Origin: Flavobacteriales bacterium | GTDB taxonomy: Bacteria; Bacteroidota; Bacteroidia; Flavobacteriales_F; PHOS-HE28 | NCBI GenBank assembly: GCA_019912395.1 | Contig: JAIOIH010000001.1 | Span: 1 to 64,000, forward strand | Reading direction: 5' to 3' | Length of the DNA stretch: 64,000 nt | Shown here: positions 1 through 64,000 of the stretch, one piece after another | Numbering within the stretch: position 1 is the first letter of the stretch | Layout of the letters: the number at the start of each line of letters is the position of its first letter | Notes under the pieces: generated by a model | What the model was told of the DNA's origin: nothing | Database searches by the model: none | Seen by the model: the letters and a program-made list of their open reading frames with translations, nothing else | Translations under genes and position numbers: made by a program

Positions 1-415
1 ATGACAACCGGTTGGAAAGCCCGCTTAAAGAAATCCTGTCACTTCGAGCGCGAGTCGAGAAGGACATTCCAGCTACATGAAAGGTCCTGCATTGAACGGA
101 GTGTTGTCGTGTCTCGTGTCTCGCATCTCGACTTCGCTCGACGTGACACGCTCGACATGACACACGACAACTGCGCTCGACATGACAACCGGTTGGAAAG
201 CCCGCTCAAGAAATCCTGTCACTTCGAGCGCCAGTCGAGAAGGACATTCCAGCTACATGAGAGGTCCTGCATTCAACGGGAGTGTTGTCGTGTCTCGCAT
301 CTCGCATCTCGACTTCTCACGCGCTGCGTGCGTTGCGAAGTGCCGCTCCGCTACTGCTCGATGTGACACGCTCGACATGACACACCACAACTGGCGCTCG
401 ACATGACAACTTTGA
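1..415. repeat. Dispersed intergenic repeat array, left copy
   Basis: Two copies (from about 1 and 180) of a ~130-180 bp unit. Each contains CATGACAACCGGTTGGAAAG, then CCTGTCACTTCGAGCGC, an AGTCGAGAAGGACATTCCAG segment and GGTCCTGCATT, ending in GTGTTGTCGTGTCTCG. They are joined by low-complexity variants of CTCGACATGACA. The same unit recurs three times at 1855-2292. The ORFs across it (peptides such as CHFERQSRRTFQ) run through the repeat and do not look like genes. The window edge cuts the first copy. TCGAG-rich repeats that yield such spurious peptides are known between genes of Bacteroidota genomes; the function is unknown. Confidence 0.8.
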
Positions 416-496
416 TGAGACTGCTCAGAGGCACTGTCATTTCAAGCACCGGGCGTGCCTGCATGTGGCGCCCGTAACGGGTTACGGCGCTGGTGC

Positions 497-1768
497 TCAC
501 ATCTTCACGAAGACGACACGGCGGTTCTTCGCCTTGCCTTCGGGCGAATCGTTCGGGGCCATGGGCTCCTGCTCGCCCTTGCCACTTGTCTTCAAGCGCT
601 TCGCCTCGATGCCCATATCGGTCATCGCCTCTACCACCGCTTGTGCCCGGGCCAGCGAAAGCTCGGCGTTGTGCGCCTCGCTGCCATCGCTGTCCGTGTG
701 TCCTTCCACGGTGAACTCCAATGATGGATCTTCGTTCATCAGATCGGCGATGCGCTTGATCTCGGCATAGGAGCGCGGCAACAGGTCGGCACGGTCCACT
801 TCAAAGAGGATGTTGTGCGTGACGATGCGTCCCTTCAATACCTCCTCCTTGTACTTCGCATGGGCACCCGCGGCCACCTTCACGTTGTCGATCAGGAAGG
901 CGTAAGGGTGGTCGTCGTGCGGACAGCAGGCGCTCAACAGGAAGAGGTCCGGACGCGCATCACCCGGTATGCGCACGTTGAAGAGGCGGTACTGGTCGTA
1001 GTAGCCCTTCACGCTGTTGCCGTTCACCGAGAGGGAGATGTGCGCCCACTTGCCCATCGTGTTTTCCTTGTTGCTGCCGGGGACCTTGCCATTGAACAGG
1101 TTGCCCATGTCCAGCTCACCGGGCCGCACCGTCAGTGCGATCACCTTCTTGTCATAGGTGCCGCTCATGAAATCCACGCGGTAGGTGTACTGGTTCGGGA
1201 AACGGTCCGGGGTCATCCATGCATCGAATTCGATGGTGTACTGTTCCGGTAACAGGAAGCCCTTTTCCCAATTCGGATGGGTGTGCAGATCACCGATCAT
1301 GCCCTTGCCCGTGCCGGTGATCTCTGCCACCTCCAGCACCCCCTTGGTATAGGCCCACTTGCTGGGGATCTCCCCGCTGCTTTCCCCTTCCAGATCATCA
1401 TAGAAGATGATCTCCGCACCGGGTTGGAAATCGTAACGCTCGGTCCAGACCGCGATGGTGGCGTCCGCCTTGGCGGATCCATCCTTGGTGGCGGATGTGC
1501 CATCATTTTTCGTTCCCTCTTCCGCACCCTCCTCCGGCTCCTGCTTCTCCTTTTCCCCCTTCTCCTTGTCCTTGTTCTTGTCCTTCTTCTTTCCTCCCTT
1601 CGCGGAATCCTCCACCTCGTCGAGGCCCTTGTCGATGCCTTGGTCGATCTTGCGGTTGGCGCGTTGTTCGGCCTTCCGTTTGGCCCGATCGAGCAATTTG
1701 TCGACTTGGGCATCCGTAATCACACTCCAGCCAAAGAAGGCCAGGAACAAGCAGAGCAGGTGCTTCAT
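497..1768 (-). CDS. OmpA-family outer-membrane/peptidoglycan-binding protein
   Basis: A 423-residue exported protein. It has an N-terminal signal peptide (residues 1-20, ending TDAQ), a highly charged Lys/Glu-rich linker (about 25-105), a middle domain of about 190 residues that looks like a concanavalin/laminin-G-type sandwich, and a C-terminal OmpA-like domain (about 315-423). The last contains ILFEVDRADLLP, VEGHTDSDG and the closing KNRRVVFVKM. OmpA-like domains bind peptidoglycan non-covalently, so the protein probably tethers the outer membrane or a surface glycan to the wall. It lies alone between two repeat arrays, with a -7-like box (TAACTTTA on the minus strand) 18 bases before the ATG. 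The OmpA domain is certain; the ligand of the middle domain is not visible. Confidence 0.88.
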   Translation of the reverse strand: MKHLLCLFLAFFGWSVITDAQVDKLLDRAKRKAEQRANRKIDQGIDKGLDEVEDSAKGGKKKDKNKDKEKGEKEKQEPEEGAEEGTKNDGTSATKDGSAKADATIAVWTERYDFQPGAEIIFYDDLEGESSGEIPSKWAYTKGVLEVAEITGTGKGMIGDLHTHPNWEKGFLLPEQYTIEFDAWMTPDRFPNQYTYRVDFMSGTYDKKVIALTVRPGELDMGNLFNGKVPGSNKENTMGKWAHISLSVNGNSVKGYYDQYRLFNVRIPGDARPDLFLLSACCPHDDHPYAFLIDNVKVAAGAHAKYKEEVLKGRIVTHNILFEVDRADLLPRSYAEIKRIADLMNEDPSLEFTVEGHTDSDGSEAHNAELSLARAQAVVEAMTDMGIEAKRLKTSGKGEQEPMAPNDSPEGKAKNRRVVFVKM

Positions 1769-1785
1769 GGCAGTGGGATTTCAGG

Positions 1786-1793
1786 TAAAGTTA
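1786..1793 (-). promoter_or_regulatory. Possible -7 promoter box (TAACTTTA)
   Basis: On the minus strand TAACTTTA lies 18 bases before the start of the OmpA-family gene. It fits the Bacteroidota -7 pattern TAnnTTTG except for the last base. No clear -33 TTG was found. Confidence 0.35.
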
Positions 1794-1854
1794 TCATCCT
1801 GCGCGAGTTTGAGGGCCTCGTGATCCCGATGGAGCCATTGGTTGAAAGGCGCTA

Positions 1855-2292
1855 AAGAAGTCCTGTCATATGGAGCGCCAGATGAGAAGGACGTTCCAGC
1901 TACATGAAAGGTCCTGTGTTGAACGGAGTGTTGTCGTGTCTCGACTGCGCTCGACATGACAACCGGTTGGAAAGCCCGCTTAAAGAAATCCTGTCACTTC
2001 GAGCGCCAGACGAGAAGGACATTCCAGCTACATGAGAGGTCCTGCATTCAACGGGAGTGTTGTCGTGTCTCGACTGCGCTCGACATGACAACCGGTTGGA
2101 AAGCCCGCTCAAGAAATCCTGTCACTTTGAGCGCCAGACGCGAAGGACATTCCAGTGCATGAAAGGTCCTGTGTTGAACGGAGTGTTGTCGTGTCTCGTG
2201 TCTCGCATCTCGACTTCGCTCGATGTGACACGCTCGACATGACAACACCCCGACGCTCGACATGACACACGACAACTGGCGCACGACATGAC
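1855..2292. repeat. Dispersed intergenic repeat array, right copy
   Basis: Three further copies (from about 1855, 1957 and 2086) of the unit seen at the left window edge, about 130 bp each and in the same orientation. The first copy is the most diverged (GTCATATGGAGCGCCAGATG in place of GTCACTTCGAGCGCCAGACG). The array ends seven bases before the stop of the T9SS gene that follows. Together with the left array it brackets the OmpA-family gene. Confidence 0.8.
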
Positions 2293-2298
2293 AATTCA

Positions 2299-4185
2299 CT
2301 AGCGCACCAAGGTCACGCTGCCTTGTCTCTGCACGCGCCGCTCGCCGTCCTCTGCTTGCCAGGCGTAGCGGAGCGTGTAGGCGTACACCCCGATCGGCAG
2401 TGCATCACCGCTCCACGCAAAGGCGGGGTCGGTGGTGCGGTGGATGCGGCGGCCCCAGCGGTCGTAGACCTCCAGCTCGAAGGCGGTGGGCGTGCAGTCC
2501 ATGCTGACGGCCAGCCCGTCGTTGATGCCGTCGCCGTTGGGGGTGAAGGCGTTGGGCAGGTAGAGCGGGCAGCGGCAATTGCGGGTGATCACGGCCACGG
2601 CATCGCTGCTGGTGCAGCCGAGGCTGTCGGTGAGCCACAGCGTGTAGGTGCCGGTGGCCTGCACGGTGATGCTGCGCGTGGTATCGCCGGTGCTCCAGAG
2701 CAGGCTGCCGCTCACGGGGCCGGGGTCCAGCGTGGCGGGCACATCGTCGCAGGTGTTCCGGTCGGCGCCAAGGGTGAAGGGCGTGCCCCCGAAGCGCACG
2801 TCCACGGTATCCACCACCGTGCTGCACGGCAATTGCACCTCCACGGTGTATCGGCCGCTGCCGGCCACGGTGATGCTCGCGCTGGTTTCCCCGGTGCTCC
2901 ACAGGTAGCTCGGCGTGTGGAAGGGATGGGTCCACGTTGCGTCCAGGGTCACGGGCCCGCCATCGGAGCAGAGCAGGGTATCGCGCAGGGCGATGGGGTC
3001 GTCCGGCGGCGCAGTGGGGTAGGTGTCCCAGTGGTTGGGCAGACCCCAGGTGCTGGGGTGGGTGCCGGTGCTCACGGCGTTGTCCACAAAACCACAGCCC
3101 GGCCCCGGCACGTCGGGGCTGGTGATGGCGCTGAGGTAGGTGGCGCCGTTGAGGCGCGCGGCGTAGATCTTGCCATCGGGAGCGAGCTGCAAACTGCCGA
3201 AGGCCCGGTTCTCATTGGCCAGCACCACCTCGTTGTTCATCGGGTCCGCGCTGGTGAGGTCATACTGGCGGATGGTGCTGTAGCCGCCCCCGTTGAGCAG
3301 GCCATGGTCGCTCATGTACACCAAGCTGCCGTTGGGCGCGAACTCCACGCCGTAGCCGCGGCTGAACAGTTCGGGGGTGCCGCCGATGGAATCGCTGCGG
3401 AGGTTGGAGAGCAGCCCGGTGCCGTTGTCGAAGTCCAGCACATCGAAGTAGGCCGTACTCTGCCAATCGCTGCTGGTGATCGCTACGCTTCGCCCCCAGG
3501 CGTTGGCCAGCCGGTCGCCCTGTTGGTTCATCCGCATGCAACCGATGGGGCTGGCCCCCGAGCCGTCGGGGTTGCCGTGCATGGCCTGGCCGATGTGGCT
3601 GACCACCGGACCCTCCACGCCTTGGCAGGTTACCAAGTAGGCGATGTAGGCATCGCTCTCCCAGCGGTGGTAGAGCACCCAAACGTCGCGGCCATTGGCA
3701 TGGTAGGTGGCCGTGAGCCGCTCCGTCACGGGGCCGTCGAGCAGCACATTGGCCGTCACCACATCGCCGTTGCCGCCGTTCGCGACCATGTCCACGATGC
3801 TGTAGGCCGCGTTGGGCTGTCCGGTCCATTCGCCGCCCTGCGCCGGTGCGGTGAAGAGGTAGTAGCGCTGCGGGTCGTCCGGCACCGGCACGATGAGCGC
3901 GCTCTGGCTGGTGGAAAAATGGCCGAAGAGCCCTGTGCCGTTGGGCATCGCATTGTTGTTGCGGTCCCACACCGTTTCCCCGTTGCTGTAGAACAGCAGT
4001 TGCCCGGTGGCGTCGCAGATGCTGGTGCAGCCCTCGTCGGTGCTCATGGGCGTGGTGATGGCCACAGGTGTTCCGCTACTGAAATCCAGCCCGGCATTGA
4101 AGCCGAAAGGCCAGAAGTGGTGCTGCGCTTGCGCGGAGCAGGCAAAGGCGAGCAGGCAGGCAATCAGGGAGATCGGGATACGCAT
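2299..4185 (-). CDS. T9SS type B sorting domain protein with propeller-like N-terminal half
   Basis: A 628-residue secreted protein. It has a signal peptide (1-20, ending SAQAQ), a ~350-residue N-terminal region of WD40/quinoprotein-like repeats (segments such as GQLLFYSNGETVWDR and APDGKIYAARLNG), two Ig-like segments with paired Cys (about 395-535, each with the phrase LWSTGDTT or similar) and a C-terminal gliding-motility-type sorting domain (about 543-628) opening with LPNAFTPNGDGINDG. In Bacteroidota this type B domain sends proteins through the type IX secretion system to the surface or medium. No enzymatic motif was seen. The next gene upstream on the same strand is another T9SS cargo, and a relic of this gene's own tail lies at 4296-4378. 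Confidence 0.9.
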   Translation of the reverse strand: MRIPISLIACLLAFACSAQAQHHFWPFGFNAGLDFSSGTPVAITTPMSTDEGCTSICDATGQLLFYSNGETVWDRNNNAMPNGTGLFGHFSTSQSALIVPVPDDPQRYYLFTAPAQGGEWTGQPNAAYSIVDMVANGGNGDVVTANVLLDGPVTERLTATYHANGRDVWVLYHRWESDAYIAYLVTCQGVEGPVVSHIGQAMHGNPDGSGASPIGCMRMNQQGDRLANAWGRSVAITSSDWQSTAYFDVLDFDNGTGLLSNLRSDSIGGTPELFSRGYGVEFAPNGSLVYMSDHGLLNGGGYSTIRQYDLTSADPMNNEVVLANENRAFGSLQLAPDGKIYAARLNGATYLSAITSPDVPGPGCGFVDNAVSTGTHPSTWGLPNHWDTYPTAPPDDPIALRDTLLCSDGGPVTLDATWTHPFHTPSYLWSTGETSASITVAGSGRYTVEVQLPCSTVVDTVDVRFGGTPFTLGADRNTCDDVPATLDPGPVSGSLLWSTGDTTRSITVQATGTYTLWLTDSLGCTSSDAVAVITRNCRCPLYLPNAFTPNGDGINDGLAVSMDCTPTAFELEVYDRWGRRIHRTTDPAFAWSGDALPIGVYAYTLRYAWQAEDGERRVQRQGSVTLVR

Positions 4186-4295
4186 CGGCGTTCACGGATA
4201 ATGACGCGATCCGGTGATGGAACGCTGCCTGACGGTGATCGGGAACCCGCGCAACGCCGTGGGTGCGTGGCGCTGCGGACGCAAGTGCATCTGCC

Positions 4296-4378
4296 GTACC
4301 AAGGTCACGATTCCTCGGCACTGCGCACCCCGTTCGGCAGTGCATCACCGCTCCACGCGAAGGCCGGGTCGGGGCTGC
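4296..4378 (-). pseudogene. Relic of the 3' end of the type B T9SS gene
   Basis: About 47 bases here match the tail of the neighbouring gene (2390-2437) at roughly 43 positions, including CGGCAGTGCATCACCGCTCC. In that frame the minus strand reads DPAFAWSGDALPNGV, against DPAFAWSGDALPIGV in the intact protein. A second shared block, ACCAAGGTCACG, corresponds to the last codons. About 75 bases between the two blocks are missing. This looks like the remnant of a second copy of the sorting domain. It carries no usable ORF. Confidence 0.65.
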
Positions 4379-4396
4379 CTACCTTGCCGCCGCGCC

Positions 4397-4603
4397 ATGC
4401 TCCGCAAGTTCCTCAACATCCTGATCATTGTGCTGGCCGTGGTGGTCGTGTTGCCGATCCCGTTGGCCTACGCGGTGGACTTCACGTACCACTGGCTGCT
4501 GCTGATCACCATACCCATCGGTGTACCCCTTCTGCTGGGGTCGATCGTTTGGCGGGTACTGTTGGGAACCGCGCCCAAGGCCGCACCGGGTCCCGGAACC
4601 TAG
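4397..4603 (+). CDS. Small two-helix membrane protein
   Basis: A 68-residue protein starting MLRKFLNIL. Two hydrophobic helices (about 5-27 and 33-55) are separated by a short loop (AVDFTYHW), with a Pro/Ala-rich tail. The start was chosen because the upstream part of the frame is not protein-like and overlaps the relic, and because TACCTTGC (4380-4387), a variant of the -7 box, lies just before the ATG. The gene lies between two minus-strand T9SS genes and ends 19 bases before the stop of the next. The family was not recognised. Confidence 0.55.
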   Translation: MLRKFLNILIIVLAVVVVLPIPLAYAVDFTYHWLLLITIPIGVPLLLGSIVWRVLLGTAPKAAPGPGT

Positions 4604-4622
4604 CGCTGCCGTTCGCAAGGGC

Positions 4623-6332
4623 TCAATGCACCAGCACTGTTCGGTACAAGGTGTTCCCGTTCACCGTGACGCGAACAAGGTATGCGCCCGGTGCGGGCAG
4701 GTGCAGGGTATGCGCGTTGCTGCCCGGTCGGCTGCGGTGGACCGTTCGCCCCAACACGTCATGTACCACCAGTTCATCCAGGGTACCGGTGGCGCTCACC
4801 GTGATGGGCCCCGCGCTGGGGTTGGGATACATGCGCAGCACATCGTCCGGTCCGGTCGCAGAGGAGAGCCCCGTGGTCGGATCCACCAACTGCAGCACAT
4901 AGCTGTTGGCGGTGTTCGGCGGCGCCGTCAGGTTGAAGATGTCCGGGCCGGGGTCGAAGTCGGCAGTGCCGAAGAAGAAGCCTGTGGCATGCACCGTTCC
5001 ATTGGGCAGTACGGCGATCGCGCTGCCGCCGAGCTGCCCGGCACCACCGAGCCGCGCGGCCCAGTCGACCGTGCCGTCCGTATGCAACTTCGAGATGTAG
5101 GCATCGGCGATGCCCTCTGCCGTCAGGGTCAGTTCCCCGGTGCCCGGATCGAAGTCCACCGGACCATTGAAGAAACCGGTGCTGTAGACACCGCCGCCGG
5201 CATCCACGGCGATGCCCAGTCCGTCGCCCGCATTGGGCCCACCCAACTGTCCCGCCCATTGGAAGCTGCCCGCGCCGTTGAGCTGCGCTACGAAGATGCT
5301 GCGATCGAGGTCCGAGGCACTGACCAGTTCGACCGTTGAAGGTCCGGGATCGAAGTCGGCCGTACCTGTAAAGGAACCGGTGAAGCACACCTGGCCGGCG
5401 GGTCCTGCCGCGATCGCGTATCCGATGTCGCGCGCTTCACCACCCATGCCACCGGCCCACACGAACGTTCCCGCGGCGCTCAGACGGCAGACGAAGGCAT
5501 CGCTCTCGCCCAGTGCACCGGCCGCATTGAGGACCTGGGTATCCGGACCGGGATCGAAGTCCGCCGCGCCACGGAAGTAGCCGGTGAGCAGCACATCACC
5601 CCCTTGTGCCAGCGTGATGGCGAGCGCGGCATCATCGCCCGGACCGCCCATTTGCTTCACCCAGACGAAGTTCCCGAAGGCGTCCAGTTTGCTCACGTGG
5701 ATGTCCGGTCCAGCGCTGGTAAGGGGTGCCTCGGCAGTACCGGGATCGAAGTCGGCGGTACCGGAGAAATTACCCGTGGTGTACACCTCTTGTGCGCTGT
5801 TCACCGCAATGCCGAAGCCGCGTTCGCTGCCCGTGCCGCCCATGCGTTTGGCCCAGATGAAATTGCCCGACGGGTCCAGCTTGCACACGAAGATGTCGTT
5901 CTGCCCACCGGGATTGCTGGTGATCGGGAACGTGTTCGGTCCGGGGTCGAAGTCCGCAGTGCCTTGGAAGTCGCCCGCGATGTGGATGTTGCCGGCCTGG
6001 TCCAGCGCGATCGCCCGCGCATAGTCGTAGCCGTTGCCTCCCAGTTGCTTGACCCACACGAACTGGCCGAGTGCATCCAATTTGCTGACGAAGATGTCCG
6101 TGTTGCCGCCCACCCCCACGGTGAGGTTGGTGATCGCCGTACCGGGATCGAAGTCGGCCGTGCCCGAGAACCAGCCGGTGGTGTAGGTGTTCCCATCGGC
6201 GTCCAGCGCGATGGCTTGCGTGTACACCGAACCGGGGCTGCCCAACTGCCCGGCCCATTGCAGGCTCTGTGCACCAAGGTGGCCATGGAATAGCAGAAGA
6301 CAAATGATCAGGGAGGTGGCGATGTTTTTCAT
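4623..6332 (-). CDS. T9SS type A sorting protein with seven ADFDPG propeller repeats
   Basis: A 569-residue secreted protein. It has a signal peptide (1-22, ending HLGAQ), then seven repeats of about 65-70 residues, each with a VYTTGxFxGTADFDPG-like core and a W(A/V)KQ(L/M)GG segment. The C-terminal type A sorting domain (about 497-569) begins near MYPNPSAGPITVS and ends RTVLVH. The repeats resemble SBBP/beta-propeller repeats, and seven copies would suit a single seven-bladed propeller (inference). There is no catalytic motif; a surface adhesion or binding role is the default guess. Its 3' end has a degenerate second copy upstream at 6527-6625. Confidence 0.9.
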   Translation of the reverse strand: MKNIATSLIICLLLFHGHLGAQSLQWAGQLGSPGSVYTQAIALDADGNTYTTGWFSGTADFDPGTAITNLTVGVGGNTDIFVSKLDALGQFVWVKQLGGNGYDYARAIALDQAGNIHIAGDFQGTADFDPGPNTFPITSNPGGQNDIFVCKLDPSGNFIWAKRMGGTGSERGFGIAVNSAQEVYTTGNFSGTADFDPGTAEAPLTSAGPDIHVSKLDAFGNFVWVKQMGGPGDDAALAITLAQGGDVLLTGYFRGAADFDPGPDTQVLNAAGALGESDAFVCRLSAAGTFVWAGGMGGEARDIGYAIAAGPAGQVCFTGSFTGTADFDPGPSTVELVSASDLDRSIFVAQLNGAGSFQWAGQLGGPNAGDGLGIAVDAGGGVYSTGFFNGPVDFDPGTGELTLTAEGIADAYISKLHTDGTVDWAARLGGAGQLGGSAIAVLPNGTVHATGFFFGTADFDPGPDIFNLTAPPNTANSYVLQLVDPTTGLSSATGPDDVLRMYPNPSAGPITVSATGTLDELVVHDVLGRTVHRSRPGSNAHTLHLPAPGAYLVRVTVNGNTLYRTVLVH

Positions 6333-6526
6333 GGGGGTCCATCGGAAAAGTGGCGGTTGCTAAACTAGGCACCCTCTTGGTGAAATGACCCCCAAGCGCA
6401 ACGTGGGAGAACAGGATGCCTTCCGACCCTAACTGGCTCACGGACCCTCAAGCCCGGCATCTTCTCCGACCGCTTACATGGCCACGTGATCCGCAGAATG
6501 CGGATGTCCACCTCGACCACGGGTCC

Positions 6527-6625
6527 CGGAAACCAACGTTGCCGTTCGGGCCTCCATGCACCAGCACCGTTCGGTCCACGGTGTTCCCGTAAAGGATCAT
6601 GCCAAGAACGAATGCGCTCCCGGCT
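6527..6625 (-). pseudogene. Relic of the 3' end of the type A T9SS gene
   Basis: The minus strand reads a peptide containing PAAAGSAFVLG and GNTVDRTVLVH, which lines up with PAPGAYLVRVT and GNTLYRTVLVH at the end of the intact protein. The DNA match extends past the stop: ATGCACCAGCACCGTTCGGT here against ATGCACCAGCACTGTTCGGT there, plus a GTTGCCGTTCG block downstream of the stop in both. The stop codon itself has changed (TGA to GGA). Nothing else was recognised in the rest of 6333-6707. Confidence 0.65.
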
Positions 6626-6707
6626 GCTGCAGGCATGTCTTTGCGGATGAAGCATATTCCGCAGCCTCCGGAGGGAACAACCCCTCCATCACCGACCTTC
6701 GCAACGC

Positions 6708-9704
6708 ATGCTCCGTGCCCACCTCACCGTCCTTCTTGCGTGCTGGCTTCCACCCGTCATCTGGGCGCAGCAGGTGGAGGTGACGCGCTACGACGTGGAC
6801 CAGGGCCTGCCGCAGAGCATGGTGAACCATGTGGTGCAGGATGCCGATGGCTTCATCTGGCTCGGCACCGGCGATGGCCTGGCCCGCTTCGATGGCCAGC
6901 ACTTCGTGGTGTACAAGAACGATGGGCAGGACAGCACCAGCCTTTCCAACAACCGGATCTGGGGCTTGGCCGAGGCCGATGCGCACCACCTGTGGGTGGG
7001 CACGCGCTCCGGCCTGGACCGCTTGGACCGCCGCACCGGCCGCTTCGAGCATGTTCGCGTGGGCGAGCCGGACGGCTGTTGGCAGGTGTTCGATGTGCGC
7101 CCCGAGGGCAGCCTCTTCTACTCGCCCTTGCTGAAGGAATTCCTGCGGATCGATGAACAGGGCACGCACCGCTGGCCCACCGGGCATTGGGATTCGTACA
7201 CCCACCGCGTGGAGGACGATGGCCGCACGATCTACCAGTTCCAGCGTCACGATACGCTGGTCGTATCACGCACCCGGGATCGAACGTCGACCGCCATCAA
7301 GCTGCCGATGGATATCACGAGCGAGATCAGCTCCATCATTCGGGAAGGCAAGGGCTGGTTGCTTTTCGGCCAATACGCATCGTACCGCATGGATGGGCAG
7401 CATCGGCAGGTGCCCTTCCCGGCGGAACTGGCCGGCCTGTTGCGTGGCCACCCCGGCGTAAAGCACGCCGAACGCGCGCCGGACGGGAAGGTGTGGCTGG
7501 GGATCTCCGGCCATGGCGTGGTGGTGCTGGACAGTGTGTTGAACATCGTGCAGCGCTATCCCTTGCTGCCGCCCGAACAGCGGCCATTGAACATCACGTT
7601 GATCGCCTTCGACCGGCAGGGCAACACCTGGGTGGGCACGGATGGAAAGGGGGTGTTCAAGATCGCACCCCAACGGATCAAGGTGGGCCGCATGATGCCG
7701 GGCCAGGGCTTGCCGTGGGAACCGGATTCCTGGTTCGTGCGCGGCTTTGCGCAGTGGGATGCACACCGCGTGCTGGTGAACTTCTACCAGGGCGGATCGG
7801 CGCTGTTCGATGAGCGCACGGGCACGCTCGGCCCCGCACCGTTGGATGCGCGGACCTTCCACCCCACGAGCAACCACGGCACTCCGCTGAGCGATGGTGA
7901 GGGAAGGATCTGGATGCAGGAAGGGTCGGCGATCCGTTGCGTGGACCCGCGCACCCGGCAGGTGGTGCATCAGTACATCGGTACCTGCGGCGATCGCATG
8001 GTGCGGTTACAAGGCGGTGAGCTCTGGCGGATCTCCACGTGCAAAGCACCCGAGCGCCTGCTCCCCGGCAGCGGCCCCGTGCGCTTCGCGATGGAACGGA
8101 TGAACGCACCGTTCACCGCCATCCGCGACGCGCACAACATGCCTGCGGTGCTGCTCCAGGACGGGCTGGGCCGCTATTGGATGTGCAGCGATGCCTTGCC
8201 GATCACGCTGTTCTCCGGGCAGGAGCGCCTGCCTTCGCCCTTCGGTGCGTCCGATAGCCTGCAGTTGCTTCGCCTCACCGATCTGCACGAGGACGGCGAC
8301 CGGCTATGGGCCTGCACCAATGATGGGCTGTTCCTGCTGGAGCGCACGAGCCTGCGGATCCTGAGACGCTACACCGTACACGACGGCCTGCCGGACCAGT
8401 TCCTCTACGGCATGGAGCCCGGCAGCGATGGCAGCTGGTGGCTCAGCAGCAACAACGGCCTGTGCCGCTTCGATCCGCGCACGGAAACCTTCCGCAACTT
8501 CAGCACGGCGGACGGCCTGCAGAGCAAGGAGTACAACAGCCACGCGCACTTCCGCTCCGCCAGTGGCCGCCTGTACTTCGGCGGGGTCAACGGCTTCAAC
8601 CACTTCGATCCGCGATCCATCCCCATGGACATGGACGTGCCGATGGTGCAGCCCGTGGCGTTGTCCGATGCGAAGGCCGCCATCCCCTTGCCCACGGAGG
8701 AAGGGGCCATGGCGGTGGACCTGCCCTATCCGCGCAACACCCTGCGCATCGAAATGGCCGTACTGGAGTTCTCCGCGCCGGAACGCAACCGCTACAAGTG
8801 GCGCATGCCGGGCTACCGCGAGGAGTGGACCACGGCGGCATCCACGGTGCCCATCGAACTGAACAACGTGCCTGCGGGTTCCTTCACCCTGGAGGTGATC
8901 GGCATCAACGGCGATGGCGTGGAAGGGCCGGCAAGAACGCTGCTGACGGTAAAGGTGCTGCGCCCGTTCTGGGCCGCGCCGTGGTTCATCGCACTACTGT
9001 CCGCTGCGCTGATCGCGATCGTGGCATGGCTGTGGGCATTGGCCTACCGCAAGCGGATGCGTGCCCGGTTGGCTGCGGCGGAACAGGAGATGAAGGAGTT
9101 GCGCCTGCGCACCCGCCTCGCCAAGGACATCCACGACGATGTGGGCAGCGGTCTGGCCCGCGTGGCCGCCCTGGCGCGTTCGCCCAAGCGCAGCACCGAT
9201 GCCGAGTCGCGCTTCGATAGGATGGAGGCCATCAGCAGCGAACTGCTGGACAACCTGCGCGACGTGGTGTGGATGAACGATCCGCGCAACGGCACACTGG
9301 ACCTGCTCTTGATCCGCCTGCGTGAATTCGCCCTGGACCTCTTCGAGGGCAGCGGTGCCACGGTCGTTTGCGACTTCCCGGAACCACTGCCCACAACGAC
9401 CATCGGTGGGGCCTTCCGCCGCAACCTCATGCTGATCGGGCGCGAAGCCCTGCACAATGCGCTCAAATACAGCGGTGCCCGGAACATCACGCTGATGTGG
9501 CGCATGGAGGGGGAAGGATTCCTCTTCACCGTAAGCGACGATGGCGTGGGCCTTGGTACGGGGGAGGTGCAGGGCGGTGGCCAGGGCAGCGGGAACATGC
9601 GCCAACGTGCCGGGGAAGTACACGCGGAATTCGAACGGACCACCCTCAACACCGGAGGGACGGAGGTCCGCGTCTTTGGCCGACCTTCGTGCCTGGATGA
9701 TTGA
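6708..9704 (+). CDS. Sensor histidine kinase with two-component propeller and Y_Y_Y domain
   Basis: A 998-residue membrane kinase. It has a signal peptide (1-20, ending VIWAQQ), a large sensor region (about 22-640) of two-component propeller repeats (DADGFIWLGTGDGLARFD, DRQGNTWVGTDGKGVFK, GSDGSWWLSSNNGLCRFD), a Y_Y_Y-like beta domain (about 660-750), one transmembrane helix (about 757-777) and a NarL-type kinase core. The phospho-acceptor His is H809 in KDIHDDVGSGLA. The ATPase shows the N box REALHNALKYSGA (about 913-925) and the G box SDDGVGLG. It senses something in the periplasm and should phosphorylate the response regulator whose gene overlaps its 3' end by 8 bases. Unlike hybrid HTCS sensors, kinase and regulator are separate proteins here. 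The ligand is unknown. Confidence 0.93.
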   Translation: MLRAHLTVLLACWLPPVIWAQQVEVTRYDVDQGLPQSMVNHVVQDADGFIWLGTGDGLARFDGQHFVVYKNDGQDSTSLSNNRIWGLAEADAHHLWVGTRSGLDRLDRRTGRFEHVRVGEPDGCWQVFDVRPEGSLFYSPLLKEFLRIDEQGTHRWPTGHWDSYTHRVEDDGRTIYQFQRHDTLVVSRTRDRTSTAIKLPMDITSEISSIIREGKGWLLFGQYASYRMDGQHRQVPFPAELAGLLRGHPGVKHAERAPDGKVWLGISGHGVVVLDSVLNIVQRYPLLPPEQRPLNITLIAFDRQGNTWVGTDGKGVFKIAPQRIKVGRMMPGQGLPWEPDSWFVRGFAQWDAHRVLVNFYQGGSALFDERTGTLGPAPLDARTFHPTSNHGTPLSDGEGRIWMQEGSAIRCVDPRTRQVVHQYIGTCGDRMVRLQGGELWRISTCKAPERLLPGSGPVRFAMERMNAPFTAIRDAHNMPAVLLQDGLGRYWMCSDALPITLFSGQERLPSPFGASDSLQLLRLTDLHEDGDRLWACTNDGLFLLERTSLRILRRYTVHDGLPDQFLYGMEPGSDGSWWLSSNNGLCRFDPRTETFRNFSTADGLQSKEYNSHAHFRSASGRLYFGGVNGFNHFDPRSIPMDMDVPMVQPVALSDAKAAIPLPTEEGAMAVDLPYPRNTLRIEMAVLEFSAPERNRYKWRMPGYREEWTTAASTVPIELNNVPAGSFTLEVIGINGDGVEGPARTLLTVKVLRPFWAAPWFIALLSAALIAIVAWLWALAYRKRMRARLAAAEQEMKELRLRTRLAKDIHDDVGSGLARVAALARSPKRSTDAESRFDRMEAISSELLDNLRDVVWMNDPRNGTLDLLLIRLREFALDLFEGSGATVVCDFPEPLPTTTIGGAFRRNLMLIGREALHNALKYSGARNITLMWRMEGEGFLFTVSDDGVGLGTGEVQGGGQGSGNMRQRAGEVHAEFERTTLNTGGTEVRVFGRPSCLDD

Positions 9705-10335
9705 GCAGGGGATCATTGCGGTGGCGATCGTGGAGGACGACGGCATCTTGCGCGAGGCGTTCGAGGAAACCTTGCAGGCCGATCCGGGCATCGCGGTATG
9801 CGGGTCCTTCGCCAGCGCGGAGGAATACCTCGCGCACGTGTTCCGGTCACCACCGGACGTGGTGATCATGGACCTGAACCTGCCGGGGATCAGTGGCATC
9901 GAATGCATCCGCCGGATCAAGGAAAGGCCCACCGCGACGCAGGTGCTGGTATGCACCGTGCAGGATGATGATGAAAGCCTGTTCAGCGCGCTGTGTGCCG
10001 GTGCCACCGGCTACCTGCTGAAGGATGCGCGACCGGCGCAGGTGCTGGAGGCCCTGAAGGTCCTGCACGCGGGTGGCTCGCCCATGGGCCCGGGGATCGC
10101 ACGGCGCGTGATCGCCAGCTTCGCCAAGCCGCGCAAGCAGGCCAAGGAGTTCGAACTGCTCACCGAACGCGAACGCGAGGTGCTGGAGGAACTGGCCAAG
10201 GGCCAGCGCTACAAGGAGATCGCCGACGACCTGCACCTGAGCATCGACACGGTGCGCACCCATGTACGCAACCTCTACGAAAAGCTGCAGGTGAGCTCGC
10301 GCACCGATGCGCTGAACAAGCTCTATCCCCGGTAG
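9697..10335 (+). CDS. NarL/LuxR-type response regulator
   Basis: A 212-residue regulator with an N-terminal receiver domain: acidic pocket E13-D14-D15, phospho-acceptor D59 in VVIMDLNLPG, and a conserved Lys in LLKDARP. The C-terminal LuxR-type helix-turn-helix (about 147-205) reads LTEREREVLEELAKGQ then IADDLHLSIDTVRTHV. The ATG at 9697 was chosen because the receiver begins right after it; it overlaps the kinase gene by 8 bases, which suggests translational coupling. It is the probable partner of the upstream kinase. Possible targets are the secreted-protein genes downstream, but no operator was identified. Confidence 0.93.
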   Translation: MIEQGIIAVAIVEDDGILREAFEETLQADPGIAVCGSFASAEEYLAHVFRSPPDVVIMDLNLPGISGIECIRRIKERPTATQVLVCTVQDDDESLFSALCAGATGYLLKDARPAQVLEALKVLHAGGSPMGPGIARRVIASFAKPRKQAKEFELLTEREREVLEELAKGQRYKEIADDLHLSIDTVRTHVRNLYEKLQVSSRTDALNKLYPR

Positions 10336-10417
10336 GGCGGTAGCAATTTCACATGAAAGTGGTATGGCACGGGCGATGGCATTGCCGGAGTTTTGCTGCA
10401 TAACAAAGCACCACAAC

Positions 10418-11305
10418 ATGAAACCAACTGCTACATTTTTTGCCATCCTGCTCACTGCCATGCTTCAGGCCCAAGTGACCCTGCAGCAAAGCATGATCGC
10501 CCCCGGCGGTATACACCTGGACATGTATATGGTGACCGCCCCGGGCAGCGCCACCGAACCCTCTGACGGTGCCAACCAGACATGGGACCTCAGCACCATC
10601 ACGGTGCAGCCCGTGGGGGTGTTGGATTTTGTCACGTCCACCAATACGCCTTACGCCGCAACCTACCCCAGCGCCAACTGGGTTTGGGCGCAAGCCCCTA
10701 CGGGAATGGCGACCGATTACGTGTACCTGAACATCTCCGCCAGTGGCATTGAAGTGGTCGCCGATGACGTGCCCAGTGAAACCAACAATTACACCGACCC
10801 CAAGCGCGTCCTCCAGTTCCCCATGAGCCTGGCACAGAGCTTCACCGACAGCTATACGGATATGGACGGCCCCGCCTCGGTTACATGGAGCTACACCGGC
10901 CACGGCACGGCCATTACCCCGCTGGGCACTTTTGCGGATATTGCCAAAGTGGTGAGCACGGAAGATGATGTGCTCCTGTGGAACACCTCACCCCTCTATC
11001 CGCTTGTGATCGCTGATGGCAACAGCATGTTGGTCTTCGTACCGGGCAACGTGGGCATCTCGGATGCTGGGGACCGGGCTGCGGTGCAGGCATATCCCAA
11101 CCCGTGCACCGACCATTTGCTGGTGGAAGGAGCGCTGGATGCCTCTTGGAAGATCACTGACCTGCAGGGCCGCACCTTGCGCACGGGCACCTTCAACAGC
11201 GTGGAGCTGCAACAGCTGCAGACCAGCGATCTTGCCACCGGCAGTTACATCCTGATGATGAGCACCAAGGGCATGGATAGGACCATCCGCTTCAACAAGC
11301 AGTAA
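10418..11305 (+). CDS. T9SS type A sorting protein, secreted, unknown function
   Basis: A 295-residue secreted protein. The signal peptide ends TAMLQAQ. A ~200-residue N-terminal domain contains ANQTWDLSTI, LQFPMSLAQSFTDSY and a GTFADIAKV segment. The C-terminal type A sorting domain opens YPNPCTDHLLVEG and ends near TGSYILMMSTKG. The ATG at 10418 gives a standard signal peptide; longer starts do not. The N-terminal domain has the same plan as those of the proteins encoded at 12052 and 52593 (a dissolved-mean opening, a TWxF/TWDL turn and a GTFDxL(R/K)V-type strand). No catalytic motif was seen. Confidence 0.82.
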   Translation: MKPTATFFAILLTAMLQAQVTLQQSMIAPGGIHLDMYMVTAPGSATEPSDGANQTWDLSTITVQPVGVLDFVTSTNTPYAATYPSANWVWAQAPTGMATDYVYLNISASGIEVVADDVPSETNNYTDPKRVLQFPMSLAQSFTDSYTDMDGPASVTWSYTGHGTAITPLGTFADIAKVVSTEDDVLLWNTSPLYPLVIADGNSMLVFVPGNVGISDAGDRAAVQAYPNPCTDHLLVEGALDASWKITDLQGRTLRTGTFNSVELQQLQTSDLATGSYILMMSTKGMDRTIRFNKQ

Positions 11306-11400
11306 GAGCCGGTTGAGCCATCCGGCCGGAACCGGTATTGGAACGCGGGATCCGCTGCGCTCGCTTCGGCAACTGGCATTTCTTCGTGTTCCCCCGTGAA

Positions 11401-11434
11401 GGTCGGCATGAAACGGTTGCGGACATTGCGGTAC
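11401..11434 (+). repeat. Short intergenic sequence shared with 33422-33459
   Basis: GGTCGGCATGAAACGGTTGC followed by GGACATTGCGG matches the minus strand at 33422-33459 (GGTCGGGATGAAACGGTTGC, then GTCCATTGCGG) at all but about three positions. Both copies are intergenic. The surrounding 11306-11564 has no other gene that I can support. Confidence 0.5.
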
Positions 11435-11564
11435 CATCAAGTCCGTTCTCTCCGTACATCATCCTCGTTGATCCGCGGTCCCGGACATGCAGGGAATAGC
11501 TGCTCATCCCGGAAGATCACCGGACCTTTGCACCGCTCTTGCGTACGTGAGCAGTTGTGCCACC

Positions 11565-11909
11565 ATGCCTACCGTGTACACCGTCTATGTGATCGAGCTC
11601 AGCCGGAGGGTCTTCACCGAGGACCGCAAGTTCCGCGAGGCCAACCCGCAGTACAACGGTGTGCTGGAATGCCTCTATGTGGGGCAGACGAGCAAGTCAC
11701 CGAAGGAGCGGTTCGAACAGCATAGGACGGGATACCGCAATGCGAAGGGACGGAAGCTCTCGTCCCCCATCGTGGAGAAGTACGGCCGCTACCTGCGCCC
11801 CAGCCTCTACGAGGACATCGGACCGCTGAGCCGCGCGGAGGCGTTGGAGGTGGAGAAGGGACTTACGCTGGAATTGAGGCGGAAGGGGTACGCGGTGTGG
11901 TCCAATTGA
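11565..11909 (+). CDS. GIY-YIG nuclease-like protein
   Basis: A 114-residue protein with the two diagnostic strands of the GIY-YIG fold: VYTVYVIEL near the N terminus (GIY equivalent) and LYVGQTSKSPKERFEQH (about 38-54, YIG strand followed by the conserved Arg and His helix). A candidate catalytic Glu lies in the C-terminal helix EALEVEKGLTLELRRKGY. A ~20-residue insertion separates the two strands, longer than in the minimal domain. The ATG at 11565 places the first strand at the N terminus. The gene stands alone with no restriction or repair genes around it, so its role (nicking, repair or domesticated nuclease) cannot be told. Confidence 0.7.
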   Translation: MPTVYTVYVIELSRRVFTEDRKFREANPQYNGVLECLYVGQTSKSPKERFEQHRTGYRNAKGRKLSSPIVEKYGRYLRPSLYEDIGPLSRAEALEVEKGLTLELRRKGYAVWSN

Positions 11910-11960
11910 GGGGGAGTGGGCCCGGGTCCGGAATGAGGGTCGCGGGGCGATGGGGTGGTC

Positions 11961-11968
11961 TATCTTTC
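11961..11968 (+). promoter_or_regulatory. Possible -7 promoter box (TATCTTTC)
   Basis: TATCTTTC follows the TAnnTTtG pattern of Bacteroidota -7 boxes, about 83 bases before the next gene start, which is farther than for the other candidate boxes in this window. No clear -33 element was seen. Confidence 0.3.
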
Positions 11969-12051
11969 CCCGCTGGCAGCAACACGTCCGTGTGCATTTC
12001 GTTTTTGTCACGGGAACGCGCTCCTGCTACCGGACCTGAAACGAACGCCGC

Positions 12052-12825
12052 ATGAGACGCATCCTTGCCCCCTTCTCCCTTCTTGCCATCACCGGCCTGT
12101 GCGCCCAACCCGGCATTTCGCAACTGGGCTATGGCCCCGATGTTACCATCGTGGTTGACGCTGAATTCCCCATCACCTCGGCCGGCGATTCCGGTGCCCA
12201 TGTGACCTGGGATCATGGCAGTGCCGCCTTCAGCACGGACCTGTACACCTTTACTGCCGAGGGGATCGCCAAGGCCCCCGGTGCGGACCGCTTCCCCAAT
12301 GCGAGCGCCGTCTTTCGGTTGGAGGCCGCCAAAGGTGTCGTGGAACACGACTTCTTCGGGTATTCCGGGGGCTTCAGTGAACATGGCTCGCTGATCACGG
12401 GTGGCGGCACGGTCCACGCCGAGGTCTATTCCGACCCCATCACTTACTGCGCCGTGCCCATCACCTTCGGGGACAGTGGAACGGACACCTATGCCTACAC
12501 GACCACGGAGAGCATGTCGCCCTCGAGTACCACGGGCTTTATGGAGTGGAACGTGGATGCCCATGGCACCTTGATCCTGCCCAATGCGACCCATGCCGAC
12601 GTGCTTCGTGTACGCTCCATGTCCACGGAGACAACCACTGCGGTGATCAATGGGGTTACCGTCGTCACCGAGATGCAGGAGGAAAGCTGGCGCTGGTTCA
12701 AGTCCGGCTGCCCCTTGCCTTTGCTCACGTGGTCGGTCCTTACGGACAATACCGGGAGCGAGCCGGGGGCCACGGTAGCGGTGGTGTCCTGTACCGGCAG
12801 CACCGGGTTGCAGGATGAGCGCTGA
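12052..12825 (+). CDS. Secreted protein of unknown function, no sorting domain
   Basis: A 257-residue protein with a signal peptide (1-18, ending GLCAQP). It is followed by a beta-rich domain with AHVTWDHGSAAF, LILPNATHADVLRVRSM and a W-x-W-F segment (ESWRWFKSGC PLPLLTW). It shares its plan with the N-terminal domains of the T9SS proteins at 10418 and 52593 but lacks a C-terminal sorting domain, ending STGLQDER just after the conserved domain. It may be a truncated relative or a periplasmic version. The function was not recognised. Confidence 0.72.
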   Translation: MRRILAPFSLLAITGLCAQPGISQLGYGPDVTIVVDAEFPITSAGDSGAHVTWDHGSAAFSTDLYTFTAEGIAKAPGADRFPNASAVFRLEAAKGVVEHDFFGYSGGFSEHGSLITGGGTVHAEVYSDPITYCAVPITFGDSGTDTYAYTTTESMSPSSTTGFMEWNVDAHGTLILPNATHADVLRVRSMSTETTTAVINGVTVVTEMQEESWRWFKSGCPLPLLTWSVLTDNTGSEPGATVAVVSCTGSTGLQDER

Positions 12826-13106
12826 ACCCCCATGTTGTCTCAGTCCGCCCCGCCCGGTACCTTCCGTACGGCACGTGTTCCCGGCGGATGGGCCCGCAGG
12901 TGCGGCTGCTTGATCCCGGTGGACAGGTGCTGCCCGATGAACAGGTCCATGACCCGGAACCGGATGTTCGTTTTTAACTTGCGGACCTTGCATCCGGTGT
13001 GCATCATGTGCAGGCCATCCCGTTCACCCGCATACCCAATGCGCACGTCGTTCACACCTTGACCTTCGCAGAAGGCGCCATCCATCACCATCGAACCCCC
13101 ACCGTC

Positions 13107-15707
13107 ATGAAGCCGAACAAGACCACCGCCATCACCTTGGGCACCCTGCTGCTCACGATCAATGTCCTGGCCCAAACCGTGCAACGGGACTACGATGTTG
13201 CCCCCGGAATCGTATATGCCACTGCTGCCAGTGCCGACGGGTCCACAGTATTCATCGGCGGATCGTTCGCCACCGTTGGGCCACCCGTGCCTTATGTGGC
13301 CATGATGAACTTCGATATTCAGCGGCCCTCGTTGGCCTTTCCTCGCCCGAACGATGTCGTGTACGCCGTGGAGGAGGATGGTGCCGGAGGATGGTTCATC
13401 GCCGGTGCGTTCACGAGAGTGGATACCATGCCGCGTGAGCGCATCGCACACGTCGATGCTTCCGGTGCGCTCACGGCCTGGGCACCTCAAGTGGGGGGTG
13501 TGGTGAATTGCATGGAGCGGGCTGGTGACACGCTGTTCATTGGTGGCTTTTTCACCTCCGTGGATGGTGAGGCCGCGCAGCGCTTGGCCGCTTTCCGGGT
13601 GAGCACGGGCGAGTTGCTGGACCTGGCCCCGGCCGCGAACAATTATGTGACCAGCCTGAGCGCTATGGGCGGTAGCCTCTACATGACCGGTTATTTCGAC
13701 AGCTTGGACGGCCAGGCACGCCCCTACATTGCGGCATGCGATATCGCCACGGGTGAGGTACTTCCCTGGAGCCCCGACTTGGCTGGTGAGATACCCGACC
13801 AAGTGTTGGCCACATCCGCCGGGGTGTTCGCATGCGGCATATCGCTGGCCGGTGATGAAGAGCGTTTGGGGATCGCTGCGTTCGATCGCGGTACGGCGGA
13901 ACTCCTGCCATGGAACGCGAACCTATCCAGCCCGTCCGGCGTGCGCGTGAATGCCATGACCACGCACGACGGTGCGCTCTATTTCACGGGTAGCTTCAGT
14001 GCCGTGAACGGTGTTCCGCGCCAGAGCACGGCCGCTGCGGACCTGGAGACCGCGGCTCCCCGGTCGTTCGAACCGGGCAATCTCCAAGGGTTATTGGCAG
14101 AGTCCATCGGCGTGGTGGGCGATGTGGTGATCGTGGGCGGTTTTGCGGAAACCCCGGTAAAGGCCTGGAATGCCACCACCGGAGCACTCTTGGATTGGGC
14201 ACCGCTGGGCACAATTGGTTGCCGGGTGAGCGCGATCGCGGGCAATGCGGATGCTTTCCTGTTGGCGGGTGATTTCACCACGCTCGGTGGTATGGACCGC
14301 AATGGCCTCGCTGCCTTGGATCGTGCGACCGGTGTCTTGCTGCCCGACTTTCCGACCCCCTCGAGCAATGCGCAGATCAAGAGCTTGCAGGTGGTGGGCG
14401 ATACGCTCCTCATCGGTGGCACGTTCAGCCAGATGGGCGGCGTGAACCACCAAGGCATCGCAGCCATACATATTCCTACAGGTACCGTGCTCCCCTGGGG
14501 TGTGTCCTTCAACAACCAGGTACATGACATTGCCGTGGACAATGGTGTGGTTTATGTGGTGGGCACCTTCACCACGGTGGATGGCCAGCCGAGAGAGTAT
14601 GGCGCAGCGCTGTCCTTGGGCACAGGTGATCTGTTGCCCTGGAATCCGGAGTCGTCGCATGCCATATCCTCCGTTGTCGCACAGGATGGGATTGTCTACG
14701 TGGGTGGTTCATTCACCAGCATCGGTGGCGAACCGCGTCAACGCTTCGCGGCGTTGGATGGCGTCACGGCACTGGCTACTTCGCTGGACATCCCGGCGCA
14801 GTCCGCCGTGTGGGACCTGGAACTGAGCGGCAACACGCTCTACCTCGGGGGCAATTTCACCACGCTGGGCGGTGAACCCAGGGCCAAGCTCGGCGCCATC
14901 GACCTGGTGACCGGGGAGTTAGCGGGGTGGGATCCGCAGGCTTCGGGCACCAGCCAGATCAGCTCACCGGATACGGAGATCTGGGACCTCGTTGCGCGCA
15001 ACGGACTGGTCCACATCGGAGGCAATTTCAGCACGATCGCGGGCGAACCGCGCCGAGCCTATGCCGTGGTGGATGCCGTGACAGGGGAAGCAACCCCTGC
15101 GCAAGTGCGGTTCGGGAGCAACGCGTATTGCCGCTCCATTTCACTGCGGTCCGATCATGTCCTCGTTGGCGGTGGCTTCGAGGAGGTGGAGCTGGAGGTC
15201 CGTGGTTCCTTGTTCGCGCTAACAGGCTGTGAACAGGCGGTCTATTATGCCGATACGGATGACGACGGATACGGTGACCCCTCCAATGCCGTGGTGGAAT
15301 GCACACCGGGCCCGGCAGGCTACGTGACCAATGCCGACGATTGCAACGATGGCGATGATCAGGTGTGGACCGGTGGACCCTGTACCACCGGCGGCGGTGA
15401 CGCGGGAACATGGTCGGCCGAGTGCATCTGCGTGGGTTCCACGGGCGTGCATGCCGAGGATGGCGCTGAGGAGCTGTCCGCCTTCCCGAACCCCTTCACC
15501 AACGAACTGACCATCCATACCGGCTTGCGGGGATCGCTGCTGATCACGCTCACCGACATGACCGGCAGGGTGGTCTTCCAGAAGGAGCGCTACCACACGG
15601 CCCATGCCGGGATGGTGCTCACGATGGACGGGATCGCGCCGGGGAGCTACCTGCTCCGCATCGGTGCTGAATCCGGCAGCACGGTGCAGCGGGTGGTGCG
15701 GCAGTGA
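13107..15707 (+). CDS. T9SS type A sorting protein with repeated propeller motifs and MopE-like acidic segment
   Basis: An 866-residue secreted protein. The signal peptide ends TINVLAQT. About a dozen repeats of ~50 residues cover 25-700, each with an FIGGxFTxVxG-like core (FIGGFFTSVDG, LIGGTFSQMGG, YVGGSFTSIGG), as in delta-60/SBBP-type propellers. An Asp-rich segment from about 712 (YYADTDDDGYGD, NADDCNDGDD) resembles the metal-binding repeats of MopE-type proteins and probably binds calcium or copper. The type A sorting domain (about 793-866) begins AFPNPFTNELTIHTG. The ATG at 13107 gives a normal signal peptide; the frame extends further upstream without protein-like sequence. Function unknown; probably a surface protein. 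Confidence 0.88.
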   Translation: MKPNKTTAITLGTLLLTINVLAQTVQRDYDVAPGIVYATAASADGSTVFIGGSFATVGPPVPYVAMMNFDIQRPSLAFPRPNDVVYAVEEDGAGGWFIAGAFTRVDTMPRERIAHVDASGALTAWAPQVGGVVNCMERAGDTLFIGGFFTSVDGEAAQRLAAFRVSTGELLDLAPAANNYVTSLSAMGGSLYMTGYFDSLDGQARPYIAACDIATGEVLPWSPDLAGEIPDQVLATSAGVFACGISLAGDEERLGIAAFDRGTAELLPWNANLSSPSGVRVNAMTTHDGALYFTGSFSAVNGVPRQSTAAADLETAAPRSFEPGNLQGLLAESIGVVGDVVIVGGFAETPVKAWNATTGALLDWAPLGTIGCRVSAIAGNADAFLLAGDFTTLGGMDRNGLAALDRATGVLLPDFPTPSSNAQIKSLQVVGDTLLIGGTFSQMGGVNHQGIAAIHIPTGTVLPWGVSFNNQVHDIAVDNGVVYVVGTFTTVDGQPREYGAALSLGTGDLLPWNPESSHAISSVVAQDGIVYVGGSFTSIGGEPRQRFAALDGVTALATSLDIPAQSAVWDLELSGNTLYLGGNFTTLGGEPRAKLGAIDLVTGELAGWDPQASGTSQISSPDTEIWDLVARNGLVHIGGNFSTIAGEPRRAYAVVDAVTGEATPAQVRFGSNAYCRSISLRSDHVLVGGGFEEVELEVRGSLFALTGCEQAVYYADTDDDGYGDPSNAVVECTPGPAGYVTNADDCNDGDDQVWTGGPCTTGGGDAGTWSAECICVGSTGVHAEDGAEELSAFPNPFTNELTIHTGLRGSLLITLTDMTGRVVFQKERYHTAHAGMVLTMDGIAPGSYLLRIGAESGSTVQRVVRQ

Positions 15708-16032
15708 GCAGTGCGCGTGAGTTCCTTGGATGATGTTCTTCGCCACCACCAGCGGGCAACGTCGGCAACGCTTCGCGGCCTTGGCCGCGACCAGCGCACC
15801 GGGGCGTCACGGTGCATCCTTCCCCGGATCGGGATGCCGTAGGTAGGCCAAGCGGCAAAACCCGGCCGTAACCTGCGGTAGATCATCCGTGTCGATCCGT
15901 GGTTCCGGCTCGGCGGATTCCTTCGCGGCCCTAGACCAGTGGAAGCTCAAATGCCGAGGCACGCTTCCGCAATTGGAATTCGGACCAAGCGGTGGTTATG
16001 CGACCTCTGCGGTTAAGTCATTCCTTTGCCCC
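15708..16032. other. Gene-free spacer with an 18-base palindrome
   Basis: No gene is supported in these 325 bases. The one structured element is the perfect palindrome TCGCGGCCTTGGCCGCGA at 15773-15790, which could form an 8-bp stem with too small a loop for a typical terminator. It has no T-run after it. The frame of lipB stays open through part of the spacer, but the upstream residues do not resemble LipB. Confidence 0.5.
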
Positions 16033-16737
16033 GTGAGAACGATCCACTTCCAAGACCTCGGCCCCATTGACTATGCCACGGCGTGGGACTACCAGAAGGA
16101 ACTTTTCCAGGCCACCATCGCCCGCAAGGTCGCCAACCGGGAACTGCCAGCGGAACAGCACGTGCCCACCGAGGACCATCTCCTGTTCTGCGAGCATCCG
16201 CACGTGTACACCTTGGGGAAGAGCGGGAAGGCAGCGCATCTGTTGATGAACGAGGAGGGTCTGCGGGATGCGGGCGTGCAGTTCTTCCCGATCGATCGCG
16301 GCGGCGACATCACGTACCATGGTCCGGGCCAGATCGTGGGCTATCCCATCTTCGACCTCGATCATTATTTCACCGATGTCCATCGCTTCCTGCGCACCTT
16401 GGAGGAGGCGGTGATCGGCACGCTGGAGGCGTACAAGATCAAGGCGGGGCGCATCGACGGGCTTACCGGTGTGTGGCTCGATGGCGATGATCCCGCCAAG
16501 GCCCGGAAGATCTGCGCGTTCGGCATCAAGGCCAGCCGCTGGGTCACCATGCACGGCTTTGCGTTCAATGTGAACACCGACCTCAGCTACTTCGACCACA
16601 TCGTACCCTGCGGCATCGCGGACAAGGGCGTCACCTGCATGGCAAAGGAGCTCGGTGGCCTGCTGGACATGCAAGGCGTGAAGGACCGGCTCAAGCTGGA
16701 GCTGGCGGACCTTTTTGATGTGGAGCTGGTGGGGTGA
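16033..16737 (+). CDS. lipB: Octanoyl-[acyl-carrier-protein]:protein N-octanoyltransferase LipB
   Basis: A 234-residue cytoplasmic enzyme that transfers octanoyl groups from octanoyl-ACP to lipoyl domains of 2-oxoacid dehydrogenases and GcvH, the first step of de novo lipoate synthesis. Family motifs: LLFCEHPHVYTLGKSG, RGGDITYHGPGQIVGYPI, a Lys in KICAFGIKASRW, and the catalytic Cys region IVPCGIADKGVTCMAKE. The GTG at 16033 was chosen because RTIHFQDLG directly after it is the usual LipB N terminus; the frame runs 48 codons further upstream without similarity. LipB is usually 210-250 residues. No lipA neighbour is present in the window. Confidence 0.93.
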   Translation: MRTIHFQDLGPIDYATAWDYQKELFQATIARKVANRELPAEQHVPTEDHLLFCEHPHVYTLGKSGKAAHLLMNEEGLRDAGVQFFPIDRGGDITYHGPGQIVGYPIFDLDHYFTDVHRFLRTLEEAVIGTLEAYKIKAGRIDGLTGVWLDGDDPAKARKICAFGIKASRWVTMHGFAFNVNTDLSYFDHIVPCGIADKGVTCMAKELGGLLDMQGVKDRLKLELADLFDVELVG

Positions 16738-16775
16738 TCCCATATTTCCACGCAACACCCGTTAACACCACCGGC

Positions 16776-16783
16776 TATCTTCG
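16776..16783 (+). promoter_or_regulatory. Probable -7 promoter box (TATCTTCG)
   Basis: TATCTTCG lies 18 bases before the ATG of the serine hydrolase gene and matches the TAnnTTCG form seen ahead of several other genes in this window. No -33 TTG is visible at the usual distance. Confidence 0.5.
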
Positions 16784-16801
16784 TCTCCGACATCCACCCC
16801 C

Positions 16802-17971
16802 ATGCGCATCCTCCTCAAGATCCTCCTCTGGACCGTCGGCATCATCGCCGCGTTGGTCGCCCTGTGCTACATCACCGGCAACGCGCACATCGTGAAGGGC
16901 GTGCGGTACACCTACCTCATCGGTCGCAGCGGGCCGGAGATCGACGACCGGAACTTCTTCCCCTACGGCACCATCCCCGCTGACGATCCGCAGCCCTGGC
17001 CGAAGAGCGCGCGCTACGGAAAGCTCTCCCTCACGGATCCGCAGATCATAGCACTACAAAAGTTGAACACCGTGGGCTTCGTAGTGATCCAGAACGACAG
17101 CCTGCTCTTCGAGGACTACTTCGAGGGCTGGCGCGATGATTCCGTGAGCAACAGCTTCAGCGTGGCGAAGAGCTACATCAGTGTGCTCGTGGGTGTGGCG
17201 ATGAAGGAGGGCAGGATCACGGACCTGCACACGCCGGTGGGCCGCTACCTGCCGGAGTTCGACACCTTCGATGAATGCCACAAGAAGATCACGCTGTGGA
17301 ACCTGCTCACCATGAGCACCGGCCTGGACTGGAGCGAGAGCGGAAGGAGTCCCTTCAGCGACAACGCGAAAGGGTACTACGGCACGAAGGTGAGCAAGCT
17401 GGCGATGGACCAGCCGTGCCGCGAGGAGCCGGGCCAGGAGTTCGACTACATCAGCGGCAGTACGCAGATCATGTCGGACGTGCTGCAGAAGATCTACGGC
17501 AAACCGTTGAACGAACTGGTGCGCGAGAAGATCTGGAAGCCGCTGGGCGCGGAGCACACGGCCTACTGGGGCAAGGACCGCAAGGACGGCGACTTCAAGG
17601 CGTTCTGCTGCCTCTACGGCACCGCCCGCGACTTCGGCCGCATCGGGCAGCTATGGTTGGACAGCGGCGTATGGAACGGTACGCGCATCGTCCCGGAGGA
17701 ATACTGGCAGGCCTCGATCACCCCGGCGAAGCTGACGGACAAGGGCGAGCCCAATGCACGCTACGGCTATTACTGGTGGCTGGCGGAGGTGGACGGCATG
17801 CCCATGTACTACTGCCGCGGTTTCCATGGCGAGTACGTGGTGGTGATCCCGCAGGAGCGCTTGATCATGGTGCGCACCGGGATGAAGTGGGAGGTACACA
17901 ATGAAGTGGGCCATCCGCATGATGTGTTTGATTACACGGAAATTGCGCGGGCCTTGGCAGCGGAGAAATAG
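16802..17971 (+). CDS. Serine hydrolase, class C beta-lactamase-related family
   Basis: A 389-residue protein with one N-terminal membrane anchor (about 3-24) and a beta-lactamase/transpeptidase-like fold. The catalytic S-x-x-K is S120-V-A-K123. The second motif, Y216-I-S218, lies in FDYISGSTQI, in the place of YxN. The third motif region is probably FHGEYVVVIP near residue 340. TMSTGLDWSESG is typical of the '6-aminohexanoate dimer hydrolase'/EstB branch of the family rather than true beta-lactamases. It is anchored to the inner membrane or exported, and the substrate is probably an ester or amide of unknown nature. The AT-rich inverted-repeat element begins immediately after its stop. Confidence 0.85.
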   Translation: MRILLKILLWTVGIIAALVALCYITGNAHIVKGVRYTYLIGRSGPEIDDRNFFPYGTIPADDPQPWPKSARYGKLSLTDPQIIALQKLNTVGFVVIQNDSLLFEDYFEGWRDDSVSNSFSVAKSYISVLVGVAMKEGRITDLHTPVGRYLPEFDTFDECHKKITLWNLLTMSTGLDWSESGRSPFSDNAKGYYGTKVSKLAMDQPCREEPGQEFDYISGSTQIMSDVLQKIYGKPLNELVREKIWKPLGAEHTAYWGKDRKDGDFKAFCCLYGTARDFGRIGQLWLDSGVWNGTRIVPEEYWQASITPAKLTDKGEPNARYGYYWWLAEVDGMPMYYCRGFHGEYVVVIPQERLIMVRTGMKWEVHNEVGHPHDVFDYTEIARALAAEK

Positions 17972-18152
17972 AACGCAGATGACGCAGATGGTGATGATCC
18001 ACGCGGATCTGATCTGAGGAATAGAACGCAGATGGCTATGATGAAGGATGATCTGAAATTCCGATGCTCAGCTTTCCTGCTAAAAGTTACCTTGACGGCG
18101 CTGAATATATCAGCGTGGATCATAAAGATCCGCGTCATCCGCGTTCCACATA
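17971..18152. repeat. Intergenic inverted-repeat element
   Basis: The arms are 17971-18006 and 18111-18146. The reverse complement of the right arm matches the left at about 30 of 36 positions, both starting GAACGC(A/G)GATGACGC and containing ATGATCCACGC. GAACGCAGATG also occurs a second time in direct orientation at about 18023. The whole intergenic gap is taken up by this element. No transposase is encoded. Similar 'AACGCAGATGACGCAGAT' elements occur between genes in many bacterial genomes; they may be non-autonomous miniature elements or structured RNA spacers. Confidence 0.7.
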
Positions 18153-18167
18153 GAAACACCCCACCCC

Positions 18168-18896
18168 ATGCGTGCAAACGACGTGAAAGACATCAGCAAG
18201 ATCCTCTTTTTGGACATCGAGACCGTCGCTGCTGTCCGGGCGTTCAGCGAGTTGGATGAGCGCAGCGCAAAGCTCTTTGGCGATAAAACACGTTTCGAAC
18301 AGGAGCGAAGTGGGAAGACCGCCGAGGAGATCTATGGCGAGCGTGGCGGCATCCTTGCGGAGTTCGGAAAGATCATCTGCATCGGCTTCGGTGGCTTGAA
18401 GAAGGAGGGCAACGGCCATGCGTTGCGCGTCACCTCGTACCATGGCGATGATGAACGCGATGTGCTCCAGCGTTTCGCGGACCTGCTTGACAAGAACTAT
18501 AACACGGACGACCACTGGCTCTGCGGCCACAACGGCAGGGAGTTCGACTTTCCATGGATCGCGCGGCGCTGCATCGTACACGGCATTAAACTGCCGAAGC
18601 TGCTGGACGTTGGGGGCCTGAAACCGTGGGAAGTGGGTTTCCTCGACACCATGAACCTATGGAGCTTCGGCGACCGCAAGAACTTCACCTCGCTCGCGCT
18701 GCTCACCCACATCCTCGGCATTACCACACCCAAGGACGACATCAGCGGAGCCGATGTGGCGCGCGTGTACTATGAGGACAAGGACCTCGAACGCATCGCC
18801 ACCTATTGCAAGAAAGACGTGGTGGCCACGGCGCAGTTGTATTTGCGCTTGCGCGGGGAGGCGGTGGTGAAGGAGGAGGATGTGGCGTTGGTGTGA
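18168..18896 (+). CDS. 3'-5' exonuclease, RNase H-like DEDD fold
   Basis: A 242-residue predicted exonuclease of the type found alone in Bacteroidota and related to the proofreading domain of family B polymerases. Exo I is FLDIETVAAV (D and E bind metal; about 15-24). Exo II is CGHNGREFDFPWIARR (about 123-138). Exo III is ERIATYCKKDVVATAQLY (about 207-224) with the last catalytic Asp. It should remove nucleotides from 3' ends in DNA repair or RNA processing; the true substrate is unknown. It stands alone, with the inverted-repeat element just upstream. Confidence 0.85.
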   Translation: MRANDVKDISKILFLDIETVAAVRAFSELDERSAKLFGDKTRFEQERSGKTAEEIYGERGGILAEFGKIICIGFGGLKKEGNGHALRVTSYHGDDERDVLQRFADLLDKNYNTDDHWLCGHNGREFDFPWIARRCIVHGIKLPKLLDVGGLKPWEVGFLDTMNLWSFGDRKNFTSLALLTHILGITTPKDDISGADVARVYYEDKDLERIATYCKKDVVATAQLYLRLRGEAVVKEEDVALV

Positions 18897-19059
18897 AGGG
18901 AAGGAGATCCGGGCCGGGCAGACTGGCTTGTGCGTTGAGCAACGCGGTGGAATTAATGGCGAGTCATCGGATGGGCTACTTTGGCTGCGGAATGTTAGTG
19001 CGCTTGGGACAACCTTCGGCTTTTCGACCCCAAACGATGCTTATGGAATTTCCCTTTGC

Positions 19060-20376
19060 ATGAGCCAGCGAAACAGGTTTCAGCAGCAGCATACACTCGC
19101 GACCAATACCGATCGCCATTTATTGGAATGGCTGCTCTTTATGCTGGTGGCCTTCCTCTCTTTGCGGGAGGCCTGGATCATCGGGGAGCCGAACACCTAC
19201 GATTTCTTCTGGAAGTCTTGGGACGGATTGGGGTATTACCAATGGTTACCTTCTGCATTCATCACGGGGAAGTTCGATTGGATGTTCTGGTGCAAGAAGA
19301 TCTCGGACCACTCCGCGATAAGCCTCTATACCTTGGGAGTGGCTGTATTGGAACTTCCCTTTTTCCTGCTCTCCCAGTGGCTCACTTGGATGTTCGACTA
19401 TCCCAATACGGGTTTCGCACCCACGAACGCTATTTGCATGATGGCGAGCACGGCCACTTATGCCGGTGCTGGAGCGGTGCTCAGCTTCAAACTTGCACGG
19501 CGTTACAGCACCATCCCGGCGGCTCTGCTCGCAGTGATCGCGATCTACGCGGGCAGCAACCTCTACTACTATTCGACCAGCCAGCCGCTGATGTCGCATG
19601 TCTATTCCTATTTCCTCATTTCCCTGTTCTGCTGGTGCGGCTTGCGCATTATCGACGGACCGCGACGGGTGCATGTATTCTTGTTCCTCGTCTCCGGAGC
19701 CTTGATGGTGCTGGTGCGGCAGTTGAATATCGTGGTCGCCCTCTTCCCGCTTTTGATGGCGTGGAATTCCCCTTCCGGGATCCGGGGCGCTTGGAAAAAC
19801 CTGATCCGCCACCGCGGTGCGTTAGTTCTCGGGCTGGTCCTTGGCCTGATCCCTTGGGTGCTCCAGTCCGTCTACTGGCACTACATCACCGGGGATTGGT
19901 ATGCCAATGGCTATTCGTATGTGGGAGAGTCCTTCGAGTTCGGCAAAATGGTGCCGGGCATGGTGCTCTTCAGCCCACGGAACGGATGGTTTGTTTATAG
20001 CCCGATCTTTCTCATCGTGATGGGCACCTTGCTCGTTCAAGCTTGGCGCGGCAGACGGCCGGCACGGTCTATTCTGCTGATCTTCGCCTTAACCGTGCTC
20101 ATCTACAGCGCATGGTGGTGCTGGTGGCTCGGAGGTGCGTACGGGTATCGCGGTATGATCGACCTATACGGCCTGTTCGCCATTCCCTTTGCGTGGTTCT
20201 TCCGCTCGGTGATGCGGCGTTCCTGGGCCTTGCGCATATTTACGATGGTGTTGCTTTGGGCTTTCGTGAGGTTGAACTTCGGAATGATAGAGCACTGGGA
20301 TTATGACGTGTATTGCGCGAACGGCTCATGGCCCGCATTGATGGATGTAGTGGGAAAGATCGCAGATGGGCAATGA
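19060..20376 (+). CDS. Multi-spanning membrane protein, GT-C glycosyltransferase-like
   Basis: A 438-residue integral membrane protein with about ten hydrophobic segments. The first periplasmic loop holds acidic residues in a GT-C-like position (EPNTYDFFWKSWDG), and a later loop has YWHYITGDWYANGYSY and FSPRNGWFVYSPI, a phrase common in such proteins of Flavobacteriales. GT-C enzymes transfer sugars from polyprenyl-phosphate donors on the periplasmic side. The ATG at 19060 was chosen because upstream codons in the same frame are not protein-like. Its stop overlaps the start of the next gene by 11 bases, so the two are probably one transcript. The enzyme class is inferred from topology and context only. 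Confidence 0.7.
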   Translation: MSQRNRFQQQHTLATNTDRHLLEWLLFMLVAFLSLREAWIIGEPNTYDFFWKSWDGLGYYQWLPSAFITGKFDWMFWCKKISDHSAISLYTLGVAVLELPFFLLSQWLTWMFDYPNTGFAPTNAICMMASTATYAGAGAVLSFKLARRYSTIPAALLAVIAIYAGSNLYYYSTSQPLMSHVYSYFLISLFCWCGLRIIDGPRRVHVFLFLVSGALMVLVRQLNIVVALFPLLMAWNSPSGIRGAWKNLIRHRGALVLGLVLGLIPWVLQSVYWHYITGDWYANGYSYVGESFEFGKMVPGMVLFSPRNGWFVYSPIFLIVMGTLLVQAWRGRRPARSILLIFALTVLIYSAWWCWWLGGAYGYRGMIDLYGLFAIPFAWFFRSVMRRSWALRIFTMVLLWAFVRLNFGMIEHWDYDVYCANGSWPALMDVVGKIADGQ

Positions 20377-22450
20377 TGAACGCATGAGAAGTGATCTACA
20401 ATATGGGAAGGAACACTCCGGACCCAAGTGGCTGTCGTCCTTGGGCATCGTTGTTTGCTTGGTCTTGTTCCTGATCGGCATCTGGTCCGTGCCGTTAGCC
20501 ATTTTCGGGCCGGACCGGGCATTGATCCCCGGCGATCTGGCAGATGCCCGGTTCAATAATTACATGCTGGAGCACTTCCATCTCTTTATTACCGGAAAGA
20601 CCGGATCATATTGGGATGCGCCGTTCATGTATCCGTGGAAGAACGTGATCGCCCTGTCCGATAACTTGTTGGGCACGGCACCCTTCTATTCAGCTTTCCG
20701 CACGCAGGGGTTCAGCAGGGAAGGCGCGTTCCAAGCATGGATCCTGTCGCTCTTCGCACTGAACTATTGGTGCTGCCTCATCGCGTTCCGAAAGTGGGGA
20801 GGCAACTGGATACTGGCCGCATGCTCCGCATACATCTTCGCCTTCGGCATTTACAACATCGGGCAGATGAACAATCTGCAAATGCTGCCGAAGTTCATGG
20901 TACCCTTGGCCTTCCTGTTCTTTTGGAAGCACCTCTCCAAGGGTTCCTGGAAGTATTTGCTCTTAGCTGTGCTGGCAACCGTGTACCAGTTCTATTGCGG
21001 GGTTTATCTGGGCTTCATGTTGGCCTATGCGCTCTTCTTCCTTTTCATCGGTCATGTGGTGATCTATCGCTCACCGTCCTATATCGGCCGCTTCCGTGAA
21101 TGGCGCTTTGCCATTGGCTGGCTTGGCTGTGCCGTGGTGGGCCTATTGCTCCTGATGCCGATGATGCTCCCCTACATTCAAGTGGCGAAGGACCTGGGTA
21201 CGCGGAGCTTTGCGGAGGTGGTGGATTCCATACCTCGCCCGAGCTCCTACTTCTTTACGCATCCTGCGGCCCTTTCCTGGCGGGCCCTGAACGAGGTGGG
21301 GAAGAATGCCTTCCCGCTCTGGTGGAGCCATTTCTTGTTCATTGGTGCGGTCCCATGGGTCGCCTTGCTCATGTCACTTGTGCTTGTTTTCAGTAAGCGG
21401 ATCCCTCGTGCATCCCGCCAATTGATCATGGCGTTCGGGATCGCTCTCCTGTTGAGCACCTTGTTCTGCCTGAACTTGGACGGCCACACCTTGTATGCCT
21501 TGGTCTTCAAATTGCCGGGTTTTTCAGCACTTCGCGCCATCGACCGCTTCATCAATGTCCAAGTGCTCTTTTTTCTCTTGGTGTTCGTGGCCGTGCTGCG
21601 TCCATTGTTCCGGAAACCGGGAGCTGCGTTGGCACTAAGCCTGGTACTTCCCTTGTTGGTGGTGCAGGACAATCGCTGGGCCGTGGACTGGACCAAGCGG
21701 TTCGACAAGCATGAGTCCCGGAAGCTCGTACAGGATGTGGAGCGGCGCATCACACGGGAATATGGTGGCTCGGAAACTTGGGATGCCATCGCCTACGAAC
21801 CGCTCAGGCCGGTCTGGGACGACCATGAACGTTGGCATTTTGAGACCATCACGATCCAGCTCAGTACCATGCTTGCCGCACAACAATTGGGCATACCGGT
21901 CGTCAACGCGTATTCCGGTTCGTATCCAGGCAATTACATTTCATTCTTCGATAACATGGACCACCGCACCCTTGCGGATTGGTGCCGGTTCAACGGGATG
22001 GAACCTGATCGTATCCAAGAGGTTCATGGACTGGGGATCCCGGTGGCGGCTATCGATACGGTGTTGATCCAGGCCCCCAACGGGCGCTATGTCAGTTGTG
22101 ACGAATCCAAGGATGCCCTGATCATCGCGGACCGGGCCGTAACAGGTGTTTGGGAGAATTTTCTACGGGTGCGGACGACGGACGGGCGCTTTGCCTTCTT
22201 GGCGCACAATGGGAATTATCTCAGTGCCGAGGAGGAGGATGGCGGTCGATTGGCCGCCACGGGCCTGGACCTGGGGGACTTCGGCCTTTTTACAGTGGAA
22301 ATGCAAGCCGATGGCTCTGTGTCCTTCAAGGCGCACAACGGGCGCTTCCTTTCGCTCAACTGGGATTCAGGCCAGCTCTTCGCCACCAGCAGTTCACCCG
22401 GTTTCGATGATCGGTTCAGAGTGACACTCTCACGAAGGACTCCACGTTGA
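20366..22450 (+). CDS. GT-C-like membrane protein with C-terminal fascin-like beta-trefoil
   Basis: A 694-residue protein. Residues about 25-430 hold roughly ten to eleven transmembrane segments, with a first-loop acidic motif IPGDLADARFNNY typical of predicted GT-C membrane transferases. A soluble region follows (about 430-565). The C-terminal ~125 residues (about 566-690) contain three repeats of (A/H)NG(R/N)(Y/F)(V/L)S: APNGRYVSCDESKD, AHNGNYLSAEEEDGG and AHNGRFLSLNWDSG. That is the hallmark of a fascin-like beta-trefoil. Such domains bind actin in animals and are associated with sugar binding elsewhere. Here it would sit in the periplasm and could hold an acceptor glycan (inference). It overlaps the upstream gene and converges on the GH5-like gene with a 7-base gap. 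Confidence 0.75.
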   Translation: MGNDERMRSDLQYGKEHSGPKWLSSLGIVVCLVLFLIGIWSVPLAIFGPDRALIPGDLADARFNNYMLEHFHLFITGKTGSYWDAPFMYPWKNVIALSDNLLGTAPFYSAFRTQGFSREGAFQAWILSLFALNYWCCLIAFRKWGGNWILAACSAYIFAFGIYNIGQMNNLQMLPKFMVPLAFLFFWKHLSKGSWKYLLLAVLATVYQFYCGVYLGFMLAYALFFLFIGHVVIYRSPSYIGRFREWRFAIGWLGCAVVGLLLLMPMMLPYIQVAKDLGTRSFAEVVDSIPRPSSYFFTHPAALSWRALNEVGKNAFPLWWSHFLFIGAVPWVALLMSLVLVFSKRIPRASRQLIMAFGIALLLSTLFCLNLDGHTLYALVFKLPGFSALRAIDRFINVQVLFFLLVFVAVLRPLFRKPGAALALSLVLPLLVVQDNRWAVDWTKRFDKHESRKLVQDVERRITREYGGSETWDAIAYEPLRPVWDDHERWHFETITIQLSTMLAAQQLGIPVVNAYSGSYPGNYISFFDNMDHRTLADWCRFNGMEPDRIQEVHGLGIPVAAIDTVLIQAPNGRYVSCDESKDALIIADRAVTGVWENFLRVRTTDGRFAFLAHNGNYLSAEEEDGGRLAATGLDLGDFGLFTVEMQADGSVSFKAHNGRFLSLNWDSGQLFATSSSPGFDDRFRVTLSRRTPR

Positions 22451-22457
22451 CACTGCC

Positions 22458-23924
22458 CTAATGGGCAAAACGCAAAGGGTCCAGAACAAGGTCGCCGAGA
22501 TAATAAGCAGGTACGCTATCCGCCCTGGTGAGGAAGGCGTTCGGGCGGCAATCGCCCCGCACCATCGAATACCGGGTGGCTGAGGCCATCCAGTGGTGGA
22601 AGCGGAAGTCGCCGAACAGGTCAAAACTGCCGTCCGCCTTGGAGATCGTGTAATAGGATCTGGTCCAGTGCTCGTTCCAGCCGAGCACCACGCCGCCTTC
22701 AATGGGCCTGCGGTCCTGGTCCACCAACCTTCCGGTAAGCTTGGCCTCGTGGAGCGAGGAGAAGTTGTAGTAGTTGGGCAATTTCACGCAGGTTCCGTGA
22801 TCGGTGTTCCGGTCGAAGGAGGTGAAGGCTTCCACCACCGGCTTCACCGTGCCCTCGATCGGCGGCATTCCCGGTCCAGCCTCGGTCCATCCTGCACGGT
22901 CCACCACACCCATGTGGTCCGCATGGAAACGTCCCCAATGCACATCCTTGAACTGCCACCAGGAGTAGCCGATACCGCCGCACGCCAACGTTTGATCGAG
23001 GGTCTTGCGCGCAAAGGCCAGCTGGTCCGCGTAGAGCACCGAATCATTGTCGGCGGGAATAGCGGTTTCGCCGATGATCCATGGCTTGTCCACGTGCTGC
23101 CCATACCAACGGATCTCGTTGCGCACCTGCTCAGGTTCGTATTCGTAGGGGTGGAAGGAGATGAAGTCCACATCGAGGATGTTGGGGTCCCATGCGAATA
23201 CCTCAGGCACGCCCACCAGGCCGATGGTGACCAACTGGTGCGGCGCATGTTCCTTCACCAGCTGTCGCCATCGCTTCACCACCTCATGTACTTCCGTCTT
23301 GGGGCGATGGTGCGGCATATCGAAGTAGAGCGGCTCGTTGAAGAGGTCATAGGCCAACAGCGCAGGACGGTCCCGGAAGCGGTCGGCAAGGCGGACGAGA
23401 TGATCTTCATACGGCTTCTCACCGGGCACCAGCCGCACCAACAGGATCACCTTCAGCTTTGTGCGCTCGGCCACTTGGAGCAGCTCGTCGATCGCCCGCA
23501 GGTAGCGTTGCTCGTGGTCCCCGGCGAAGGTGTACAGGGAATCATCCCCCATGCCGAAGCGTCCTTGTAGGTGCAACGTGTCGTTGCCCGGAGGGAAGAC
23601 GAGGTCCGATGCAATGCCCACGATCCGTACCGTATTGAAGCCCATGCGTTTGATGAGGGTGAACTCTCCCTCGATCTGCATCAAGGAGGAATCGCGTGTG
23701 TTGAAACGGAAGCGATCGGCCCGCTCGTAATTGCGGCAGGAGGCGGCCCAACATGCCGTATCGTTCCACTGCAGATCAGCGATGTAGTTGATCGCCAAGG
23801 GAAAGTACGGTTCGTCGTTCTCCACGAAGGCACCATTCTCCAGCGTTACGAAAGTGGATGGCGTAGTACCAGTGCAGCCATAGAGCAATAGACTGGCAAA
23901 GATCGAGGGCAAGAGCCTGAACAT
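22458..23924 (-). CDS. GH5-like glycoside hydrolase lipoprotein
   Basis: A 488-residue exported lipoprotein (lipobox LLLYGC, lipidated C17). It has a TIM-barrel of clan GH-A (about 30-370). The acid/base Glu is E197 in DLFNEPLYF and the probable nucleophile is E286 in IIGETAIP; FISFHPYEYEP and YSWWQFKDVHWG line the expected active site. A C-terminal domain of ~100 residues (KLTGRLVDQDRRPIEGG, then a beta-strand series) looks like a carboxypeptidase-regulatory or Ig-like module. It probably cuts a beta-linked polysaccharide at the cell surface. It closes the minus-strand glycan operon, 15 bases after the GT2 gene, so it may trim the polymer that the operon makes. Confidence 0.82.
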   Translation of the reverse strand: MFRLLPSIFASLLLYGCTGTTPSTFVTLENGAFVENDEPYFPLAINYIADLQWNDTACWAASCRNYERADRFRFNTRDSSLMQIEGEFTLIKRMGFNTVRIVGIASDLVFPPGNDTLHLQGRFGMGDDSLYTFAGDHEQRYLRAIDELLQVAERTKLKVILLVRLVPGEKPYEDHLVRLADRFRDRPALLAYDLFNEPLYFDMPHHRPKTEVHEVVKRWRQLVKEHAPHQLVTIGLVGVPEVFAWDPNILDVDFISFHPYEYEPEQVRNEIRWYGQHVDKPWIIGETAIPADNDSVLYADQLAFARKTLDQTLACGGIGYSWWQFKDVHWGRFHADHMGVVDRAGWTEAGPGMPPIEGTVKPVVEAFTSFDRNTDHGTCVKLPNYYNFSSLHEAKLTGRLVDQDRRPIEGGVVLGWNEHWTRSYYTISKADGSFDLFGDFRFHHWMASATRYSMVRGDCRPNAFLTRADSVPAYYLGDLVLDPLRFAH

Positions 23925-23939
23925 CGTGCAGATCAGCGA

Positions 23940-24650
23940 TCAGCCTATTCCGTATTTCACGATGCACCATATCGCCCGGAAGCCGTCCTTCCAACCGATC
24001 TTCTTGCCTTCAGCATAGGTGCGGCCGTAGTAGCTGATGCCCACCTCGTAAATCCGAATACCCTTCACTCGGGCCAGCTTCGCCGTCACTTCCGGCTCGA
24101 AGCCGAAGCGGTTCTCCTTCAGCACAAGTCCCTTGGCGATGTCGCTGCGGATCAGCTTGTAGCAGGTCTCCATGTCCGTGAGGTTCAAATTATTGAACAC
24201 GTTGGACAGGAAAGTGAGCACCTGGTTACCGATGCTGTGCCAGAAAAAGAGGATCCGGTGCGGATGGTGGCCCATGAAGCGGGAGCCGAAGACCACGTCG
24301 GCGAAGCCCTCCACCACGGGTCGGAGCAGATCGTTGTACTCACGCGGATCGTATTCCAGGTCGGCATCCTGCACAAGCAGGTATTCGCCGGTGGCCTCCT
24401 GTATACCGCGGTGGATGGCGGCACCCTTGCCCATGTTCTTCGGTTGCTCGATGAAGCGGATGCCCATGGCGGGGTTGGTAGCGATGTAGCGTTCCACGGC
24501 GGCCACCGTACCGTCCGTGCTGCCATCATTCACAATGATGACCTCCTTGGCGATCCCATTGATCAACGAAACATCTCGCACCTTGTCCAGGATCAAGTGG
24601 ATGGTGCGTTCCTCGTTATAGGCAGGGATGATGAGGGAGAGGGTTTTCAT
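23940..24650 (-). CDS. Family 2 glycosyltransferase (polyprenyl-phosphate sugar type)
   Basis: A 236-residue cytoplasmic GT-A enzyme: SLIIPAYNEERTI at the N terminus, VIIVNDGSTDGT for nucleotide binding, and the metal-binding VQDADLEYDPREY. A DMETCYKLIRSDI segment and a late KIGWKDGFRAIW are typical of dolichol-/undecaprenyl-phosphate mannose or glucose synthases. It probably loads a sugar from a nucleotide donor onto undecaprenyl phosphate, giving the substrate for the GT-C enzymes in the same operon. The ATG at 24650 overlaps the stop of the upstream gene (ATGA). The frame extends upstream as a shadow of that gene. Confidence 0.9.
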   Translation of the reverse strand: MKTLSLIIPAYNEERTIHLILDKVRDVSLINGIAKEVIIVNDGSTDGTVAAVERYIATNPAMGIRFIEQPKNMGKGAAIHRGIQEATGEYLLVQDADLEYDPREYNDLLRPVVEGFADVVFGSRFMGHHPHRILFFWHSIGNQVLTFLSNVFNNLNLTDMETCYKLIRSDIAKGLVLKENRFGFEPEVTAKLARVKGIRIYEVGISYYGRTYAEGKKIGWKDGFRAIWCIVKYGIG

Positions 24651-26074
24651 GCGCTGCGAAAGTCGGACATTTCCAACAACCTTCTTCCCCAAGCGGTTTG
24701 CGTCAACGCCAAGCAGGCGGCCAACACCACCAACCAGGCCACGCGGGACTGTAGCCGATCGTACACGTTGGCCAAGCTGGCGGTGACCACCGCGTTCAAC
24801 ACCACCCACGTCAGGAGCAGGGGTATCAATGTCCGTAGTTGTGAGTGTGCCATCCAGTTCCGCCGGATCCAGAGCAACACACAGACGGCCAATAGCAGGG
24901 CGAGCTGTACCACGCGGTTGCTGACCCCCAGGTCCCTCCACGCACCATTGTTCTGTAGGGAACTGTTGTAGGTGGAGAGTTCCCATGGCAAGCGGTCCGC
25001 AACTTCGCGGTGGGGTGCGGAGCCAAGCTGGTAAGACGAAAGTCCCGATGCGGCGTTCACTTGGAACAGCTGGGTGATGGACGCAACGAGGCTGCTGCGG
25101 AGGAAGCGGCCCAGGTACACCGGATCGGTGAGCAGGTCGTGTACCACGGGAGCCAGAAGCGTGTCGGCCACGGTCATTTTCGGCCCCATCTTGGTGGTGA
25201 TGCTGTTGTCGCCCCAGATAAAATCCACGGGCACCATCGGAAGCTCGTCCTTGTAGGGGCAGATCGCATAGTTGCGGTCGCCGCAATGTTCGCTCAGGAA
25301 ATCGGCAAGCAGATTGTTCTCGCAAAGGCGGGCGGAAAGGAAGACGTTCGCGCTGGGGGAGAACACAGGCCGCATGCCGTTCTGCCCGTTGAACCAAGCG
25401 ATGAAAGCGACCCCCGATACCAGCACCAATGCCATTCCACCGAGGTTCGGCCAAAAGCGCGGCCATGCACGCCTGCTATTCCATGGCAAATGGATCAGTG
25501 CCATGCCCACCAACAGCAGGGCGGCCATGGCCACATGCGCATTGTGGGTGATCAGGAAGAAGAACAGGCAGACCCACAGGACGCCGCGCTTCACCCTACC
25601 CAGCTCCGGCGCGCGGAAGAGCAGGTAGAGGATCAACGCGATCATCGGCGTGAAGATGTCCGGCATGATCTGCGCGGCATACCACGGCATGCTGGTACAA
25701 AGCACCAGGACGAGGACCAACAACAGGTGCGTACGCCAAAGCACTACCTGCGCGGGTAGCACCTTCCGCAGCGTCTCCCAGAGCAGCCAGGCCAGCATGC
25801 CCGACTGGAAGAGCACCACTGTCCACAGCGTGCTCTGCCACGTGACGGCCCGGATGATGAGGCTATAGCCTATCGGGCGGTCCGGTGGTGGTTCCAGTAG
25901 AAAGGCCTCGCGGATATAGGTGCCGGAATCCGAGAAGACCAACGGATAGCGGTTGTAGAAGGCCAGGGCACCGATCAGGAAGGTTGTGCCGATCAAGTAA
26001 AGCAGCCGACGCAAATAACTTAGCCTTGGGCCCATTTGATCCATCAAGTCAGACCGGCGGCTGTTGGAATCCAT
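24647..26074 (-). CDS. Multi-spanning membrane protein, GT-C-like
   Basis: About 475 residues with some ten transmembrane helices. The first loop, YPLVFSDSGTYIREAF, has the Asp-rich position seen in predicted GT-C transferases. The long loop (about 205-330) holds NNLLADFLSEHCGDRNYAIC and WGDNSITTKMGPKM. It overlaps the GT2 start by four bases (ATGA) and the upstream GT83-type gene by about 26 bases if the start at 26074 is right. A start at 26044, just after the upstream stop, is equally possible. It is part of the glycan operon. Its exact sugar is unknown and the class is inferred from topology and neighbours. Confidence 0.72.
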   Translation of the reverse strand: MDSNSRRSDLMDQMGPRLSYLRRLLYLIGTTFLIGALAFYNRYPLVFSDSGTYIREAFLLEPPPDRPIGYSLIIRAVTWQSTLWTVVLFQSGMLAWLLWETLRKVLPAQVVLWRTHLLLVLVLVLCTSMPWYAAQIMPDIFTPMIALILYLLFRAPELGRVKRGVLWVCLFFFLITHNAHVAMAALLLVGMALIHLPWNSRRAWPRFWPNLGGMALVLVSGVAFIAWFNGQNGMRPVFSPSANVFLSARLCENNLLADFLSEHCGDRNYAICPYKDELPMVPVDFIWGDNSITTKMGPKMTVADTLLAPVVHDLLTDPVYLGRFLRSSLVASITQLFQVNAASGLSSYQLGSAPHREVADRLPWELSTYNSSLQNNGAWRDLGVSNRVVQLALLLAVCVLLWIRRNWMAHSQLRTLIPLLLTWVVLNAVVTASLANVYDRLQSRVAWLVVLAACLALTQTAWGRRLLEMSDFRSA

Positions 26075-27626
26075 TTCCGTCTGTTCGGTAATAAAGCACA
26101 CCAGGAGGCATCTCAGCTTCCACACCTTCCGGCGGATCTACAATGATCACTTTGCGACCCAAGGCCAACAAGGATTTCACCAACTCTGCCGAAGGAACCA
26201 GTAAGGTCGCCTGGCAGTCATGGAAATACATCATGTTCATGCAGGCCGGAAACGGGACATTGTATATGACCACACCAGTGCTTTGCCCAGGACTCATGAA
26301 CTCGGCGAGGTGATCGATCACTTCAAGGTTATGCAGATTGCTCCCGCGCAATGACCAGATGAACGCATCATGCCTTGCTTGTTCCGTATGCCATTTTTGA
26401 ATGCGCTCCACATCCACCATGGCCCCCGCAGCCAAAAGCATCAATCCCATCATGAGCGCATTTTGTGCTTTGTGCGAAGCCAGTGGCAAGGAGACCCATT
26501 TGATCAAATGGGCAAGTCCAACAAAAAAGAAGGGGATGACCACCATGGGGAAGGCGCTCATCTTGGTTGCTGCCGCGGAATAAAAACCATAGGTTACCAA
26601 AACGCTTACCCATGCCATTGTGCGAAGCTCCCTGTTCCTGGTCATTGCGATGCACAATACCAATGCACCGAACATGAGCCAGTTTGGGAAGGCATGGAAT
26701 TGATCACGAATGGACTGGAGGTAATAATCCGGATTACCACCATGCTGTTCAACGACCGTTGTAAAGTGCAAAGCGTTCAGATCCATTTCGTGGGCCATGA
26801 CCACCGGGAAGCGCATCCATGCGCTGATCTGCCAAGGGATGGCAACGACAAGTCCGGTCAGGAAGGAGATGGTCATCCAACGTAGTTCTTTCGCACGTCC
26901 CTCACGCCGGGTCATGGCCACTACAGCCCATCCACCCATCAACAAGAACCCCGGAAGCCATTTGGTCAGTACAGCACAGCCCATGAAGAGCCCGATCGCC
27001 ACGGATTTCCACGTGGACATGGAACCCCGCCACCGCATCCATCCCCAGAAGGCTCCACCAACAAGGGAAATGAAAATGGCATCATTATGATCAAGCGTGA
27101 CCGCACCAATGATCAGCATCATGATCCAATATGACCAGGCCATGAGCATCGCCGCAATGAAGGCCACAGTACGCCCATGCATGGCACGGGCGATACCATG
27201 GGTGAAGAATACCAGCGCAGTGGTGAACAGAACGCTGGGCAGGCGCAATGCGAAGATCGTATTACCGAACACTTTGATGGAGATGGCCATCATCCATAGG
27301 AAAAATGGCTGCTTGTGTAGCCATATATGTGTACGGTCCCAAGACTCAATGCCCAGTTCCATCGCCATGTCCGAGTACAGCATCGGCGTGAACGGGTGGC
27401 TGGCCATATGCTTGGCGACAACGGCATGGACGCTTTCGTCCCAACTGTTCAGGAACGGGTCTAATTGGGCCACCATGAGCCGCATGGAAAAAGCTGCCAG
27501 AAGGATCAGGCCCAATGCCCAGCCATCCTTCTCCCTCAAATGCGCATAAACCGCAGCCAAGCAGGCCAGCACCGAACCTGCGATCACCGCTTGGTCCAAG
27601 GGGCTGAAGTACGATCCAAACATCAC
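26049..27626 (-). CDS. ArnT/PMT-type membrane glycosyltransferase (GT83/GT39-like)
   Basis: About 525 residues, with ten or more membrane helices and the GT-C signature of the ArnT/PMT_2 family in the first periplasmic loop: LNSWDESVHAVVAKHM (D63-E64), followed by WLHKQPFFLWMMA and FALRLPSVLF. A C-terminal soluble part (about 400-525) contains LATLLVPSAELVKSLL-like alpha/beta sequence. It transfers a sugar from polyprenyl phosphate to a lipid, glycan or protein acceptor in the periplasm. The start is GTG at 27626 or the ATG one codon later. The relic of an scoB tail ends 29 bases before it, the same relation that the intact scoB has to the next GT-C gene. Confidence 0.88.
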   Translation of the reverse strand: MMFGSYFSPLDQAVIAGSVLACLAAVYAHLREKDGWALGLILLAAFSMRLMVAQLDPFLNSWDESVHAVVAKHMASHPFTPMLYSDMAMELGIESWDRTHIWLHKQPFFLWMMAISIKVFGNTIFALRLPSVLFTTALVFFTHGIARAMHGRTVAFIAAMLMAWSYWIMMLIIGAVTLDHNDAIFISLVGGAFWGWMRWRGSMSTWKSVAIGLFMGCAVLTKWLPGFLLMGGWAVVAMTRREGRAKELRWMTISFLTGLVVAIPWQISAWMRFPVVMAHEMDLNALHFTTVVEQHGGNPDYYLQSIRDQFHAFPNWLMFGALVLCIAMTRNRELRTMAWVSVLVTYGFYSAAATKMSAFPMVVIPFFFVGLAHLIKWVSLPLASHKAQNALMMGLMLLAAGAMVDVERIQKWHTEQARHDAFIWSLRGSNLHNLEVIDHLAEFMSPGQSTGVVIYNVPFPACMNMMYFHDCQATLLVPSAELVKSLLALGRKVIIVDPPEGVEAEMPPGVLYYRTDGNGFQQPPV

Positions 27627-27655
27627 GGGGCCGGATGCAGATCAGTGTGCAGACC

Positions 27656-27730
27656 TTACACCTCCATCTCCTTCACCCCGTCCGGAACCACCAACCGCCC
27701 TTCCGTCTTCCCTTGGATCTCCTCCATGTT
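27656..27730 (-). pseudogene. Relic of the 3' end of an scoB-like gene
   Basis: The minus strand reads NMEEIQGKTEGRLVV then PDGVKEMEV and a TAA stop. The C terminus of the intact ScoB encoded at 30103 reads SVEEIKSKTEGRLVV then EGEVKEMVF and stop. About 17 of 24 residues agree and the stop is in the same place. Only the last ~25-30 codons survive. It sits directly upstream of the GT83-type gene. The protein-level match is better than the DNA match, so it looks like an old or foreign homologue rather than a fresh duplication. Confidence 0.8.
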
Positions 27731-28154
27731 CCCGCAGGGCTGGGAGAAAACTCCGTGAATTGATGCACATCCGGACAAACTTAGTATTTCCACGAAGGTT
27801 TCGGCCTGCCGTTCACATTATGAGGGCGTTCCGCCCAAATGTAGTCAGCGAAGAAATGGCTGTGTGACTTCTCCCAAAGAGCGGGTCCCATTATTGGCAA
27901 AGCATGTTCATTGTACGGATACGTAGATCGGCAATGTGGTCATGGTGCGGCGTTTCACCGCAAGAACCAACCCTGATCACCAGGGGTCAAGCCCCCAGCA
28001 AGAGGATCGATCAACCACCCACTGTGGAATTATGAGGCGATTGCCCTGTCTTTCTTCGGGGCATCTTCCGAGCATTGCGACTTGGACGATCGATGTTCGG
28101 CAGATCGTGTTGGGGCGGATCAGGGTCGTTGAATGTGCATTGGCCAGACCCGTG
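27731..28154. other. Gene-free spacer inside the glycan operon
   Basis: About 420 bases with no supported gene and a locally lower G+C than its surroundings. The first ~30 bases may extend the scoB-tail relic (minus-strand QPCGNM against APGVSV). The rest shows no motif I recognise. It could carry an internal promoter for the downstream glycosyltransferase genes. Confidence 0.5.
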
Positions 28155-30083
28155 TCAATGTATCACGCTTAGCACCATGTCGTCCAGATACATCACGTTG
28201 AGGTCGAACATGGGCCATGCGCTCATCTGCACGGTATCCCCGGGCAACAAGTCCACCATGGGAACCAACGATACTGCGAGCTTGGCCCATTGACCAGGAT
28301 ATCTGGCCTCCAACGTCGGCCCCATATTGCTCATGGCCAATTCCTGTTGACCTCGTGCCACACGTAATACCAGAGCGATCCAATTATTGGCTTCGGGTTG
28401 GAGGGTGCTGCCAGTACCATAGATAAGGACCATGCCCGCCGGAATAGTGTCGGGCACGACCCAATAGATACGGTTGGTTGAACGGGTAGCTGCATCAAAC
28501 CGTACCGAAAAACGCCCGCTTACATGTTGCTCATTGCTGCGGCCTATCACATCCGGGGCCTCCATGTCCAGCACTATACGCTCCGCTTTCCTGTGGAGCG
28601 CACGCATCCGCTTGTCACGGTACAGGTCCGTGCCGGTGGCGGCGGAATGGTATAGCAACTCCCAATTCAACGGATCCACCTGGTCCTGTCCGTCACTCTC
28701 CACGATGTAATAGTCGGCGGTCGCGAACGGCTTGGGGTATTCTCTGGGGGTCGCCATCAGCCATTGCATGTTATCCCGGACCTGATAATAGGGGAGGCAG
28801 CCCCAACTTTCGAAACTGGTGGACAGCGAGACCACGGGACGGTCTTTGCCGAGCGGCAGATGGTCATGGGAGATCAGTGCAAGCATTTTCGATACTTCCC
28901 CTTCCGGCTTCCATTCAACGCAATGGGTGAGGTTAGCGCTTCGAGCCATGTGCAACAGCAAGGGTAGGGCGAGCACTGTGCCCAAGGCCCCGGGGGTGAA
29001 TGATCCTCTTGGCCACGCCACCAAGCCTGAGACCGGGACGAAAAGGATCAACGGGACCAAGTACAGGGCAGTGCGGTCCTTGGGAAAGGGTGTATCGAAA
29101 AGAACGTGTTGCAACATATTGAAGGCTATGCAGGCCCCTGTCACGCAGGCCCCGAAAAGCATTACCTGCAGTTCTTTCATCCACCTGCCTCGCCAAGCCG
29201 AGAACACCACGGCCGTAACACATACTACGGCGAATGCAAAGAACACCAGCAGGATGCTTCGTGCCGGCCATCCATAGTGGACCAGGTACATGAGTTTTTC
29301 GGCAAGCGAGTTGAGCGCACAATCCCAGATCGAACCACAACCGAAGAAAAGGGATCCACCCTGGGAGAGAGCGATGGCGGATGGCAAGGTGGCGGCCAAT
29401 CCCAGAGCGGTGCCCGCTGCCACCACCCCCAAATGCCTCTTGGAGGTACCTTGGCCTCGCAAGGTGTCCATTCCCCACAGGGCGGCAAAAGCAGTGGCCA
29501 GCGCCAATAGGTAGTTGATCATGATAAGGTTGGACAGCGCCGACAACGCGGCCGTGAGCATGGCCAAGGCGAGCCATTTCAACTGCCTGCCCTCCGTGAA
29601 ATACCGGGTGAACATCCATAGGGAAAGCATCATCCAGCCAATGGCAAGGCCATACCCTCGGGCAAGTGAAAAGAAATCCAGCAGATATGGATCAAGGTTC
29701 AGGACGAGGAAAGCCGTAATGGACACGATGTAGTAAGGCGACCGTAATGCGATCCGGGCGGTTGCATATAGAAAGACCGCATGAGCCAATAAATTGGGCA
29801 ATCTCAAGGATAGCTCGCTATTCCCAAAAAGGTGGCTGGCCGCGATCATGCCCCACACATTGAGCATATGGTGATTGGCCCCCATCGCGTCAAAGGCGTT
29901 CTGGAAGTATACACGGGGGATGACGTAATGGAGAAAGCTCCAGCTCTCATCCCAGGTGAATGACACCGTGATGGCGCGGACCACCGAGTAGCACAGCAGT
30001 ACTACCGCGCAACAGAGTATGGTCGTTCGCGCAGCCAAGCGCTGGCCTTCAGGCGGAGTTATTGGCAAGTGTTCCATGGCCAA
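28155..30083 (-). CDS. GT-C membrane glycosyltransferase with C-terminal beta domain
   Basis: A 642-residue protein with about ten transmembrane segments in the first 400 residues. The GT-C acidic motif is in the first periplasmic loop, SFTWDESWSFLHYV (D45-E46), followed by ANHHMLNVW and LSLRLPNLLAH, as in PMT_2-type enzymes. The C-terminal ~115 residues form a predicted beta-sandwich (RFSVRFDAATRSTNRIYWV to the end), possibly carbohydrate-binding. It starts 19 bases after the scoB stop, in the same operon. It shares length, motif position and C-terminal plan with the protein encoded at 30771, so the two are probably paralogues. Confidence 0.82.
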   Translation of the reverse strand: MAMEHLPITPPEGQRLAARTTILCCAVVLLCYSVVRAITVSFTWDESWSFLHYVIPRVYFQNAFDAMGANHHMLNVWGMIAASHLFGNSELSLRLPNLLAHAVFLYATARIALRSPYYIVSITAFLVLNLDPYLLDFFSLARGYGLAIGWMMLSLWMFTRYFTEGRQLKWLALAMLTAALSALSNLIMINYLLALATAFAALWGMDTLRGQGTSKRHLGVVAAGTALGLAATLPSAIALSQGGSLFFGCGSIWDCALNSLAEKLMYLVHYGWPARSILLVFFAFAVVCVTAVVFSAWRGRWMKELQVMLFGACVTGACIAFNMLQHVLFDTPFPKDRTALYLVPLILFVPVSGLVAWPRGSFTPGALGTVLALPLLLHMARSANLTHCVEWKPEGEVSKMLALISHDHLPLGKDRPVVSLSTSFESWGCLPYYQVRDNMQWLMATPREYPKPFATADYYIVESDGQDQVDPLNWELLYHSAATGTDLYRDKRMRALHRKAERIVLDMEAPDVIGRSNEQHVSGRFSVRFDAATRSTNRIYWVVPDTIPAGMVLIYGTGSTLQPEANNWIALVLRVARGQQELAMSNMGPTLEARYPGQWAKLAVSLVPMVDLLPGDTVQMSAWPMFDLNVMYLDDMVLSVIH

Positions 30084-30102
30084 GGCCTACGAACCGCCCG
30101 GC

Positions 30103-30759
30103 TCAGAACACCATCTCCTTCACCTCGCCCTCCACCACCAATCGACCTTCTGTTTTCGACTTAATCTCCTCCACACTAACCCCCGGTGCGCGTTCGGTCA
30201 GCTTGAAGCCTTCCGGTGTCACCTCGAACATGCCGAGGTCGGTGATGATGCGTTTTACGCAGCCAACGCCGGTGAGGGGCAGGGAGCATTTTTTCAGCAG
30301 CTTGCTGTCGCCGTGCTTGTTGGTGTGCATCATGCAGACGATGATGTTCTGTGCGCTGGCCACCAGGTCCATGGCACCGCCCATGCCCTTCACCATTTTG
30401 CCGGGGATCTTCCAACTGGCAATGTCGCCGTTGTCCGCCACCTCCATCGCGCCGAGCACGGTGAGGTTGACCTTCTGCGCACGGATCATGGCGAAGCTGG
30501 TGGCGCTGTCGAAGATCGCCGAGCCGGGCAGCAGCGTCACGGTCTGCTTGCCGGCGTTGATCAGGTCGGCGTCCTCTTCTCCTTCGTAAGGGAAGGGCCC
30601 CATGCCGAGCAGTCCATTCTCGCTCTGCAGCGTCACGTTGATATCGGGTGGGATGTGGTTGGCCACCAGCGTGGGGATGCCGATGCCGAGGTTCACGTAG
30701 TAGCCGTCCTGCAATTCGCGGGCGATGCGCTTCGCGATCTGGTTCTTGTCCAATGCCAT
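30103..30759 (-). CDS. scoB: 3-oxoacid CoA-transferase subunit B
   Basis: A 218-residue beta subunit of succinyl-CoA:3-ketoacid CoA-transferase, which moves CoA between succinyl-CoA and acetoacetate or similar 3-oxoacids. It carries the family's catalytic Glu in QSENGLLGMGPFP, the glycine loop GIGIPTLVANHI, and GMGGAMDLVASAQ. The length is normal. The alpha-subunit gene lies upstream on the same strand but is separated by a complete glycosyltransferase gene, whereas the two subunits are usually adjacent. The start lies 11 bases after the stop of that inserted gene. A second, degenerate copy of the C-terminal codons lies at 27656. Confidence 0.95.
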   Translation of the reverse strand: MALDKNQIAKRIARELQDGYYVNLGIGIPTLVANHIPPDINVTLQSENGLLGMGPFPYEGEEDADLINAGKQTVTLLPGSAIFDSATSFAMIRAQKVNLTVLGAMEVADNGDIASWKIPGKMVKGMGGAMDLVASAQNIIVCMMHTNKHGDSKLLKKCSLPLTGVGCVKRIITDLGMFEVTPEGFKLTERAPGVSVEEIKSKTEGRLVVEGEVKEMVF

Positions 30760-30770
30760 TTCAAGTTCGC

Positions 30771-32609
30771 TTATTGATCGCCAATATCGTCATCTTTCAG
30801 GGAAGCTTCAGGCACGGGTCCATTGTCCACCAGATGGATCCGCACGCGGCCCGAGCAGGAATACCAAAGCCCGCCGGGATTCCAGAGGTAGACCACCACG
30901 CGTTGCGCGTCCATCGGTACGCACGGTATGCGGCGCACTACATGGATGCTGTCGCTGCGGGCGGGACTTCGCATGAACTGGAACAGCACGTCGTTCCGGT
31001 GTCCGGTGGTGTCCGATGCATTGGTCTCCACCACAAGGTCGCCGGTCATGGGTTCGTGGTCCGGCCGGAGCACCATGTTCAGTTCCACCAGAAAGGAGCG
31101 TCCTTGGACGCTCCGGATCGCCGGATGCCAGAGCTCCTTGAATTCCGCGTCGGAGCGCTCGCCGGTGAAGGTGCTGTCGAGCAACAGGGTAGTGGAGATG
31201 TTCTGTTCGTGCGCATAAAGGGCCAGCTTTCCGCTCGGAGCCATTGTCACTTCATGGTACCCCGCAGGAACGGAATCGCGTTGCGGTTCGATCAGGAGCA
31301 GGTCCTCCCCGCCGTGCGGGAAAGCGGAGACATCGACCGCGTTCAGGTGGAGGTCGCGTTGGCGCAGCCCGAAGCCCCAGCACGCCGGCATCTGGTGATG
31401 GGCACCGATGGTGAGCAGGCGAGGCGATCGGGCTTGTTGGGTTGCCGCAGCGTGGAAGATCGCATCGGGGATGGCCTGTTCGGGCCAGTACGTGGTAGTG
31501 CGGAGGTTGGCGGTGGCGATGGTGCGCAGCGGGAAGGCCAAGAGTACCAAGGCGAGCCATTTCCACGCAGGTGTTGACACCGCCTGCCGGTCCAGCGCGA
31601 ACGCGAACAGGAGGAGGAAGAGCGGCACCCACTGCAGTGCCGTCCGGTCCTCCGGGTAGAGGGTCCCGTTCCAATGGAAGAGGATCACCCTCCCCAGCAC
31701 ATCCGCCCACAGCAGGCCCGTGGCAACGATCAGCGCCCATTTCGGGAAGCCAGGTCCAGGTGCTCGGACCGCCCTCCATGCGACGAATGTTCCGGCAAGG
31801 ACGATCAGCACTACTGCACCTTCGGCAAGCAGCCTCGATCCCCCGAACATCGCATGCAGCAGCGAGGGGAGCGTGGCACCCAGGATTCCGTTGGCGCTCC
31901 CGTAGTAGAGCGCCCCATGCACGGAGAGCGCTTGCGCGTATGCTGCGGCAAGGAGGAACGGTCCGGCGCCAAGGAGCAGCCAGCCTGCGATCCTTAAAAT
32001 CAGTGGCCTCACTTGCATTGGCCGGCGGAGGATGACCACTGCCGTAATGGCGAGCACGGCGGCCCAGAGCGTGATCAAGCTCAAGGAACTGAACGTGGCA
32101 CCGGCCGCCGCCAAAAGGGTGAGCAAGAGCCTCTTCGTGGTCCGTTCCTCCAACAGTGCGCACAGCTCGTAGAGCGCCATCGTCCAGAAGGCCAAGGTGA
32201 GGCCATAGCCGCGGAAGAGCGAGAAGAAATCCAGCAGAAAGGGCATCAGCAGCAGCGCGGCCCAAAGGCACCAGCGGATCATCGGTGTCCGCAGCCGAAG
32301 GCCCCAGTGCCATGCGTAGGCCGCATAGATCAGGAAGGCCAGCACGCTGGGCAAACGCAACGCCCATGCCTTGAGGCCGAACGCGGAATAGCTCAGCCAC
32401 GCCAACGCGGTGCAGAGCAGGTGGTTGCCCGCGTCCCAGTGGGCTTGGAAGGGCAGGAAATTATCCGTTTCCACGTACACGAAGAAGGTCATTGCTTCAT
32501 CGTGCGTCACGGGCACCAGTACCGCGCGAGCAAGGACGTAGGCCAGAACAACCGCGGAAAGCAGGAGGAACGCGATGCGCTCCGTGCGGGGAGTGATGCC
32601 CGCCAACAT
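30771..32609 (-). CDS. GT-C membrane glycosyltransferase inserted between scoA and scoB
   Basis: A 612-residue protein with about ten transmembrane segments (to about residue 380), the GT-C acidic motif VPVTHDEAMTFFVYV (D37-E38) in the first loop, then AGNHLLCTALAWL and WALRLPSVLAFL. The C-terminal ~110 residues look like a beta-sandwich (GRSFLVELNMVLRPDHEP onward). It resembles the protein encoded at 28155 in plan and length. It lies 4 bases after the scoA stop and 11 bases before the scoB start, so all three must be read from one transcript. A periplasmic glycosyltransferase has no obvious role in ketoacid metabolism, so its position is best read as an insertion. Confidence 0.82.
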   Translation of the reverse strand: MLAGITPRTERIAFLLLSAVVLAYVLARAVLVPVTHDEAMTFFVYVETDNFLPFQAHWDAGNHLLCTALAWLSYSAFGLKAWALRLPSVLAFLIYAAYAWHWGLRLRTPMIRWCLWAALLLMPFLLDFFSLFRGYGLTLAFWTMALYELCALLEERTTKRLLLTLLAAAGATFSSLSLITLWAAVLAITAVVILRRPMQVRPLILRIAGWLLLGAGPFLLAAAYAQALSVHGALYYGSANGILGATLPSLLHAMFGGSRLLAEGAVVLIVLAGTFVAWRAVRAPGPGFPKWALIVATGLLWADVLGRVILFHWNGTLYPEDRTALQWVPLFLLLFAFALDRQAVSTPAWKWLALVLLAFPLRTIATANLRTTTYWPEQAIPDAIFHAAATQQARSPRLLTIGAHHQMPACWGFGLRQRDLHLNAVDVSAFPHGGEDLLLIEPQRDSVPAGYHEVTMAPSGKLALYAHEQNISTTLLLDSTFTGERSDAEFKELWHPAIRSVQGRSFLVELNMVLRPDHEPMTGDLVVETNASDTTGHRNDVLFQFMRSPARSDSIHVVRRIPCVPMDAQRVVVYLWNPGGLWYSCSGRVRIHLVDNGPVPEASLKDDDIGDQ

Positions 32610-32613
32610 GTGG

Positions 32614-33312
32614 TCAGGCCCGTTGTCTCACGGTGCGTTGCTCGATGCGCTTCTCGTAGTCCTTCCCTTGGAAGATGCGGTGTACGAAGATGCCGGGTGT
32701 GTGGACATGGTCCGGGTCGATGGCGCCGGGTTCCACCAAGTGCTCCACCTCCGCGATGGTGATGGTGCCGGCCATGGCCATCATGGGGTTGAAGTTGCGT
32801 GCGGTGTGCCGGAAGACCAGGTTGCCGTTGGTATCGCCCTTCCAGGCTTTCACCAAGGCGAAATCCGCACGGAGCCAGCGCTCCATCACGTACATCTTGC
32901 CGTCGAACTCCCGGGTCTCCTTGCCTTCGGCCACCTCGGTACCGTAGCCCGCCGGGGTGAAGAATGCGGGAATGCCTGAACCACCGGCGCGGCAGCGTTC
33001 AGCCAATGTGCCCTGCGGAATGAGGTCCACTTCCAGCTCACCGCTCAGCATCTGCCGCTCGAACTCCGCGTTCTCGCCCACATAGCTCGCGATCATCTTC
33101 TTGATCTGCTTCGACTTCAGCAGCAGGCCCAGGCCGAAGTCATCCACCCCGGCGTTGTTGCTGATGCACGTAAGGCCCTTCACGCCGCTGCGTGCGAGCG
33201 CCGCGATCAGGTTCTCCGGGATGCCGCAGAGGCCGAAGCCGCCCACCATCAAGGTCATGCCATCCTTCAACCCCATCAGGGCCACGTCGGCATCGGTTAC
33301 TCGCTTGTCCAT
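32614..33312 (-). CDS. scoA: 3-oxoacid CoA-transferase subunit A
   Basis: A 232-residue alpha subunit of the CoA-transferase. Motifs: [15 protein letters not shown] for CoA binding, [14 protein letters not shown], and [21 protein letters not shown]. The ATG at 33312 is preceded at 4 bases by a TATCTTCG box, and on the same strand a TTG lies 23 bases further up, so transcription probably starts a few bases before the start codon. It heads the minus-strand operon that continues through glycosyltransferase genes to at least 28155 and perhaps to 22458. A longer frame upstream is not protein-like. Confidence 0.95.
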
Positions 33313-33316
33313 GCAG

Positions 33317-33324
33317 CGAAGATA
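33317..33324 (-). promoter_or_regulatory. Probable -7 promoter box for scoA (TATCTTCG)
   Basis: On the minus strand TATCTTCG lies 4 bases before the scoA ATG, with TTG 23 bases upstream as a possible -33 element. This implies a very short or absent leader. Confidence 0.55.
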
Positions 33325-33421
33325 GAAGCAGCGGGTAGGTTTAACCGCAAGGACGCTTCGGCTTGCCGGGACCCCAACGCCACTACAGGGTTTTGTCCGC
33401 AACCGGAGCAGCGCTCTGAAA

Positions 33422-33459
33422 GGTCCATCCGCAATGGACGCAACCGTTTCATCCCGACC
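33422..33459 (-). repeat. Short intergenic sequence shared with 11401-11434
   Basis: The minus strand reads GGTCGGGATGAAACGGTTGC then GTCCATTGCGGATGG, nearly identical to the plus strand at 11401. It lies between the scoA promoter region and the RCC1-repeat gene. Confidence 0.5.
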
Positions 33460-33543
33460 ACCATGGGCAACGGACCGTGTTCCATCATCGTCCTTCGCAC
33501 GCTGGACCAGTGGGCCACCATTCCGCTATTCCGCGAGATCACC

Positions 33544-34932
33544 ATGACCTCTTCTCGCTTCTCCTTTCTCCTCTTCTTGGTCACCTTGGCCCATGCCCCT
33601 CTCGCCGTGGAGGGCCAAACGATCGGCGCGGGCAACCAGCACAGCGTATTCCTATGTGCGCCCGGGGTGCTCAGTGCTTCCGGCTCCGACCATTACGGCC
33701 AGTTGGGCAACAATTCCACGGAGGACTGGAACACCGCGGCCCCGGTGGCCATGACGAATGAAGTGACGATGGTGAGCGTGCAACAGCAGCAGGCGATCGC
33801 ATTGGGTGCGGATAGCACGGTCTGGACATGGGGCCAGCGGGTGGGTACCGTGGATGTGTATGACAGCATTCCCTACCACGTGCCCGGCCTTGCCGGGATA
33901 ATACAAGTGGCCATGGGCTTCGCACATGCGGCAGCACTTCGCTCGGATGGTACCGTGTGGATGTGGGGCAGCGGCCTCTTTGGCCAGTTGGGCCAAGGGG
34001 TGATGGGGCCTGGCACGGTCTCACTATCACCGGTGCAGGTGCCGGGACTGACGGGTGTTACAGCGATCGCCACGGGCGGCTATCATACCCTGGCACTGGT
34101 CAATGATGGCAGCATCCGCGCATGGGGCCTGAACGCCAATGGGCAATTGGGCGATGTGACGGTGGAGAACCGCCCAAGCCCGGTGAACGTGGTGGGTCCC
34201 ACGGCAACGGCCGTCGCCGCAGGGAACAACCATTCGTTGCTGTTGCGTGCGAATGGCAGCATCTGGGCCTGGGGGGCCAACGGCCAAGGCCAACTGGGTG
34301 ATGGCAGTATCGTGGACAAGTCCGGCCCGGTGCCCTCGCTGGCCACCAGTGGCTTCACCAGCGTGAAGGCGGGCGTGCTCCATTCCCTGGCACTGAAGAG
34401 CGATGGCACCGCCTGGGCATGGGGCTACAATCTCTATGGCCGCTTGGGTGATGGCACCCAGATGGATCGCCATGCCCCGGTGCAGATCACCGGCCTCGGC
34501 AATGTGGTGGAGATCACCGGTGGTGCCGGGCATAGCCTTGCACGTACCGCTGATGGAGGGATCTGGGCCTGGGGCAACAACGAATGGGGGCAGCTCGCGA
34601 TCGGTTCGAACACGAATTCATTGGTTCCGGTGCGGGTGTCCTTGGAGTGCGGTTTCACCGCGATCGCGGAGCCCGACGATGTGCCCCGCTTGAGCGTACA
34701 TCCCAATCCGTTCCGCGATGAGGTGGCGGTGCGCTCACCCCTGCTCTCAAAGGGCGGTCACTTCATCCTGTACGATGCCTGTGGCCGTGTGGTGATCCCG
34801 AAAACGCCGTTCGCGCGCGATCCACTGCTCGTCCAGCGCGGTGGACTCCCGGCCGGGGCGTACATCCTGCTGCTCGTAGAACCCAACGGCGTGCGCCATG
34901 CCGTGCGGTTGATGGCGGAGGAGCGCTTCTGA
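33544..34932 (+). CDS. T9SS type A sorting protein with seven RCC1 repeats
   Basis: A 462-residue secreted protein. The signal peptide (1-24, about ending AVEGQ) is followed by seven RCC1-type blades of about 50 residues (segments YGQLGNNSTEDW, MWGSGLFGQLGQG, AWGLNANGQLGDV, AWGANGQGQLGDG, AWGYNLYGRLGDG, AWGNNEWGQLAIG), which should close a seven-bladed propeller. The type A sorting domain (about 385-462) begins SVHPNPFRDEVAVRS. The ATG at 33544 was chosen for the signal peptide. RCC1 propellers in Bacteroidota are usually secreted binding proteins; no enzyme motif was seen. Confidence 0.9.
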   Translation: MTSSRFSFLLFLVTLAHAPLAVEGQTIGAGNQHSVFLCAPGVLSASGSDHYGQLGNNSTEDWNTAAPVAMTNEVTMVSVQQQQAIALGADSTVWTWGQRVGTVDVYDSIPYHVPGLAGIIQVAMGFAHAAALRSDGTVWMWGSGLFGQLGQGVMGPGTVSLSPVQVPGLTGVTAIATGGYHTLALVNDGSIRAWGLNANGQLGDVTVENRPSPVNVVGPTATAVAAGNNHSLLLRANGSIWAWGANGQGQLGDGSIVDKSGPVPSLATSGFTSVKAGVLHSLALKSDGTAWAWGYNLYGRLGDGTQMDRHAPVQITGLGNVVEITGGAGHSLARTADGGIWAWGNNEWGQLAIGSNTNSLVPVRVSLECGFTAIAEPDDVPRLSVHPNPFRDEVAVRSPLLSKGGHFILYDACGRVVIPKTPFARDPLLVQRGGLPAGAYILLLVEPNGVRHAVRLMAEERF

Positions 34933-35090
34933 ACCTCAGGTCCAATTCGTGAGACCCGGAGGGGAAATGGAATCCTGCATCACCATCCTACTGCTCATAG
35001 CTGACGTGAGCGCGAGATAAGTCCGCAGCTTTCCAATACAAATGCTACCCTTGTCCCCACCCGAGCCACGAAAGCGTGGGCCGTACCGTC

Positions 35091-35098
35091 TAATTTTG
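35091..35098 (+). promoter_or_regulatory. Probable -7 promoter box (TAATTTTG)
   Basis: TAATTTTG is an exact match to the Bacteroidota -7 consensus TAnnTTTG, 4 bases before the ATG of the subtilase gene. A small hairpin, CCACG-AAAG-CGTGG, lies at 35066-35079 just upstream. No -33 TTG is visible at the usual spacing. Confidence 0.6.
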
Positions 35099-35102
35099 GA
35101 TC

Positions 35103-37712
35103 ATGCGTCAACTTGTGAAGAAGTCCGTCCTTTTCCTGTTCCTGCTCACCCTGTCGATCGTTGCACGTCCGCAAGCCGCCATCGTGCCGGGCGACGCGCT
35201 GGTGATGCTCCGGGCCGGGGCCTCGGCCAGGGCCATCGCCGCCGATCTCGTCCGGGTGGACGGGGTGCCCACGGGGGTGCAGGCGATGGAGGAAGTATCG
35301 GCACCCATGCGCACCTGGTTGTTCCGGTTCGATCCGGGGAGCATTCCCCAAGCGGTGATGCTGCGTGCCTTCAGGGCGCATCCCTCGGTGCAGCTTGCAC
35401 AGAACAACCATCTGGTGACGGAGCGGCTGGTGCCGAACGATGACCAGTACGATCAGCAATGGTTCCACCAGAACATTCAGAGCGAGCTGGCCTGGGACAT
35501 CACCACCGGCGGTGTAACGGCCACGGGCGATACGATCGTGGTGGCGATCATCGAAAAGGCGGACCTGACCCACCCGGACCTCGCGGCCAATGCGTGGATC
35601 AATCATGGCGAGGTCCCCAACAACGGGATCGATGATGATGGCAATGGCTATGTGGACGATGTGCGGGGCTGGGATCCCGTATCGCAGAATGACAATGTCT
35701 ACAGTGGTTCCCACGGAACGCGCGTGGCCGGTATGATCGGGGCCGTGGGCAACAACGGTTCCCAGGTGGTGGGTGCCAATTGGCAGGTGAAGATGATGCC
35801 GGTGAACTACCAGAACACGCAGGAATCCGCCGTATTGGCGGCATACACCTATCCGCTGGTGATGCGCCGCTTGTACAACAGCAGTGCTGGCAGCAGGGGT
35901 GCCTTCGTGGTGGCCACCAATGCCAGCTGGGGCGTGGATGGCGGGCAGCCCGAGGACGCTCCCATCTGGTGCGCCGTATACGACACCCTGGGTGCGGCCG
36001 GCGTGCTCAACTGCGCGTCCACCACCAATAACAATGCGAACGTGGACGTGGTGGGGGACCTGCCCACGGCCTGCCCCAGCGATTTCATGATCAGCGTGAC
36101 CGCCACCAATAGCAATGATGTCCGGACGTTCTCCGGTTACGGGGCCACCACGGTGGATGTGGGCGCACCCGGCGACGGGGTGTTCACCACCACCAGCGGC
36201 GGTGGCACGGGCAACACCAGCGGCACCTCCTTCGCCAGCCCGCTCACGGCAGGGGTGGTCGCCCTGATGTACAGCGTGCCCTGTCCCAGCCTGGCCGCCC
36301 TCGCCCACAACGACCCGCAAGAGGCGGCCCTGCGTGTGCGCCAAGCCCTCTTCAACGGGGTGGACCAGGTGGGAAACCTGCCCGGGAACACCGTGACCGG
36401 AGGCCGCATCAACTCCTTCAACAGTGTGCAATTGCTGATGGACAGCTGCGTGGCCTGCCCGGCGCCGTACAACCTCTCCGCCTCCAGCGCGGCCATCGGG
36501 TCAGCCACGCTCGTCTGGAGCGCACTGCCCGGAACCTATACCGTGCGCTACCGGCCACAGGGCAGCAGCAACTGGACCGAGACCACCGGCATCAATGGCT
36601 TCTCCTTGGACATTGCCGGCCTGAGCGCTTGCCAAGTCTACGAGTTCCAAATGGCGGCGGATTGCGGAGGCGAAGTGAGCGCCTACGGACCCATCTGGTC
36701 CTGGACCAGCGAAGGTTGCTGCACAGCGCCCATCACCATCACCACCACGCCGATCGATACCACGAGCGGAACGGTGGATTGGGCCACCGTGCTCGCGTCC
36801 ACCACCTACGACCTGCGCTACAGGGAAGAGGGCAGCACGGCGTGGACGCAGATGGACGGCCTGAACGGCAACAGCGCCATGCTCAGCGGCTTGACCCCCT
36901 GCACGGACCTCGAGGTGCAGATGCGCAGCACCTGTGGCGGCACCGAAGCGGACTGGTCCACCTCCGTACCCATGCATGTTCCGGGCTGCGGGCATTGCGT
37001 GGAGGGCGACTTCTGCAACAGCGGTGGAAACAACTCCAACACGGAATGGATCGCCAGGGTACAGCTGAACGGGATCGACCGGACCTCGGCGGACGATGGG
37101 GGATATGCGGACATCGACGTCACCGGGCAGAGCACGGGCCTGTCCATCGGCCTGCCATACCCCATTCTTTTGGCCCCGGGGTTCTCCAGCTTCTCCTTCC
37201 CCGAATACTTCACGGTATGGATCGACCTGGACCGCGACGGGCAGTTCACGGCCGACGAACTGATCTTCGATGCGGGCAGCACCACCACCACTCCCATCAA
37301 CGGCACGCTCACGGTGCCCCTCGGTGCGGTGCCGGGCCTCACTCGGATGCGTGTGGTGATGAAGTACAGCACAGCACCCGGCAACGGCTGCACCAGCTAT
37401 GACTATGGAGAGACGGAAGACTATTGCGTAACGCTGATCGATGGGACCGCCGGTATCGAGGGACCCGTCGTGGACCTGCCCCTCCAGCTGTTCCCGCAAC
37501 CTGCGGACCACTTCCTCAACATTGCCACGGCATACAAGGGCACCTTGGACCTGACGGTAACGGACATGACGGGAAGAGCTGTGTTGCATCACCAATTCAG
37601 CGGTGGCAGCACCTCGGTGGGCACCGGGCAGTTGAGTGCGGGCATGTACCTCTTTCAGGTTGAAGGGGAAGGGGCGCTTTCGGCTCGCGGCAGCTTCCTG
37701 GTGGCGCACTGA
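35103..37712 (+). CDS. S8 subtilisin-like protein with FN3-like and GEVED domains, T9SS type A
   Basis: An 869-residue secreted protein. It has a signal peptide (1-27), an inhibitor-like propeptide (about 28-115), an S8 peptidase domain (about 120-455), two fibronectin-III-like modules (about 460-630), a GEVED domain (about 640-785, ending GETEDYCVTL) and a type A sorting domain (about 795-869, LFPQPADHFLNIA). Catalytic His is H204 in SGSHGTRVAG and Ser is S376 in SGTSFASPLTAG. The position of the catalytic Asp reads VVAIIEKADLTHPDL, that is Glu (E151) in place of the usual Asp after the hydrophobic pair. Activity is therefore uncertain. It has its own promoter box and stands alone. Confidence 0.9.
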   Translation: MRQLVKKSVLFLFLLTLSIVARPQAAIVPGDALVMLRAGASARAIAADLVRVDGVPTGVQAMEEVSAPMRTWLFRFDPGSIPQAVMLRAFRAHPSVQLAQNNHLVTERLVPNDDQYDQQWFHQNIQSELAWDITTGGVTATGDTIVVAIIEKADLTHPDLAANAWINHGEVPNNGIDDDGNGYVDDVRGWDPVSQNDNVYSGSHGTRVAGMIGAVGNNGSQVVGANWQVKMMPVNYQNTQESAVLAAYTYPLVMRRLYNSSAGSRGAFVVATNASWGVDGGQPEDAPIWCAVYDTLGAAGVLNCASTTNNNANVDVVGDLPTACPSDFMISVTATNSNDVRTFSGYGATTVDVGAPGDGVFTTTSGGGTGNTSGTSFASPLTAGVVALMYSVPCPSLAALAHNDPQEAALRVRQALFNGVDQVGNLPGNTVTGGRINSFNSVQLLMDSCVACPAPYNLSASSAAIGSATLVWSALPGTYTVRYRPQGSSNWTETTGINGFSLDIAGLSACQVYEFQMAADCGGEVSAYGPIWSWTSEGCCTAPITITTTPIDTTSGTVDWATVLASTTYDLRYREEGSTAWTQMDGLNGNSAMLSGLTPCTDLEVQMRSTCGGTEADWSTSVPMHVPGCGHCVEGDFCNSGGNNSNTEWIARVQLNGIDRTSADDGGYADIDVTGQSTGLSIGLPYPILLAPGFSSFSFPEYFTVWIDLDRDGQFTADELIFDAGSTTTTPINGTLTVPLGAVPGLTRMRVVMKYSTAPGNGCTSYDYGETEDYCVTLIDGTAGIEGPVVDLPLQLFPQPADHFLNIATAYKGTLDLTVTDMTGRAVLHHQFSGGSTSVGTGQLSAGMYLFQVEGEGALSARGSFLVAH

Positions 37713-37732
37713 TCCGGAACGCCTTGCCCGTC

Positions 37733-37740
37733 TAACTTCG
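37733..37740 (+). promoter_or_regulatory. Probable -7 promoter box (TAACTTCG)
   Basis: TAACTTCG ends 5 bases before the GTG start of the GT2 gene and matches the TAnnTTCG form repeated in this window. Confidence 0.5.
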
Positions 37741-37745
37741 GCGCC

Positions 37746-38504
37746 GTGGAACTCTCGGTCGTCATCATCACCTTCAATGAGGAGCGCAACATCGCGCGCT
37801 GTTTGGCATCGGTGCAGGCCGTGGCGGACGATATCGTGGTGGTGGATTCCTTCAGCACGGACGCCACCGGAGCGATAGCTCGGGAACACGGTGCACGCGT
37901 TGTGGAGCATGCGTTCGAGGGCCATATCGAACAGAAGAACTGGGCGATCACGCAGGCCAAGCATCCCTGGGTGTTGTCCTTGGATGCGGATGAAGCGCTC
38001 AACGAGGAACTCGTCCGTTCCATCCAGGAGGTGAAGCGTGGTACACCATCGGCCGACGGGTATGCCATGGCGCGCCTCACCAACTATTGCGGCACATGGA
38101 TCAAGCATGGCGGCTGGTACCCGGACATCAAGCTGCGCCTGTGGAATAGCCGGAAGGGCCGCTGGGGCGGAACGAACCCGCACGACCGCTATGAACTGGA
38201 TACAGGGGCAAGTACCGCGCGGCTGAAAGGTGACATCCTGCACTACAGCTACCACTCGATCGCGGACCATCTTCGCCAAGTGAACTACTTCACGGACATC
38301 TCCTCCAAGGTGCTTCTTGCACAGGGAAAACAGGCACGCCCCGTCAAACTGCTGCTCAGCCCGATCGCCAAGTTCGTGGGCGACTACCTTATCCGGGGTG
38401 GCTTCCTGGACGGGTTCCACGGCTTTGTCATCGCGCGGATCAGCGCGCACGCCACTTTTCTCAAATATGCCAAGCTGAAGCAGTTGTGGCGCGAACGGGC
38501 ATGA
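37746..38504 (+). CDS. Family 2 glycosyltransferase, LPS core type (WaaE/KdtX-like)
   Basis: A 252-residue cytoplasmic GT-A enzyme starting at GTG: SVVIITFNEERNIARCL, then VVVDSFSTDATGAIA and the metal-binding WVLSLDADEALNEEL. YPDIKLRLWNSRKGRWGG and an HYSYHSIADHL segment are typical of the lipopolysaccharide core beta-1,4-glucosyltransferase (WaaE/KdtX) branch. It probably adds a sugar to the inner core on the cytoplasmic face. It overlaps the GT9 gene by four bases (ATGA), a second LPS-core type enzyme, so the pair is one unit. Confidence 0.92.
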   Translation: MELSVVIITFNEERNIARCLASVQAVADDIVVVDSFSTDATGAIAREHGARVVEHAFEGHIEQKNWAITQAKHPWVLSLDADEALNEELVRSIQEVKRGTPSADGYAMARLTNYCGTWIKHGGWYPDIKLRLWNSRKGRWGGTNPHDRYELDTGASTARLKGDILHYSYHSIADHLRQVNYFTDISSKVLLAQGKQARPVKLLLSPIAKFVGDYLIRGGFLDGFHGFVIARISAHATFLKYAKLKQLWRERA

Positions 38505-39496
38505 ACATTCCCGGCACGGTGATCCTGAGCCGGCCCGACAATCTCGGCGACGCCGTGCTGAGCCTGCCCATGGCGGGATGGCTGAAGCACCACGCGCCGG
38601 GCACGCACATCATCGCACTGGTGAAGCGGTACACCGCTCCCGTTTGGGAACATTGCGAACACATCGACGCGGTGATCACCCTGGAGGAATTGCAGGCCGC
38701 CGGGGATCGCGCAGCGACGGACAGACTGCGCGCACTGGGGGCCGGGGCGATCGTACACGTGTTCCCGCACCGGGAGGTCGCACACTGGGCGAAGAGGGCC
38801 GGAATCGCGCGACGCATCGGTACCAGCCATCGCTGGTGGCACTGGACCACCTGCAACGAACGCGTGGACTTCACGCGGAAGAACAGCAACTTGCACGAGG
38901 CGCAGCTGAACATCGAACTGCTGGCCCCTTTTGGCATCGCCGTGCCCGATATGGTTGCGGACCTCGTCCCCTGGTCCGGCCTGCAGGTGCCCGAACCCTC
39001 TGCAAGCGTGCGCCGCCTCCTGCGACCGGACCGGAAGAACATCATCCTCCACCCGATGAAGGTGACCGGCGCGGCCTGGGGTCTGGACAACTTCGCGCAG
39101 CTCATCAGGCTCTTGGCCCCGGAGCGCTTCCATGTCCTGCTGACCGGTACGAAGAGCGAAGCGGCCACCTATGGGAAGGCCCTGCCCGTGGAACTGGCGC
39201 ACGTCACGGACACCGGAGGCAAACTGGCCCTGGATGAATTGATGGCCTTGATCGGTGCCAGCGATGCCCTGGTGGCGGCCAGCACGGGTCCCTTGCACAT
39301 CGCGGCCGCGAGCGGTATCCGCACCATCGGCCTCTTCAACATGAAAAGGCCGTTGCATCCCGGGCGGTGGGCACCCTTGGGCCCGGACGTGCATGTGCTG
39401 GTGGATGCGGATTGCCCGCAGTGCAAAAGAGGTCTGGACTGCGACTGCATCAAGCGGATCGATCCGCGCCGCGTGCTGGTCCTGCTGCCGCAATAG
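38501..39496 (+). CDS. Family 9 glycosyltransferase (heptosyltransferase-like)
   Basis: A 331-residue GT-B enzyme of the ADP-heptose:LPS heptosyltransferase family: VILSRPDNLGDAVLSLPMA at the N terminus (R and D near the donor site), and the C-terminal donor motif ALVAASTGPLHIAAASG with GLFNMKRPLHPGRW after it. A Cys cluster (CPQCKRGLDCDC) near the end is common in Bacteroidota members. It probably acts on the LPS core with the preceding GT2. The ATG at 38501 overlaps the upstream stop; an in-frame ATG 15 bases earlier is less likely. Its last 47 bases overlap the convergent O-antigen ligase gene. Confidence 0.92.
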   Translation: MNIPGTVILSRPDNLGDAVLSLPMAGWLKHHAPGTHIIALVKRYTAPVWEHCEHIDAVITLEELQAAGDRAATDRLRALGAGAIVHVFPHREVAHWAKRAGIARRIGTSHRWWHWTTCNERVDFTRKNSNLHEAQLNIELLAPFGIAVPDMVADLVPWSGLQVPEPSASVRRLLRPDRKNIILHPMKVTGAAWGLDNFAQLIRLLAPERFHVLLTGTKSEAATYGKALPVELAHVTDTGGKLALDELMALIGASDALVAASTGPLHIAAASGIRTIGLFNMKRPLHPGRWAPLGPDVHVLVDADCPQCKRGLDCDCIKRIDPRRVLVLLPQ

Positions 39497-41054
39497 GCGC
39501 TGCGAAGACGAACAGTGCGTAGTAGAGCGCAAAGAAGGTGGCCCCCATCTGCGTCTCGATCGTGTCCTCGCTGAGGCAGGAAAGCAGGAAGATGATGCCC
39601 CAGGCGACGAACAGCGGATTGCGGAACGCGTGCAAGCGCCATGCAGGCCACCACCAGGAGAACAGGCTCCACAACAGACCAAGCACACCGAAACTGATGA
39701 ACAGGGTGAGGTATTCGTTATGCGCGCGCAACCGCCATTGCGCTGCGAGGGGGCTATCTACCCTATCGTATGCGTCGTCGAACGCACGCTGCGTATCACC
39801 GGTCCCCACGCCGGTAAGCCAGTGTTCCTTCGCGATGATCGTTCCCACGCGCAGGAACTCCAGGCGCATGGTCACCGAATGCCCGTTGGGATCGCCGGTG
39901 GTGCGATGGATGTCCAATTCGTAGAGTACCTGCTCGAAACGGGCACGCATGGCCCCTTGCCGCCCCTCCACCACGCTGGTCATCCCGTTCTCGATGCGCA
40001 CCACATCCTCCGGGGAAAGGGCTTGCACCCCGGTGGAATCCTTGCGCTCGCCCATGCTGGCGAGGTAGCGCACCAGGGTGGAGCGCAGGGACTGGCCCAA
40101 TTTGTCGGTACCCGAAAAAGGGATCTCGCTGCGCCGGTCCCAGGTCCGCTCCAGTTCCTTGTCCGCCACATTGATCCAGACGTAATGGCCGTTCTCACGC
40201 TGGGGGTCGCGCAGGTCGTGATAGTACACTTCGCCGCCTGCGCTGCGCTCGTCCAGCCGCTGGAGCTGTGAGGTGTCCGTATGCCAATAGTCGTGTACGA
40301 CAACCCGCAGGAAGAGCACGCTTCCGATGATGCCTCCGAGCAGCACCACCAACGCAGCGAGGCGCCATGGAGCACCCTTGTGCCTCACCATCCGCAAAAT
40401 GGCATAGAGGGACAATGCGGCCAGTACCGGCAGGGCGCTCAAGCTACTGAGCTGGTCCATGAACCAGAGGCACCACAGGATGGCTGCGATGTGCGCGGCC
40501 CGCATCGGCCAGGTCCTGGGCCAGTAGTGAACAAGCACGGCGATGCCGAAGCAGAGCATCAACGAGAGCCGGATGTGGCTGATGAAGGGTGAGAGGTCGC
40601 GGTATTGACCTTGTGCCAGTACATCGTAGCGCAGTGCCAAGCAGGCGAAGGTGCTCGCCGTGGCGCTCCACGCGCCCAGCAGCAGCAGCTTCCGCAATTC
40701 ACCTGCCGTGAATCGGGGGACCGTCGAGAGCACCACGCCAAAGACCAGCACCGGCAACAGGATCCGGCACAGGTCCAGCCCCCATTGCAGGTCGGTGGTC
40801 CACAGCAGCCCCAGCACGTGCAGACCGAAAAAGGAAAGAAAAACGGCGCTCTCCTTCGTGGTGAAGGCACGCTTGAAGCGGCCACCGAGGCCGCGCTGCG
40901 CAACCCCTTCCCAGAGCCAGTTCGCGATCAGGATGATCTGCGAGAGGCTCAGGAGGAACTCGGACCAGGGCAGCACTGCCAGCGCCATGGCCATGGCCCC
41001 GAGGTGGACATGGCGGTGGATCCCGCTCCCGTTCCTGTCCATGGTGCGCATCAC
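39450..41054 (-). CDS. O-antigen ligase-like membrane protein (Wzy_C family)
   Basis: A 534-residue protein with about eleven membrane helices. The Wzy_C/O-antigen ligase signature is in the late periplasmic loop: WLTGVGTGDTQRAFDDAY, followed by RAHNEYLTLFISFGVLG (about 415-460). The region before it (about 240-390) is an unusually long, charged insertion (LDERSAGGEVYYHDLRDPQ and so on), longer than in typical ligases. Members join polymerised O-antigen from undecaprenyl diphosphate to lipid A core, polymerise surface glycan, or glycosylate proteins. The neighbours (GT2, GT9) favour LPS ligation. The 3' end overlaps the GT9 gene by 47 bases tail to tail. The start may be the ATG four codons downstream. 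Confidence 0.85.
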   Translation of the reverse strand: MMRTMDRNGSGIHRHVHLGAMAMALAVLPWSEFLLSLSQIILIANWLWEGVAQRGLGGRFKRAFTTKESAVFLSFFGLHVLGLLWTTDLQWGLDLCRILLPVLVFGVVLSTVPRFTAGELRKLLLLGAWSATASTFACLALRYDVLAQGQYRDLSPFISHIRLSLMLCFGIAVLVHYWPRTWPMRAAHIAAILWCLWFMDQLSSLSALPVLAALSLYAILRMVRHKGAPWRLAALVVLLGGIIGSVLFLRVVVHDYWHTDTSQLQRLDERSAGGEVYYHDLRDPQRENGHYVWINVADKELERTWDRRSEIPFSGTDKLGQSLRSTLVRYLASMGERKDSTGVQALSPEDVVRIENGMTSVVEGRQGAMRARFEQVLYELDIHRTTGDPNGHSVTMRLEFLRVGTIIAKEHWLTGVGTGDTQRAFDDAYDRVDSPLAAQWRLRAHNEYLTLFISFGVLGLLWSLFSWWWPAWRLHAFRNPLFVAWGIIFLLSCLSEDTIETQMGATFFALYYALFVFAAPIAAAGPARGADRSA

Positions 41055-41084
41055 CGGTGGCCCGCGGCGCGGATCCCCGGACCT

Positions 41085-42755
41085 TTAGTTCGCCTTGTAC
41101 GTTCCTGCCAGCACTTCCTTGTAGGCGGGTCCGTTGATCACGGTGAGCGCCTCCAGCACGGCGGGGTCTGAACCCAACATGGCCTTGGCGCGACCGGTCT
41201 GGAAGTAATAGCGGCCCACCAGCTCGCTCTTCAACACGTCCTCGATCTCCGGGCGGAAGCGCTTGAACTCCTCCGCACGGTCCGGGTCCAGTTCCGCGCG
41301 AAGCGCGTCGATGGCATCCTTGGCGTGATCGTAATAGCGTTCCTTTTTCGCATCCTCCACCAGCTTGTTCAGGTCGTTCAGGCTGGCCGTTTGGTACTCG
41401 AATTTCTTGTCCTTCGTAAAGGTGAGGAACTGTTGGAAGATCTCCTCGGTGATGGTGAACCGCCCGGGAGGTGCAATGGAATCGTGGGTCCACTGGTACA
41501 GGTTGGCAAAGTCGAAGAAGAGGTCGGCACTGTACAGCCCTCCGACGATCTTGGGCATCAAGGGATGGTCCACCTCGATGTCCGGTGCGATGCCCCGGCC
41601 GTCATATACCGATCGCCCTCCCGCCGTCTTGAAGGCGAGGATGGTGGAGTCGGCCTTGATCACCGCATTGCCCTCCTTGTCGTGGTGCGCGTAGTCGACC
41701 TTCTGGATGCAGCGGCCACTGGGGATGTAGTACTTGGCCACGGTCACTTTCAGCTTGCTGTTGTAGAACAGGTCGCGCGTTTGTTGGACAAGGCCCTTGC
41801 CAAAGGTGCGATGACCCACGATCACGGCACGGTCCAGGTCCTGCAGCGCCCCGGTAACGATCTCGCTGGCCGAGGCTGATCCGGTATCCACCAGCACCAC
41901 CACCGGCATGGTGATGTCCATCGGTTCGCCCAGGGTCTTGTACGTCTTGTCCCATTCGGTGATCTTCCCCTTGGTCTCCACCACGGTCTGCCCCTTGGGC
42001 ACGAAGATGTTCACGATGTTGATCGCTTCACGGAGCAAACCTCCTCCGTTGCCGCGCAGGTCCAGGACCAGCTTTTCGGCACCGTTCTCCTTCAACTCCT
42101 TGAAGGCGTTGCGCACCTCCTGGCCGGCGGTCTGGGTGAAGCTGTTCAACTTGATGTAGCCCACCTTGTTCAGGGTGTCGATCATGCCCTTGTAGGGCAC
42201 ATCGGGGATCTTGATCTCCTCGCGCGTCAGCAGATGCTCCACCGGTGGCCTATCATCGCTGCTGGTCAGCACCTTCACCTTGGTCCCGGCCTGGCCCTTG
42301 AGCAATTTGCTCACCTCCTCGGTGTCCATGCCCTTGGTGCTGCGGCCATCGATCTCCAGAATGAGGTCGCCGGCCTTGATGCCGTTGGTCATCGCCGGAT
42401 AGCCCTCGTAGGGCTCGCTCACCATCACCCCGTCGTCCTTCTTGCGGATCATCGCCCCGATGCCGCCGTATTGCCCGGTGGTCATGATGCGATAGTTCTC
42501 CATGTCGCTTTCCGGGATGTACTGCGTGTAGGGGTCGAGGCTTTCGAGCATGGCCTCGATGCCCGTGCCGATCAGCTCCCCGGGGTTCACGTCATCGACG
42601 TAGTAGATATTGATGTCCTTGTAGAGCTCGTTGAAGATCTCCAGGTTCTTTCCCACCTCGAAATAGTTGTCACCGGCGGCGATGGTGAGCGCCCCCCCGG
42701 CAGCGATGGCCAGGACGATCGCCGGCTTTTTCCAGGATGTGAACGGATTCTTCAT
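41085..42755 (-). CDS. S41 family C-terminal processing peptidase
   Basis: A 556-residue exported protease with an N-terminal membrane anchor or signal (about 10-27), a PDZ domain (about 85-165; GIGAMIRKKDDGVMV and AGDLILEIDGRSTKGM) and a Ser/Lys-dyad tail-specific protease core. The nucleophile lies in the GSASASEI motif (S293-S297) and the general base is K320 in TFGKGLVQ. A ~180-residue helical C-terminal extension is usual in Bacteroidota homologues. It degrades or processes envelope proteins from their C termini. It is the last gene of a minus-strand run with yidD and rnpA. Confidence 0.94.
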   Translation of the reverse strand: MKNPFTSWKKPAIVLAIAAGGALTIAAGDNYFEVGKNLEIFNELYKDINIYYVDDVNPGELIGTGIEAMLESLDPYTQYIPESDMENYRIMTTGQYGGIGAMIRKKDDGVMVSEPYEGYPAMTNGIKAGDLILEIDGRSTKGMDTEEVSKLLKGQAGTKVKVLTSSDDRPPVEHLLTREEIKIPDVPYKGMIDTLNKVGYIKLNSFTQTAGQEVRNAFKELKENGAEKLVLDLRGNGGGLLREAINIVNIFVPKGQTVVETKGKITEWDKTYKTLGEPMDITMPVVVLVDTGSASASEIVTGALQDLDRAVIVGHRTFGKGLVQQTRDLFYNSKLKVTVAKYYIPSGRCIQKVDYAHHDKEGNAVIKADSTILAFKTAGGRSVYDGRGIAPDIEVDHPLMPKIVGGLYSADLFFDFANLYQWTHDSIAPPGRFTITEEIFQQFLTFTKDKKFEYQTASLNDLNKLVEDAKKERYYDHAKDAIDALRAELDPDRAEEFKRFRPEIEDVLKSELVGRYYFQTGRAKAMLGSDPAVLEALTVINGPAYKEVLAGTYKAN

Positions 42756-42769
42756 GTGCGTTGTAAGGT

Positions 42770-42991
42770 TCAGGGTACCGGGTCATGCCCTTGGCCGCCC
42801 CACGGATTGCAAGATAGGAAGCGCTTCAATGTGAGCAGTCCCCCGCGCCAAGGGCCATGCTTGCGCAGGGCCTGCACGCCGTACTCGGAGCACGTGGGCG
42901 TGTAGCGGCATGAACCGGGGAGCAAGGGGGAGATCATTCCTTGATAGGCGCGGATGAGGGCGATGAACAGTTTACCGATCAATGCCGACAT
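42770..42991 (-). CDS. yidD: Membrane protein insertion efficiency factor YidD
   Basis: A 73-residue protein with the full family signature: [20 protein letters not shown] then [13 protein letters not shown], an amphipathic N-terminal helix, and three conserved Cys. YidD helps YidC insert membrane proteins. Its start lies inside the 3' end of rnpA (20-base overlap), the classical arrangement. The length is normal. Confidence 0.95.
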
Positions 42992-43382
42992 GCTGTTGGG
43001 TCCAACGGTCGAAGAGGTTGATTATTTTCTCCGAGGACCGCTCCCACGGCAAGGGGGCTGTGCCTTGGAAGATCAGGAGCCATGCGCATTGGACATCGGC
43101 CGCGCGCAACCGCTCGTACCAGCGGTGCTTGTTCAGCCGATAGGCCTCGCGCATGTGTCGCCGGACCCTGTTGCGGTCCACGGCGAGCTTCACGTGGCGC
43201 TTGGGCACCGCAAAGGCCACCTGCGCCGGGGCAATGGTATCCAGCGGCATCAGCAGGCCCACGAGCCGGAAGGGATGGTCCTTCACCACCTGCCCGGTGG
43301 TGGCCACCTCCCTTAGCCGGTCGCGGCCGGTAAGGCGCTCGTGCTTGCGAAAGGTGGCGCGCAGGGGTTGTTGACCGGTCAT
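42972..43382 (-). CDS. rnpA: Ribonuclease P protein component
   Basis: A 136-residue basic protein that assists the RNase P RNA in maturing tRNA 5' ends. The signature is [20 protein letters not shown] followed by MREAYR. The N-terminal [14 protein letters not shown] is also typical. It lies upstream of yidD as in most bacteria, but rpmH, dnaA and yidC are not adjacent, as is common in Bacteroidota, where rnpA sits with hemD and a peptidase gene. A gap of 38 bases separates it from hemD. Confidence 0.94.
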
Positions 43383-43420
43383 TCGGAACGGTGCGACCGG
43401 GACCGGTCATCGACCCCGGT

Positions 43421-44287
43421 TCACTTATTGGCTCCCTTGACGGACGCGGACTTCCTCGAGGGCTTTTTCGCCGCTTTTGCCGGTGCAGCCTTTTTCTTGG
43501 CCGGTGCTGCGGCCTTGGCCGGGACCTTGGCACTCCTGGCATCGGCCTTTTCGCTCCGCTTGAGGTAGAGTTCGATCGCTCCCGTCATCGAAGGTGCTTC
43601 AGGCAATGGGGCTTCAATGTCCAGCCGCAGTCCGGCATCGCGAACGGCCTTGGACGTGGTGGGTCCGAATGCTGCGATCACGGTGTTCTTCTGCTCGTAC
43701 TCGGGAAAATTCTTCCGGAGGCTTTCAATACCACCGGGGCTGAAGAACACCAGCATGTCATAATGGACATCTCGCATGTCGCTCAGATCGCTGGCCACCG
43801 TGCGGTAGAACACCACATTGGTGTAATCCACCCCCGCCTTGTCCAGCCGTCGTGGGATCTCCGGCTTCTGGATGTCGGATCCCGGCACCAGGAACTTTTC
43901 GCTCTTGTGCTTCTTGATCACATCCATCAGGTCGCTGAAAGTGAGCCTGCCGATGAAGACCTTCCGCTTGCGGTACACGATGTACTTCTGCACGTAGTAG
44001 GCCACGCTCTCGCTCACGCAGAAATACTTCATGGACTCGGGCACCGTAAGGCGCAGCTCCTTGCACATGCGGAAGAAGTGGTCCACCGCATTGCGGCTGG
44101 TGAGCACAATGGCCGTATGGTCCAGAATGCTGATGCGCTCCTGCCGGAACTCCTGTCCCGGTACGGGTTCCACCTTGATGAACGGCTTGAAGTCGATCTT
44201 CAGGCCGAACTTCTTCGCCAATGAAAAATAAGGGGATCGCTCGTCCGTAGGCGCTGGCTGAGTGACGAGAATGTTCTTGATCTTCAA
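43421..44287 (-). CDS. hemD: Uroporphyrinogen-III synthase with Lys/Ala-rich tail
   Basis: A 288-residue protein. Residues 1-245 form the two-lobed HemD fold: ILVTQPAPTDERSPYFSLA, IVLTSRNAVDHFF, FLVPGSDIQKPEIP, LVFFSPGGIESLRKNF and AAFGPTTSKAVRDAG. The enzyme cyclises hydroxymethylbilane to uroporphyrinogen III for haem and related tetrapyrroles. The last ~40 residues are a Lys/Ala/Pro repeat (PAKAAAPAKKKAAPAKAAKK and onward), like a histone H1 or HU-type tail, not needed for the reaction and absent from standard HemD. It lies 12 bases after the DUF4271 gene, a pairing seen in Bacteroidota. Confidence 0.88.
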   Translation of the reverse strand: MKIKNILVTQPAPTDERSPYFSLAKKFGLKIDFKPFIKVEPVPGQEFRQERISILDHTAIVLTSRNAVDHFFRMCKELRLTVPESMKYFCVSESVAYYVQKYIVYRKRKVFIGRLTFSDLMDVIKKHKSEKFLVPGSDIQKPEIPRRLDKAGVDYTNVVFYRTVASDLSDMRDVHYDMLVFFSPGGIESLRKNFPEYEQKNTVIAAFGPTTSKAVRDAGLRLDIEAPLPEAPSMTGAIELYLKRSEKADARSAKVPAKAAAPAKKKAAPAKAAKKPSRKSASVKGANK

Positions 44288-44299
44288 GTTCCGCGCTGC

Positions 44300-44983
44300 T
44301 TAGGGGTGATGCAAAGGAGGAACGAAATTCCGCGCTTGTTCAAGAGCAAGCGCGACCGGGAGTATTTCGAGCGCGCAAAGGTAGAGGAAAATATATCGGA
44401 GCGGAGTACCGTTGCTCACGCCCACCACCACCGCACGCACCCATCGGAACATCACCGTGGCGGCCACGATGGCCAGGCCCACCAGCCAGATCCACTCCCG
44501 CCATGCCACCCGACCGGGAAAGGACATCACCGTGACCACCGGCAGAAGCAACAGGCCCAGCACCACATGGAACACGATCAGTGTGTAGAGGTATTCCTCC
44601 TGCCCTCCATCCTCGGCAGGTAGCTGGCGGATGGCCAGCAGCAACACCACTTGGGCCAACACCACCGCCGCGACCACCAGGAGGATCCGCAGGAAGCCGA
44701 GCATTCCCGGCAGGATCCAGTGGTGGTACAACAGGACCTGGTAGGCGAACATGGCGATCACCACGGCGGACAGCACTGCAAGGCCCGTCAACGTGCGGTC
44801 CCGCATGTCCAGTTCCTCCCGTAGCCGGTGCCGGCCCAGCCGCAACGCGCCGAAGGATCGCGCCAGCACCACCCATTGACGCGGCGATACCATCTGTACC
44901 CATGCAAGCACGCCGAAGGCCAGGCCAAGGATCCCCGCCAGCCAACCGGACCCCAAGGCATCCACCGCCCGTAGCTCATCCAT
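44300..44983 (-). CDS. DUF4271 family membrane protein
   Basis: A 227-residue integral membrane protein with six to seven helices, matching in length and position the DUF4271 proteins that precede hemD in Bacteroidota. Its role is unknown. The first 15 residues are cytoplasmic or periplasmic and acidic (MDELRAVDALGS). A TATTTTCG box lies 7 bases before the ATG, so this is probably the first gene of the DUF4271-hemD-rnpA-yidD run. The neighbouring gene diverges, with its own box only ~40 bases away. Confidence 0.82.
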   Translation of the reverse strand: MDELRAVDALGSGWLAGILGLAFGVLAWVQMVSPRQWVVLARSFGALRLGRHRLREELDMRDRTLTGLAVLSAVVIAMFAYQVLLYHHWILPGMLGFLRILLVVAAVVLAQVVLLLAIRQLPAEDGGQEEYLYTLIVFHVVLGLLLLPVVTVMSFPGRVAWREWIWLVGLAIVAATVMFRWVRAVVVGVSNGTPLRYIFLYLCALEILPVALALEQARNFVPPLHHP

Positions 44984-44990
44984 TGCAGCG

Positions 44991-44998
44991 CGAAAATA
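44991..44998 (-). promoter_or_regulatory. Probable -7 promoter box (TATTTTCG)
   Basis: On the minus strand TATTTTCG lies 7 bases before the DUF4271 ATG, in the divergent intergenic region shared with the acyl-CoA dehydrogenase gene. Confidence 0.5.
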
Positions 44999-45029
44999 GT
45001 TCGCCGGACCAGGTGGGCGGCAGCGTGCC

Positions 45030-45037
45030 TAAATTCG
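45030..45037 (+). promoter_or_regulatory. Probable -7 promoter box (TAAATTCG)
   Basis: TAAATTCG lies 25 bases before the ATG of the acyl-CoA dehydrogenase gene and fits TAnnTTCG. The divergent box at 44991 is ~30 bases away. Confidence 0.5.
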
Positions 45038-45062
45038 CGGCCTCCTACGCACCCCCCCTCCC

Positions 45063-46277
45063 ATGAGCACCACGTCCACTCCCTCCAAGCGCACCGCCAC
45101 CGACCTCTATCAAGCCCACGACCACTTCTTGATGGACGAGCTGCTCACCGAGGAGCACAAGCTGATCCGCGACACCACGCGCAAGCATGTGAGCAAGCAC
45201 ATCAAGCCCATTATCGAGGAGAGCTTCGAGAAGGCCGAGTTCCATCCGGAGATCATCCCGGGACTGGCGGAGGTGGGCGCGTTCGGCCCAAACATCCCCA
45301 CCGAATACGGCGGCATGGGCCTGGACCAGATCAGCTACGGCCTGATCATGCAGGAGATCGAGCGCGTGGACAGCGGCCTGCGCAGCCTGTGCAGCGTTCA
45401 GGGCAGCTTGGTGATGTACCCCATCTGGAAGTACGGGAGTGAGGAGCAGAAGAAGAAATGGCTGCCGCAGCTCGCCGCCGGCACCAAGATCGGCTGCTTC
45501 GGCCTCACCGAACCGGACCACGGCAGCAACCCCGGCGGCATGGTCACCACCTTTCAGGACAAGGGCGACCATTACCTGCTGAACGGTGCCAAGATGTGGA
45601 TCAGCAACAGCCCGATCGCCGATGTGGCCGTGGTGTGGGCCAAGGAGGGGAACACCGATGGCCGCATCCACGGTCTGCTGGTGGAACGCGGCATGGAGGG
45701 TTTCTCCACGCCCACCACGCATGGCAAGCTTTCCCTTCGGGCCAGCCCCACCGGCGAGCTCGTGTTCGACAACGTGAAAGTGCCCAAGGCAAACCTCTTG
45801 CCGAACAAGAGCGGGCTCGGCGCACCGCTGGGCTGCTTGGACAGCGCGCGATACGGCATTTCCTGGGGTACCCTCGGCGTGGCCATGGAATGCTACGACA
45901 CCGCGCTGCGTTACAGCAAGGAGCGCATCCAGTTCGGAAAACCCATCGGGCAGTTCCAGCTCACGCAGAAGAAGCTTGCCGAGATGATCACCGAGATCAC
46001 CAAGGCGCAATTGCTCACCTGGCGTTTGGGTGTATTGAAGAACGAGGACCGCGCCACCACGGCCCAGATCAGCATGGCCAAGCGCAACAACGTCCATTTG
46101 GCCCTCACCGTGGCTCGGGAAGCACGCCAGATCCTCGGCGGCATGGGCATCACCAACGAGTACCCCATCATGCGCCACATGATGAACCTGGAAAGCGTGG
46201 TGACCTACGAAGGCACCCACGACATCCACCTGTTGATCACCGGCCACGACGTGACAGGGTTGGCGGCGTTCAAGTAG
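45063..46277 (+). CDS. Acyl-CoA dehydrogenase, probably glutaryl-CoA dehydrogenase
   Basis: A 404-residue FAD enzyme. Family features: GCFGLTEPDHGSNPGGM for flavin/substrate binding, KMWISNSPIADVAVVWAK, ERIQFGKPIGQFQLTQKKLA, AREARQILGGMGI, and the catalytic base E383 in VTYEGTHDIHLLITG. The stretch IMRHMMNLESVVTYEGTHDI is characteristic of glutaryl-CoA dehydrogenases, which oxidise and decarboxylate glutaryl-CoA to crotonyl-CoA in lysine and tryptophan breakdown. The substrate is a family inference. Electrons should pass to ETF, which is not in this window. A hairpin terminator overlaps its stop codon. Confidence 0.9.
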   Translation: MSTTSTPSKRTATDLYQAHDHFLMDELLTEEHKLIRDTTRKHVSKHIKPIIEESFEKAEFHPEIIPGLAEVGAFGPNIPTEYGGMGLDQISYGLIMQEIERVDSGLRSLCSVQGSLVMYPIWKYGSEEQKKKWLPQLAAGTKIGCFGLTEPDHGSNPGGMVTTFQDKGDHYLLNGAKMWISNSPIADVAVVWAKEGNTDGRIHGLLVERGMEGFSTPTTHGKLSLRASPTGELVFDNVKVPKANLLPNKSGLGAPLGCLDSARYGISWGTLGVAMECYDTALRYSKERIQFGKPIGQFQLTQKKLAEMITEITKAQLLTWRLGVLKNEDRATTAQISMAKRNNVHLALTVAREARQILGGMGITNEYPIMRHMMNLESVVTYEGTHDIHLLITGHDVTGLAAFK

Positions 46278-46298
46278 GGGCCGAAGATCCTCGGCCCC
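46277..46298. terminator. Hairpin terminator between convergent genes
   Basis: Perfect 8-bp stem GGGGCCGA/TCGGCCCC with loop AGATCC, starting at the last base of the acyl-CoA dehydrogenase stop codon. It is followed by TACGAACG, so there is no strong T-run. It lies between convergent genes and may serve both. Confidence 0.6.
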
Positions 46299-46323
46299 TA
46301 CGAACGCCGATCACCCCACGCGT

Positions 46324-47112
46324 TCATTGTGTCGGGGCCGCCTTCGCGCCATCCGCAACTACCCGTTTCCCCAATGGGATCATCCACCCTGCGGTACACT
46401 GGATGCTGCGGTCGTAACCATTGAGCGTACCCACCAAGCCACCATTGATGTCCCTCACCACCACACCGTTCCACACATTGGTGAGGCCGTAGAGGTAGCG
46501 GCCTTCCAGAAAAAGGTGTGAGCTGCCTATCGTGAAGGTGAAGCCCGCGCCCCCGCACAGGCCGAGGTTGAACCGGTTCATGTCCAGTGCTTTCGGGTCC
46601 AGTACCTGTCCGTCGTACTTATGGCCTTCCTGTCCGGCTTCGTACTGTCGTGCTCCTGTCATCCATCCCGCCGTAACACCCGCGAGCAGATGCGGGCGTG
46701 CGGGAGCATGGCCTAATTGGAATTTCGCCAGCGCGGCCAAGTCCATATAGTCCAACACCAAATGGTGGTCGAGGTAGGTCGGGCCGGGGCTATAGAAATA
46801 ACCATAGCTGTAGTTTCCATTGGCATCGTAGCCAAACCCGGTTCTTAGCGCCCCGCCCGGCGTGTCCTGTTTGAACCCGCGCTGTATAAAACCGATCTCC
46901 GGCACCAAGCTGAACCGTTCCGACAGAGTCACCCCGATGATGATCGCACCTGTTGGACCAAGTCGCGTCCCACTTCCTTCAAAACTACCGGCCTCGGCAG
47001 CGAACTTGGCCCAATTCACGCCGCCTCGGACGCCCACTGCAACTTGTGCTTGGGAAGCCGTCATTCCAATGCCGGCAAAGGCAAAAAGAAGAGAGCGGAC
47101 GATGGATCGCAT
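46324..47112 (-). CDS. Outer-membrane beta-barrel protein (porin-family, PorT-like)
   Basis: A 262-residue protein. The signal peptide ends GMTASQAQ. Alternating strands typical of the OMP_b-brl_2 family in Bacteroidota follow: VAVGVRGGVNWAKFAAEAG, ERFSLVPEIGFIQRGFKQD, LAALAKFQLGH, FLEGRYLYGLTNV. It ends VADGAKAAPTQ. The ATG at 47112 was chosen for the signal peptide and for the TATCTTGG box just upstream; a longer frame is not protein-like. The ligand is unknown. It converges on the acyl-CoA dehydrogenase gene across a shared hairpin. Confidence 0.85.
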   Translation of the reverse strand: MRSIVRSLLFAFAGIGMTASQAQVAVGVRGGVNWAKFAAEAGSFEGSGTRLGPTGAIIIGVTLSERFSLVPEIGFIQRGFKQDTPGGALRTGFGYDANGNYSYGYFYSPGPTYLDHHLVLDYMDLAALAKFQLGHAPARPHLLAGVTAGWMTGARQYEAGQEGHKYDGQVLDPKALDMNRFNLGLCGGAGFTFTIGSSHLFLEGRYLYGLTNVWNGVVVRDINGGLVGTLNGYDRSIQCTAGWMIPLGKRVVADGAKAAPTQ

Positions 47113-47129
47113 GGGGCCGGGATCGCGCC

Positions 47130-47137
47130 CCAAGATA
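47130..47137 (-). promoter_or_regulatory. Possible -7 promoter box (TATCTTGG)
   Basis: On the minus strand TATCTTGG lies 17 bases before the start of the barrel gene, one base off TAnnTTTG/TAnnTTCG. Confidence 0.4.
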
Positions 47138-47241
47138 AAGTTCCGCAGCCGTATTGCGATGCGTACCAAGCTTGAACTCACGCAGAGGATCTCATGGCGG
47201 GACTTGCGGCGAGAAGAGGAACCTGCGGGTGGTGAATGCAT

Positions 47242-47376
47242 TCAGAACCGGTACCCGAACAGGTTGTTCCAGCTATAGTTCAGCGAGGGTACACCCTCCG
47301 GCTGGGTGCCGCGGTAAGTCCGACGCTTCAACACGCCACCGTTGATACCGAGGGCCTTGTCTTTCCCCTTTTGGGT
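47242..47376 (-). pseudogene. Relic of the 3' end of a DUF481-like gene
   Basis: The minus strand reads NGGVLKRRTYRG, then PSLNYSWNNLFGYRF and a TGA stop. The intact DUF481-type protein encoded at 49867 ends ALSYSWSNLFGFRF. Only about 40 codons survive and no start is in reach. Relic and intact gene lie on either side of the MBOAT/AlgJ pair, in the same orientation. The rest of the 47113-47460 gap shows no gene. Confidence 0.75.
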
Positions 47377-47460
47377 CCTGCCAATACCATCTTCGCCCCC
47401 ACCTCCATTGGGTTCCCTAGCGGAACTCAGCCCGTTCCGGTTGCGTAGGAGTCGCCTTCG

Positions 47461-48930
47461 ATGATCTTCAACTCCATCCCGTTCCTGATCTTCTTCGTGG
47501 TGGTGGTGGTGGCGTACTACGTACTGCCCCATCGGTGGCGCTGGCCCCTGCTCCTGACGGCGAGCTGCTACTTCTACATGGCCTTCGTGCCGGCGTACAT
47601 CCTCATTCTGGCATTCACCATCGGGGTGGACTATTTCGGGGGGATCTTCATTGAACGCAGCAAGGGTGCGGCCCGCAAGCGATGGTTGACCGCGAGCGTC
47701 CTGTCCAACGTGAGCGTACTGGCCTTCTTCAAGTATTACGCCTTCCTCACGGAGAACATCGAGGCCTTGATGCAGGGCATCGGCTGGCTGGACCACCCGC
47801 TGCCCGAACTCGGGATCATCCTGCCCATTGGCCTCAGCTTCCATACCTTCCAAAGCCTGAGCTACACGATCGAGGTGTACTATGGACGGCAGAAGGCGGA
47901 GCGCCATTTCGGGATCTTCTCCTTGTACGTGATGTTCTTCCCGCAGCTGGTGGCCGGACCGATCGAACGGCCGGGGAACCTGCTGCGCCAACTGCATTTG
48001 AAGATCCAGTTCAACGCCGCCACGGTCGCCAGCGGCCTGCGCTTGATGGCATGGGGGTTCTTCAAGAAGTTGATCATAGCGGACCGCGTGGCGGTGATGG
48101 TGGACCATGTGTACAATGCGCCGGGCGACCACGAGGGGCCGGCCTTGATCCTGGCCACCTTCTTCTTCGCCATCCAGATCTACTGCGACTTCAGCGGGTA
48201 TACCGACATTGCACTGGGTGCCGCACGCTGCCTGGGCATTTCGCTGATGCGGAACTTCCGCACCCCGTACTACAGTGCGAACGTCAGCGAGTTCTGGAGC
48301 CGCTGGCACATCAGCCTCAGCACCTGGTTCCGCGATTATGTGTACATCCCCATGGGCGGCAATCGCGTGGTGAAGTGGCGGTGGTACTTCAACCTGATGG
48401 TCACTTTCGTGCTCAGCGGCTTTTGGCACGGCGCTGCGTGGACCTATATCATCTGGGGCATGCTGCATGGCTTCTTCCTGATCTTCGCCATCGTGTCCAA
48501 GGATGTGCGCAGTGGCCTGGGCCGATGGCTCGGGCTGGAAAAGGTGCCCCGCCTGAACCATGTCCTTCAGGTCTTGATCACCTTCATCCTGGTGGACTTT
48601 GCCTGGATCTTCTTCCGTGCCAGCAGCGTCCATGATGCCTTCCAGATCGTTGGAAACCTCTTCACGGGGCTGGGCGGGTTCTTCACGCGCGATGCCTTCA
48701 CCTTCTGGTCGCCCTTGCTTGGTGTGGGCAGGAAGGAAATGGCGCTGGCCCTCCTCGGCATCGCCGTGATGGAACTGGTGCAGCGCATCGATCTGCGTCG
48801 CGGTGCAACTCAATGGATCTCCGCCCGTCCCCCATGGCAGCGCTGGGCCTTCTACACGGGCCTCGTCTGCTCCGTGATCTATTTCGGGAGCTATTACAAT
48901 CCCACTCAGTTCATCTATTTCCAGTTCTGA
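47461..48930 (+). CDS. MBOAT family O-acetyltransferase (AlgI-like)
   Basis: A 489-residue integral membrane acyltransferase with about ten helices. Signature: FWSRWHISLSTWFRDYVYIP with MGGNR after it, and the catalytic His in SGFWHGAAWTYIIWG. The N-terminal MIFNSIPFLIFF and PQLVAGPIERPGNLL are standard for AlgI/PatA-type proteins. These move acetyl groups across the inner membrane for O-acetylation of exported polysaccharides or peptidoglycan. The next gene, directly abutting, encodes the expected AlgJ-like periplasmic partner. It probably acetylates a surface glycan made elsewhere. Confidence 0.93.
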   Translation: MIFNSIPFLIFFVVVVVAYYVLPHRWRWPLLLTASCYFYMAFVPAYILILAFTIGVDYFGGIFIERSKGAARKRWLTASVLSNVSVLAFFKYYAFLTENIEALMQGIGWLDHPLPELGIILPIGLSFHTFQSLSYTIEVYYGRQKAERHFGIFSLYVMFFPQLVAGPIERPGNLLRQLHLKIQFNAATVASGLRLMAWGFFKKLIIADRVAVMVDHVYNAPGDHEGPALILATFFFAIQIYCDFSGYTDIALGAARCLGISLMRNFRTPYYSANVSEFWSRWHISLSTWFRDYVYIPMGGNRVVKWRWYFNLMVTFVLSGFWHGAAWTYIIWGMLHGFFLIFAIVSKDVRSGLGRWLGLEKVPRLNHVLQVLITFILVDFAWIFFRASSVHDAFQIVGNLFTGLGGFFTRDAFTFWSPLLGVGRKEMALALLGIAVMELVQRIDLRRGATQWISARPPWQRWAFYTGLVCSVIYFGSYYNPTQFIYFQF

Positions 48931-49887
48931 ATGCGCCTGCGCACACTCCTCCTCTGGATCGCGGCCATAGCGGCGCCGTTCGCCCTGATCACTTCCACGG
49001 TGATCATCGTGGACCCCTACAACCACTTCGGCTGGAGCAAGGCCGTTCCGGATAGCCTGAAGGAGAAGAACCTCTACCATTCCGGGGCTACCATGCCGTT
49101 CAGCGTGATGATGTGGGACCTGGAGAGCTATCGGCGGAACCCCAAGGACCATATCCTGCTCGGCGATTCCCGGCTGGCCTATTTCGATGTGGACTATCTG
49201 CGGCAGGTGAGCGGCCATGCCTACGCCAACCTCGGCATCCCGGGAGGCGACTACAACTCCATATTCGACCTGTTCGAATACGCGGACAGCCTCACTGCGC
49301 TGAAGGACGTCGTGGTGCAGGTTTCCTTCCGGAACATGAGCATCACGGACTGGGACCTGTACTCGGAGCCGCGCATGTTGATGGACAATCCGCTGTACTA
49401 CCTCACCGATGGCCGGGTGCTGCGCGCCACCGCCCTGAACCTCCGGAGCAGGTGGGCCCCCAACACGCTGGTGTACGACTCGCTCCCGCCCGACCAATGG
49501 CAGATCGTACTGGCCATGGACCAGGGAAATGCCGACAGCTTTGTGCTGGACACCACCATTTATGACCGATTGCAACAGCTGGCCGACCAGTGCAAGACCG
49601 CCCATGCACGCTTGCGTTTCGTGGAATTCCCCATTCATCCGGACGCCCATCGCATCTATGCCAAGGCGGGGCTGGACCCCTTGCGCGACCAATACCTGGC
49701 CCGCCTGTCCACCATTGCCGAGACGATCGATCTGGACCGCCCCGGCTTCCTGCCGGACGATCCCTCGCTCTGGCGCGATCCCTTGCACCTGACCACCACG
49801 GCGCAACGCATCTTGATCGATGCGATCTGGGGGCCGGGGGTGTCCGTCCCTGCAGCTTCCGGAAGGTTAAAACCGGAACCCGAATAA
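48931..49887 (+). CDS. AlgJ/SGNH-like periplasmic partner of the MBOAT protein
   Basis: A 318-residue protein with an N-terminal membrane anchor (about 5-28) and an SGNH-like domain: nucleophile block HILLGDSRLAYFD (about 71-83), NLGIPGGDYNSIFD, and the Asp-x-x-His pair in WRDPLHLTTTAQ near the C terminus. Such proteins complete the O-acetyl transfer from the MBOAT partner to the glycan. Its ATG follows the MBOAT stop without a gap. The last 21 bases, encoding LKPEPE, overlap the tail of the opposing DUF481 gene, so the reading frame ends in antisense of that gene. Confidence 0.82.
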   Translation: MRLRTLLLWIAAIAAPFALITSTVIIVDPYNHFGWSKAVPDSLKEKNLYHSGATMPFSVMMWDLESYRRNPKDHILLGDSRLAYFDVDYLRQVSGHAYANLGIPGGDYNSIFDLFEYADSLTALKDVVVQVSFRNMSITDWDLYSEPRMLMDNPLYYLTDGRVLRATALNLRSRWAPNTLVYDSLPPDQWQIVLAMDQGNADSFVLDTTIYDRLQQLADQCKTAHARLRFVEFPIHPDAHRIYAKAGLDPLRDQYLARLSTIAETIDLDRPGFLPDDPSLWRDPLHLTTTAQRILIDAIWGPGVSVPAASGRLKPEPE

Positions 49888-50625
49888 ATTGCTCCAACTG
49901 TAGCTCAGTGCGTTCACCTCCTCCGGCGGGGCACTGTCCTTCAGCAGGTTCAAGCGGCTTTCCACCGTCATGCGCTTGGTGACATTGATGAGTAAGCCTC
50001 CCTCCAATGCGATGCGGTGATCGCTGGCATCGAAGAGCTTGGGCTGATAGTAGACCACGGTGGTGAGGCTGGCCATATCGGTGAACTTGAGCGTGGCGGA
50101 AACATAGTTGCTGCTGCGACCAATGGTGGTGGTGGGTCCGTTGGTGACATGTTCATTTTCCACCATCACTGCGGTGCCGATGTTCACGCGCATCCTGGTA
50201 TTGTCCACGGCGGTGAGGCGCGGCCCCGCGCCCAGCATCAGCCGCAGGTCCAAGCGGAGCGGCTTGTTGTACTGGGCTTGCGCAAAGACCTCGCCCGTCC
50301 ACAGGGAATCCTTCCGGTAGTTGTATCGAAGGTGCTGGAATCCGGTGTTGAGGAAATCGTTCGCTTCCACCTGGCTGAAGGCGAGATCACTGATGAACAT
50401 GTAGCGATCCCGGCCGTTGAGGTATTGAACAGCCCCGTTCAGCCCCAAGTTCAGCGAACGCTGCCCGCTCTCCGATACGTTGAACCGGACGTTCACGAAC
50501 CCGGTCCAGGGCACGGAATCCTGCATGAAGCGTCGGCCTTCGATGTTCACCACTTGGGCGCGGGCACCGCCAAGCAGGGAGAGTGAAAGAAGAAGCAGGA
50601 AAGCACAACGGGAATAGCGGGACAT
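49867..50625 (-). CDS. DUF481 family outer-membrane protein
   Basis: A 252-residue exported beta-barrel. The signal peptide ends LLGGARAQ, with strands WTGFVNVRFNVSES, GAVQYLNGRDRYMFISDLA, LRLDLRLMLGAGPRLT, TLKFTDMASLTTVVYYQPKL and the closing SYSWSNLFGFRF, whose terminal Phe is typical of outer-membrane barrels assembled by BAM. DUF481 proteins are related to salt-induced outer-membrane proteins (YdiY-like); the role is unknown. The ATG at 50625 gives the signal peptide. A degenerate copy of its tail lies at 47242. Confidence 0.85.
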   Translation of the reverse strand: MSRYSRCAFLLLLSLSLLGGARAQVVNIEGRRFMQDSVPWTGFVNVRFNVSESGQRSLNLGLNGAVQYLNGRDRYMFISDLAFSQVEANDFLNTGFQHLRYNYRKDSLWTGEVFAQAQYNKPLRLDLRLMLGAGPRLTAVDNTRMRVNIGTAVMVENEHVTNGPTTTIGRSSNYVSATLKFTDMASLTTVVYYQPKLFDASDHRIALEGGLLINVTKRMTVESRLNLLKDSAPPEEVNALSYSWSNLFGFRF

Positions 50626-50694
50626 GGAGCGTGCAAAAGTGGCGATCAACAAGGGAACCGGACGAGCTTCCCCAATGTTCACCTCCTTTGCACC

Positions 50695-51870
50695 ATGTCA
50701 ACACGGTTGCGGATCGCGATCATTGGAGGGGGGCCTGCCGGTCTGATGGCCGCGGACACCTTGGCACCGCATGCGGAAGTGGACCTCTACGAGCATGGCA
50801 AGCAGATCGGACGGAAGTTCCTGGTGGCCGGGCAGGGTGGCTTCAACCTCACCAACAGCGTGGAAGGTGCTGATCTGGCGGGCCATTACTTCCCTCCGGG
50901 CTTTATGGACCGGGCCTTGGGCGCGTTCGGCACCAAGGACCTGCGTGATTGGATGGCCGAAATGGAACTGGAAACCTTTGTCGGCACCAGCGGACGGGTT
51001 TTTCCCGCGAAAGGGATCAAGCCGATCGACGTGCTGGCACGCATCCGGGATCGCTTGCTCCAGCGCGGGGTGCGCATCCGGACCGAACATGCCTTCACCG
51101 GTTTTGACCGGAACGGGCTGGTGCAGATGGAGAACCGTGACGGACCTTTCACCTTGGAGGCGGACCGCGTGATCTTCGCCTTGGGCGGAGCCTCATGGCC
51201 GGTCACCGGCTCCACCGGCATTTGGCCGCCCCTGTTCGCCGATGTGGGCATTCCGACGGAACCGTTCCAAGCCTCCAATTGCGGGGTGGAGATCGCTTGG
51301 CCTGCGGACTTCCTCCGTACCCATGAGGGCAAGCCCTTGAAGAACGTCCGGATCAGTGCGGCCGGGATGGACGCGTTGGGAGAAGCCACCATCACACGGC
51401 ACGGACTGGAAGGCAACGCCATCTATCCGGTGGTGCGCGCATTCCGGGAAGGCGCAACGGAATTGCGCATCGACCTCAAGCCGGACAGCCCCGTGGAAAG
51501 GTTGATCGAACGGATCGGCGCCAAGGAACCCCGCAACTTTGCGGCGGCCATCCATCTGAACCGCACGCAGCTCGCCTTGTTGAAGGCCTTCACCCCGAAG
51601 GAGGTCTCCGCTTCAGCACGGCTTTTCGCGCAACATGTCAAGCAACTTCATCTCCCGGTGTCGGGTCTTCGGCCCATCGGCGAGGCCATCTCCACGGTGG
51701 GAGGCATTCCCACGGAAGAACTGAACCCCGACTTTTCCTTCAAGCGTCATCCGCATCTCTTCGCCATCGGCGAGATGGTGAACTGGGACGCCCCCACGGG
51801 CGGTTTCCTCCTACAGGGCTGCTTTGCAATGGGCCGGTATGCCGGAAAGGCGATCGCGCGATCAAGCTGA
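50695..51870 (+). CDS. TIGR03862/HI0933-type flavoprotein
   Basis: A 391-residue FAD-binding protein: dinucleotide motif IAIIGGGPAGLMAADTL at the N terminus, VDLYEHGKQIGRKFLVAGQG then GFNLTNS (the HI0933-family glycine loop), VIFALGGASWPVTGSTG, TVGGIPTEELNPDF and GGFLLQGCFAMGRYAGKAI at the C terminus. Members of the family (TIGR03862) are cytoplasmic, with unassigned substrates. It has its own start site 69 bases from the divergent DUF481 gene. No partner enzyme is encoded beside it. Confidence 0.9.
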   Translation: MSTRLRIAIIGGGPAGLMAADTLAPHAEVDLYEHGKQIGRKFLVAGQGGFNLTNSVEGADLAGHYFPPGFMDRALGAFGTKDLRDWMAEMELETFVGTSGRVFPAKGIKPIDVLARIRDRLLQRGVRIRTEHAFTGFDRNGLVQMENRDGPFTLEADRVIFALGGASWPVTGSTGIWPPLFADVGIPTEPFQASNCGVEIAWPADFLRTHEGKPLKNVRISAAGMDALGEATITRHGLEGNAIYPVVRAFREGATELRIDLKPDSPVERLIERIGAKEPRNFAAAIHLNRTQLALLKAFTPKEVSASARLFAQHVKQLHLPVSGLRPIGEAISTVGGIPTEELNPDFSFKRHPHLFAIGEMVNWDAPTGGFLLQGCFAMGRYAGKAIARSS

Positions 51871-52006
51871 ACGAACTTGGGGTGTTTTAGCCCCGAAATG
51901 TGCATGGCTGATAGAGCGAAGCGGGAAAACAATGGGTGCATCCGGCTTCAGATGACCTTAATGGGAAAGGGGCACGGTTTTTCGCCTATCCCCTCTAAAC
52001 CACGAA

Positions 52007-52354
52007 ATGATGAAGACCTCACCAAAGGCCACAATGCTTGCCCTCGCAGCATCCATCTTGCTTTCGACCTCCACGTTCGCCAGCGAGCCCAAGCCGAACT
52101 TCCGCATCAATGAAGAGAATTTCGCCAAGTTGAACGCACAAGAGCAGGAGCGGGTGCTGGAGATCGGGGCGCGCTGGGATGCCATCGCCAACATGGACCG
52201 CTCCGGCCTGGACAGGGCCGATCGCAAGGAGCTGCGTGCCGAGGTGAAAGCCTTGAGGGCCGAGGCCAAGACCTATGACCGCGGTGGCACCACCATCTAC
52301 CTGTCCACTGCGGCCATCATCATCATCATCCTGCTGTTGATCATCATTCTGTGA
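52007..52354 (+). CDS. Small exported protein with C-terminal membrane helix
   Basis: A 115-residue protein with a signal peptide (1-25, ending STFASE), a charged helical middle (about 30-90; EENFAKLNAQEQERVLEIG) and a C-terminal hydrophobic helix (IYLSTAAIIIIILLLIIIL, about 96-114). It would be an inner-membrane protein exposing a short coiled-coil-like helix to the periplasm. Small proteins of this plan are common in Bacteroidota, but I do not recognise a named family. The second ATG three bases downstream is an equal alternative start. Confidence 0.7.
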   Translation: MMKTSPKATMLALAASILLSTSTFASEPKPNFRINEENFAKLNAQEQERVLEIGARWDAIANMDRSGLDRADRKELRAEVKALRAEAKTYDRGGTTIYLSTAAIIIIILLLIIIL

Positions 52355-52544
52355 GTGTCCGAAAGGATGGGAGGGAAGCATGGGGGCGGCCATGGGGTCG
52401 TCCATTCCCTGAAGGAGGGACAAGTACCGTGGAGCTGAAGAACATGTGGAGCACGGATGGGGGAGCAAGGACCGGGGTGCTCCAACGGGTTCGATCTCGG
52501 ACGCATAATTCTTGGACCAGCTCAAGCAATGTTTCGACGAATGC

Positions 52545-52576
52545 TTGACTTTGATCGACGAATGGGAATATCTTGG
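52545..52576 (+). promoter_or_regulatory. Probable Bacteroidota promoter (-33 TTG, -7 TATCTTGG)
   Basis: TTG at 52545-52547 is followed after 21 bases by TATCTTGG at 52569-52576. This is the spacing expected for the Bacteroidota sigma factor, whose consensus is TTTG then 17-23 bases then TAnnTTTG. The ATG of the T9SS gene lies 16 bases further on. Confidence 0.55.
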
Positions 52577-52592
52577 CCGCAAATTGGTTGCC

Positions 52593-55136
52593 ATGAAACA
52601 ACTCTTTACACTCGCCACAAGCATTGCCTTGTGCGCCTCGGTACATGCCCAGATCACGATCGGGCAGAACGAAATGCCTCATAGCGGGGACGAATTGTTC
52701 CGAACGCAGGCCACGATCAACCCCTTCGTGAACTACGGTGCCACGGGTGCCGGGCACACCTGGAACTTCGGTTCACTCTCGGCTGCGGGTGAAGAGAGCA
52801 CGGAGTACGTCAGCGTCTCATCGACCAATCTGGTCTATGCGCTTGTTTATGCCGACATCTTCTTCAATCCCAACCGTGCCAACCATGCCAATTCCGGTAC
52901 GGACATCGCCTTCAGCGACCTGCTTCCGATCGGCAACGCGTACACGTTCCGTCATCAAAGCGCATCGGCCTATACCACCGTTGGCTACGGGGCGGAAGTG
53001 TCCAATATCCCCTTGCCGATCATCTTCGATGAGCACGATGTGGTGTACGAGCTACCGCTGAACTATGGCAACAGCAGCGTTTCCCATTCGTCCTGGAAAA
53101 TAAACCTGCCCACTTTGGCCTACTACGGTTACATGCAGACCCGCCAGAACCAAGTGGACGGCTGGGGCAGCATCACCACCCCCAGCGGCACCTTCGATGC
53201 CCTGCGCGTAAAGACCACCATCACGGCGAAGGACACCATCAGTATCGACACGCTCAGCCTGGGCTTCACCATCGATCGGCCCACGACCCGTGAATACAAA
53301 TGGCTCGCCCAGGGGATCCGCGTACCGGTACTACAGATCAACACGGTGGAAATTTTCGGTGCCGAAGTGGTCACGGGGACCTTCTTCTACGACCAGCCGC
53401 ACACCATCACCGTGCAACAGCCCCTGGCCGACCTGCTTTGCGCCGGGTCCCAAGTAACCGTGCCATACGACCGCACTGGGGTGTACAACAGCGGTGGGCT
53501 TTTTGTCCCCTCCAATGTGTTCCGCGCCCAACTCTCCGATGCCAATGGCGATTTCACCAACGCAGTGAACATCGGCTCGGTCACTTCCACCAGTTCCGGC
53601 AGCATCAATGCCACTATTCCTGCCAACACCCCGATGGGCAGCGGCTACCGCATCCGCGTGGTCTCCACCAGTCCGGCGTTCATCGGTGCGGATAATGGAT
53701 TCGATATTGCCGTCAGTACCACTCCCGTTGCCTTGGTCACTGCGGACGGTGCCACCACCTTCTGTGCCGGAGGCACGGTGGAGCTCATGGCGGATGCGGT
53801 TCCGGGCCTCAGCTTCCAGTGGTTCCTGGATGGTGATGCCATCACCGACGCCACGGGTCCCAGTTGGGAAACCGATGCCCCGGGCAGTTATTCCGTACAG
53901 GTGGGCAATGCCTGCGGAAATGATGTCTCCGAAGCGATCGACGTGGTGGTGAACCCGCTGCCGGTACACCAGCAGGACCTCACCGAACTGCTCGCGTGCA
54001 ACGGGGATGCCGTGAACCTGGTCGCCACCAACACCTCCGGCCAAACCGTGCTGTCCTATCAGTGGATGCTCGATGGGGCACCCATCGCCGATGCCACATC
54101 CGCGGAGCTCGCCACCATGGATGCCGGCGAATACACCTTGGAGGTATCCAACATCACCACGGGATGCAGCTTCACCACCGCTACCGTAACAGTGACCACG
54201 GAAACGGTTGCGAGCCCCGTGCTCACTGCGGCCAGCGCCCCGGCGTTCTGCGAAGGGGGAACGGTGTTGTTGAACGCGGGTGGACAAGCCTCGGATTACC
54301 AGTGGATGCTGGACGGGGCCACTATCACCGGGGCTACCGGCAACAGCTTGGAGGTTGATGCCAGCGGCGCGTACGCGGTGTGGGCCACCGGCGATCTGGG
54401 ATGCTCCAGCCTCCCGTCCAACGTGGTCCTGGTGGAAGTCCTGCCCGCACCTGACGCACCCGTGATCACCGCCTCCTCCCTCACCAGCTTTTGCGAAGGT
54501 GGCATGGTAACGCTTGCCGCGAGCGGCTCCGACGACGTGAGCTTTCTCTGGAGCAACGGCAGCACCGGTGAGGAACTGGATGTGACCACCAGCGGCAGCT
54601 ACAGCGTGGAGGCCGTCGCTGCCAACGGATGCTCCACCAGCGCTGTGACCGCCATGGAAGTGACCGTGCTTGCCCTGCCGGATGCACCCGTGATCACGGA
54701 ACTGGATGGCGTGCTCAACGCCTCGGGCGCCGGCAGCTTCCAGTGGGCCTTTAACGGTGTGGACATCGCGGATGCCACGGACGCGGCATTCACCCCGGAG
54801 GCTTCGGGTGTATACACCGTGACCGTGACCGATGCCAACGGCTGCTCCAGCACCTCGGAGGACTACGCCTTCATCAACACGGGCGTGGCACAGGTTGCAT
54901 CGGCACAAGCCACCGTATCGCCCAACCCCTCCACCGGCATTTTCTCCGTCACCCTTCCAGGAGCCAAGGTCGGCGACCGCTTCAGCATCTTCGATGCCAC
55001 AGGCAAGCTCGTGCTGGAAGGAACGCTCCAGGGCATCCGTAGCACCATGGACCTGAGCGGCCAAATATCCGGACTGTACCTCCTGCGCACGGAAGGCCGG
55101 CAGGTTTCCAGCGTGGTGCGCATCGTGCTGAACTGA
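52593..55136 (+). CDS. Large T9SS type A sorting protein with Ig-like repeats
   Basis: An 847-residue secreted protein. The signal peptide ends ASVHAQITIG. An N-terminal domain (about 20-260) is shared in plan with the proteins encoded at 10418 and 12052 (GHTWNFGSL, GTFDALRVKTTI). A module common in T9SS proteins follows (about 265-375; GSGYRIRVVSTSPAFIGADN), then five or so Ig-like repeats (about 376-760) with phrases such as FQWFLDGDAITDATG and SYQWMLDGAPIADAT. The type A sorting domain is at about 770-847 (VSPNPSTGIFSVTLPGA). It is probably a surface adhesin or scaffold. The ATG at 52593 was chosen for its signal peptide and the promoter upstream. Confidence 0.88.
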   Translation: MKQLFTLATSIALCASVHAQITIGQNEMPHSGDELFRTQATINPFVNYGATGAGHTWNFGSLSAAGEESTEYVSVSSTNLVYALVYADIFFNPNRANHANSGTDIAFSDLLPIGNAYTFRHQSASAYTTVGYGAEVSNIPLPIIFDEHDVVYELPLNYGNSSVSHSSWKINLPTLAYYGYMQTRQNQVDGWGSITTPSGTFDALRVKTTITAKDTISIDTLSLGFTIDRPTTREYKWLAQGIRVPVLQINTVEIFGAEVVTGTFFYDQPHTITVQQPLADLLCAGSQVTVPYDRTGVYNSGGLFVPSNVFRAQLSDANGDFTNAVNIGSVTSTSSGSINATIPANTPMGSGYRIRVVSTSPAFIGADNGFDIAVSTTPVALVTADGATTFCAGGTVELMADAVPGLSFQWFLDGDAITDATGPSWETDAPGSYSVQVGNACGNDVSEAIDVVVNPLPVHQQDLTELLACNGDAVNLVATNTSGQTVLSYQWMLDGAPIADATSAELATMDAGEYTLEVSNITTGCSFTTATVTVTTETVASPVLTAASAPAFCEGGTVLLNAGGQASDYQWMLDGATITGATGNSLEVDASGAYAVWATGDLGCSSLPSNVVLVEVLPAPDAPVITASSLTSFCEGGMVTLAASGSDDVSFLWSNGSTGEELDVTTSGSYSVEAVAANGCSTSAVTAMEVTVLALPDAPVITELDGVLNASGAGSFQWAFNGVDIADATDAAFTPEASGVYTVTVTDANGCSSTSEDYAFINTGVAQVASAQATVSPNPSTGIFSVTLPGAKVGDRFSIFDATGKLVLEGTLQGIRSTMDLSGQISGLYLLRTEGRQVSSVVRIVLN

Positions 55137-55152
55137 GCATAGGACCCTTGAT

Positions 55153-55190
55153 CAAGCGCCCCGCCCGATGTTCTCAGGGCGGGGCGCTTG
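55153..55190. terminator. Strong hairpin terminator
   Basis: A perfect 14-bp stem, CAAGCGCCCCGCCC paired with GGGCGGGGCGCTTG, around a 10-base loop, 16 bases after the stop of the T9SS gene. It is followed by CGTTTGGG, so there is only a weak T-run. It lies between convergent genes and could act both ways. Confidence 0.75.
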
Positions 55191-55291
55191 CGTTTGGGTG
55201 CCTCGAAGAACGGTGCCGGAGTCCTTTCGGACAATGCCGGAGGGCCATCACCATCCCACTATCGGGGATCCAGACCTGGAACGAGGGAGGT

Positions 55292-55402
55292 TCACAGGAA
55301 GATCAGCGCCGCGATGATGAAGCAGAGGATGATCACGAGGTATTGCCAGAAGTCAAGGAAGTAATGGGAATAGGCCTTCCAAAGTTCCTTGAACTCCTTC
55401 AT
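55292..55402 (-). CDS. 36-residue single-helix membrane peptide
   Basis: A minus-strand reading frame of 36 codons plus stop. An amphipathic, aromatic N-terminal part (MKEFKELWKAYSHYFLDFW) runs into a hydrophobic helix (QYLVIILCFIIAALIFL) that ends at the stop. Codon use and the clean hydrophobic helix argue for a real gene despite its size. It lies upstream of the type B T9SS gene on the same strand (this gene's stop at 55292 precedes nothing on that strand until past 55434, so it is transcribed after it). It would insert in the inner membrane. No family was recognised. Confidence 0.55.
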   Translation of the reverse strand: MKEFKELWKAYSHYFLDFWQYLVIILCFIIAALIFL

Positions 55403-55433
55403 CAGTGCCCCATAAGGGTGTCGTGGCCTTCCC

Positions 55434-58334
55434 TCACTTCAACAACGTGATGGTTCCCATCACCTTCTTCTCGTCCTGATAAGGCAAGCGGTATTTCGCA
55501 CGATAGGCATAGACACCGGGCTGTGAGTCCACGCCACGGTAGGTGCCGTCCCATGCACCGTATGGGTCCTTGGTCTCGAATATGAGCTCGCCGAAGCGGT
55601 CGAAGACCTGCATGGAGAATTCCTCCGGTTCGCAATCGCCCTTCCAGGCCCATGTGTCATTGACACCGTCCTTGTCGGGGGTGAAGGACGATGGGACCCA
55701 GACGTTGCATGAATCGGAGCAGTCCTGCATGCGGATGGTACGTTGTACGTCCACCACGCCACAACTGAGCGTGACCTGCATCTTGACAAGGACATTGCCT
55801 TCAGCGGAGAAGCGTACCACGGGATCGGTCTGTGTTGTACTGGCCGCGGCGCCGCCAAAATCCCAATGGACCCCCAACACCGTGGAATCAGCCAGGAGCT
55901 TGAACTGCACCGGATCCTCGATGCACTTGGCATCCTCCCAGAAGTCCGCTGTACACAAGCATTCCACGTTCACCACCGTGGCCATGGCCCCGTCGGTGCA
56001 ACCGTTCGCATCGGTCACGATCACCGAATAGCCTCCGGGATCATGTACGGCCGTGGGATCACTGACCGGTTGACCGTTCAGCGCATACGTGGTGCTCATC
56101 CCGGCCGTGGGGAAAACCGTGCTCAGATCCACCGTTTGCCAGGGGCAAAGGGAGAAGTATTGGTCTCCGCCCAGCGAAGGGTTCGGGTTTACCGTTAGCG
56201 TGACCAACGCCGTGTCGGTACAGTCGGAACCATTGGACACCACGACCTGATACATACCGGCCAAGCCTACCCCGGTGGGATAGGTGACGCTTGCTCCGTT
56301 CTGCGTCCATACCCCGGTGAGTCCGCCGGTGTTATACAAGGACGTGAGGTCCAACAAGGAGCCGTCACAGATGGATATGGCCTGGTCCGGTCCCAGCACC
56401 GGTGCCGGAATAAAGGTCAACGTAACGGACGCGGTGGCGGTGCACCCTGCAGGGCTGGTAGTGGTAAGGGTGTATAGGCCGTTCGTGGTCGCGGAGGTCG
56501 GGTCCGGAACCGGAGCACCGTTCTTCGTCCATGAAGTGGCATTGGATCCCGTGGCATAGAGCGCTGTCAGGTCCACGGCCAGGCCCGAGCAACCCGTCAC
56601 TGATTGATCGGCGCCCAATACCGGGTTGGGATGGATCGTCACCTCCACATGTGCGGTATCGGAGCAGCCGGTCGCATTGGTCGCGACGAGCGTGTACATG
56701 CCGCTGGCATCAATGGAGGATGGATCCGGCACCGCTGCCCCGGACAACGTCCATGTGGTGCCAAGTCCCGTGGTGTTGAAGTTGGTCGTGAGGTCCACCG
56801 TATTACCCTCGCAGGTCCCGTCCGTCACATCCTGTCCAAGCGCCGGGGGCGCGGTAAGACCCACGGCAACGAAGGCCGTATCCGAACAGCCCGTACCGTT
56901 CGATGCCACCAACTGATAGGTGCCGGCGGTGCTTACTGCCGAGGGATCGGCCACGGGCTGGCTGTTCAACGTCCAGTCCGTGGATAGTCCGGTAGTGGAA
57001 TAGAGCGATGTGAGGTCCAGCGATGTGTTGCTGCACAGGTCCAGCGCTTGGTCGGCACCCAATGACGCCAGCGGCTGAACGGTCAGTGTTACCTCCGCCG
57101 TGTCCGTGCAACCGGCCGACGAGGTGGCCACCAGCGTGTACACACCAGCGGTGTTGGCGGCAGTGGGCGTGGCGAAGGCTGCTCCGCCGAAGTACCAAGC
57201 GACCGTAGCTCCGGCGGTCGAGTAGAGCGTGGTCAGGTCCGCGCTGCTGCCGGGGCAAATGCTCATCGACTGATCGCTTCCCAGAAGAACACCTCCCGTG
57301 TTGTTGAGCGTGACCAGGGCGGTGTCATTGCAGCCGCCCGGGTTCTGTCCGATCAATTGGTACACGCCGGGTGCCGTGGCCGTCGCGGCGGTGGCTGTAG
57401 TTATGGGCGATCCGTCCAAGGACCAGACCGGTGTGACCCCCGCCAGTGGGAACAACGAGTTCAGGTCCACCGGCCCGGCACCGGTGCATTGGTCCACCAC
57501 TTGATCGGGGCCAAGCGCGATCTGCGGGGATGCGACGATTTCGTAACTGCCGTAATAATTACAACCCGACCAGTCCCATCCCTGAATGGTGTACCACCCG
57601 GGAGTACTCACGGCAGATGGATCGGCCACATTGTTCCAATTCGGGTCCATGTAGCTGAAGGTCACGCCCTGACCCTGGTCCCAATTGCTCGTATAATAGC
57701 TGATGAAGTCCACGGTCTCGCCCGGACAGAGATAGGTCGTTGGATAGCCCATATCGATCTCACAGGGAGGCGGCGGGCTGCTGTACCCGAATGCGAATGC
57801 CCCGCTCCCCGCACCGCCGGTAAACCAGCCGGGGACCCAGATGCCGCCGGGTCCGGTACCGCCATTGGCGCACGCGGTATCGATCACGGTGATCGTCCAG
57901 GTGCCGTCCGCATTCTCACCAGCGAAGGAACTCAATTGACCGCCTTGTGGAAGGAAATCGCCTGTGAAGGGCGCCGATCCGGTGGTGATGCTGGTCCAAG
58001 CCCAATCGGTGAAACTGGTATTCGTGTAGTTCTGCCCTCCGGCACCATTGAAGGCCGAAAGCAGCAGCGTGGTACCGGCCGGGGAGGTCAAGGAGATCTG
58101 CAGGGTATGCGGGTGGTTCGAGGTGATGTTGATCAGCACATTGTCCAAATAGGGCCCCCAATTCCAGCCGTCCGGGATGATCAAAATCCCTACACCGCTT
58201 ACCGTGGCCGTGAAGGTGCTCGTATCACACGGCGGAATGGGACCGCTCGTGAACGGAAAGGTCTGTGCGGAGACCGGCCGGGACAGGCATAGTAGCAGCA
58301 GGAGCAGAAGGCTGGAGGGCAAGATCCGGAACAT
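55434..58334 (-). CDS. Giant T9SS type B sorting protein with proprotein-convertase P domain and Ig-like repeats
   Basis: A 966-residue secreted protein. A signal peptide (1-23) is followed by a P/Homo B proprotein-convertase-like domain (about 30-180; SLTSPAGTTLLLSAFNG and GTWTITVIDTACANGG), then about nine Ig-like repeats of ~75 residues (about 200-800) with a repeated LGADQ(A/S)(L/V)(D/T).C opening and a DLTSLY(S/N)T phrase. The type B sorting domain (about 875-966) holds VPSSFTPDKDGVNDTWAW and PGVYAYRAKYRLPYQDEKK. P domains are often found on secreted enzymes, but no catalytic domain is present, so it is probably an adhesin or structural surface protein. Confidence 0.9.
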   Translation of the reverse strand: MFRILPSSLLLLLLLCLSRPVSAQTFPFTSGPIPPCDTSTFTATVSGVGILIIPDGWNWGPYLDNVLINITSNHPHTLQISLTSPAGTTLLLSAFNGAGGQNYTNTSFTDWAWTSITTGSAPFTGDFLPQGGQLSSFAGENADGTWTITVIDTACANGGTGPGGIWVPGWFTGGAGSGAFAFGYSSPPPPCEIDMGYPTTYLCPGETVDFISYYTSNWDQGQGVTFSYMDPNWNNVADPSAVSTPGWYTIQGWDWSGCNYYGSYEIVASPQIALGPDQVVDQCTGAGPVDLNSLFPLAGVTPVWSLDGSPITTATAATATAPGVYQLIGQNPGGCNDTALVTLNNTGGVLLGSDQSMSICPGSSADLTTLYSTAGATVAWYFGGAAFATPTAANTAGVYTLVATSSAGCTDTAEVTLTVQPLASLGADQALDLCSNTSLDLTSLYSTTGLSTDWTLNSQPVADPSAVSTAGTYQLVASNGTGCSDTAFVAVGLTAPPALGQDVTDGTCEGNTVDLTTNFNTTGLGTTWTLSGAAVPDPSSIDASGMYTLVATNATGCSDTAHVEVTIHPNPVLGADQSVTGCSGLAVDLTALYATGSNATSWTKNGAPVPDPTSATTNGLYTLTTTSPAGCTATASVTLTFIPAPVLGPDQAISICDGSLLDLTSLYNTGGLTGVWTQNGASVTYPTGVGLAGMYQVVVSNGSDCTDTALVTLTVNPNPSLGGDQYFSLCPWQTVDLSTVFPTAGMSTTYALNGQPVSDPTAVHDPGGYSVIVTDANGCTDGAMATVVNVECLCTADFWEDAKCIEDPVQFKLLADSTVLGVHWDFGGAAASTTQTDPVVRFSAEGNVLVKMQVTLSCGVVDVQRTIRMQDCSDSCNVWVPSSFTPDKDGVNDTWAWKGDCEPEEFSMQVFDRFGELIFETKDPYGAWDGTYRGVDSQPGVYAYRAKYRLPYQDEKKVMGTITLLK

Positions 58335-58611
58335 GGGAAGGGGTTGGGTGGATACCGGTCAGGAATGAACGATCTTATTCCTATCAATTCCAATACTACT
58401 GACGTTTCTACCAGCGTAAAGTTGCCCGGGCTTGTGTGCAGCTAACAACCACATGAACCTCGTCCGGTCCTGTGCTGTTCGTACTTGTCGAAAGCTGGTG
58501 ATCACGAACATCCGGATAGCGTGAGCAGCCCCCCGGCAACCGTTAAAGACTGTATAATTCGGCGAGGGCCGATCACACGTTCCCAACCTTGAAGCCCTTA
58601 CGCTGAAGACC

Positions 58612-58986
58612 ATGCGGATCAAAAGCCTTGTTGTACTCCTCCCCATCCTCTCGTTGCTCTCCTGCGGGTACGAACGGGATGGAGCGTTGATCGCGGACAC
58701 GCAACGACCAACCCGCTTGGTTGGCATCAACGAGCGTGCGGCAGGCCCCGGACCGGACGTGCTTGCCTTCGATATCGCTCAGAGGACCTGTGCCATGTAT
58801 GTCGCCGTGCGTTCCCGGGCATTCGATGAAACGCCTGCTTTCGGTCGCGACATCGATGCCGACATGATCCACTGGAACATGTGTACGGGTGGCACCATGG
58901 TGGCCTGTGCCACCGCGCCTTCGGCGAATGGCGACCTTGTCCAGGTTGGTATTCCTTGGCCCTATCCTCCGCCGCCCCGGCATTGA
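58612..58986 (+). CDS. Small predicted lipoprotein
   Basis: A 124-residue protein. The signal sequence has lipobox LSLLSC (C18), followed by GYERDGALIADTQ. The rest holds four further Cys, and the protein ends in a Pro run (IPWPYPPPPRH). No family was recognised. It is the last gene with left-part character before the sequence changes at about 59,300. Codon use is as in its neighbours. Confidence 0.6.
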   Translation: MRIKSLVVLLPILSLLSCGYERDGALIADTQRPTRLVGINERAAGPGPDVLAFDIAQRTCAMYVAVRSRAFDETPAFGRDIDADMIHWNMCTGGTMVACATAPSANGDLVQVGIPWPYPPPPRH

Positions 58987-59304
58987 GGACCACCGCATGT
59001 GCTCGGCAACGTCAGGGTGAAGATCCGAAATGCGATGCGCGGATCAAGGTGGATCGGAGCCTACCTCGGTGATACCGCCTATGTCCAGCCACTGACTGCT
59101 CGCTGATGGAGCCGCAGATCGGCTTGATGTGGGTCCCACAAACGCTCCAGGTATTCCAAGCGCATGGTCTCCTTTCAGCCATCTGCCATATGGCCACGGA
59201 TGAATCCCGCGGACAGGCCCTCCTCGGACCAACTTCAGCATCACCAAGAAATCATCAGTGCAGATCAGCTCGACCTGCGCGATCAGCGTTCCATTCTTTC
59301 CCCT
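58987..59304. other. Gene-free stretch at the junction, with a lepA-tail-like segment
   Basis: No gene is supported in 318 bases. At 59229-59257 the sequence CCAACTTCAGCATCACCAAG and the next nine bases match the first bases of the lepA 3' end at 59310 at about 23 of 29 positions. On the minus strand it reads DDFLVMLKLV, against [10 protein letters not shown] at the LepA C terminus, but the stop codon is lost. It may be a decayed second lepA tail, or chance at this length. Confidence 0.35.
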
Positions 59305-61107
59305 TCAATCCAACTTCAGCACCGCCAGGAAAGCCTCCTGCGGGATCTCCACCGAACCCACGGAACGCATGCGCTTCTTTCCTTCCTTCTGCTTCTCCAG
59401 GAGCTTGCGCTTCCGCGAGATGTCACCGCCGTAGCACTTGGCGATGACGTTCTTCCGCAGCGCCGACACGGTCTCCCGCGCGATCACCTTGGCGCCCACG
59501 GCCGCCTGGATGGCCACCTGGAACTGCTGGCGCGGGATGACCTCCTTCAGCTTCTCGCAGAGGCTGCGCCCCCACTCGTACGCCTTGTCGCGGTGCACCA
59601 TGATGGACAGCGCGTCCACCGGATCGCCGTTCAGCAGGATGTCCAGCTTCTGCACCGGCGATGTCTCGTAGCCCGCGTACTCGTAGTCGAAGCTGGCGTA
59701 TCCCTTCGTGATGGACTTCAGCTTGTCGTAGAAGTCGAAGATGATCTCCGCCAGCGGGAACTCGTAGTGCAGCAGGACGCGCGTGGGGTCCAGGTACTCC
59801 ATCCCCTTCTGCGTGCCGCGCCGTTCCTGCCCCAGCTTCATGATGTTGCCGATGTAGTCCACCGGCACGACGATCTCCGCCGTGATGATGGGCTCGTCGA
59901 TGTGGTCGATGATGCCGGGCTTGGGGAGCAGCGACGGGCTCTCCACCTCGATCATCTCCCCGGACGTCGTGTACACGTGGTACGGCACCGTGGGCACCGT
60001 GCCGATGAGCGCCAGGTTGAACTCGCGCTCCAGCCGCTCCTGCACGATCTCCCGGTGCAGCAGGCCCAGGAAGCCGCAGCGGAAGCCGAACCCGAGCGCC
60101 GTGGACGTTTCCGGTTCGTAGTGCAGCGAGGCGTCGTTGAGGCGCAGCTTGTCCAGCGCGTCGCGCAGGTTCTCGTAGTCCTCGCTCTCGATCGGATAGA
60201 ACCCGGAGAACACCATCGACTTGGCCTCGACGTAGCCGGGCAGCGGCTCGGAGGCGGGACGCGCCGCGTCCGTGATGGTGTCGCCGACCTTCGCGTTGGC
60301 GATGTTCTTCACGCCGGCCACGACGTAGCCGACCTCGCCGGCGCGCAGCTCCGGACGCTTCTGCATGGTCAACCGCAGCGAGCCGACCTCGTCGACGAGG
60401 TACTCCTTCCCGTTCGAGAAGAAGCGGATGGTCATCCCGGGCCGCAGCACGCCGTCCACCACGCGGACCAGCGCGATGGCGCCGCGATACTGGTCGAACG
60501 AGGAGTCGAAGATCAACGCGCGCAGCGGCGCGTCCGCGTCGCCCACCGGGGGCGGGATGCGCCGGATCATCTCCGGCAGCACCTTGTCGATGCCGATGCC
60601 CGCCTTCGCGGAGATCTCCAGGATGTCGTCCGGCGATCCGCCGATCAGATCCACGACCTGCTTCTTGATCCGGACCGGATCCGCCGCGGGAAGATCGATC
60701 TTGTTCAGGATCGCGATGATCTCCAGGTCGTTCTCGATGGCGAGATGCAGGTTGGAGATGGTCTGCGCCTCCACGCCCTGGCTGGCGTCCACGATGAGCA
60801 GCGCGCCCTCGCACGCGGCCAGGCTGCGCGACACCTCGTAGGAGAAGTCCACGTGCCCCGGCGTGTCGATGAGGTTGAGCATGTACGTCTCGCCGGACGC
60901 CGGATCGCGGTAGTCCATACGGATGGCGTGGGCCTTGATGGTGATGCCGCGTTCCTTCTCCAGGTCCATGCTGTCCAGGACCTGCCCCTGCGCCTGCGCA
61001 TCCGTGAGCGTACCCGTGAGCGACAGCAACCGGTCGGCAAGCGTGGACTTGCCGTGGTCGATGTGGGCGATGATGCAGAAGTTGCGGATGCGAGAGAGGT
61101 CGATCAT
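59305..61107 (-). CDS. lepA: Elongation factor 4 (LepA)
   Basis: A 600-residue translational GTPase that back-translocates or helps stalled ribosomes. G1 is AHIDHGKST (14-22), G3 DTPGHVDF (81-88) and G4 NKID (135-138). The C-terminal LepA-specific domain has [20 protein letters not shown] then [20 protein letters not shown]. The ATG at 61107 gives the standard N terminus [20 protein letters not shown]; the frame continues upstream as a shadow of lepB. It overlaps lepB by four bases. Base composition is clearly richer in G+C than the genes left of 59,000, except near the very 3' end. Confidence 0.96.
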
Positions 61108-61997
61108 TCGTTCCCGGGTGCCGTGGTGGCCGCGTGGAGTGCGTTCTCGTAGGAGTCCGTGTAGTTGTGGGCGAGCCACGTGCCCAGCCGCCGGATGCGC
61201 GGCCGACCGAGGAAGAGCTGGAAGAACCCCTTCACCCAGTTCTCCGGCATGCGGCGGACCCAGCCCGGCGCGTGCTCCGGATCGGAGGACCAGTACAGCA
61301 CGAACGCGCGGCCGACGACGCGGGACTTGTCCAGCGAGCCCCACTCCCGGCTGTCCGCGCTGTTGTTGCGGTTGTCGCCCATCATGAAGATCCGGTCGTC
61401 CGGGATGCGGTAGCCGTCCGGCAGGGGCGTGGTGGGCGAGATGCCGCGCTGCATCCGCTCCGCCTGAACCCACCGCTTCACGTCCCGCCGGGCGGCGGAA
61501 CGGTAGGGGAAATTGCTGAGGTCGATGCCGCCGCCGGGTCCCACGTGCTTGTACGGCTCCGGCAGCTCGTGCCCGTCGATGAACACGTGGTTGTCCACGA
61601 CCTTCAGCGTCTCCCCGCCTTCCCCGATGCAGCGCTTGATGAAATCCCGGTTCGTGCGCGGGTCCTTGAACACGAGGATGTCGCCGCGGCGCGGCTCCCG
61701 GAAGCCGGGCAGGCGCCAGTTCGTGCCCGGCACGCGCGCACCGAGCGTGATCTTGTCCACGAGCAGGAAGTCCCCGATGAGCAGCGTCTGCTCCATGGAG
61801 CCGGACGGGATGCGGAACGCCTGCACCAGGAACGTCCGGATGAACAACGCGATGGCGAGCGCGTACACGAGCGTGCGCACGTTGTCGACGAACGCGTCCT
61901 TGGGCGTCTGCGGCCCCGGGCCCTTCTTTCCGCCGCGACCGCCCTTGCCGCCGGCCGGCGCGCCGCTCCCGCCCTCGGCATTCTTCCGCTTGCTCAT
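61104..61997 (-). CDS. lepB: Signal peptidase I
   Basis: A 297-residue inner-membrane peptidase that removes signal peptides. A Gly/Lys-rich cytoplasmic N terminus (about 1-35) precedes one membrane helix (about 42-58). Catalytic Ser is S67 in [16 protein letters not shown], catalytic Lys K121 in [11 protein letters not shown], and the conserved box [16 protein letters not shown] is near residue 215. The insertion between the last two is longer than in E. coli-type cores. It overlaps lepA by four bases (ATGA), so the two are co-transcribed, a common arrangement. Confidence 0.95.
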
Positions 61998-62015
61998 CCG
62001 TCTCCGCTTCCTTCC

Positions 62016-62666
62016 CTAGAATCTCAGGCCGAGGGTGGCTTCGCCCCGCACCGGGTCCACATCCCCGAACAGCGTCCGGTCCTCGTCCAGGTCCCGCTCG
62101 AAGTGGCCCAGGTGCGCATCGATGTACGCGTCCATGGCCCCGTAGAACCCGCCGACGACCGCCCAGAACAACATGTCCCGGCGCCGGTCGAAGTGCTCCT
62201 GCGCCGAGGTCTCGGCCGCTTCCATCGCGAACACGACGTCCGGATCCGCCTGATCCCCGGCCGCGAACCGGTCCGCTCTCCGCTGCGCTTCCCGCGCCTT
62301 GCGCGTCTCCAGGACGACCCGAGAGTAGATGTACGTCTGCACCGCGAAGATGACCACGGCTTTCCGCGGCCGGTCATTGGTCAGCTGCCCCCAGGCCGGG
62401 AACAGCGCACTCCGGAACGCCCGCTCCAGTGCACCGGGCTCCGTCGGCCCCGGATCGGGAACCGGCGTCACGGGCAGCGTCTCGAAGAGCTCCGGTGTGA
62501 TCTCGATGGGCTCGCCCGGCTCCGGTTCCGGCGCTCCGGCCCCTTCCTGCGCCGCCGCGCCGCCGCCGCCCAGGAACACCGCGGCCAGCAGGGCGGCGAC
62601 CCCGGCGGCGAACCCCCGGGAAACGGCGGGATACGGGTGGCGGGAATGTGTGGGAATCGAACCCAC
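62016..62666 (-). CDS. DUF5683-like secreted or membrane protein
   Basis: The conserved part is a hydrophobic N-terminal stretch ([23 protein letters not shown] is too long to be certain; it opens [11 protein letters not shown]), a Pro/Glu-rich linker and a DUF5683-type domain: [20 protein letters not shown], a membrane segment, [17 protein letters not shown] and the closing [10 protein letters not shown]. The start is unresolved. The frame stays open through the adjacent tRNA, but those codons are tRNA. The first in-frame candidates are GTG at 62666 (inside the tRNA T arm, used here because it leaves a full signal peptide) and GTG at 62579. No ATG lies between. It is 18 bases from lepB. Confidence 0.65.
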
Positions 62667-62735
62667 CTCGGATGGTTTGAGCACCCGACAGAAGGATTTG
62701 AAGTCCTCGAGGTTCACCAGAACCTACCCACTCCC
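62638..62735 (-). tRNA. selC: tRNA-Sec (anticodon TCA)
   Basis: About 98 bases on the minus strand including an encoded CCA. Acceptor GGGAGTG pairs with CATTCCC with an extra eighth position (G-A mismatch). The D stem has six pairs with a 4-base loop (AGGTTC-TGGT-GAACCT). The anticodon loop CTTCAAA holds TCA at 62699-62701. The long variable arm has a 7-bp stem (TCGGGTG/CATCCGA), and the T arm is GTGGG-TTCGATT-CCCAC. The long D stem, long variable arm and TCA anticodon are diagnostic for selenocysteine tRNA, which reads UGA in selenoprotein mRNAs with the help of SelA, SelB and a SECIS element. Confidence 0.93.
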
Positions 62736-62795
62736 ACGATGTCCCGCCTTCCGGCGCTTCGTCCGCGGCCCGTTGCGGACTCCGCCGTGTCCACG

Positions 62796-63188
62796 CTACC
62801 GCGCCAGCGCGACCGCATCGATCTCGACCTTCACGTTCATCGGCAACGTCCGCACCGCCACGGTGGAGCGCGACGGCGCGTCCCCCGTGAAATGCCGGGC
62901 GTACACTTCGTTCATGGCCGGGAAGTCCGCCATGTCCGCCAGGAACACCGTGGTCTTCACCACCGCGTCCAGCGAGCTTCCCGCCGCCTCCAGCACGGCC
63001 GCCAGGTTCTTCAGCACCTGCTCGGTCTGCTCGGCCACGCCGCCGTCCACGATGCGCTTCTCCCCGGGGATCAGCGCGATCTGGCCGGCCGTGAACACGA
63101 AGCCGCCCGCCACCGTGGCCTGGTTGTAGGGACCGATGGCGGCCGGCGCCGCGTCCGTGGAGACGATCCTCTTTCCGTGGCCGCCCAT
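62796..63188 (-). CDS. ridA: RidA family reactive intermediate deaminase
   Basis: A 130-residue enzyme of the YjgF/YER057c/UK114 family that hydrolyses reactive enamines/imines such as 2-aminoacrylate made by PLP enzymes. Motifs: AAPAAIGPYNQATVAGG, FVFTAGQIALIPG, the catalytic Arg region SRSTVAVRTLPMNVKVEIDA. Length and domain are normal for the family (trimeric). It follows glmS with one base between stop and start. Confidence 0.93.
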   Translation of the reverse strand: MGGHGKRIVSTDAAPAAIGPYNQATVAGGFVFTAGQIALIPGEKRIVDGGVAEQTEQVLKNLAAVLEAAGSSLDAVVKTTVFLADMADFPAMNEVYARHFTGDAPSRSTVAVRTLPMNVKVEIDAVALAR

Positions 63189-63189
63189 G

Positions 63190-64000
63190 CTATTCCACCG
63201 TCACGCTCTTCGCGAGGTTCCGCGGCTGGTCGACGTCGCAGCCGCGCAGCACGGCGATGTGATACGCCAGAAGCTGCAGCGGGATCACCGACAGGATCGG
63301 CATGAGCGCCGGGATCGTCTTCGGGATGTGGATGACGTGATCCACCTTCTCGGCGATCTCCTCGTCCCCTTCCGTGGCGATGGCGATCACGCGGCCGCTC
63401 CGCGCGCGCACCTCCTCGATGTTCCCGACCACCTTCTCGTACGCGCGATCCTTCGGCGCGATGAACACCACCGGCATGTTCTTGTCGATCAGCGCGATGG
63501 GACCGTGCTTCATCTCCGCCGCGGGGTATCCCTCGGCGTGGATGTAGCTGATCTCCTTCAGCTTCAGCGCGCCTTCCAGCGCCACCGGGAAATTGTAGCC
63601 CCGCCCGAGGTACAGGAAGTTGTCGTTCTCCGAATACGCCTTGGCCAGCGCCTGGATCTCCACGTCCTTGTCCAGGATGCGCTGGATGCGCTCGGGCAGC
63701 AGCTTCATCTCCTCGATGAACGTGGTGCCGTGCGCTCGGTCCATCTCCCGCACCCGCGCGAACGCCAGCGTCATGATGGCCAGCACCGTGACCTGCGCGG
63801 TGAACGCCTTCGTGGACGCCACGCCGATCTCGGGACCGGCGTGCGTGTAGACGCCGCTGTCCGACTCCCGCGCGATGGTGGAGCCCACCACGTTGCAGAT
63901 GCCGAGAGCGCGTGCGCCCTTCATCTTGGCCTCGCGCATGGCCCAGAGCGTGTCCATCGTCTCGCCGGACTGGCTGATGGCGATGGCCAGCGTACCCGGC
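63190..64000 (-). CDS. glmS: Glutamine-fructose-6-phosphate aminotransferase (GlmS), C-terminal part
   Basis: The last 269 residues; the 5' part lies beyond the window. These are the isomerase (SIS) domains: AIAISQSGETMDTLWAMREA, AGPEIGVASTKAFTAQVTVL, LYLGRGYNFPVALEGALKLK, AEGYPAAEMKHGPIALID, and the usual C terminus QPRNLAKSVTVE. The enzyme makes glucosamine-6-phosphate from fructose-6-phosphate and glutamine for cell wall and LPS. The glutaminase domain should lie just past the edge. Base composition matches lepA and lepB. Confidence 0.95.
   Translation of the reverse strand, partial: PGTLAIAISQSGETMDTLWAMREAKMKGARALGICNVVGSTIARESDSGVYTHAGPEIGVASTKAFTAQVTVLAIMTLAFARVREMDRAHGTTFIEEMKLLPERIQRILDKDVEIQALAKAYSENDNFLYLGRGYNFPVALEGALKLKEISYIHAEGYPAAEMKHGPIALIDKNMPVVFIAPKDRAYEKVVGNIEEVRARSGRVIAIATEGDEEIAEKVDHVIHIPKTIPALMPILSVIPLQLLAYHIAVLRGCDVDQPRNLAKSVTVE

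Follow-up and report, generated by a model that had tools for sequence, protein, structure and literature searches.

The gene at positions 20366–22450 on the forward strand of the window (the whole stretch of 64,000 nucleotides analyzed here) encodes a protein of 694 residues with an ATG start, in which a GT-C-like membrane glycosyltransferase body is followed by a C-terminal β-trefoil of the CBM92/fascin type. We propose that the protein is probably an inner-membrane GT-C enzyme, whose periplasmic CBM92-type trefoil would hold the acceptor or the growing product glycan near the active site.

A three-fold repeat forms a C-terminal β-trefoil

The motif NG(R/N)(Y/F)xS is found three times, as NGRYVS (residues 572–577; 22079–22096, forward strand), NGNYLS (residues 615–620; 22208–22225, forward) and NGRFLS (residues 658–663; 22337–22354, forward), with spacings of exactly 43 and 43 residues, confirming the three evenly spaced repeats reported in a first-pass annotation of this DNA. 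When the 694-residue protein was shuffled 200,000 times, no shuffled version contained even two matches. The repeats lie within a β-trefoil domain at residues 560–690 (22043–22435, forward), delineated by Pfam, profile comparison, AlphaFold and fold matching. The Pfam families FRG1 (E = 4e-7) and Fascin (E = 1.3e-6) both exceeded their curated cut-offs over residues 566–685, and phmmer searches of the PDB with the trefoil domain alone retrieved human fascin (E = 2e-8) and the CBM92 structure 7ZOH (3.6e-7). An AlphaFold model of the entire protein, built with 14 aligned sequences, contained 12 strands in residues 560–688, with pLDDT values of 73–93 over ten-residue blocks. By fold, this region matched fascin (Z 22.7, 122 residues) and 7ZOH (Z 20.4, 124 residues), with further matches to numerous trefoils (Z 18–23). 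The domain thus exhibits the three-fold repeat, the 12 strands and the approximately 125 residues of the fascin/CBM92/FRG1 superfamily. The annotation had proposed a fascin-like trefoil behind a multi-spanning body, to be abandoned if structure prediction showed no three-fold symmetry or if fascin profiles gave no significant match; the repeats, the Pfam matches, the predicted three-fold, 12-strand trefoil and the fold comparison all bear it out.

The trefoil is related to CBM92 carbohydrate-binding modules

The description as fascin-like holds for the shared fold, but fascin is merely a fold relative; judged from sequence comparison, the functional relative of the window trefoil is CBM92, not actin-bundling fascin. 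A profile of 41 trefoils, the window's included (A3), had 7ZOH, a CBM92-B, as its best PDB match (1.4e-30), ahead of fascin; the window domain alone also matched this structure. In the alignment to 7ZOH, the two WETF positions of the profile fall on WELF and WEVF, and the third, EEKF, falls on WERF. Each lobe of CBM92 has a WExF motif whose Trp-Glu pair binds the sugar (PMC11039641). One of the three motifs is intact in the window copy, which has WENF at the α-site equivalent (residues 596–599; 22151–22162, forward; motif from PMC11039641), FGLF at the β site and DDRF at the γ site, and thereby lacks the WExF in each of three subdomains that is widespread, albeit not universal, in CBM92. An actin-like or cytoskeletal role was rejected in view of the single trefoil and its predicted extracytoplasmic position.

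The α-site Trp-Glu is kept in six of nine same-genus orthologs (L001 and L003–L007) and not in L002, L008 and L009; L002, the closest ortholog, has no WExF site left. Across 49 membrane-fused trefoils, Trp-Glu is present at the α site in 24 and at the β site in 31, and 41 have it at one site or more, leaving eight with none. The γ site retains it in 2/49, compared with 13/16 secreted trefoils. The phenylalanine at the fourth position of WExF is far better retained than the tryptophan or glutamate. Loss of the γ site was also considered as a repeated adaptation (2/53 membrane-bound or AlgX-like trefoils vs 13/16 secreted ones; Fisher 1.4e-9), an idea we rejected since the loss represents few events on the tree, for which a paired test is powerless. 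Going by the tree, γ-site loss is instead a lineage feature.

The membrane body adopts a GT-C fold with the trefoil predicted outside

The GT-C body, residues 21–555 (20426–22030, forward), comprises 11 predicted transmembrane (TM) helices and a small extracytoplasmic α/β part preceding the trefoil. In fold comparisons, residues 20–555 matched yeast STT3 (8age; Z 19.0, 416 residues, rmsd 4.7) and AftD (6w98; Z 18.5, 425 residues, rmsd 5.1), matches that place the body in the GT-C fold, as first annotated. No Pfam family matched the body, and in NCBIfam MmpA alone was hinted at (24.7 bits against a cut-off of 210); a named glycosyltransferase family matching over curated cut-offs was thus found in neither collection. 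Likewise, no PMT or MIR Pfam model matched the protein, in which the trefoil is C-terminal and not part of an internal loop.

With 11 TM segments (helices taken from the AlphaFold model), the N-terminus is placed inside and the tail outside. The density of Lys plus Arg is about twofold higher in inner loops (0.187) than in outer loops (0.095), where the count for the C-terminal stretch of 265 residues covered its first 41 residues alone. The C-terminal trefoil is predicted to be extracytoplasmic by this model, and both the loop charges and the 11-helix topology support the periplasmic location originally assigned to it. Trefoils of relatives that follow signal-like N-termini were also counted in favor of this topology.

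The segment GDLADARFNNYMLEH (residues 56–70; 20531–20575, forward), which follows TM1 in the first extracytoplasmic loop, contains the residues G56, D57, R62, N64, E69 and H70, none of which varies among 20 orthologs, trefoil-bearing and trefoil-less alike. The acidic residue characteristic of this loop in catalytic GT-C proteins is present as D57. GT-Cs commonly have an Asp close to TM1 for which a catalytic role is proposed (PMC11127046) and, by analogy, D57 is a candidate catalytic Asp.

The fusion gene lies in a glycosylation island

Upstream, a gene for another GT-C-like protein (family F0; 18880–20376, forward) runs 11 bases into the fusion gene. Its product lacks a trefoil; within the class sample, 20 homologs from this family carry one. 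The convergent downstream neighbor (22458–23924, reverse strand) encodes a GH5-like protein with a lipoprotein-like N-terminus and NEP and GET motifs; this protein also has a C-terminal extension and is conserved beside fused orthologs. It is followed, all on the reverse strand, by a family 2 glycosyltransferase resembling polyprenyl-phosphate-sugar synthases (GT2; 23940–24653; all NCBIfam matches below cut-off), a polytopic protein with eight predicted TM helices that is GT-C-like by context only (24647–26125), a PMT_2/ArnT-like GT-C of family F2 (26049–27626), and two polytopic proteins of family F5 (28155–30083, with PMT_2 just below cut-off, and 30771–32609). The neighbors assigned to families (one F0, one F2, two F5) carry no trefoil here, while relatives of each do elsewhere. 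Six polytopic GT-C-like open reading frames (ORFs), the GT2 and the GH5-like lipoprotein are thus packed into less than 14 kb (18880–32609), and this region is a dense extracytoplasmic glycosylation island. Beyond it lie genes for an RCC1-repeat protein (33463–34932) and for a subtilase that carries GEVED and a T9SS sorting domain (35103–37712).

Trefoil fusions often occur several per polysaccharide-type locus. In genome G378 (L061), a stretch of 16 kb encodes a GH5 protein (10152–11621) that is 47% identical to the one in the window, two GT2s, an MBOAT, an AlgX-like protein and four trefoil-bearing polytopic proteins; between 443 and 14684, six ORFs bear trefoils, including a small lipoprotein-like one.

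The trefoil was probably gained once in this family and largely retained

The first-pass annotation called for a search for the same fusion in other genomes, and the genus as well as other Bacteroidota did yield relatives of the whole protein. On a tree of the bodies in this family (F1; 32 rows), the trefoil label requires three changes. Such counts cannot by themselves separate gain from loss; from the sequences, the fusion was probably gained once, in a clade of 18 rows (support 96/97), and lost at least twice, in L029 and L010, two trefoil-less orthologs nested among fused ones. The existence of trefoil-less orthologs indicates that the trefoil is not essential to the body. Two F1 copies in genome G031 (L003 and L020) may be paralogs or an assembly duplicate.

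It might be argued that the fusion is decaying, the trefoil of the window lineage being the remnant of a formerly trivalent CBM92 that has stopped binding. The two whole-domain losses, the single intact WExF of the window copy and the absence of any in L002, L008 and L009 fit such decay, but fold, spacing and repeat motif are preserved and the trefoil is retained in 16 of the 18 members of the fused clade, so that we consider this explanation highly improbable.

A GH5 homolog adjoins 12 of 15 fused orthologs with enough flanking sequence and none of 20 unfused orthologs, for most of which the flank was at most 1.5 kb, some being shortened by contig ends; the fused and unfused rows are related, and the counts are therefore given without a p-value.

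Related trefoils occur on several GT-C families and on other envelope proteins

Trefoil matches were obtained in 40 of 395 genomes of the class sample and in 7 of 345 genomes of a phylum sample, figures that are not comparable due to different samples and E-value limits. By hand count, about 40 of about 66 trefoil ORFs in the class sample are polytopic. The A3 profile was seeded largely with GT-C-fused rows and its counts lean toward them; as a check, the class search was seeded with Pfam Fascin, yielding 20 ORFs in 16 genomes, of which, by position match, 12 are polytopic and four AlgX-like.

Clustering of the bodies by BLASTP gave eight polytopic trefoil-bearing families (F0, F1 with the window protein, F2, F3, F5, F7, F8 and F9), along with AlgX-like proteins (F4) and secreted or small proteins. 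Five of the eight are linked to GT-C by Pfam or fold: F1; F0, whose body gave 45 GT-C fold matches at Z 12.8–25.6 before a drop to 5.7 (the body alone was used, because few aligned rows reach the trefoil, where pLDDT is near 33); and F2, F3 and F9, in each of which one member or more exceeds the PMT_2 cut-off. F5 falls just below the PMT_2 cut-off, and F7 and F8 are polytopic only. In two proteins (L070:5420–7495 and L072:5065–7167), an N-terminal trefoil follows a lipobox-like stretch and precedes a PMT_2 GT-C body. AlgX-like proteins with a C-terminal trefoil (L060:2481–4022, L061:8456–10108, L062:2054–3328 and L137:2076–3602) were also observed, with MBOAT genes nearby in L060–L062, suggesting trefoil-tagged O-acetylation machinery. 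Moreover, small lipoprotein-like single-trefoil proteins, mostly with three WExF sites, occur in the same genus (L013, L015, L016, L018, L066 and L082). The trefoil is apparently a mix-and-match part for building surface sugars in Bacteroidota.

Instead of binding sugar, the trefoil could be a protein–protein or scaffold domain bringing together the enzymes encoded in a locus (GT-Cs, AlgX-like proteins, lipoproteins), the leftover WExF residues being structural. Fascin trefoils bind protein, several trefoil-bearing proteins of different kinds share a locus, and many sites have lost Trp, with Phe at the fourth position outlasting Trp and Glu, all of which fits such a role. However, the best profile match is a demonstrated carbohydrate binder, most membrane copies (41/49) keep Trp-Glu somewhere, and many fused genes have no second trefoil in the flanking stretch examined. 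We therefore regard a scaffold as unlikely.

On a weakly resolved trefoil tree (69 rows, 125 columns), trefoils largely track the family of their body (20 label changes against 43 after shuffling). Copying of trefoils within genomes is unsupported overall, as genome labels are unclustered on this tree (57 changes vs 59 shuffled). The tracking bears on another explanation, in which the trefoil targets or anchors the enzyme on a cell-envelope glycan other than its substrate, as proposed for some CBM92 domains. All CBM92s tested favored β-1,6-glucan irrespective of the attached enzyme (PMC11039641), and one kind of trefoil occurs here on GT-C, AlgX-like and GH5 proteins, both as expected from targeting. 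Tracking by body family, in contrast, fits tuning to each enzyme, although vertical descent alone would also produce it; on balance, we doubt that targeting is the main role and rate it slightly below the scaffold.

A model for acceptor or product glycan holding

Based on these results, we favor the glycan-holding role. The GT-C body, presumed to be an active enzyme, would take a lipid-linked sugar at the outer face of the cytoplasmic membrane, the donor possibly being a polyprenyl-phosphate sugar made by the neighboring GT2. The trefoil would bind sugar, with the enzyme's own acceptor or product glycan as its putative ligand, and holding this glycan may increase local concentration or processivity, in analogy to proposals for PMT-MIR and EmbC. 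Acceptor glycan capture, as suggested at first pass, is thus retained as the most likely role, by analogy to known GT-C carbohydrate-binding modules (CBMs). We base this on the CBM92 match of the trefoil, its WENF site and the retention of the α Trp-Glu in the genus, in addition to the STT3/AftD and F0 folds, the charge topology, the recurrence of the fusion, the GT2/GH5/GT-C context and the retention in the fused clade; GT2, GH5 and further GT-C-like genes are conserved beside the fusion, and the same kinds of genes occur in the locus of another family. Counted against it were the single intact WExF here, the eight membrane-fused copies without any and the loss in L002, the trefoil-less orthologs, including the two nested among fused ones, the GT2 matches below NCBIfam cut-offs and the dispensability of a comparable module in GT136 (see below), which indicates that the effect of the trefoil may be modest. 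Neither a flippase nor a glycan was identified.

A broader, rather speculative possibility, which we hold less probable than glycan holding by the individual enzyme, is that the shared sugar-binding trefoil works like an interchangeable address label within a single extracytoplasmic assembly line. GT-Cs from several families would then dock on the same nascent glycan together with the trefoil lipoproteins and AlgX-like proteins encoded in their locus, each by its own copy of the domain, and the polymer itself would organize its modifying enzymes.

Comparison with known systems

Sugar-binding domains on GT-C enzymes are already known from EmbC, AftD, GT136 and PMT-MIR (PMC11127046, PMC7759382). 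The proposal that a trefoil on a sugar-transferring membrane protein constitutes a new use stands in part: CBM92 is a known carbohydrate binder, and sugar binding is therefore no new use for the domain, but the combination of a CBM92-type trefoil with an extracytoplasmic GT-C body, recurring on eight polytopic families, appears to be new. A literature search of partial coverage retrieved no report of CBM92 on a glycosyltransferase, and PMC11039641 names GH and PL partners of CBM92 and does not contain the word "glycosyltransferase". The fusion provides a testable handle on poorly characterized Bacteroidota GT-C enzymes, as the trefoil, expressed alone, could be used as bait for the glycan that each enzyme acts on.

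With the CBM92 domains CpCBM92A/B (PDB 7ZOI/7ZOH; PMC11039641), the window domain shares the trefoil fold, the best profile match and aligned WExF sugar contacts. However, described CBM92s reside nearly all on secreted GH or PL enzymes and usually have three WExF sites (PMC11039641), whereas the window trefoil sits on a membrane GT-C-fold protein and has one. Human fascin likewise shares the trefoil fold and the Pfam Fascin match, but is a cytoplasmic actin-bundling protein with four trefoils in tandem, unlike the window protein with its one trefoil after TM helices.

GT136 ORF12 of Citrobacter youngae O1 also has a GT-C body of 11 TM helices, with a CBM following TM11 at the extracytoplasmic C-terminus, and uses a lipid-linked donor; this CBM, however, is immunoglobulin-like rather than a trefoil, and although it bound the acceptor, activity in the assays performed did not depend on it (PMC11127046). 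The arabinosyltransferases EmbC and AftD, as cited in PMC11127046, are GT-C enzymes whose CBMs interact with the acceptor. AftD also matches the window body by fold; both differ from the window protein in the type of CBM and in the organism group.

PMT-MIR, like the window protein, combines a β-trefoil with a GT-C enzyme. Its α and β sites bind carbohydrate, while the γ site is either blocked or packed against the membrane domain (PMC7759382), resembling the γ-site loss in membrane-fused trefoils. MIR, however, lies in an internal lumenal loop, binds mannose via other residues and is eukaryotic (PMC7759382), whereas the window trefoil is C-terminal. The two cases, eukaryotic PMT-MIR and the type described here, suggest that sugar-binding trefoils joined GT-C enzymes more than once in evolution, and such repeated addition bears on how extracytoplasmic glycosyltransferases locate their acceptors.
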